Shown: positions 1 through 30,263 of the stretch, one piece after another
Layout of the letters: each line of letters starts with the position of its first letter
How positions within the stretch are numbered: the first letter of the stretch is position 1
Virus record (IMG/VR): IMGVR_UViG_3300025767_000086
Location: 1-30,263 of that record
Direction: 5' to 3' (one strand)
Length of the DNA: 30,263 nucleotides
Source: a virus
The notes under the pieces: model-generated
The model's input: the letters and a program-made list of their open reading frames with translations, nothing else
The model's database searches: none
What the model was told of the DNA's origin: nothing
Translations under genes and position numbers: made by a program

Positions 1-953
1 ACTGTATTTCCCCATAACACTCTTACAGCACCCGGATATCCATCGCCTGAACATGCTGGCCAACTTGTGCCAGGGCCACCGCCGCCTCCGCCGTAAGCGC
101 CGCCTTGTTGGTTGTTCGAGCTTTCGCCTGAGCTGCTCCATGGATTTTCGCCGTAGTATCCTCTTGTGCCGCCTGAGCCGCCATTGCCGCCGCCCCCTGG
201 CGATCCAGTAGTGTTCCACGGAGTATAAAATCCAATCCCAGATGGCCCTTCACCAAAAATACCAGTGCCGCCGCCGGCGCCTGTGCCATATGTACTTGAA
301 TAATTGTTGCCGCCAGCGCCGCCGCCGCCAGAACCATTTGATCCGCGATCGCCGCCTTGCCCTGTATATCCACCTGCGCCTGCCCCGCCGGCCCAGTCAT
401 TGCAATTGCCGCCTGCTCCGCCACCGTCGCCTACGTAGCCGCCGCCTCGCGAATTACCAGAAGGACCACCTGTTTGCCCCGAGGCTGAGCCGCCGCCGTA
501 TCCTGCAACTGTTGAAGTAGATTGAAAATAACTAGTGCCGCCGTTCTGCCCGTTGCCGCCGCCTCCGCCGACTACAACTGTATATCCTTGCCCTGGAGTT
601 ACTGGTATACTATTTTTCCATCCTAGTCCAGCACCTGCACCGCTGGGATTAGCCCAATTGTTTTGGCCGCCGCCGCCACCTCCGATACACATTACTTGAA
701 CTTCCATCACCCCCGCAGGAGCTGTCCAGGTGTACGTACCTCCACTAGTATATTCACTTTGTCCCGGCAACACTGCGGGATCACTTAAAGCGATTTGTTG
801 CCAGTCTGTGCCGTTGTACCCTTCATACCAATTTTCGGTTGTATTATATCGTATCATGCCAGTAGTCGGGCTACCTGGGCGCTGGCCGTCTGTCCCTTTG
901 GGCAATTGAAAATAACTAGTATCATTAATTATTGTGTTCTTAAGATTTGCCAT
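1..953 (-). CDS. Glycine-rich tail fibre / adhesin-like protein, 3' end cut by window edge
   Basis: Translating from the ATG at 953 gives 317 codons with no stop before the window edge, so the C-terminus is missing. Residues about 15-50 form a fibre module (PKGTDGQRPGSPTTGMIRYN, then ENWYEGYNGTDW) also found in several neighbours. Residues about 65-85 (SGGTYTWTAPAGVMEVQV) lead into a long tract dominated by GG and GGG motifs with N, S, Y and T. The visible end reads GYPGAVRVLWGN, an ending typical of glycine-rich phage virion proteins. The start is supported by AAGGAG at 960-965 and by the preceding TAA directly abutting the ATG. Being last after an S74 fibre gene, it could be a receptor-binding tip or adhesin; that is inference. 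Gly codons are mostly GGC, unlike the AT-rich neighbours, and an out-of-frame Ala-rich frame overlaps it. Confidence 0.85.
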   Translation of the reverse strand, partial: MANLKNTIINDTSYFQLPKGTDGQRPGSPTTGMIRYNTTENWYEGYNGTDWQQIALSDPAVLPGQSEYTSGGTYTWTAPAGVMEVQVMCIGGGGGGQNNWANPSGAGAGLGWKNSIPVTPGQGYTVVVGGGGGNGQNGGTSYFQSTSTVAGYGGGSASGQTGGPSGNSRGGGYVGDGGGAGGNCNDWAGGAGAGGYTGQGGDRGSNGSGGGGAGGNNYSSTYGTGAGGGTGIFGEGPSGIGFYTPWNTTGSPGGGGNGGSGGTRGYYGENPWSSSGESSNNQQGGAYGGGGGGPGTSWPACSGDGYPGAVRVLWGNT

Positions 954-1808
954 TTATAACTCCTTCGTATTAGTAATATTTATCTTCTTTAAATCATCTA
1001 GTTCTTGTTTTAATGATTTAATTGATTCTATCAAATATGCTGTTATTCGAGTGTATTGAACTGATTTAAATTCACCGTTATTGTCTACGAGCTCCGGTAC
1101 TATTTTTTCAACTTCTTCAGCAATTAACCCTGCCTCAAATTTACCTGTTTCTTTTCTGTTATAATTTACTCCGTCTAGCATTAATACTTTTTGCAGTGCA
1201 TTAACAATAGGATTAATATTATCTTTTAATATTATACTTGATGTTTCAGTTAATGATGTAAACGATCCAGTACTGCCACTAATAGATGTTCCTGAAATAC
1301 TACCACCAGTAATAGAAACGTTACCTGATGCCAAGATTGTAGCTGTTAATCTACCTGTACTAGGTTGAAACGACAACTTTGAACTAGATACATTATTAGC
1401 AGTTATTTTTCCAGAAGTTGATGTAGTCATCATTGGATAATGCGTAGTTGACGAAGATGTTTGATTAGATAGTGTTATGAATGGAGTAGCCCAGGTCAAG
1501 CCGCCACTACCGTTAGTTTGTAACATTTGGTCTGTATTGCCGTCATTGCTAGGAAAAGTTAATGTGTAACTCGCTCCTAAGGTTGCTGGAGATTTAAGCG
1601 CAACATATGTGCTAGAGTCATTATCAGCTAGTCTAAGTGTGTTCCCGTCGTTTACTTGAATGTGTGCTCGGGATTGTACTATTCCGGTTCCGTTGGGTTC
1701 AAACACAATATTAGCATTTGTTACTACTGATTGAAGATGATTATTTATTGTGGTCAGTGCACCTAATTGAGATCTTCCTGTAATACCTGATGTAATTTTT
1801 CTAGCCAT
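954..1808 (-). CDS. Tail fibre protein with C-terminal S74 intramolecular chaperone domain
   Basis: A 284-aa fibre. Residues about 30-45 carry the locus-wide N-x-x-(I/L)-x-(F/L)-x-P-N-G-T-G module, and residues 65-110 match a common phage fibre segment (ALKSPATLGASYTLTFP, then a DQMLQTNGSGGLTW stretch). Residues about 188-275 look like the S74 endosialidase-type chaperone: SSIILKDNI fits the S-D-x-x-L-K cleavage motif with S190 as candidate nucleophile and K195 as candidate partner, followed by FEAGLIAEEVEKIVPELV and a C-terminal coiled-coil helix (YTRITAYLIESIKSLKQEL). In known S74 proteins this domain guides trimer folding and then cuts itself off. The ATG follows AAAGGAAA, and the stop touches the start of the glycine-rich gene. 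The usual Asp after the Ser is Ser here, so self-cleavage is likely but not certain. Confidence 0.88.
   Translation of the reverse strand: MARKITSGITGRSQLGALTTINNHLQSVVTNANIVFEPNGTGIVQSRAHIQVNDGNTLRLADNDSSTYVALKSPATLGASYTLTFPSNDGNTDQMLQTNGSGGLTWATPFITLSNQTSSSTTHYPMMTTSTSGKITANNVSSSKLSFQPSTGRLTATILASGNVSITGGSISGTSISGSTGSFTSLTETSSIILKDNINPIVNALQKVLMLDGVNYNRKETGKFEAGLIAEEVEKIVPELVDNNGEFKSVQYTRITAYLIESIKSLKQELDDLKKINITNTKEL
960..965 (-). promoter_or_regulatory. Ribosome binding site deciding the start of the glycine-rich gene
   Basis: AAGGAG lies 6 bases before the ATG at 953, inside the last codons of the S74 gene. It supports that start although the reading frame has no stop inside the window. 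Confidence 0.8.
977..984 (-). promoter_or_regulatory. Candidate T4-type late promoter (GATAAATA) before the glycine-rich gene
   Basis: GATAAATA occurs inside the 3' end of the S74 gene. It matches the octamer seen before three other genes here and differs by one base from the T4 late box TATAAATA. A start about 6 bases downstream would give a leader of roughly 17 nt containing AAGGAG. It also encodes protein (K-I-N-I), so chance cannot be excluded. Confidence 0.45.
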
Positions 1809-1820
1809 AATTAATTTCCT

Positions 1821-2147
1821 TTAAACGGTTGCTGTCTCTATGCCAAACACCATTGCTACTGTGTTTGCAGAAGAAGACCATGCAACGACCTTTCTATCTG
1901 CTTCTAATACGATGCCTGTTCTTTCTAGTACACCATTTGCTAACACCTCAGTGTCATATTCTATATAATCGTCTCCTGCTGGTGTTGCTTGACCAGGTTT
2001 AACTAATGCAAGTCTAACAGTAATTGCTGTTGCGTTTTTGTTGCAAAAACTGATTGTTACTACTGAAAACGTGCTGTCAGGCACATCATACACAGTTACA
2101 TTTGTTGTTGAAGTTAAATCGTTTGATCCTAATATTCCATTTGCCAT
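1821..2147 (-). CDS. Small beta-rich virion-associated protein (paralogue 3 of 3)
   Basis: A 108-aa protein without signal peptide or membrane segment. It has alternating hydrophobic strands (VVTISFCNKNATAITVRLAL, later VLERTGIVLEADRKVVAW) that suggest a small beta-sandwich. The pattern of one strand pair, an acidic loop, then an L-x-x-G/A-x-x-L/F turn and a strand with D/N-x-x-V resembles the 109-aa and 110-aa proteins at 16034-16363 and 26420-26752. It lies 16 bases after giant fibre A and 12 bases before the S74 fibre, with GGAG upstream. Similar small proteins occur among tail-fibre genes of marine T4-like phages, but the exact role is unknown to me. A fibre adaptor, spacer or decoration protein is plausible. 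Confidence 0.8.
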   Translation of the reverse strand: MANGILGSNDLTSTTNVTVYDVPDSTFSVVTISFCNKNATAITVRLALVKPGQATPAGDDYIEYDTEVLANGVLERTGIVLEADRKVVAWSSSANTVAMVFGIETATV

Positions 2148-2163
2148 TTTTTAATCTCCGTCC

Positions 2164-5100
2164 TTATTTTAAGAAATAGTTATATGCTAGAGGTAAACCA
2201 AGTACAGTTCCGCTGAATACCACGTTTGCTTTTATATTTAGCGTATTACCGCTTAGTGTTGTAATTCTATCAGTTCCGATGAATATATCGCCTGCAGTAA
2301 CACTGTTAACGTTTAGTGTTGCGCCACCGCCGCCGATTTGTGATTCGATATATGCTTTAATAGCTCGCTGTGTCGGAACAACACTATCACTGTTAGCTGT
2401 AAAGAATGGGTCTGTACTAAATTCGTTAACACTTGCACTATTACCGCCTAGTGTAACTTCGCCTAATGATAGTTCTTGTAGTCCTGCAATGTTAAATGCA
2501 TCGGCATTCAATGTCGCAACACCAGTTGACTGTTCAATAGTAAACAAGTCACCTACTCTAAAGTTACCATCTTGGTCAGTAGCAGTGTAAAACACTCGTC
2601 CGCCATCTGAGTCAATAGTTTCGTTATTTTGATCCGGTGCTGTTAACGGTGTATCTGGATAGTTAGTAGTTGTGACGCCTCCGGTACCGATATCTAAGAA
2701 GTCGTGTCCTGTTAAACGTACTTGACTAAATCTAATACGTAACTCTACAGGATCACCTTCTGGAAGAACTTGCGGAACTGTTACAAGTGGGCTAACTTGT
2801 AAGAAGCCTGTAAATGTTCCTTCATTAGTGCCAATAAAACTAAGTACATTAACTAGTTTAAAGAATACTCCTGGTAAACTAGCAAATTCAACATTTGAAC
2901 CATTAACTGGCCTGCTACTTAATCGTTTAACCGCAATAAATCCTCCGGTTTGTGGGAAGTTTGCACTACCATTTGATGCTGATGCTGTAACTTCTCCGCT
3001 TGCCTGTGTAAAGCCTGTTCCTCTATTAACAAATGTTGGGTTAGCTATTGCGCCACTAGCTATTTTTGGTACTAGTACTACATCCTCAATATTGTTAGGG
3101 TCAGTAACAGTTATTGTTGGTGCCGAGCCGTATCCAGAGCCTGGTTCTATGATTCTAACTTCAAATAATTGTTGATTTGCAATAGCTGAACGCCCTCGTG
3201 TAGTAGCACCAATTTTAGCATAAACGCCGCCTGTTCCGGCATTATTTGGTAATATTACAAACTTACCTTCTCTAGCAGGTGCGCCGAATGCTACAGCATT
3301 ATAGCCGCCTGCAACAGTTGTTGCAAGCGTGTATGCTTGCCAGTATATTCCGTTTTCTGAATACTGAACTTCATTAGTATCGTCTGATGTTAAAATAAAC
3401 ATACCTTGTCCGTATGCAATTTTACGCTCGGCTACTGTTAACGGTAATGATAAGGTATTGTTTAACCAAGTTATGCCATCAAAACTATACATAATACCAT
3501 TAGTTCCGCCTAGCATTACAAATCGTCCGTTGCCCCAAATAACGCTATTTACACTTGCTGCTGTTCCTGGAAGTACTACAGTAGTCCAAGAAACACCGTT
3601 TGTACTATATGCTGCGTCTGTAGTTCCGCTACGAGTTGCAACAAATTTTCCTGCGCCGTATGCAATAGCATCATACCCTATAGTGTCTAGTGCATTAGTA
3701 TTTATTGTCCAAGTAGCTCCGCCATTATCACTGTGTGCAGTATCTCTATCAGCAACAGATATAACAACAAATCTATTAGATAAAGAGCCTACAACATTTC
3801 CGTATGCAACTCTATTTTCTGCACCTGTATTCATGCCTCCTGGCAATGTAGATGTTGACCAAGTGTCTGCATCAGAACTATATGCTATATTACTACTACC
3901 TGTTGTTGTTAAAACTATACTGCTCGGTTTAAATGTTGACGAACCGTCGTCTAGTAGTCCATTTGCAATGCTTGCCCAGGTACCTGAGCCTGGTGTAGGT
4001 AGAGTTTCAGATGTCCAAGTGCTGCCATCAATACTTAATGCACCAGTAGTACCACTACCCAATGCAAGGAATTTACCTGTTTGTCCTATGCCTGCAAAGT
4101 CGTAATCAACAGCTGCACCACTGACACTATTTACAGTAGTTAATGTTACAGTTATGTTATTTGCAGGTGTTGCGCCGCCAAGCGAGGCTCCTGCAATAGT
4201 TACAGCATCTAAACGTTTGTAGTCTGCGCCTGCAGCATTAATTGTTAAATAATATTTGTATCCATTACGTGTTACATCAAATGTTAATCCAGAACCAGTA
4301 CCGCCCGACGCACTAATATTTGTATATTGTGCTGCTGTTTCAATATATTTAACATCTCCCCAAGTAGTACTAGATGGCATTGTTAATGCAGAGCTTGATT
4401 TTGTAGGAGCACTAAATGTAATTGTTGGTTCGATTTGGTAAGTTGAACTACCATTTGGTGCAAGAATAGTTGTTCCTGGGATTGCGTGATCCCATCCTGC
4501 TACTCCGTCACTTTCGCGTATAACTGTTGCGCCTTTACTACCTGCATTATATGTAGTAATAATACCGTACTGTCCGTTTCCGGCGCCACCTATAATATAT
4601 ATTTTCATACCAATATACGCACTACTTAAATTACCATCTGTGGCAGATAGGAATATACCAGTAAGAGATCCACTTTGTGCCGTATTACTTGCAACAATAT
4701 ATCCGCTTCCGCCTAGGGTTACATCAGGATCTGCATCCTGATCTACAAATACATAGTTTACAGCATCATCTCGAAATTCGTCAGCTACTAACGACTCGCC
4801 TGTGCCTGGTCCAAATACATTTAACGCTACTTCTGTATAATCGTTTCCAGCATGTCCAAACTCAACATTAAGTAATGAACTTTGATCTGTTACAATACTA
4901 GCTATTGTTGCGCTATATTGTGTAAGATTATCAACTACCGCTGTTACTGCTGTTTCATCTGGATCTGTGCCTTCTGCAACTGATCCAAATTCTCCGTATG
5001 AGTTATTTCCGTTAGTTGCACGTATACGTCCGCCTGTTTCTGCTAAGTAACCAATATGCGAGTAGTAAGTAAATACAGATACTAGTTCTGCTCTGCCATT

Positions 5101-8100
5101 ATTAGTAATCCAAGCGCCAATTCCGTCGGATATAACTTGTGTAAAGTCATTAGACACTATACTATCGTTGCCGCCGTTGTGTAAATTTCCGTCAATTTTT
5201 TGTCCAATTGCAGCATTGCCAAATGTAGTTAACCCTTGAACATAAGGAGAACGTGTAATAATCCAAGTTGTAAAGTCATCTGGTCCCCAACCTGGATCAA
5301 GCGAAGCATAAGCACCTGCTGTCGGCCTACTTGTTCCGTAAACGCTAGGTGGAGTTAGGTCTCCGTTTAATCCAAACAATGAACAATCTCGTAAGCCAGT
5401 TGCGTCTCTCAAGTAGAACATGTCTTCTTCTTTACTACCAGTTACAGCGTTAGCATAGTAACGACCGATATAGCGAGACTTGTAGTTGCCAGGATATTTT
5501 AAATCATATTTTAATGCGTCAATATAAAGTCCAACGTCTCTTAGACACAGAGCACTATCGTATGTATAGTCATCCCAAATACTTCCCGATGAAGCAGTTG
5601 CAATTTGATTTGCTATCCAGGCACTAACTTCTGCTGTAATATATGCTCTATTACGCTCAAGTTGTAATAATGCATAATATACATTTTGATCTTCGCTTTG
5701 ACAAACACTACCGTCATTAGTTGCACCAAATATTATTGCGTCAATGATTCTTGAACTTGCTGTTAATCGGGTAATTGCTGTTGAGTCACTTGCAACATTT
5801 GCTATTGCTTCAGTGGTTAATGCATTTACTATAGCATCTCTAGTTATTGTTTTTTGATTTCCAATATAAACAGACAATGCAGGTTTTCTTAGATACGAAT
5901 GTGCAGCTTTAAGTGTACGCCAATTAGAGTTAAACATAAAGTCATATCTAACTGCTTTTAAGATTATTCCAAGATCTCTTATACATTTGGTTTGAAGATA
6001 TTTTGTTTTTGTTATTCCAGATTGTGTTGACGTTGCACTTGGGAACACTGTATTCGAAGCACCTAACCCGCTGTTACAACTTACTGTAATATTTTCAATA
6101 TTAACTATGTCAGCAGCTGATAACCCGTGAGTGCTTGTAGTTACTATTGCATAACCAGTTGCATTATCGTATACAAAATTACTTATTGTTAATACAGTTC
6201 CGTTTGCTTTAGTAACAGTTCCTCCGCTAACATATGTATGTACTAACGAATGTTTACCTACATATATACGGAATTGCGTTGTTGTTAACGATGTACTATC
6301 AACAGCCCAATCAGTATGCCAGGCAACAACATTTAAATCATCTATAACATTTTGAATAATAGTGTCTTGTGCTGCAACAAGTGCATCAGAAGCAGCAATT
6401 AGTGCTGTAGTTGTATTAACGCCGTTTGCTGGGGTTGGTTCTACTAATGTAGTTGAAACTCCAACAGCTTGTGGACCATTATCAATAATGTCAATAATAT
6501 CTTCAACAAGATTTGCAATTTGTGTCTGAGAGCCAACATTGCCTGTTAAAGTTTGTGTAACAAGTCCTTGCTGCGGACTCGCAATAGATACGTTTCCGGC
6601 AACACTCTGTGCTGTAGTTTTTAAAAAGTTGTTTGCAGCTATTGTTGCGGCTTTGATTGATGCTGGTATTTGGGGGATCGAATCGTCATCACCAGCAAAA
6701 TATGCAAGTCCAGTTGTAACTGATTGAGAATTTCCACCGTATGTTAAATCGTATACTAAAGCATCTAGTATATATCTTGCATCTCTACGAGTATCAGTTT
6801 TACCATAACGCAATGTAGGATATTCTGTTGCAAGATAAGATATAACTTCTTCAATAATAAATTTTGAATTTGCAATAATATTATCTTTTGCATTTTTTAA
6901 GAGTATACTATATCCAGTTGGATCTGTTACATATGCCGATGACATAGTATTTAATCTATAGTCAGTTTGATATTTCATCATATCTACTAAACTTTTAGCT
7001 GCAGTCGCTTGGGCATCAATTGCATGTGGCCAATCTCGAAATTGTGCTTCGTTATTACCTGATGTAGAAGTTACCTCAACTCCAGTAACAACATCTCCAA
7101 TTATTTCTGCAATTCTATCATACGTAGCAACTGTATTAGGTGTATCAGTTTCAGGCGTAGTAGGATTAGCTGCTATAATCTGTGTTGAACGTAGTTCTTC
7201 TCCATTGATAGCACAATATGCTGGAACAATAATAGGTAATACTTCGTAGTGCTTGCCAGTTGATACTCTAACCAATGTTTGATTCACAACTCTGTCAGGA
7301 ATACTACTAACAAGCCCTGTATCTATTGCATTAATAACGATATTAGCAAGTGTAGTTAATCTAGATAATGCTGTAGGTTCTGCTGTTATAGTAATGTTAA
7401 TATATTGGTCGATAATTGCAGTTGAGTCGTCTGTTACATTTTGATATAATGTTGCAGGAACAGTATTAGCTAATGCGTTACTTACAAGTGTAAGCATATA
7501 ATTATATGCCGCAACACTTTGGTCGCCCTCTGTTAGTAGATTTCCATATGCTCCAGTTCCGTTATTTTCTTCAGCTTTAGAAAACGGACCGTCCGCTAAT
7601 GCATTTAAGAATGTTTGTGCAGCAGCCCGAGTTTTTAAGTTGCCGCCGTGTGTCATATCGTGTGTAATTCTATCAAGTACAAAGCCTACATCGCGCTCAC
7701 ATTTTAGTGTATCGTATGCAAAATTTTCCCAGATACTTCCGCCAGTTGCATTTTCAACTTGATCTCTAATATATGATGTAACTTCTCGTTGTATAAACGA
7801 TCTATTAAGTTCTAATAAATGCTGTGCATTAGGAAATTTTGGTCCTTTTTCAATTTGTTCACAAGCATATCTAATTGTTTTAAATGGACGATCTAACGTG
7901 TTGCCACGTGTTGGATAAGGTAAATCGGCTCCATGTTCTGCCACGTAGTAAACATCTTCTACATCGTTTAAAAAATTCCAATTAGGTGTTCCGGCGCTTC
8001 CTACTGTTAACACTTGACCTTCAAGTCCAATTGGTAATCTTGTCGGAGCACTTCCGCTATAGTAAACTAAATCACCAATAGTTGTAAGAACACTAGATTC

Positions 8101-9564
8101 TGTACCAACAGCTAAAACCGCCCAGTATTGTCCACTATCTGCTAAATCTGGGCGACTGCCTTCTGCGCCACCACCAGCTCCTAATGGAGTTTCAGTAGAA
8201 TAATCGTCGCCTTCTGATATGTGGCCAAGTACACAATAATAACTATTATCTCCGTAGCGTACTACATCTCCTTCATAATATTCTTGATCGTCTACCCAGG
8301 CTGATCTCCAACGGAAACCTTCGTTTACAAGTTTCCAAAAGTCGACGTTCGGCGGTTGTTGTGCTTCTTCGTGATCTAGTACACAAACATATGTAAATCC
8401 ACCTAATCGAACAACTTCACCTATTTTATAATGTGTATTTGCACTATCTTCGTTCCAGTCTCCGATGAAACGAAATCCTTCTGTAAATACATCCCAATCA
8501 GATGGCGAAGTTGAAGTGTATGTTCCTCCTGAAGTATAAGTTCCAAAACCTATCGAATCTAACGGAGTTGTTAATGCTTCGTTTTCATACAAATCAAAAG
8601 TGTTTGCATCAATTACGTCTACGTATAAAGTCGTTCCGTTAATTGCTACCATGCCCAACACATTGTTTATTATAATTTGTCTAGTATCTTGTAATCCGTG
8701 ATTTGCATGTGTTACTCTTGCAGGTGACTGATTTGTAATTCCTGTAAGTGTTCCACTTTGTGGTCCCGGAGTAATTGATGTGTGATCCGTTTTTGCAATA
8801 TATTGATTGCCGCCATAACGAACAACATCGCCAGGTTGATATCCGCGGAATGGGCTCCAGTCATTTTCGTATTGGAAGCCTTCTACAAATTTAGTCCAGT
8901 TTGAGGAGTTTGTACTAAAGTCTGCTGCAGAACTGTGTTGAGTTACACAAATCCAAACTCCTGCGCCATAACGAGCTAAATCGTTGAGTTTATATCTAGT
9001 ATTTGCTTTCCAGGCGCCTGTGTATTCTGTGCTTTGATTAAATATATCCCAGTAACTAATACTACTTTCTAATCCATCAGATAATGTTGCGGCTGAAACG
9101 TGTAATGTATTACATACATAAGTAGAACCACCGTATTTAACAAAATCATTTACACGATATCTAGTACTAACGGCCCATTCTGATTTCCAATCTAACCCCT
9201 CAGCGTAAATATCCCATTTAGCTAAATCAACTTCAAGTCCGTCTGTAGCATCAACAGCAGTTGCAGCAGAAGTATGGATAGTATTACAAATATAAAGTCT
9301 TGCTCCATAACTAACTATGTCGTTGTATACATATGAAGTGTCAGTAGTCCAGGTGCCTTTCCAGGTTTGTCCATCACTTACTAAGTTCCACTTAGCTGGA
9401 ACAATGTCCAAGTCTGTAAAGAAATTTGATTCACTTGTATGTCCTATTGTACAAATATATGTCTTACCACCAAATGATATAACATCATCTTGATAATAAA
9501 TATTTGCTGTGGTCCAAGGACCTTTCCATACAAATCTAATTCTACCTAGTTTAAATTCTGCCAT
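2164..9564 (-). CDS. Giant modular tail fibre/adhesin A (2466 aa)
   Basis: Residues 1-485 hold seven repeats of the form W...Y..xD-V-x-Y-G-G-x-x-Y-x-C...H-x-S...W, resembling chitin-binding (CBM5/12-like) modules; repeat 5 is interrupted at about 268-350 by a module like the E1-FCCH domain of phage fibres (VTHANHGLQD, then NGTTLYVDVIDANTFDLY). A beta-helix start follows (YYVAEHGAD, then PFKTIRYACEQI). Helical modules occur near residues 580-657, 886-959, 1185-1229 (partial) and 1295-1372. The beta-helix core is at about 1387-1540 (DPGWGPDDF, SDGIGAWITNNGRAELVSVF). Seven propeller blades (S-x-D/N-G-x-x-W type) span about 1829-2120. The C-terminal region has GHDFLDIGTGG, DQDGNFRVGDLF and VPTQRAIKAYIES. 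It is a paralogue of fibre B just upstream. CGGAG precedes the ATG. The role as virion adhesin is inferred from modules and context. Confidence 0.88.
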   Translation of the reverse strand: MAEFKLGRIRFVWKGPWTTANIYYQDDVISFGGKTYICTIGHTSESNFFTDLDIVPAKWNLVSDGQTWKGTWTTDTSYVYNDIVSYGARLYICNTIHTSAATAVDATDGLEVDLAKWDIYAEGLDWKSEWAVSTRYRVNDFVKYGGSTYVCNTLHVSAATLSDGLESSISYWDIFNQSTEYTGAWKANTRYKLNDLARYGAGVWICVTQHSSAADFSTNSSNWTKFVEGFQYENDWSPFRGYQPGDVVRYGGNQYIAKTDHTSITPGPQSGTLTGITNQSPARVTHANHGLQDTRQIIINNVLGMVAINGTTLYVDVIDANTFDLYENEALTTPLDSIGFGTYTSGGTYTSTSPSDWDVFTEGFRFIGDWNEDSANTHYKIGEVVRLGGFTYVCVLDHEEAQQPPNVDFWKLVNEGFRWRSAWVDDQEYYEGDVVRYGDNSYYCVLGHISEGDDYSTETPLGAGGGAEGSRPDLADSGQYWAVLAVGTESSVLTTIGDLVYYSGSAPTRLPIGLEGQVLTVGSAGTPNWNFLNDVEDVYYVAEHGADLPYPTRGNTLDRPFKTIRYACEQIEKGPKFPNAQHLLELNRSFIQREVTSYIRDQVENATGGSIWENFAYDTLKCERDVGFVLDRITHDMTHGGNLKTRAAAQTFLNALADGPFSKAEENNGTGAYGNLLTEGDQSVAAYNYMLTLVSNALANTVPATLYQNVTDDSTAIIDQYINITITAEPTALSRLTTLANIVINAIDTGLVSSIPDRVVNQTLVRVSTGKHYEVLPIIVPAYCAINGEELRSTQIIAANPTTPETDTPNTVATYDRIAEIIGDVVTGVEVTSTSGNNEAQFRDWPHAIDAQATAAKSLVDMMKYQTDYRLNTMSSAYVTDPTGYSILLKNAKDNIIANSKFIIEEVISYLATEYPTLRYGKTDTRRDARYILDALVYDLTYGGNSQSVTTGLAYFAGDDDSIPQIPASIKAATIAANNFLKTTAQSVAGNVSIASPQQGLVTQTLTGNVGSQTQIANLVEDIIDIIDNGPQAVGVSTTLVEPTPANGVNTTTALIAASDALVAAQDTIIQNVIDDLNVVAWHTDWAVDSTSLTTTQFRIYVGKHSLVHTYVSGGTVTKANGTVLTISNFVYDNATGYAIVTTSTHGLSAADIVNIENITVSCNSGLGASNTVFPSATSTQSGITKTKYLQTKCIRDLGIILKAVRYDFMFNSNWRTLKAAHSYLRKPALSVYIGNQKTITRDAIVNALTTEAIANVASDSTAITRLTASSRIIDAIIFGATNDGSVCQSEDQNVYYALLQLERNRAYITAEVSAWIANQIATASSGSIWDDYTYDSALCLRDVGLYIDALKYDLKYPGNYKSRYIGRYYANAVTGSKEEDMFYLRDATGLRDCSLFGLNGDLTPPSVYGTSRPTAGAYASLDPGWGPDDFTTWIITRSPYVQGLTTFGNAAIGQKIDGNLHNGGNDSIVSNDFTQVISDGIGAWITNNGRAELVSVFTYYSHIGYLAETGGRIRATNGNNSYGEFGSVAEGTDPDETAVTAVVDNLTQYSATIASIVTDQSSLLNVEFGHAGNDYTEVALNVFGPGTGESLVADEFRDDAVNYVFVDQDADPDVTLGGSGYIVASNTAQSGSLTGIFLSATDGNLSSAYIGMKIYIIGGAGNGQYGIITTYNAGSKGATVIRESDGVAGWDHAIPGTTILAPNGSSTYQIEPTITFSAPTKSSSALTMPSSTTWGDVKYIETAAQYTNISASGGTGSGLTFDVTRNGYKYYLTINAAGADYKRLDAVTIAGASLGGATPANNITVTLTTVNSVSGAAVDYDFAGIGQTGKFLALGSGTTGALSIDGSTWTSETLPTPGSGTWASIANGLLDDGSSTFKPSSIVLTTTGSSNIAYSSDADTWSTSTLPGGMNTGAENRVAYGNVVGSLSNRFVVISVADRDTAHSDNGGATWTINTNALDTIGYDAIAYGAGKFVATRSGTTDAAYSTNGVSWTTVVLPGTAASVNSVIWGNGRFVMLGGTNGIMYSFDGITWLNNTLSLPLTVAERKIAYGQGMFILTSDDTNEVQYSENGIYWQAYTLATTVAGGYNAVAFGAPAREGKFVILPNNAGTGGVYAKIGATTRGRSAIANQQLFEVRIIEPGSGYGSAPTITVTDPNNIEDVVLVPKIASGAIANPTFVNRGTGFTQASGEVTASASNGSANFPQTGGFIAVKRLSSRPVNGSNVEFASLPGVFFKLVNVLSFIGTNEGTFTGFLQVSPLVTVPQVLPEGDPVELRIRFSQVRLTGHDFLDIGTGGVTTTNYPDTPLTAPDQNNETIDSDGGRVFYTATDQDGNFRVGDLFTIEQSTGVATLNADAFNIAGLQELSLGEVTLGGNSASVNEFSTDPFFTANSDSVVPTQRAIKAYIESQIGGGGATLNVNSVTAGDIFIGTDRITTLSGNTLNIKANVVFSGTVLGLPLAYNYFLK
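8515..8760 (-). other. FCCH-like module nested inside CBM-like repeat 5 of fibre A
   Basis: The encoded segment begins with GTLTGITNQSPARVTHANHG and ends near GFGTYTSGGTYTS. The flanks, DVVRYGGNQYIAKTDHTS before and SDWDVFTEG after, are the two halves of one W/Y repeat. The segment matches the repeating phage fibre pattern V-T-x-x-x-H-G-L...G-M...N-G...V...D-x-x-T-F-x-L. It is absent from the other six repeats. Confidence 0.7.
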
Positions 9565-9583
9565 TTTTATTACTCCGCTCGTA

Positions 9584-9591
9584 TATTTATC
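9584..9591 (-). promoter_or_regulatory. Late promoter candidate (GATAAATA) for giant fibre A
   Basis: The octamer lies in the 48-base gap between the fibre B stop and the fibre A start. The distance leaves a short leader of about 14 nt that includes CGGAG. It shares GATAAATA with three other sites in the window. Confidence 0.65.
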
Positions 9592-9612
9592 ATTATGTTA
9601 GCCCATTGCCGT

Positions 9613-12600
9613 TTATTGCATGGTATCGTCAAATCCTTTAAACAATAGCATTTGTGAAACTATTGTCCCTGAAATTTCTGTTTGATTAACTGTTATATTT
9701 CCTTGGCCGTCGTCTGATTCAAAGTTTCCATTAAGTAGTACATCGGCATCTATATATAAATATTGCTGTGCTGAATTACTTAATTCATTAAATGCACCAC
9801 CAACAACAACTCTACCTGCTTGCAACTTATTAACTTCTAATGCTTCTCCACCAACACTTAACCTGTCTGCAAGGAATGTTGCAATAGCTCGTTGTGTCGG
9901 AATAACATTATTTGAATCTGCTGAAAAAGTTCCGTCAGTTGAGAATTCATTTACTACTGTACCGGATCCGCCTAATCTCACTCCACCAAGTGCAAGTTGT
10001 GACAGGCCTTCTAAGTTAAAAAACTGAGCACTAATTGTAACAATACCTGTTGCTTGCTGAATGCTAAACAGCTCACCTGTTCTAAAATTACCATCTTGGT
10101 CTGTACTTACATAATATACTCTACCACTGTTAGTTTCAAAAACTTCATTTTCAGGAGAAGCAACAAAATAAGAACCGCTTGAATACACTGATGGATAATT
10201 AGTGTCTACAAAATTTCCTGTTCCGATATCTAAGAAATCGTGTCCACTAATTCTACACTGACTATATTTTTCACGAAACGTAACTGCTGTACCGTGAAGA
10301 ACATTAAGATAAGTTTCTAGACTTGGACTAAGTGTGATCTGCACTAACCTAGTGTCGTTATTAGTTCCGTCATCACCTAAGTCTGTAATTATAACTCCAC
10401 TAAAAATAAACAAATCATCAATTGGTTCTGACACAACATCAAATACGCCAGCAATTTCTATTTGTACACCAGGTCCCGGAACAGATCTGACTCCTGTTAC
10501 TGTAAATATATTTTCATCTGGAATAAAATCTGCAAATCCGTCGCCACTTATTTTAATTGTACTAGTATTACTTCTATATCCAGCTCCTCTATTAATAAAA
10601 TCTGGCTGGCTTACAGAACCATTGCCTATTCTAAGTTCAATAGCAACTTCAGATGTAAAATTAGGATCAACTATTGCGAATCCTGGAGGAGTTATGTATC
10701 CGCTACCCGGATCCCATATTTTAACAGATTTAAAACTTCCTGTAGTAATATTTGCTCTAACTTTTGCTTGGGCGCCTACATTAACATGGTTAACCCCGGC
10801 TAGAGTTGTATTTGATGCAATTAATAGCCATTTATTAACACCTTGAACTTTCCCTACAGTCATTGCACTATATAGTTTTTCATCTGATAATGTTCTAAGT
10901 GTCCATATTAATCCATCTTCTGTAGTAGAAAATTGATTACTTAAATTATTAGTTCTTGCAACAAACAAGCCGTTGCCGTATTTCATATCAGAATATGTAA
11001 TAGCAGCATCTGCTGAAGTTCCAGCTGTCCAATTAATTCCATCAAAACTATATGCCGATGTGCCGTCAGCAGCTAGTATTAAAAATCTATTATTGCCATA
11101 TGCAACTGATGCAGTTGCCCAAACTTCATCAGGCAATGCTTGATCGTGTCTGACCCAAGTTTCACCATCAGTACTTGTTGCAGTTGCTCTATCATTTGAA
11201 CTTACAGCAAGATATTTACCTCTGCCGTAAGTAACATGTGACCATATACTAATAGTACTATCACCTACAGTATCATTTGGTATTGACCCTGAGGTCCAAG
11301 TTGTTCCGTTAGTACTTGATGCTACTACGTCTGTATCTTGTGCTACTAAAACAAATTTGCCTCCGCCAAATACACCGTCTGTCCAAGCTGCTCTTGTCGG
11401 AAGAGTTACTGATGACCAAACTTCGCCTGTTAAACTCGAAGCTGCACGTTTTTCGTTATTATCTGATATTGCAATAAATCTATTATTGCCACTGATTACT
11501 TTTTTATAAGTCGAAATAAACGGAAGACTAACTTCAAACCAATTTTGGCCATCATTACTCCATCTAGCATATTCGTCTTGAATTAATGAAACAAACCGAT
11601 TACTATAAGCACTTCCGTTAGTAGTAAACGTTAAAATAGTACTAGAACTATCGTCACTTACACTAGCAACTGTAATATATAAATCATTACTAGGCGAAGT
11701 ACCGCCTAGTAATGTACCTAATATTACAATTTTGTCACCAACGTCATATCCTGCCCCAGGATTTGTTAGAGTTACTGTATATAATGAGCCAGCTTTAACT
11801 ACTCTAAATCTAGCAGATACAGGACTATCGTCAAATGTGTCCCCTGAACCTACAGTATATACAATATCAAATTCTTCGCCAAGGGCAAAGTTGTTTCCAT
11901 TAGCATTGATAACAAGGTTAATAATACCTTCAGTGCCAGGAGATGTTGATAGTATTGTGGCAGTAGTGCCAGATGTTCTTCCTCGTATATTTAAAGGTAC
12001 TCCGATATTAATATCAAATGATGCTTGAATATTAATTGCTGTATCCGATACTAGTTCTGCTAGTGTAATACGATAAAGATCATCATCTTTCCATAGCCTA
12101 TAACTATTAGCAGTTAAATTACTATAAGTTGCCGTTGTGCCGCCGTATGCTGCGTCTACGTAATTTCTTTCTGTAAATACATTATATCCAGTAGAACTAA
12201 AGTCAGGTTGTGTAATAGTAACAAGAGGTTCAATTCTATATCTTGTTGTTTGATCCATTGCCGCAACAATAGGAGTACCAGGAATAACATGATCCCAGCC
12301 TGCTGCTAAGTCGCTGTCTCTAATTACAGTTACAACTTTTGATGCAAAAGTAAACGAATCAATACGCCCGTATTGACCAACACCTGTACCATCTGTGATA
12401 ATAATTCGCATTCCTGCAATTTCTGTCTCTTCTTGGGTTGTGTCATTTATACTTAATGTAATACTTGAAGTTGAATCTAAAGTTTCTTGGGCACTACCTT
12501 GACGCCCTAGATATCCGGCGCCGCCTTTGTTACTAGAGCCGTCGGGTGATGCTAGTCTAGCTTCAAACAATGCGCCGTCTCTAAAATCTGTAAATTCAAC

Positions 12601-15600
12601 TGTTGCATCGGCACCTGCTCCTACAATAGCCGCTGTTGCTTCAGTATATTCTTCACCTGTGTTGCTATATTCAAATATTAATACTTCATCAGTTGCACCT
12701 CCTGAAATTGCTTGTTCTACTGTTGCTTCATGATTTCTATTAAATACAAAAACTTCTTGAGGCACTTCTGTAGCGTCGACGCCGTCAGCAACTGATCCGT
12801 ATCTCCCGTAAGAGTTATTTCCATTAGTTGCACGTATAACGCCGCCATCTTCAGCAAAATATCCAATTTGACAATAGTAAGTAAATACAGATACTAGCTC
12901 TGCTCTACCATTATTAGTAATCCAGGCACCAATACCATCACTTAATACCTGCGTAAAGTCATTAGCTGTCATAGACTTATTACCGCCGTCGTGTAATGCC
13001 CCATCTACTTTCATACCTATACATCCAAATCCGGTATTTGTGACTCCTTGAATATAAGGCGATCGATTAATAATCCAGGTACGATTATCTTCTGGGCCCC
13101 AGCCTGGATCAAGGCTTACAAGTGCGCCGCCAGTTGGCTTTTGATAAAGTTCGAAGACTCCTGGAGGATTGAGAGTTCCTTGCAATCCTCCTGTTGTGCA
13201 ATCTCTTAAACCTGTAGTATCTCTTAAGAAGAAAAGACTATCTAACTGACTACCATTAACAGCATTAGTATATCTTCTAGCAGCAAGTATTGTACTGTAA
13301 TTTCCGCTATATTTTATATCTCGACTTAATCCTCTTATAAAAGAATGAATGTCATTTTTAATTTTTATTTTATCAAAAGTGATTGCTGGGTACTGGTTAG
13401 TTAAATATGCATATATTTCTTCTTGTAAAAAATTATCATTTAATAATAGACCTTCAGCTCCATTAAGCCTTGCTTGATCTATAGATTCTGTATTTGATCC
13501 TGTTATCGCTGGGTCAACATCTCCAGAAATAACTCTAAAGTCTATATAATTTTTAAAATCTGTTACTAGTTCTGTTAAACGATCACTAGTAGCGGTATCA
13601 GCTGCTGGATAATTATTACTAACTAAAACAGGGGCGCCAAGAAGGTCTGTTATAACTTTGCCGTTTTCGTCTAAGGACGGAACTTGCTGTTCATAAGACT
13701 GATCTGTAGTATTATTAGGCTGTTTGACGATTTGGTTACCTAATAATATATCAAATGTTATAGTACCAAGATATTCTAAATAATCTATAACATAATCATA
13801 ATCATTTTGATATCCTGGAAGTGCAGGCGCTGCTAGTATAGTAGTTGAACGGAGTTCATCGCCATTAACAGCACACCCTGCTGGGACAATAATAGGCCCA
13901 ATTTCTTCATACTTGCCTGTACCTACTCGTATAATAGTAGGATCTAGTGCGGTAAAATTATCTTCTATATATTCAGCTGCATAACGGATAGTTCTAAAAG
14001 GGTTTTCGTAAGTTCCTCTGCTAGTGGCATCGATGCCACTAAGCGATACATAGACAGTGTCACTTTCTTCAATTCTATCATTCCAAAAAACAGCTAAGTT
14101 GTCTGACACTGTTAGTAGCTGATCTTGAGCTCCGATTGATAATTTTGCATCACCAAATGTACTTTCGTCAAATATAGTACTACCATCGTCGTCAATTTCT
14201 CTAGACAATCCATAAGTTAGAAGATCGCCTTTTTCTTGTAAAGCAGCTGGGCTACCTGATTGAACTAATATATCCCAGTAATCGTACACATTGCCGTTAT
14301 CACCTGGATAATTTAATATACTCGATGTATGTTCAAAATTACAAGTATACGACGATCCTTTAAAATAAGCAACATCGTTTAAAGCATAAACATTTCCAAT
14401 AGCCCAAGTACTTTTAAAACTCTTTCCTGGAATAAATAATTCCCAGATACTAGTATCAATATAATCTAAAGTACTACCGTCTGTTTCGTCTCCTGCTATA
14501 TCTCTTAATGCTGTATATAAATTACCGCCTCGAGAAACAATATCACCAGTTTTGTATATTGTAGCTGCACTACTAACAGAAGTAAGAGCAACTTTTACCG
14601 TACCTATTGTAGCATCAACATTAGCATTATCTATTTCTTGTGCTGGAACTTTATTAATTGTAATTGTTGTAGAATCTAATATAGTTGTAATTTTTGTATT
14701 AGGTTGAAAAAATCCGCCGGCACCATTGACTTCAAGATTCATTCCTACTACTAGTTCAGTTGTAGATGGCACAGTGACAGTTGTCGGAGACCAAGTTCCT
14801 ACAAAATTAGTACCCCTAGAAACAATAATCCAATCAGGACTCGGAACGCCTTCGCCATTATAAGGTGATGAACCATAATTATTATTAATAGCGTAGTACA
14901 CAAATCCTCTATGACGTACAACATCACCTATATTATAGTAAGAAGAACTACTCCAGTTTCCGTCGTATTGAGTTCCAAATACTTCTACTATAAATTTAGT
15001 ATCATCTAATGCAGTAAGATTTGACGTATGTGTAGTTGTGCAGCGAAATACAGTACCGCCGTATTTTACTAGATCGTTTTTTCTGTATTCAGTATTAGAT
15101 GCCCAATCATTGCGAATTTCTATCCCGTCATGATAAATTTCCCAATCAGCAATATTTGCTTCTAATGTTGCACCTGCAGAGTTTGCTGTTATACATTTGT
15201 ATACTATACCGTTGTATTTTGCAAGTGCCCCGGGTCCGTATGTGGTGCCAGTAAGCCAATCAGTTACAAATCCAATATGTTGTGTGAACACGGCCCAATT
15301 AGCACTATTAGTTGCAAAGTTAGTTGCAGCATGTGGCACTGTACACACCCATAAAGAACCGTCATAATTAACAATATCACCTAAGTTATAATCAGTACCG
15401 TTTACCCAATCACCAATAAAGGTATTTCCTTCAGTCATTGTTTTCCACTTTGGCAAAGGTTGTGGAGGACTTGATCCAGGAAGTGTTGCTGTTAAATCTG
15501 TTCTAAACGCTGCGCTAGAAGTATGGGTTATAAGACACACATAACTGTTTCCATTAACTCGCACTATGTCATCTCTTCTATAGGCGGTCCCAGTTGCCCA

Positions 15601-15648
15601 GGTGCCTTTCCATGTATATCTAAATCGTTCTAACTTAAACTCTGCCAT
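9613..15648 (-). CDS. Giant modular tail fibre/adhesin B (2011 aa)
   Basis: It is a paralogue of fibre A with the same N-terminus (MAEFKLERFRYTWKGTW). Residues 1-460 hold seven CBM5/12-like W...Y...V...G...Y.C repeats; repeat 6 is split at about 285-360 by a module of the type T-E-L-V-V-G-M-x-L...T-K-I-T-T-I-L-D-S-T-T-I-T-I. A beta-helix start follows (VYVSLSGIDATSRGTYENPF, IIVPAGCAVNGDELRSTTI), then a single helical module at about 727-797. The beta-helix core is at 810-957 (DPGWGPEDN, SDGIGAWITNNGRAELVSVF). A seven-bladed S-x-D-G-x-x-W propeller spans about 1348-1628. The C-terminal region has GHDFLDIGTGNF, DQDGNFRTGELF and IPTQRAIATFLAD. AAGGAG precedes the ATG by a few bases and overlaps the stop of the previous gene. 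Carbohydrate or surface binding is inferred. Confidence 0.88.
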   Translation of the reverse strand: MAEFKLERFRYTWKGTWATGTAYRRDDIVRVNGNSYVCLITHTSSAAFRTDLTATLPGSSPPQPLPKWKTMTEGNTFIGDWVNGTDYNLGDIVNYDGSLWVCTVPHAATNFATNSANWAVFTQHIGFVTDWLTGTTYGPGALAKYNGIVYKCITANSAGATLEANIADWEIYHDGIEIRNDWASNTEYRKNDLVKYGGTVFRCTTTHTSNLTALDDTKFIVEVFGTQYDGNWSSSSYYNIGDVVRHRGFVYYAINNNYGSSPYNGEGVPSPDWIIVSRGTNFVGTWSPTTVTVPSTTELVVGMNLEVNGAGGFFQPNTKITTILDSTTITINKVPAQEIDNANVDATIGTVKVALTSVSSAATIYKTGDIVSRGGNLYTALRDIAGDETDGSTLDYIDTSIWELFIPGKSFKSTWAIGNVYALNDVAYFKGSSYTCNFEHTSSILNYPGDNGNVYDYWDILVQSGSPAALQEKGDLLTYGLSREIDDDGSTIFDESTFGDAKLSIGAQDQLLTVSDNLAVFWNDRIEESDTVYVSLSGIDATSRGTYENPFRTIRYAAEYIEDNFTALDPTIIRVGTGKYEEIGPIIVPAGCAVNGDELRSTTILAAPALPGYQNDYDYVIDYLEYLGTITFDILLGNQIVKQPNNTTDQSYEQQVPSLDENGKVITDLLGAPVLVSNNYPAADTATSDRLTELVTDFKNYIDFRVISGDVDPAITGSNTESIDQARLNGAEGLLLNDNFLQEEIYAYLTNQYPAITFDKIKIKNDIHSFIRGLSRDIKYSGNYSTILAARRYTNAVNGSQLDSLFFLRDTTGLRDCTTGGLQGTLNPPGVFELYQKPTGGALVSLDPGWGPEDNRTWIINRSPYIQGVTNTGFGCIGMKVDGALHDGGNKSMTANDFTQVLSDGIGAWITNNGRAELVSVFTYYCQIGYFAEDGGVIRATNGNNSYGRYGSVADGVDATEVPQEVFVFNRNHEATVEQAISGGATDEVLIFEYSNTGEEYTEATAAIVGAGADATVEFTDFRDGALFEARLASPDGSSNKGGAGYLGRQGSAQETLDSTSSITLSINDTTQEETEIAGMRIIITDGTGVGQYGRIDSFTFASKVVTVIRDSDLAAGWDHVIPGTPIVAAMDQTTRYRIEPLVTITQPDFSSTGYNVFTERNYVDAAYGGTTATYSNLTANSYRLWKDDDLYRITLAELVSDTAINIQASFDINIGVPLNIRGRTSGTTATILSTSPGTEGIINLVINANGNNFALGEEFDIVYTVGSGDTFDDSPVSARFRVVKAGSLYTVTLTNPGAGYDVGDKIVILGTLLGGTSPSNDLYITVASVSDDSSSTILTFTTNGSAYSNRFVSLIQDEYARWSNDGQNWFEVSLPFISTYKKVISGNNRFIAISDNNEKRAASSLTGEVWSSVTLPTRAAWTDGVFGGGKFVLVAQDTDVVASSTNGTTWTSGSIPNDTVGDSTISIWSHVTYGRGKYLAVSSNDRATATSTDGETWVRHDQALPDEVWATASVAYGNNRFLILAADGTSAYSFDGINWTAGTSADAAITYSDMKYGNGLFVARTNNLSNQFSTTEDGLIWTLRTLSDEKLYSAMTVGKVQGVNKWLLIASNTTLAGVNHVNVGAQAKVRANITTGSFKSVKIWDPGSGYITPPGFAIVDPNFTSEVAIELRIGNGSVSQPDFINRGAGYRSNTSTIKISGDGFADFIPDENIFTVTGVRSVPGPGVQIEIAGVFDVVSEPIDDLFIFSGVIITDLGDDGTNNDTRLVQITLSPSLETYLNVLHGTAVTFREKYSQCRISGHDFLDIGTGNFVDTNYPSVYSSGSYFVASPENEVFETNSGRVYYVSTDQDGNFRTGELFSIQQATGIVTISAQFFNLEGLSQLALGGVRLGGSGTVVNEFSTDGTFSADSNNVIPTQRAIATFLADRLSVGGEALEVNKLQAGRVVVGGAFNELSNSAQQYLYIDADVLLNGNFESDDGQGNITVNQTEISGTIVSQMLLFKGFDDTMQ
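14570..14795 (-). other. Foreign beta module nested inside CBM-like repeat 6 of fibre B
   Basis: Between the W (TNFVGTWSP) and the Y/G half (IYKTGDIVSRGGNLYTALRD) of repeat 6 lies a segment with TTELVVGMNLEVNGAGGF and TKITTILDSTTITINKVPA. This resembles a common phage fibre module. It sits in a different repeat from the nested module in fibre A. Confidence 0.6.
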
Positions 15649-15659
15649 TTATATTCTCC

Positions 15660-16034
15660 TTAATATCCTGGACTTGAAATATTCTCAGGATATTCGTAAT
15701 CTTGTGAAATACTTATGATATATTGTCCGTCTACCGGATCAACATAATATGTTAACAGTCTGCTATCCCATTTAAGTTGGGGATAACGTAAATTTTGATA
15801 AATGACATTATGCTCAATATCAACACCTTCTAAAAAATCAATGCCTTCTTCATAGTCAAGAAAGTTATTTGCTCCAATTCCAACATCGTTAATAACAGCA
15901 GTTTCGTCACCTGCTAATTGATCTATTCTAATTAAAAATAATTCACCGTCGTCGTTTCTACGTAATCCATAAAAATATCTTTTAATAAATCCGTTAACTA
16001 CAGCTTCTGGACTTGTTCCAATAAAATAACTCAT
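15660..16034 (-). CDS. Conserved small virion protein of marine T4-like phages, function unknown
   Basis: A 124-aa acidic protein starting MSYFIGTSPEAVVNGFIKRY and containing FYGLRRNDDGELFLIRIDQL, with many Asp and Glu and aromatic residues and a Tyr/Pro-rich C-terminus. It has no signal peptide, membrane helix or catalytic motif that I recognise. Its ATG overlaps the TAA of the preceding small beta protein (TAATG), which predicts translational coupling, and it ends 11 bases before fibre B. The N-terminal pattern is one I associate with hypothetical structural proteins beside tail-fibre genes of marine myoviruses. A role as baseplate or fibre connector is inference. Confidence 0.8.
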   Translation of the reverse strand: MSYFIGTSPEAVVNGFIKRYFYGLRRNDDGELFLIRIDQLAGDETAVINDVGIGANNFLDYEEGIDFLEGVDIEHNVIYQNLRYPQLKWDSRLLTYYVDPVDGQYIISISQDYEYPENISSPGY

Positions 16035-16363
16035 TATGTAATCTCCACGTAACTAACAATAACGTCAACTGAATCATTTAAGCTCGATCTAACTAATAAT
16101 CTATTATTAGGAGCTAATACTAATTTCTCGCCAGTTGACACCGCTCTTAAACTTGTGCCCGCAGGTAAAAGAGAATCTTTTAAATAATATCCCGAAACAC
16201 TTGTGTCATCTTCTACTAATACATCTACATAAACAAATTTATTAGATAAGTTTGTAAAACTTAATCCTAATATTGTTACGCGAGCTGATGGTAGTGTTTC
16301 ATAGATTAACACGGGAACCGTTCCGCAATTTTTAATTACTGTGTTTTTTAATACTGTTGCCAT
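16034..16363 (-). CDS. Small beta-rich virion-associated protein (paralogue 2 of 3)
   Basis: A 109-aa protein with strand-like segments (VLIYETLPSARVTILGLSFT, FVYVDVLVEDD, LLPAGTSLRAVSTGEKLVLA). It lines up with the 110-aa protein at 26420-26752: hydrophobic pair, I-L-P/L-L-P-A-G-x-x turn, then a strand ending in L-x-x-x-D/N-x-(I/L). The 5' end follows 6 bases after giant fibre C with a modest ribosome site (GGATAAG), and its stop overlaps the next start as TAATG. The same small-protein plus coupled-gene arrangement recurs at 26752-25743. The specific role is unknown; a fibre-associated cap or adaptor is possible. Confidence 0.78.
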   Translation of the reverse strand: MATVLKNTVIKNCGTVPVLIYETLPSARVTILGLSFTNLSNKFVYVDVLVEDDTSVSGYYLKDSLLPAGTSLRAVSTGEKLVLAPNNRLLVRSSLNDSVDVIVSYVEIT

Positions 16364-16369
16364 TTTTTC

Positions 16370-19300
16370 TTATCCAAATATTAATACTTTTTCAATTGCA
16401 ATATCTTCTGCATCAGCAAAACTAATACCACCACTTGATCCTGCAACTGATACCCAATTAGTACCATCAAATAATTCGACCCTTTCATCTACAGTATGAT
16501 ATCTAATCATACCTGCACTTGATACAGGAGGTCTGTTAGTGTCGTCACCAATTGGTAACACGATTCCAGCTGTACCTCCGATTTCTACATATCCAGTTCC
16601 AGTACTTTGAAGTAATGTATTACTGCCAGAAACTGTATTTAAAATTACATTGTCTTTGATTGCAATGTTATCTAAAACTACTCTGCCAGTTCCATTAGCA
16701 CTTAGTACTAAGTCTGTGTCTGCTGTAATAGTACTTATCACATTTCCGTCAAGCTGTATATTATCTACTAATACCTTAGGTGCCGATAGTCGCTGCGAAG
16801 TAATATCAACAACAGTAGCATCTTCTATAATAAACCTAATAGTATTATCATTAGCACCTTCAGTTAATTCAGCTGTTACTCGTGTATTACCGTCTTGATC
16901 TTGAACTCCTTTTAGATTAATCCATCCAGTGTTGTTGTATCCTTCAAATCTTTCTAATTCAGTATTATATCTAATTTGTCCAGCTGCAGGAGTTGGACGT
17001 TCGCTTGTATTGCCTTTAGGAAGAACTAATGATCCAGTGCCAATAATATTTACTGTACCACTGCCTGGTTGCAAAATTAAATTGCTAGTAGATGTAATAG
17101 TACTATCATTAATTGAAATATCATCAATAATAATACTACCGGTTCCTGCAGAACGTAGTTCTAGATTACTATTTGATATAGTTGTTGTAATAAAATTATC
17201 ATCGATTAAAATATCACCGGTTGTAAAATTGTTAGCTTGTATAGTACCAATACTATCAATATTACCAACATTTAATGTACCATTAACGGTTAAATTATTA
17301 GATATAATAACATTATTATTAGGAATTAATATATTTCCTGTGCCATTTGCACGTAGTTCTAAATTTGTATTACTTGTAGTTGTTGTAATAAAATTATCAT
17401 CAACTAATATTTCTTCAAATTGGAATGCTCCACTTACATCTAAATTACCAAGTACATTTAAGTTACCAGTAATAGTAGTGTTACCTGTTTGGTTATAATT
17501 GCCTACATGAGTAACAGTTCCAGTAATATTTGTATTTGCAAGTACTGTGTTACCGTTAACTGTTAGCGCCTGTGTTATATCAACATTGTTACTAGGAATA
17601 ATTATTTTTCCAGATCCGTTTGCTCGCAAATCTAAATTAGTGTCTACTGATATTGTTTCAATAACGTTGTTATCAATAAGTATAGTATTATTCGTAAAGC
17701 TATCAGCTGTTATTACTCCTGTGCTAGTAATATCAACAGTAGTTGTTATTCCATTAATAGTAAGATCGTTATTTATTACAACATTATTATTAGGAATTAA
17801 TATATTTCCTGTGCCATTTGCACGTAGTTCTAAATTTGTATTACTTGTAGTTGTTGTAATAAAATTATCATCAACTAATATTTCTTCAAATTGTGCCGAT
17901 GCGTTAACTAGTAAATCTTGCAATACACTTATATCACCAATTACAGTAGTATTGCCTGTTTGATTTAATGAGCCATTAATTGTTATAGTTCCAGTAATAT
18001 TTGTATTTGCAAGAATAGACGTGCCATCAACAGTTAAATTATTGTTAATTTGTACATTATTGTTAGGAATTAATATCTCACCTGTGCCACTCGCTCGCAA
18101 TTCTAAATCAGCATTTGAGTCAATAGTTTCGATATAGTTGTCTCTAATTACAATTCCGTCAATATTTGCTTGATTAGTCCAAATGTTATTCCATCGTTTA
18201 CTAGGAACACCTAAACTATAAGTACTATTTAAATTTGGAACAAGGTCGCTATCAATTCCTGCTATAATCTGAATCGTGTCACTTACTTCGTTACCAATTG
18301 TAATATTTCCACCAATAGTAACATTGCCGGTTACATCTAAGTCTCCTGTAATATTTACATTGTTCAATAAATCAATCTGATCATTTGCTGAACTAAAGTT
18401 AATATTTCCACTTAAACTTTCAATAGTGTTTCCACTAATACGCAAATTACCAGTATCAATTTTTTCGCCGTTTATAACTGTATTATTGCCGCCTGTTGTA
18501 AGTGTTACTCCGTTTGTTATGTCAATGTTTAAATTACTTGCAGTAAAACTTACACTGCCATCTTCTTGATTAACATAAAACAATTCGCCAACTCTAAAGT
18601 CACCTTTGTGATCAACTGTGTTGTATCGAACTTGTGCTCCATTTAATTCAACTACTTCGTTAGCTTGTATAACAGTTGTTGGATCGTTGGTTATTTCTTT
18701 TCCGTTTCCAACATACGCTAAGTTATGTCCAATAGCATAGATAATAACTCCTGCGCCATCTCCGACTAATCCGTAGTTACCATAAACACTAGCACTACCA
18801 ATCATTCGTATTTCTGCGCCAAAATCTTTTAGATCATAGTTTAATATTGTTGTTGCTGTGCCTGTACCGCTAAATGTAATAGTTGCCGGAGTAGTATCAA
18901 ACCCGATTAAATTTTCATTTTTTCCATCTATAACAAGAATATCACCATTTATAACACTTTCAATATTTAATGGCCCAACTACTGTTGAACTATCACTTGA
19001 TGTAAATGTTACTGTCTGGCCAGCAGCCGGTGCTGTGCCTAATAATCCTCCAAGACGTATGCGAGTCTTACCTGCACCATACTTACCATCATTGCTATCA
19101 TATGCATGAAAACTTCTATTAGCAAAGTAAGTAAATGAATTTAGCCATTCAATGCGCACACCGTTTGTTGCTACAATCCCGTCTACTCCGGGAACAATAA
19201 ATGTTGCACTATGGAACAGCATACTTGCTTCTTTACTAGCAGCAGTTGCATAGGCGCCATCTATGTATGCACCTTTACCTGCATCGCCTGCATTAAACCC

Positions 19301-21796
19301 TCTTGGGTCTTCAACAGTAGTTGTACTACCTGAAGTAATTACAGTAACATTTCTTATGTAAGGACTGCGTGAAGTTACTGTATAATCTGTTGCAAAGCGA
19401 AATGCATAACCGTTATCAGGAAATGTTCTATTGCCGCCATTACAGCTAAATGTAAGATTTGATATGAATACATTGTTGCCTACTGTTGACAATCCACCTG
19501 TATGATATATTTCTATTACTCCGGTAGTTTCGTTGTAGCCTGCTCCTGTAATTGGATACTCTATATCGTCGATTGATATAGTTCCGCCACTAACATAACT
19601 GTGAGGCTGTGCTGTTATACCTACGTTAACCGTAGTATTACTTGTGCCTCCAGGTTTATTAAAAAAGTATGCTCTGCCAGTCCTGTTGGCATCGCCAAGA
19701 GCACCTGATATTATATAATCTCCTGATATTGCCACTGAACTGCCGAAGTAATCGTTCGTATCGACGTTACTAGATATTATTTTTTCTTGTAGAGTCCAAG
19801 TACTGCCGTTTGTAGTAAACACATAAGCACTGCCTGCTCTGCTACCAGCACCGTACTCATCTTCAAGAGCACCGATAACAACAGTGTCACCACTTATTGC
19901 CACTGAAGTGCCGAATTGGTCCTCAGCATGAGCGTCACTGGCTGTGAGTTTTTGCTGTTGAGTCCAAGTGCTGCCACTTCTAGTAAACACATAAGCACTA
20001 CCTGACTCAGTATTGTCTCCCCTTGCACCAATAACAACAGTGTCACTACTTATTGCCACTGAAGTGCCGAAGAAATCGCTAAACGTGCCGTCACTGGCTG
20101 TGAGTTTTTGTTGTTCAGTCCAGGTGCTGCCACTTCTAGTAAACACATAAGCACTACCTGAGTCATTGGCTGGGGCATTGTCTAGATACGCACCAATAAC
20201 AACAGTGTCACCACTTATTGCCGTCGAGACGCCGAATAAATCGAGATTAGCAGCGTCACTGGCTGTGAGTTTTTGTTGTTCAGTCCAGGTGCTGCCACTT
20301 CTAGTAAACACATAAGCACTACCTGAGCTACTGCCAACGTTATCATCACCTTGAGCACCAATTACAACCGTATCGCCGTCTATAGAGACGCTATAGCCAA
20401 AATTATCATATTCAGAACCATCACTAGCTGTGAGCTTTTGCTGTTCAGTCCAGGTGCTGCCACTTCTAGTAAACACATAAGCACTACCTGCTTCGCCACC
20501 AACAGGATATTCAGGAGCGCCTACTATAGCAGTGTCACCACTTATTGCTACTGAAGTGCCGAAGTAATTGAGAGTAGCAGCGTCACTGGCTGTGAGCTTT
20601 TGCTGTTCAGTCCAAGTTCCACCAGTACGTGTAAAAATATTTGCACTACCGGAGTTACTACCATCGTCACCATCTCTACGAGCGCCTACTATAGCAGTGT
20701 CACCACTTATTGCTACTGACCCGCCAAATTCGTCCAAGAAGGATGTAGTGCTGGACACAACATTTTGCTGTTCATTCCAAATAGGACTAGCACCTGCCGC
20801 AGTAACTTCATAAAAATTACCGCCACTTTGAAATCCAGTAATCATCAAGTCTTCAACTGTTGTTTCACCGTTAAGTAAAAATGCATCGTTGTAACGTGTT
20901 GCTGTTGTAGGACGAACAGTTACACTACGTAAACTTGAACCTTTAACTGTAACACCTACCGGAATTGTTAATGGAAATGCTTCTGTGTACTCCCCCGGAT
21001 TAATAAAAACAGTATCGCCTGCTGTTGCCGCACTTAATGCCTGTGTTATTGTAGCATACGGGTCTTGTATGTGATTACCGGTGTTAGAATCGTTGCCGTT
21101 TTCAGCAACATAATAGCTATTACCATTGCGAAATGTTAGATCAATGCCGTCAACTTCTAATGCTGTAGAGTTGATACTAGTTGCTACTAGATTGTTAACC
21201 CAAATATCATTCCATTCTTTACCGCCAGTATCAGGATTAGATCCCAGTGTATATGTATTATTAGTATCTGGAATAATATTACTTGCAACTTCAGCATTAA
21301 ATATAACATTATCAGTGTCTGCATCGCCAAGGGTGATATTTCCGTCTGCTGTAATATTGCCAGTGGCATGGATATCACCTTGAACATCCATATTACTATA
21401 AACTTCAACTACACCAGTTCCGTTTGGTCTAAATTCTAAATTAGCATTTGAATCGTTTGTACTAATGACATTGCCTTCAATATCAATACTGTCGATTCTT
21501 GCTTTATTTTGGTATACAACATTATCGAATGTACCTAGATTTAAATAGGGCTGTGTTGAACTAATAGTATTACCTACAATAGTAACATTGCCGAGATCAG
21601 CCTGCGTGTCCACTAGTAAATTTGTTGTTTTTGTTGTACCGGAAACTTCTAATTCGTGTGTAGGGGTTGTTGTTTTGATACCGATGCGCTGAGAAGTTAC
21701 ATCTAGATATAATAAGTCTGTCTCAAAAGCTAAATCAATTCCATTACGAATAAGATTCGACTTTAAGAGCGGACCGGATATGCGACCAACAGCCAT
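16370..21796 (-). CDS. Giant tail fibre C with inserted FG-GAP beta-propeller (1808 aa)
   Basis: The N-terminus MAVGRISGPLLKSNLIRNGI is shared with fibre D. A beta-helix start is at about 226-254 (YYVAENGNDSNTGNHIQDPY). An in-frame insert at about 330-795 carries seven FG-x-S-V-A-I-S-G-D-T-V-V-I-G-A repeats followed by GSAYVFTRSGSTWTEQQKL, then a small H-S-Y-V-S-G-G-T module. The beta-helix resumes with GYAFRFA and RSPYIRNVTVIT. A second insert lies near 905-988. DHKGDFRVGELF is at about 1061-1074. The rest is built of (V/I)-D-x-N-x-I-x-T...L-E-L-R-A-N-G-T-G...I-P-N-N repeats and two P-x-G-x-x-x-x-R-P...R-Y-(N/H)-T modules, ending AIEKVLIFG. AAGGAG precedes the ATG. It is a virion fibre by module content, and the propeller is a likely binding head. 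The ligand is unknown. Confidence 0.88.
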   Translation of the reverse strand: MAVGRISGPLLKSNLIRNGIDLAFETDLLYLDVTSQRIGIKTTTPTHELEVSGTTKTTNLLVDTQADLGNVTIVGNTISSTQPYLNLGTFDNVVYQNKARIDSIDIEGNVISTNDSNANLEFRPNGTGVVEVYSNMDVQGDIHATGNITADGNITLGDADTDNVIFNAEVASNIIPDTNNTYTLGSNPDTGGKEWNDIWVNNLVATSINSTALEVDGIDLTFRNGNSYYVAENGNDSNTGNHIQDPYATITQALSAATAGDTVFINPGEYTEAFPLTIPVGVTVKGSSLRSVTVRPTTATRYNDAFLLNGETTVEDLMITGFQSGGNFYEVTAAGASPIWNEQQNVVSSTTSFLDEFGGSVAISGDTAIVGARRDGDDGSNSGSANIFTRTGGTWTEQQKLTASDAATLNYFGTSVAISGDTAIVGAPEYPVGGEAGSAYVFTRSGSTWTEQQKLTASDGSEYDNFGYSVSIDGDTVVIGAQGDDNVGSSSGSAYVFTRSGSTWTEQQKLTASDAANLDLFGVSTAISGDTVVIGAYLDNAPANDSGSAYVFTRSGSTWTEQQKLTASDGTFSDFFGTSVAISSDTVVIGARGDNTESGSAYVFTRSGSTWTQQQKLTASDAHAEDQFGTSVAISGDTVVIGALEDEYGAGSRAGSAYVFTTNGSTWTLQEKIISSNVDTNDYFGSSVAISGDYIISGALGDANRTGRAYFFNKPGGTSNTTVNVGITAQPHSYVSGGTISIDDIEYPITGAGYNETTGVIEIYHTGGLSTVGNNVFISNLTFSCNGGNRTFPDNGYAFRFATDYTVTSRSPYIRNVTVITSGSTTTVEDPRGFNAGDAGKGAYIDGAYATAASKEASMLFHSATFIVPGVDGIVATNGVRIEWLNSFTYFANRSFHAYDSNDGKYGAGKTRIRLGGLLGTAPAAGQTVTFTSSDSSTVVGPLNIESVINGDILVIDGKNENLIGFDTTPATITFSGTGTATTILNYDLKDFGAEIRMIGSASVYGNYGLVGDGAGVIIYAIGHNLAYVGNGKEITNDPTTVIQANEVVELNGAQVRYNTVDHKGDFRVGELFYVNQEDGSVSFTASNLNIDITNGVTLTTGGNNTVINGEKIDTGNLRISGNTIESLSGNINFSSANDQIDLLNNVNITGDLDVTGNVTIGGNITIGNEVSDTIQIIAGIDSDLVPNLNSTYSLGVPSKRWNNIWTNQANIDGIVIRDNYIETIDSNADLELRASGTGEILIPNNNVQINNNLTVDGTSILANTNITGTITINGSLNQTGNTTVIGDISVLQDLLVNASAQFEEILVDDNFITTTTSNTNLELRANGTGNILIPNNNVVINNDLTINGITTTVDITSTGVITADSFTNNTILIDNNVIETISVDTNLDLRANGSGKIIIPSNNVDITQALTVNGNTVLANTNITGTVTHVGNYNQTGNTTITGNLNVLGNLDVSGAFQFEEILVDDNFITTTTSNTNLELRANGTGNILIPNNNVIISNNLTVNGTLNVGNIDSIGTIQANNFTTGDILIDDNFITTTISNSNLELRSAGTGSIIIDDISINDSTITSTSNLILQPGSGTVNIIGTGSLVLPKGNTSERPTPAAGQIRYNTELERFEGYNNTGWINLKGVQDQDGNTRVTAELTEGANDNTIRFIIEDATVVDITSQRLSAPKVLVDNIQLDGNVISTITADTDLVLSANGTGRVVLDNIAIKDNVILNTVSGSNTLLQSTGTGYVEIGGTAGIVLPIGDDTNRPPVSSAGMIRYHTVDERVELFDGTNWVSVAGSSGGISFADAEDIAIEKVLIFG
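17309..17422. repeat. Exact 114-bp direct repeat, copy 1 (within fibre C)
   Basis: This block is identical base for base to 17780-17893, 471 bases (157 codons) away. It encodes part of the FEEILVDDNFITTTTSN...ANGTG fibre repeat. Sequence outside the exact block, such as the CAGTAATATTTGTATTTGCA stretch near 17521 and 17992, keeps the same 471-base offset but has diverged elsewhere. Confidence 0.9.
17780..17893. repeat. Exact 114-bp direct repeat, copy 2 (within fibre C)
   Basis: Second copy of the block at 17309-17422, in the same orientation and reading frame. With the surrounding weaker similarity it marks a tandem duplication with a 157-residue period. Confidence 0.9.
19412..20809 (-). 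other. In-frame insertion in fibre C carrying a seven-bladed FG-GAP propeller
   Basis: The flanks NFY (before) and GYAFRFA (after) are only seven residues apart in fibre D, but 466 residues apart here. The insert opens with an orphan strand (PIWNEQQNVVSS) that matches the outer strand of each blade (TWTEQQKLTAS), as expected for circular closure. It continues with seven blades (to about 19650) and ends with a HSYVSGGTI module. Confidence 0.85.
19793..20640. repeat. Tandem coding repeats of about 156-165 bp (propeller blades)
   Basis: A nearly identical block recurs near 19955, 20110, 20275, 20440 and, more diverged, 19795 and 20600; it includes GTGCTGCCACTTCTAGTAAA and CACATAAGCACTACCTGA on the plus strand. 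The blocks encode the YVFTRSGSTWTEQQKLTASD strand of successive FG-GAP blades. High DNA identity between blades points to recent duplication or gene conversion. Confidence 0.85.
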
Positions 21797-21864
21797 ATTC
21801 TCTCCTTAACACGGGGATCCTGTCCCACCAACTACCTTACATTGCGAGTTGACCACAGTTTGAT

Positions 21865-21893
21865 TGTACAAAACATTAGTCGCGTTCTGTACA
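21865..21893 (-). other. Hairpin at the predicted 5' end of the fibre C transcript
   Basis: TGTACAAAAC and GTTCTGTACA can pair over ten positions with one mismatch around a nine-base loop. The hairpin begins about 5 bases after the GATAAATA box, which would place it at or near the 5' terminus of the mRNA. It is not followed by a T-run on the transcribed strand, so it is unlikely to be a terminator. Confidence 0.5.
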
Positions 21894-21897
21894 TTAG

Positions 21898-21905
21898 TAT
21901 TTATC
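21898..21905 (-). promoter_or_regulatory. Late promoter candidate (GATAAATA) for giant fibre C
   Basis: The octamer lies in the 131-base gap between fibre D and fibre C, the only sizeable gap in the fibre locus. It would give an unusually long leader of about 95 nt with the hairpin at 21865-21893 and AAGGAG just before the ATG. Confidence 0.65.
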
Positions 21906-21927
21906 GTTTATTAAGAAAAGGAATGGG

Positions 21928-24900
21928 TTAACCGTAAATTAACGATTGTTGTATACTAAGATCTTCCATAACGTTTGATGAAATACTTTCAGATAGCCCA
22001 GCACTTGGTATCCACTTTGTTCCGTCATATGTTTCTAATACATCAGTATCGCTATTATGCCTAGTTAGACCAATTTGAGGTGCTGAAGGTCGTTCGGCTG
22101 TTGTGCCAGATGGAAATCTAACAGCATAATTACTATCAAACACTACAAGATGGGTACCAGTTCCGTTAAATTTAAAATTCTCATTTGTGCCGTTTGTATT
22201 AGTAATTATATTTCCATTAAATTTAAAATCATCAATAAGTGTATTTCTAGTGCTTGAGACTTCTAAATCTGCATTACTGACATTAGTTAAAATAGTATTT
22301 GAATTTATTAATATATCGTCAACTTGTAAGCTAGATAATTCAATTCCGTTAGAGTTAACTACTCCTACCTGTGCATTGTTAATTTGAAATGCTATAGTAT
22401 TGTTTGTTGGATGTGCTGTTAGACTTGTACGTCTATCATTAGAATATACTCCGCCAAATGATATAACATCATTACTTGTTGCTTCAAAAACATTATCAAA
22501 GGTATTAAATCGTATATCGCCGAGGTTAAGCGATCTTTCTGGTATTGTCCCAGTTGGGATTTTTAATGCTAGAGTACCTAATATAGTTAAGTTATTAGTA
22601 ACATTAAAAGTTATATCGTCTGATACTGTTTGTAGTACATTATCTTTAATGTGTATATCTTGTAAACCTACATACCCTGTACCACTTGCTCGTAGTTCTA
22701 AATTACTATTACTGTTTGTAGTACGTATAATATTATCAAAAATTTCTATGTCACTTGAACTGTTTAAATTTTCTATAGCAAAGGTATTATCAATATTAAT
22801 AGTTGGTGCATTTAAAGTACCAACAGTTAAATCATTAGATATCCCAGTGTTACTATTAGTAATTAATATATTTCCTGCGTTGTTAGCACGTAATTCTAAA
22901 TCAGTATTACTTGTAGTTGTAGTAATAACGTTACCGTCAATATTAATTTCTTCAAACTGTGTTTGGCTATTTACATCTAAGTCACTAGTAATTGTAAGAT
23001 CAATAGTACTATAATTTCCTGTTTGGGGTCTATTACCAACGTGTGTTACTATACCTGTAATATTAATGTCTTGTAGATCTGTGTTGTTACTAACTGTTAA
23101 GTTGTTACTTATTTGTACATCATTACTAGGAATAATAATTTTTCCACTAGCACGTAATTCTAAATCAGCATTTGAAATATCTGTAGTGATTACATTTGCA
23201 TTAATGTTAATAGTATTATTATCAAATGTAGATGCTTCGACTTGCTGAGCAACATTTATATCTGATGTAAGTGAAGATCCTTGAATATTAAAATCATTAT
23301 TTATAATAACATCTTGATTAGGTATTAGAACAATTCCAGTACTATTAGCACGTAATTCTAAATCAGTATTACTTGTAGTTGTAGTAATAACGTTACCGTC
23401 AATGTTAATTTCTTCAAACTGTACTTGTGATCCAACTGTTAAATTTTGGACTGTTAAATTAGTAGTACTATAATTTCCTGTTTGATTTCTATTACCAACG
23501 TGTGTTAATATACCTGTAATATTAATGTCTTGTAGATCTGTGTTATTACTAACTGTTAAATTATTGCCTGCACGAGTATTATTATTAGGAATTAATATCT
23601 CATTTGTGCCGCTTGCTTGCAATTCTAAATCAGCATTTGATACTGTAGTAGTAAGATAATTTTCTGTAAATTTAATATCAGCTAAATTTGCACGGTTAGT
23701 GTTAGTAAATAACCATTCTTTAGCAGCAGATCCTAAATTAAAAGTACTATCTTGATTTGGATTAATATTTTGATCAAAGTTAACATTAAAGTCAACTATA
23801 TCAGTAGATTGATTTCCTAGTAAATTAAGATCACCACTGAAACTTAAATCACCACTGATGTCTAAATCTTTATGTATATTAGTACTGTTTAAGTTTATTA
23901 GTCCACTTGCTGATATAATATTAATATCGCCCAATGTAGATAAAATAGTATTATTAGCAAGCCGTAAACTTCCAGTTTCAATTTTTTCACCGTCAATTAA
24001 TGTAATTTTGCCGTTAACGTCTTTAACAGTTAATCCATTTAATGCATCAACTTGTGCTTCAGTAATAACTAAACTTGTTTCACCTGTTTCTTGGTTAACA
24101 AAAAATTGTTCGCCAACTCTAAAATTACCATTATGGTCTGTTGTTTGATAATAAACTTTTCCGTTATTTAATTCTGTAATTTCTTGGCTTTGTATTACTC
24201 TACTAGTATCGTTATCTAAAAATTTACCTGTACCTATATAAGCTAAATTATGTTGAATTAAGTACATTAAACAATCAACGCCGTCGGCTACTGCGCCGTA
24301 ATTGCCATAAACATTTGCTGAGCCAATTGAGCGTATCTCTGCACCAAATTGTGTTGTTGACCCGTCTGAGCTTAAATGACCTGTCGATCCTCTTACTGCA
24401 TACATTCCTCTATTAGCAAAGTATGTAAAACTATTAAGCCATTCTACTCTAACACCGTTAGTCGTCGTAAGTGCATCTACTCCGGGAGTAATAAACGTTA
24501 CGCTATGGAATAACATACTTGCTTCGTTACTTGCACTGTTTACGCTTGCGCCATCAACTAACGCACCTTTACCTGCATCACCACTAGCAAATCCTCTTGG
24601 ATCACTAACACTTGTGGTTGTACCTTGTGTAATAACTGTTACGTTTTGTATATATGGACTTCTAGTACTTACAACAGTATTTGGTGCAAATCTAAATGCG
24701 TACCCGGTGTTTGTTCCACTGTTGTAATAAAAGTTTTTAATTGTTAAGTTTTGTACAGTTGATTCGCCATTAAGTAAAAACACATCATTACTTTGTGTAC
24801 TAGTATCTGGAGTAATGATTGTATTACGTGTATCATCGCCCATTACTGTAACATTACTAGGCACTGTTAACGGCAATTCTTCTTGATATTCTCCTGCGGA

Positions 24901-25713
24901 TATGCGAATAGTTACAGGCCCAGAAGTACTTCCATCTGATGCATCTAACGCCTTTTTTACTGTTTGAAACGGAGAAAATACTGAGTCGCCACTATTATTA
25001 TCATTGCCGTTAACACTAACGTAGAATGTATTTCCTAATTTTAAATTATAATCAAGATTGTCAACAATAATCGAAGTTGCACTAACTGATGTTCCGTTAA
25101 CTAAGTTGGTATATATTGCATTCCATTTAGTGTTTATAGATCCTAAATTATAAGTTCCGGAATCATTGGGTATAATGTCACTGTTTATATCAGTGTTAAA
25201 AATAACAGTGTCTTGATTTATGTCATCACCAAAAGTAATTGTGCCGTCAAAGGTAATATTTTGATTACTGTGTAAGTTGCCATATATTTCTAAATCTGAA
25301 AATATGTCAATTTTACCAGTTCCGTTAGGACGCAAATCAATATTTGAATTACTATCAAAACTAGATATAATATTATCGTTTATATTAATATTGTCAGTAC
25401 TAAGACCTGATAAATTAATTAGCTGCGATGCCGATAAATTAATATCACCGTTTAATGTGGTTATGTTATTTTGACTAACTGTAAGATTTGCAATATACGA
25501 AGTGTTAGTTGATATTAAATTAGTAGCATGTATTGTAGAATTTACGTCAAGTTCGTATCCAGCGGATCCTTTATTAACTCCTATTTTTCCGTTATTAACG
25601 TCTAAATATAATAACTGTGTTGATCCAGACGTGTTTCTAAAGGCAAGATCAATACCGTTACGTTCTAAATTTGCTGTTAATAATGGTCCGGAAATTCTAC
25701 CGACTTGTGACAT
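21928..25713 (-). CDS. Giant tail fibre D, uninterrupted paralogue of fibre C (1261 aa)
   Basis: The N-terminus MSQVGRISGPLLTANLERNG matches fibre C. A beta-helix start is at about 227-253 (FYVSVNGNDNNSGDSVFSPF), followed by NVTVMGDDTRNTIITPD, TIKNFYYNSGTNTGYAFRFA, RSPYIQNVTVITQG, DPRGFASGDAGKGALVDGA and SANVYGNYGAVADGVD. DHNGNFRVGEQFFVNQETG follows, then about six I-D-G-N-V-I-T-T-T-T-S-N...L-E-L-R-A-N repeats separated by HVGNRNQTGN segments. The C-terminus has two R-(F/H)-N-(T/S) modules and ends DLSIQQSLIYG. It lacks the FG-GAP insert of fibre C, so it shows the ancestral-like scaffold. A perfect TATAAATA box and AGGAG precede the ATG. Virion fibre function is inferred from modules and context. 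Confidence 0.88.
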   Translation of the reverse strand: MSQVGRISGPLLTANLERNGIDLAFRNTSGSTQLLYLDVNNGKIGVNKGSAGYELDVNSTIHATNLISTNTSYIANLTVSQNNITTLNGDINLSASQLINLSGLSTDNININDNIISSFDSNSNIDLRPNGTGKIDIFSDLEIYGNLHSNQNITFDGTITFGDDINQDTVIFNTDINSDIIPNDSGTYNLGSINTKWNAIYTNLVNGTSVSATSIIVDNLDYNLKLGNTFYVSVNGNDNNSGDSVFSPFQTVKKALDASDGSTSGPVTIRISAGEYQEELPLTVPSNVTVMGDDTRNTIITPDTSTQSNDVFLLNGESTVQNLTIKNFYYNSGTNTGYAFRFAPNTVVSTRSPYIQNVTVITQGTTTSVSDPRGFASGDAGKGALVDGASVNSASNEASMLFHSVTFITPGVDALTTTNGVRVEWLNSFTYFANRGMYAVRGSTGHLSSDGSTTQFGAEIRSIGSANVYGNYGAVADGVDCLMYLIQHNLAYIGTGKFLDNDTSRVIQSQEITELNNGKVYYQTTDHNGNFRVGEQFFVNQETGETSLVITEAQVDALNGLTVKDVNGKITLIDGEKIETGSLRLANNTILSTLGDINIISASGLINLNSTNIHKDLDISGDLSFSGDLNLLGNQSTDIVDFNVNFDQNINPNQDSTFNLGSAAKEWLFTNTNRANLADIKFTENYLTTTVSNADLELQASGTNEILIPNNNTRAGNNLTVSNNTDLQDINITGILTHVGNRNQTGNYSTTNLTVQNLTVGSQVQFEEINIDGNVITTTTSNTDLELRANSTGIVLIPNQDVIINNDFNIQGSSLTSDINVAQQVEASTFDNNTININANVITTDISNADLELRASGKIIIPSNDVQISNNLTVSNNTDLQDINITGIVTHVGNRPQTGNYSTIDLTITSDLDVNSQTQFEEINIDGNVITTTTSNTDLELRANNAGNILITNSNTGISNDLTVGTLNAPTINIDNTFAIENLNSSSDIEIFDNIIRTTNSNSNLELRASGTGYVGLQDIHIKDNVLQTVSDDITFNVTNNLTILGTLALKIPTGTIPERSLNLGDIRFNTFDNVFEATSNDVISFGGVYSNDRRTSLTAHPTNNTIAFQINNAQVGVVNSNGIELSSLQVDDILINSNTILTNVSNADLEVSSTRNTLIDDFKFNGNIITNTNGTNENFKFNGTGTHLVVFDSNYAVRFPSGTTAERPSAPQIGLTRHNSDTDVLETYDGTKWIPSAGLSESISSNVMEDLSIQQSLIYG
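22883..22960. repeat. 78-bp direct repeat, copy 1 (within fibre D)
   Basis: It matches 23345-23422 with a single mismatch, 462 bases (154 codons) away. A second matching block (ATTAATGTCTTGTAGATCTG near 23062 and 23522) keeps nearly the same offset, so the unit is a diverged tandem duplication. Confidence 0.85.
23345..23422. repeat. 78-bp direct repeat, copy 2 (within fibre D)
   Basis: Second copy of the block at 22883-22960, same orientation and frame. It encodes FEEINIDGNVITTTTSNTDL plus LRAN. Confidence 0.85.
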
Positions 25714-25731
25714 GTTAACTCCTATACTATG

Positions 25732-25739
25732 TATTTATA
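25732..25739 (-). promoter_or_regulatory. T4-type late promoter (TATAAATA) for giant fibre D
   Basis: This is a perfect T4 late octamer in the 29-base gap between the 225-aa gene and fibre D. A start about 6 bases downstream leaves a leader of about 13 nt holding AGGAG. It is the best promoter match in the window. Confidence 0.8.
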
Positions 25740-25742
25740 GGT

Positions 25743-26420
25743 TTACTTGTCGAAGTTGTGAATGACTGTTACAGGCTTTGCTAAGTCAGGCGCACTAGTA
25801 AAACTTATATAATATCCTGTAGGCCTTGCTAACCCAGTAGCATCAACTGTTCCTGCACCGGTTGCTGTAAACACAGTTCCAGGATTATTATCTGCTGCAC
25901 CATGCTCTGCTACAAAATCTGTAGATCCTGTTGCGGTAATGATATATTGTGTACTAGTAACAAAGCTACCAGATGCAACTTCTTGCCCAGTCGTTGTCGA
26001 AACAGGATTTTGTACTAATGTGTAGTTTGTTACAGAAAGTTGAAATACATTTTCTACAAGAACTAACACATTTTGTGCCGCTGCTGGTGCTTTGTAATTG
26101 TCATTTGCATCTTGGCTGTCCAAAGGTCCAAACAATATAATTGTTGCATCACCGTTACCTAAGTTTTGTTGTACAATACTAGTAGGTTCAAGGAAGCGTA
26201 GCCGACGCCAGGCTGAATCTTGATAAAGTTCAAAGCTTTCAAGGTCTGTATTATATCTAGCATGGCCATTAACTGGAGTAGTAGGTCTCTGTGCCTCAGT
26301 GCCCTTAGGTACTAACATTACGTTAGTTGATTCAAGAACTACCTGATCGTTAATATCGTACTTAACACCGCGACCTGCAATACTACGTAGATTAGTTGTT
26401 TGGGCTTTGATTAATCTCAT
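25743..26420 (-). CDS. Fibre-associated structural protein with RYNT module (225 aa)
   Basis: The N-terminus reads MRLIKAQTTNLRSIAGRGVK, then ESTNVMLVPKGTEAQRP and GHARYNTDLESFELYQDSAW, the same P-K-G-T...R-P...R-Y-N-T...F-E-x-Y...W module seen in four other genes here. The middle has NVLVLVENVFQLSVTNYTLV. Residues about 148-198 hold a T-x-Y-I-I-T-A-T-G-S-T-D-F...G-T-V-F-T-A-T-G-A-G segment common in phage virion proteins and apparently inserted before GYYISFTSAPDLAKPVTVIH. The ATG overlaps the TAA of the preceding gene (TAATG), so translation is probably coupled. The pattern is familiar from hypothetical virion proteins of marine T4-like phages. A short fibre or connector is the likely role. 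Confidence 0.82.
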   Translation of the reverse strand: MRLIKAQTTNLRSIAGRGVKYDINDQVVLESTNVMLVPKGTEAQRPTTPVNGHARYNTDLESFELYQDSAWRRLRFLEPTSIVQQNLGNGDATIILFGPLDSQDANDNYKAPAAAQNVLVLVENVFQLSVTNYTLVQNPVSTTTGQEVASGSFVTSTQYIITATGSTDFVAEHGAADNNPGTVFTATGAGTVDATGLARPTGYYISFTSAPDLAKPVTVIHNFDK

Positions 26421-26752
26421 TATACTTCCAAATAACTTATTGTTGTTGCTAAGTCTGTTAATGCAGCGCCGATATCAGGACTAGCAACAAATGATATTTT
26501 ATCACCTGTTTCTAATACAATTCTTTCGCTATCAAATGTAAATGTTTCACCAGCAGGTAATATTAAATTATTAATAACTCGTGTAATCTTGTTATTCAAT
26601 GCGCTGCCGTTAGCAACAAAATGTAAATCAAATGTTGCATCTGCGGCTCCTGTATTACACACTAATATATTTGTAATAGCATAACTTTTAGTTGCCGGTA
26701 CAGTGATTACGTCTAATTGATTTGTAGTTAATTGTGCGTTTACTATTGCCAT
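26420..26752 (-). CDS. Small beta-rich virion-associated protein (paralogue 1 of 3)
   Basis: A 110-aa protein with strands AITNILVCNTGAADATFDLH, LILPAGETFTFDSERIVLE and DKISFVASPDIGAALT. The turn L-P-A-G-E-T-F followed by L-E-T-G-D-K-I is a common signature of small phage beta-sandwich proteins. It resembles the 109-aa and 108-aa proteins elsewhere in the locus. AAGGAAA precedes the ATG and overlaps the stop of the 343-aa gene; its own stop overlaps the next ATG as TAATG. No enzymatic motif is visible. Adaptor or decoration function is inferred only from size, fold pattern and context. Confidence 0.8.
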   Translation of the reverse strand: MAIVNAQLTTNQLDVITVPATKSYAITNILVCNTGAADATFDLHFVANGSALNNKITRVINNLILPAGETFTFDSERIVLETGDKISFVASPDIGAALTDLATTISYLEV

Positions 26753-26761
26753 TTCATTTCC

Positions 26762-27793
26762 TTAAAAAAGCATGCTAAACAGCAATGCTCTATTTTTACT
26801 TATTATTTCTCCAGCAGTACTATCTTTATTTACAAAGTATAATCCTGTCCTACCGGTACTTTCGTCTGTTGAATATAACTTTATTCCGCTATCAGGTGAA
26901 ATTGTACCTGGATCAATTGTGTCATCGTCATACAACAACGAAGTTATTTCAAACGCATCCTTTACTTTAACCGATCCAGACCCAGGTGCTGATAATAGTA
27001 ATGATTCGTCACTGATAGTTGTTGAAATTTCATTACCTTGTATTTTAATATCTCCAAGTTCTATTCTGTTTGAATAAAAATTAGTAGTTACTATCCCGTC
27101 TATAGATATAATTACAGTACTTTCAGATGCACTAGTGTCAAAATCAATAGCATTTACAGAAGTATTAGCGTCAGCAATGCCTGGTTGTAAATTAGATGCA
27201 AGTGCAAATGTAACATAATCAACTAATCCTTTAACATTTGGTATATAGTCGTTATTTAAAACTACTCCACTACCTGCGTCAGTAATTACTCCACCAGAGT
27301 AATTAAATACGTTTTCTTCGTAATCAACTGTACCTGCTACATTAATAGCACTGTTAGGCGTTGTTACATATAACGGCCCTTCAGCATTAATACTGTTTAC
27401 ATTAAGCGGAAGAAATGCACCGTTGATATCTTCAAATCTAAATGACCCTGTGCCACTTAGGCCGCCGGCAACATATGGACTTTGTTCATCAAACACTAAT
27501 CTTGCAGTAGGCAAGCTACCTCTATCAATTTCAATACCTGCTTTGTAGTCAAAGCTAGCTCGGATACCTGCACCAGCTTCTCCATTATTAAGTGTCAGTA
27601 TGTTATCAGCAATAGTAGTAACAGAAGATTCTACAGTTGTTTGTGTACCTTTGACTTCTAAGTCGCCAGTAACAACAACAGTGCCTCTAGGACTTGCTGC
27701 ACCACTAGTGGTATCTAAGTAGATTGTGCCTGAGGCACCGTTATCTACTACAATTCTATAGTCGCCGTCTGTTACTCTTAATACTTTTGACAT
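26762..27793 (-). CDS. Tail-fibre-like structural protein (343 aa)
   Basis: The N-terminus MSKVLRVTDGDYRIVVDNGA leads into TIYLDTTSGAASPRGTVVVT and GDLEVKGTQTTVESSVTTIA, a beta-rich pattern typical of phage fibre shafts (T-G-D-L-x-V-x-G-x-x-T-T-V). DNILTLNNGEAGAGI is another common fibre motif. Around 240-280 there is GDIKIQGNEISTTISDESLL followed by APGSGSVKV, the same repeat type as in fibres C and D. The C-terminus is SKNRALLFSMLF. AGGA precedes the ATG, and a hairpin lies just upstream. It is the first gene of the fibre locus. The virion location is inferred. Confidence 0.82.
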   Translation of the reverse strand: MSKVLRVTDGDYRIVVDNGASGTIYLDTTSGAASPRGTVVVTGDLEVKGTQTTVESSVTTIADNILTLNNGEAGAGIRASFDYKAGIEIDRGSLPTARLVFDEQSPYVAGGLSGTGSFRFEDINGAFLPLNVNSINAEGPLYVTTPNSAINVAGTVDYEENVFNYSGGVITDAGSGVVLNNDYIPNVKGLVDYVTFALASNLQPGIADANTSVNAIDFDTSASESTVIISIDGIVTTNFYSNRIELGDIKIQGNEISTTISDESLLLSAPGSGSVKVKDAFEITSLLYDDDTIDPGTISPDSGIKLYSTDESTGRTGLYFVNKDSTAGEIISKNRALLFSMLF

Positions 27794-27814
27794 TCTTTTA
27801 TCCTAGTTAAAAAG

Positions 27815-27838
27815 TATGGGGGAACTTAATCCCCCATA
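27815..27838 (-). terminator. Hairpin terminator after the 135-aa gene
   Basis: TATGGGGG and CCCCCATA form an 8-bp stem with an eight-base loop, followed on the transcribed strand by CTTTTT. No TATAAATA-like box is visible between it and the 343-aa gene, so it may be leaky or serve as an mRNA processing or stability element. Confidence 0.65.
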
Positions 27839-27845
27839 ACTAATC

Positions 27846-28253
27846 TTAAGCTTCGAAATCGTCTGCGCCAGTGAATGCATCATCTGTGCCAGCTTCTTCC
27901 ATTTCAACTTGATCTGTAACTGCGCCATAAGCATCAAAGCCCCAAGCAATTTTGGCACCTGTGTCAAGTGTTACCATACGTCCTGAAATTTTTGTAACTT
28001 GACGTGCTGTGCCGCCATCGTCTTTTACAGTAATGGTCATTTCGCCTGCTGCCAAAGTACCCTGTGCTTTGTCAACTAGAGTACAATCACCTGGATTATC
28101 ATCTCCATTGTTGCAACGGAACTTTTTAGATCCTAATTGCTTTACAATCCAACCGTTTGCTTCTGCTTGTCCTGCTGCAAAGAAGCGTACTTTAATTTCG
28201 TTGCCACCAACTGTTGGCTCTCCGAAAAATCTTTTATTAAGTGGTCTTCCCAT
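27846..28253 (-). CDS. Unassigned protein following the capsid gene (135 aa)
   Basis: The protein begins MGRPLNKRFFGEPTVGGNEI and has GWIVKQLGSKKFRC, a pair of cysteines nine residues apart around an N/G/D-rich loop, GEMTITVKDDGG, QVTKISGRMVTLDTGAKIAW and a very acidic C-terminus. I chose the ATG at 28253 because AAAAGGAG lies 7 bases upstream; a start at 28349 is possible in the same frame but would lie on top of the promoter box and adds 32 residues of unlike composition. I do not recognise a characterised family, though the MGRPLNKRFFG start recalls hypothetical proteins near structural genes of marine myoviruses. Position directly after gp23, with its own promoter and terminator, suggests an abundant late product, perhaps head- or tail-associated. 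Confidence 0.82.
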   Translation of the reverse strand: MGRPLNKRFFGEPTVGGNEIKVRFFAAGQAEANGWIVKQLGSKKFRCNNGDDNPGDCTLVDKAQGTLAAGEMTITVKDDGGTARQVTKISGRMVTLDTGAKIAWGFDAYGAVTDQVEMEEAGTDDAFTGADDFEA

Positions 28254-28260
28254 TTGTTTT

Positions 28261-28268
28261 CTCCTTTT
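28261..28268 (-). promoter_or_regulatory. Ribosome binding site deciding the start at 28253
   Basis: AAAAGGAG precedes the ATG at 28253 by 7 bases. No comparable site precedes the upstream in-frame ATG at 28349. Confidence 0.85.
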
Positions 28269-28339
28269 AAACGTTCTAGGTTTACGCAGTGGGTCATTTC
28301 TGCATAAGTCCGCACATGCGGCACGATTTACGACATAAG

Positions 28340-28347
28340 TATTTATC
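28340..28347 (-). promoter_or_regulatory. Late promoter candidate (GATAAATA) after the capsid terminator
   Basis: The octamer lies between the gp23 terminator and the 135-aa gene, giving a leader of about 80 nt. The leader contains a small CCGC/GCGG hairpin (28310-28321). The arrangement lets the 135-aa gene be made independently of gp23. Confidence 0.7.
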
Positions 28348-28366
28348 AAAGTTTACTCAAGTCACA

Positions 28367-28390
28367 AAAAAGGCCCCGAAGGGCCTTTTT
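28367..28390 (-). terminator. Strong intrinsic terminator after gp23
   Basis: AAAAAGGCCC pairs perfectly with GGGCCTTTTT around a TTCG loop on the transcribed strand, giving the very stable C(UUCG)G tetraloop, followed by TTTTTT. The plus-strand side also ends in T-runs, so it could work in both directions. It starts 17 bases after the gp23 stop codon. Confidence 0.92.
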
Positions 28391-28406
28391 CTTTTTTAAG
28401 TAAAGT

Positions 28407-29588
28407 TTACTGGAAGCTTACATTAGCTGCATTAGTTGACAAGTCAACTTTAGCTAGATAATCAGCTGCGTTACCCAAAGATGACGCAGTGTTGTTTAGC
28501 TCAACATATCCGTAACGTGTCATAAATGATACGACTGGTTCGAATGATGCTGGATCTAGTACAACGCCTGAGCTCATTAGCGGGATGTATGGGCAATAGA
28601 ATGCCGCTGCATCTGATTCGCTTGAACCTTTGTAGCCGATTAGAACGTCTGATGCATCAGCAGCATATGTGTTAACATACACTTTCATTGCATTGTTTAA
28701 TGTACCAACCATTTTAGTGTTAGTTGGTGCTTCAAACGTACCTTCTGTTGTACGTGCAAATGCACTTGTAGTTGCAGACTGTAGGATAGTTAGTGCGAAT
28801 GGTGATACCACTGCCCAGTTACCTGCGCCTCTGCGTGTACGCTGTGCGATTTTGTTTGACTCACGATTGATTAGAACAGCTAAAGCAGCATGCTCGTCAC
28901 CTACGAATGTAGCAGTACCACTTACAGCAGCTTGGTTGTATGTTGAACCAGCTGTACCTGCAAGAGAAGTTAGACTTGCTAATACTTCTTGGTCAATCTC
29001 AGCAGTAATCTCTTGTGCAAGAGCTGCCATGATTTCTGCTTCAACATCAATACCGTGCATTGACTGTGCATCTTGTGCAGATTCAAAAGTCCAGCGAGCT
29101 GATAGCTTGCGTGATTTTGCTTCTACTGTTTGCTTCAAGATTTGAATGCTTAATCTGTTACCAGACTCACCTTCAAGTGCAGCAGTGTTATCTGCTCTAT
29201 TAGTAGTTGAGCTACCTGAATATGATTCAGCAATCTTAAATGGTGATAGTGCTTCTTCACCAGCTGTTGCACCACTTGCACCAGCGTTAAATGTGTCCGC
29301 ATAACGTACACGTAGTGTGTGGATTTGTCCCACAGGGCCTGTCATAGGCTGAACACCAACTAACTCGTTAGCAATAACGGTTGGCATTACACGTCTAATG
29401 ACTGGTAAAATAACACGGTTAAGTGTTGCGACATTGCCTGCTGACGTTGCACCTGCTGTTGCACTCTCTGACAAATACTTACGTGTATTTTCCAAAGTAG
29501 TTGCCATAACAGCTTTCTTAGTGCCAGTAAGGCCCTCAAGTAGTGCATTTTTTGTATCAGACCAGCGGCTTTCTAGTAGTTCCGACAT
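28407..29588 (-). CDS. 23: Major capsid protein, T4 gp23-like
   Basis: A 393-aa T4-type major head protein. Family signatures include NELVGVQPMTGPVGQIHTLR then VRYAD, EAKSRKLSARWTFESAQDAQ followed by MHGIDVEAEI and EIDQEVL, and near the C-terminus LIGYKGSSESDAAAFYCPYI with FMTRYGYVELN. T4 gp23 forms the hexameric head lattice and is matured by the gp21 protease, which cuts after (L/I)-x-E. Here LSE at residues 39-41 is a good cleavage site, leaving about 352 residues. The protein is shorter than T4 gp23 (521 aa), mainly before the GVQPM motif and in the segment after RYAD. AAGGAG precedes the ATG and overlaps the gp22 stop, and a strong terminator follows the gene. Confidence 0.96.
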   Translation of the reverse strand: MSELLESRWSDTKNALLEGLTGTKKAVMATTLENTRKYLSESATAGATSAGNVATLNRVILPVIRRVMPTVIANELVGVQPMTGPVGQIHTLRVRYADTFNAGASGATAGEEALSPFKIAESYSGSSTTNRADNTAALEGESGNRLSIQILKQTVEAKSRKLSARWTFESAQDAQSMHGIDVEAEIMAALAQEITAEIDQEVLASLTSLAGTAGSTYNQAAVSGTATFVGDEHAALAVLINRESNKIAQRTRRGAGNWAVVSPFALTILQSATTSAFARTTEGTFEAPTNTKMVGTLNNAMKVYVNTYAADASDVLIGYKGSSESDAAAFYCPYIPLMSSGVVLDPASFEPVVSFMTRYGYVELNNTASSLGNAADYLAKVDLSTNAANVSFQ

Positions 29589-29598
29589 AGTTTTCTCC

Positions 29599-30263
29599 TT
29601 AATTTAAACCAGCTAAACGACGAATGTCAACGACATTATCATCTTGCATTGAACTAGTGTTTGTTTTTGTTGTAGTGTTGTCTCTATTGCCTGTAATTTC
29701 TTTTGCCTCTGATAAGACTGCCTTCTTTGCCGGAGTATTTCCATCAATTACTGATGGGAGGTACTTATCAAAAGATGTTTGAAGTCTATTGGTTTGTACT
29801 GATTCCAGTAAATCTGTCATAATTTCTCTTTGCCTTTTATTCAACGGCTCCATTAAATTATTAAGTCTGTTTTTGCGTTCAGCAATTGCTGTTATACGCT
29901 TTATTTCTTGGTCTTTAGTTTCTGCTAGTGTTTTTGCTTTTAGTGCAAAAGTCTTTGCTTCTACTAATTGTTTGTCTTTCGTAGCAACAACTTGCATTAA
30001 TTTTGCAGTTTCTGAATTTTCATTCAGATGGCTTGTTGCGTACTCTGAAGAAAATGCTTCAAATAACTTACGACCAAAATCGTTTCTACGTGCTTCTTCG
30101 ATATCTTCTTTTAGTTGAGTTATTTCTCTTTTAAGAGTTGATTCAACAATAGCAGATACTTTCGATGCACCTTTTGCAATAAAGTTAGTTTTAACTTCTG
30201 CAAATTTATTTTTAGCTTCTTTAATAAGTTTTACCTTAGTTTCAGCTAAATCTTTTTTGTCTT
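29599..30263 (-). CDS. 22: Prohead core scaffold protein, T4 gp22-like, 5' end cut by window edge
   Basis: The frame is open from the stop at 29599 to the right edge, 220 codons, so the N-terminus is outside the window; the internal Met at 29997 is not the start. The protein is highly charged and helical. It contains NDFGRKLFEAFSSEYATSHL followed by NENSETAKLM, a signature of gp22 scaffolds from marine T4-like phages, then long K/E-rich helices (LAETKDQEIKRITAIAERKN), ending DIRRLAGLN. T4 gp22 forms the inner core around which gp23 assembles and is degraded by gp21; candidate (L/I)-x-E cleavage sites are LSE and LLE near the C-terminal part. Position directly before gp23 is the standard T4 order. 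Confidence 0.93.
   Translation of the reverse strand, partial: DKKDLAETKVKLIKEAKNKFAEVKTNFIAKGASKVSAIVESTLKREITQLKEDIEEARRNDFGRKLFEAFSSEYATSHLNENSETAKLMQVVATKDKQLVEAKTFALKAKTLAETKDQEIKRITAIAERKNRLNNLMEPLNKRQREIMTDLLESVQTNRLQTSFDKYLPSVIDGNTPAKKAVLSEAKEITGNRDNTTTKTNTSSMQDDNVVDIRRLAGLN

Follow-up and report, generated by a model that had tools for sequence, protein, structure and literature searches.

The gain of a whole binding domain is often invoked for host-range change in phages, and its intermediate states are seldom resolved. How such a gain may proceed is the question raised by fibre C, a gene of an IMG/VR virus record of 30,263 bases (analysed in full and called here the window), in which a large domain occupies a loop of the beta-helix that is short in the neighbouring fibre D. 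A cluster of T4-like structural genes lies on the minus strand of the window; in it, the major head protein is followed by small proteins and then by fibres D, C, B and A (Table 1). Fibre C matches PHROG 13163, "baseplate wedge subunit" (E=7e-105), and this family homology together with the position in a structural gene cluster places it among the structural fibres of that group; as such, it would be multimeric and virion-borne. Fibres C and D are 43-53% identical in three BLASTP blocks, the C-terminal part of C reaching 46% identity to D across 821 columns. Beta-helix proteins labelled "baseplate wedge initiator / gp7" in cyanophages (PHROG 13163; P-HM1, ACG-2014f) are 34-45% identical to D and C over part of the protein, but their domain make-up differs and the gp7 label is inherited from annotation. 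The major head protein is nearest to that of Vibrio phage 2.275.O (72%) and then to those of large T4-like proteobacterial phages (~68%); the resemblance of fibres C and D, in contrast, is to proteins of cyanophages.

The site lies in a DUF1565-type beta-helix (PF07602; 42.9 bits against a cut-off of 20.3), whose part upstream of the insertion is present in the fibre copies compared and whose first ~110 residues downstream are 53% identical to D. Between NFY (C327-329) and GYAFRFA (C796-802), fibre C has 466 residues (C330-795, window 20809..19412) and fibre D seven between its own NFY and GYAFRFA. These counts, given in the initial annotation, are exact, whereas the NFY of D is a chance match and no common anchor, since it aligns with G-F-Q of C (321-323). 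Measured after the conserved ...GF, the loop counts 472 residues in C and seven in D. Moreover, about 80 of the 466 residues stand outside the propeller and form a separate, older beta module, which is found propeller-free in 50 distinct fibre copies besides C, all homologues from viral contigs, with the pattern ...NVG....HTYVSGGT....FSCNGGNRTFPDNGYAFRFA. Its first strand (about C325-332) precedes the propeller and the remainder follows it. Aligned with these orthologues, the propeller replaces a turn of five to six residues in the first hairpin of the module: fibre C reads ...GGNFYEVT-[388 aa]-TTVNVG... where the orthologue L238 reads ...GGNYFEVT-GASAG-TTTVNVG.... In these alignments, the 466 residues of C comprise two insertions, one nested in the other: the module of about 80 residues, which is older, and the propeller placed within it later. 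Fibre D, taken at first for the preserved empty site, is a paralogue, and the empty site is seen instead in the C orthologues that have the module and lack the propeller.

Table 1. Features of the window on which the analysis relies, with positions counted from the first base of the window.
Feature	Position	Strand	Description	Basis
Major head protein	28407..29588	minus	first gene in the cluster order	
Fibre D	21928..25713	minus	1261 aa; C paralogue in which this site lacks both module and propeller	BLASTP against C
Fibre C	16370..21796	minus	1808 aa; propeller-bearing structural protein of a T4-like virion, of fibre or baseplate type	ORF
Upstream anchor	20831..21133	minus	C222-322; DUF1565-type beta-helix before the insertion	PF07602, E=4.9e-11
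Propeller insert	19637..20800	minus	about A333-N720 (~388 aa)	junction alignment with propeller-free orthologues
Seven FG-GAP_2 blades	19646..20782	minus	C339-717; ~52-56 aa each	PF14312, AlphaFold2, Foldseek
Rest of older module	19412..19636	minus	C721-795, of the ~80-aa beta module; ...NVGITAQPHSYVSGGT...FSCNGGNRTFPDN	50 propeller-free copies
Downstream anchor	18797..19411	minus	C796-1000; beta-helix after the insertion	conserved in orthologues
Fibre B	9613-15648	minus	six Asp-box-like motifs, residues ~1362-1580	
Fibre A	2164-9564	minus	six Asp-box-like motifs, residues ~1842-2075	

A model of the insert in context (C216-1000) sets the module strands C326-336 and C718-724 directly beside the propeller; its global confidence is moderate (pTM 0.56), and it does not fix how the propeller is oriented on the shaft. 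No direct repeat or target-site duplication is evident at the junctions, the longest common word being seven bases. The GC content of the propeller (0.456) exceeds that of its flanks (0.377 and 0.336), a difference rejected as proof of recent import because it partly reflects amino-acid composition. A joint alignment of orthologues and propellers (A2) misplaced the orthologues onto the propeller and was discarded in favour of alignment A3. Further downstream, after FHAYDSNDG, another stretch of about 70 residues (C ~900-990, window 18827-19099) is absent from D, has a counterpart in many C orthologues and is probably another older insertion.

The identity of the later insert rests on repeats and on fold. 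Pfam FG-GAP_2 (PF14312), a repeated 49-position FG-x-S-V-A-I-S-G-D motif required to exceed the gathering score, matches fibre C in seven stretches (E=1e-126; 413.5 bits against a cut-off of 23), which excludes a chance match. Each blade passes the cut-off singly (51.8-88.4 bits), and the blades run unbroken from C339 to about C717, in agreement with the seven counted initially. The AlphaFold2 model of the propeller alone (C330-728), built from an alignment of 32 viral and bacterial relatives, has a pLDDT of 90.9, a pTM of 0.91 and 28 strands. These follow the order 1 + 6x4 + 3 and make up seven blades of four antiparallel strands, that is, the confident closed ring on which the initial annotation depended, inserted as it had proposed in a phage beta-helix fibre. 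The single strand at the start (C341-346) coincides with IWNEQQ(N); given this order and the full-ring fold matches, IWNEQQ would complete the last blade by velcro closure, as had been anticipated. Two side matches in the propeller, Pirin_C_2 and GXGXG, are judged to be chance or repeat artefacts.

In the fold search against the PDB (Foldseek), integrin alpha chains are the best matches (E 8e-18, TM 0.70-0.73), and a sequence-profile search also retrieves integrins. The integrin alpha propeller, which belongs to the FG-GAP/VCBS supercluster, has seven blades like that of C, and a DxDxDG metal loop between strands A and B is the defining motif of integrin and VCBS propellers (PMC8023676). No blade of the C propeller contains the pattern D-x-[DN]-x-[DN]-G, so that the link to integrins holds only at the level of fold and repeat family, and metal-coordinated ligand binding of the integrin kind is unsupported. 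The propeller of C is also just 16-20% identical to integrin alpha and has no I-domain or beta-chain partner. Judged by its motifs, it is a fold relative and not a calcium-binding VCBS/integrin member; the likeness initially drawn to integrins stands for the seven-bladed fold and fails for the calcium motif.

The same matches bear on whether the ring could be an enzyme, a glycan-degrading domain mounted on the fibre in the manner of a tailspike. Phage tailspikes with propeller heads do exist, endosialidase being an example, and the long model gives weak fold matches to sialidases. However, the top fold and sequence matches are integrin alpha chains, which are non-enzymes, no hydrolase family is matched by Pfam, and FG-GAP_2 is a repeat family with no known active site. 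An enzymatic head is accordingly rated very unlikely.

The two remaining fibres of the cluster, A and B, contain S-x-D/N-x-G-x-x-W-like (Asp-box) motifs spaced by 40-52 residues, which suggests that each carries a different, six-bladed propeller; Pfam does not call a propeller in these Asp-box regions. The N-terminal parts of both fibres consist of tandem modules matching the chitin/cellulose-type carbohydrate-binding module CBM_5_12, in seven stretches each (E 1e-34 and 2e-40).

Was the propeller of C gained once, or is it one case among several? Scans that used other propellers, or the beta-helix region, as queries added further fibres. Among 166 distinct copies, collected partly via propeller searches so that the counts show independence and do not measure frequency, one (that of this phage, seen also in L008) has the propeller with the module at the C site, two (L126 and L156) have a propeller in the same loop with the module absent, and eight have a propeller before the beta-helix, one of the eight with a second near the C-terminus. 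On an unrooted tree of 168 fibre copies, made from the beta-helix only with inserts removed, parsimony requires at least nine changes of propeller state, three of them at the C site, and two changes of module state. Fibre D lies in a separate paralogue clade, and window C and L008 alone have the propeller in the module clade. L126 belongs to the C-type clade and L156 to the D-type clade, and the loop measures 2-7 residues in their nearest relatives. The fibre propellers themselves form at least three sequence groups: the EQQKLTASD type (C and L186, mutually just 45% identical), the LDNPNAYGTS type (most other fibre propellers, 61-79% identical) and L174. The single snapshot of domain gain first described therefore gives way to repeated change at several sites of this fibre family: related aquatic phages gained seven-bladed rings repeatedly and independently, at the same and at other fibre sites.

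Parsimony counts on an unrooted tree do not by themselves separate gain from loss, and the propeller could be ancestral; its absence from D and most relatives would then reflect loss, and D would not be a preserved empty site. However, among the 51 distinct module-bearing copies, only those of the window and of L008 carry the propeller, and the propellers at other sites, whose identity to that of C is 31-45%, come from different sequence groups. Loss would also require the same short turn to be restored in dozens of lineages. Propeller-free fibres thus exist among the homologues, and an insert shared by all D-like fibres, which would have spoken against gain, is not what is found. Ancestral loss is considered highly improbable, and repeated gain is retained.

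A chimera created during assembly, with an unrelated FG-GAP gene fused to a fibre gene, deserves attention because the window is a metagenomic virus contig and repeats favour misassembly. It is still harder to credit: a second contig of 50.7 kb (IMGVR 3300025701_000018) holds the same gene in one open frame with 99.9% nucleotide identity over 12.8 kb, and the same kind of insertion occurs at the same site in L126 and L156. The junction is accordingly treated as genuine. Between the window and L008, fibre C shows nine codon differences, too few for a test of diversifying selection; the amino-acid changes are two in the propeller and three in the neighbouring beta-helix.

A with/without pair cleaner than C and D is provided by L123 and L048, in which 1249 bases in the former, with the propeller, stand in place of 31 in the latter, the flanking DNA being 88% identical on the longer side of the insertion point and 89% on the shorter. 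Other arrangements are found in the same collection. One fibre (L114:2451-8187) has two LDNPNAYGTS-type rings, before the beta-helix and near the C-terminus, and one gene (L161:5550-8352) has two complete seven-bladed rings of different FG-GAP lineages in tandem. In some viral contigs (L118, L121, L135, L120 and L117), several adjoining genes in a row consist almost entirely of LDNPNAYGTS-type blades, with 14 or 21 blades per complete gene, that is, two or three rings.

As to origin, beyond this phage population the closest propellers, at 50-55% identity, occur in other phage genes and in one Cloacimonadota genome. A scan of 84,980 bacterial and archaeal genomes, which relied on exact short peptide patterns and detects close relatives only, found no donor; it returned three relatives, 43-54% identical, from Cloacimonadota, Planctomycetota and Pseudomonadales.

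From these elements, the following history is proposed. A small beta module would have been inserted first, in an ancestor common to most C orthologues; a complete seven-bladed FG-GAP_2 propeller would have entered the first hairpin turn of this module later, in the lineage of this phage. With the first strand lodged in the last blade, the ring would be closed with its two ends side by side, an arrangement that a hairpin turn could accommodate while the host fold stays intact. In the multimeric fibre, one ring per chain would project sideways from the shaft and act as an accessory lectin-like adhesion head contacting host surface glycans or glycoproteins, and related phages acquired such rings repeatedly and independently. 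The insert with its seven blades, the confident closed model, the empty site in the orthologues and the repeated gains are direct results, while multimeric display, exposure, binding, ligand and donor are drawn by inference; taken as a whole, this account is regarded as probable.

Within it, the binding role taken by itself is also rated likely. VCBS-type propellers, the group that includes FG-GAP/integrin, serve mostly in carbohydrate recognition or protein contacts (PMC9218822), which counts for an adhesion head, and repeated independent gain in one fibre family would fit selection for surface binding. The ring might instead be a neutral or structural passenger, a spacer, stabiliser or shield, tolerated since its ends meet and moved by recombination among repeat-rich phage genes. 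The insertions lie in tight hairpin turns, where they would disturb least, and many other viral proteins have similar runs of seven blades. The blades are also subject to active turnover: in C, the sharing of synonymous codons among blades 2, 4, 5 and 6 reaches 0.75-0.95 where ~0.45 is expected, which indicates recent duplication or conversion within the ring and fits the internal-blade amplification published for repetitive VCBS-type propellers (PMC9218822), while blades 1 and 7 share codons with other blades mostly near expectation (0.41-0.75). On the other hand, of the 101 complete blade runs in viral contigs, 66 have seven blades, eight have 14 and three have 21, so that closed seven-blade units appear to be what is kept. 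No fibre insertion observed disrupts the reading frame, propellers of different groups were acquired in independent events and, as a general argument, useless inserts of 1.2 kb are expected to be lost. A passenger is thus judged unlikely, and the adhesion head remains the preferred reading.

Several known systems share part of this architecture. The same repeat family occurs in the "FG-GAP repeat protein" of Vibrio phage nt-1 (45% identity to the C propeller), in the "virion structural protein" of cyanophages S-TIM66 (41%) and S-TIM5 (whose fold also matches) and in a giant structural protein of S-MbCM6 (33%). The nt-1 and S-TIM66 matches are separate genes of 400 aa without fibre parts, whereas the ring of C is inserted in a beta-helix fibre; in S-MbCM6, the blades lie in a gene of 7000 aa, with no match to the upstream or downstream beta-helix in the stretch read. 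The eBAP3 beta-propeller lectin modules of contractile-injection systems are likewise binding modules on tail fibres, but with collagen-like shafts, and that paper makes no mention of FG-GAP or integrin (PMC12923769). Highly repetitive FG-GAP/integrin propellers have been reported from archaea and bacteria (PMC9218822) and are found here in phage fibres: the LDNPNAYGTS-type propellers are similar, with median blade identities of 0.60-0.81, near the 60% cut-off, whereas the median of C is 0.54; its central blades bear signs of recent amplification. FG-GAP proteins annotated in phages and giant viruses, and domain gain in fibres, are already known. Two points are new as far as the literature searched shows, namely that a nested insertion is resolved and that one beta-helix fibre family acquired seven-bladed FG-GAP rings again and again: a search on FG-GAP and phage tail fibres, most subscription journals lying outside it, returned nothing relevant, and no previous description of domains entering a fibre beta-helix recurrently was found.

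In this fibre family, each stage can be seen, from the pre-insertion loop through the earlier module to the later propeller, together with independent replicates at the same site and near-isogenic pairs elsewhere, such as L123 and L048. Recently amplified FG-GAP propellers are thereby extended to phage fibres. More tentatively, and with somewhat less than even confidence, aquatic T4-like phages may draw on a common pool of self-contained seven-bladed FG-GAP propellers as interchangeable binding heads. These would be recombined into preferred hairpin turns of one beta-helix fibre family and undergo turnover of single blades, which could change host contact in one step. If the propellers bind host glycans, the with/without pairs would allow a direct test of the effect of one domain on adsorption.
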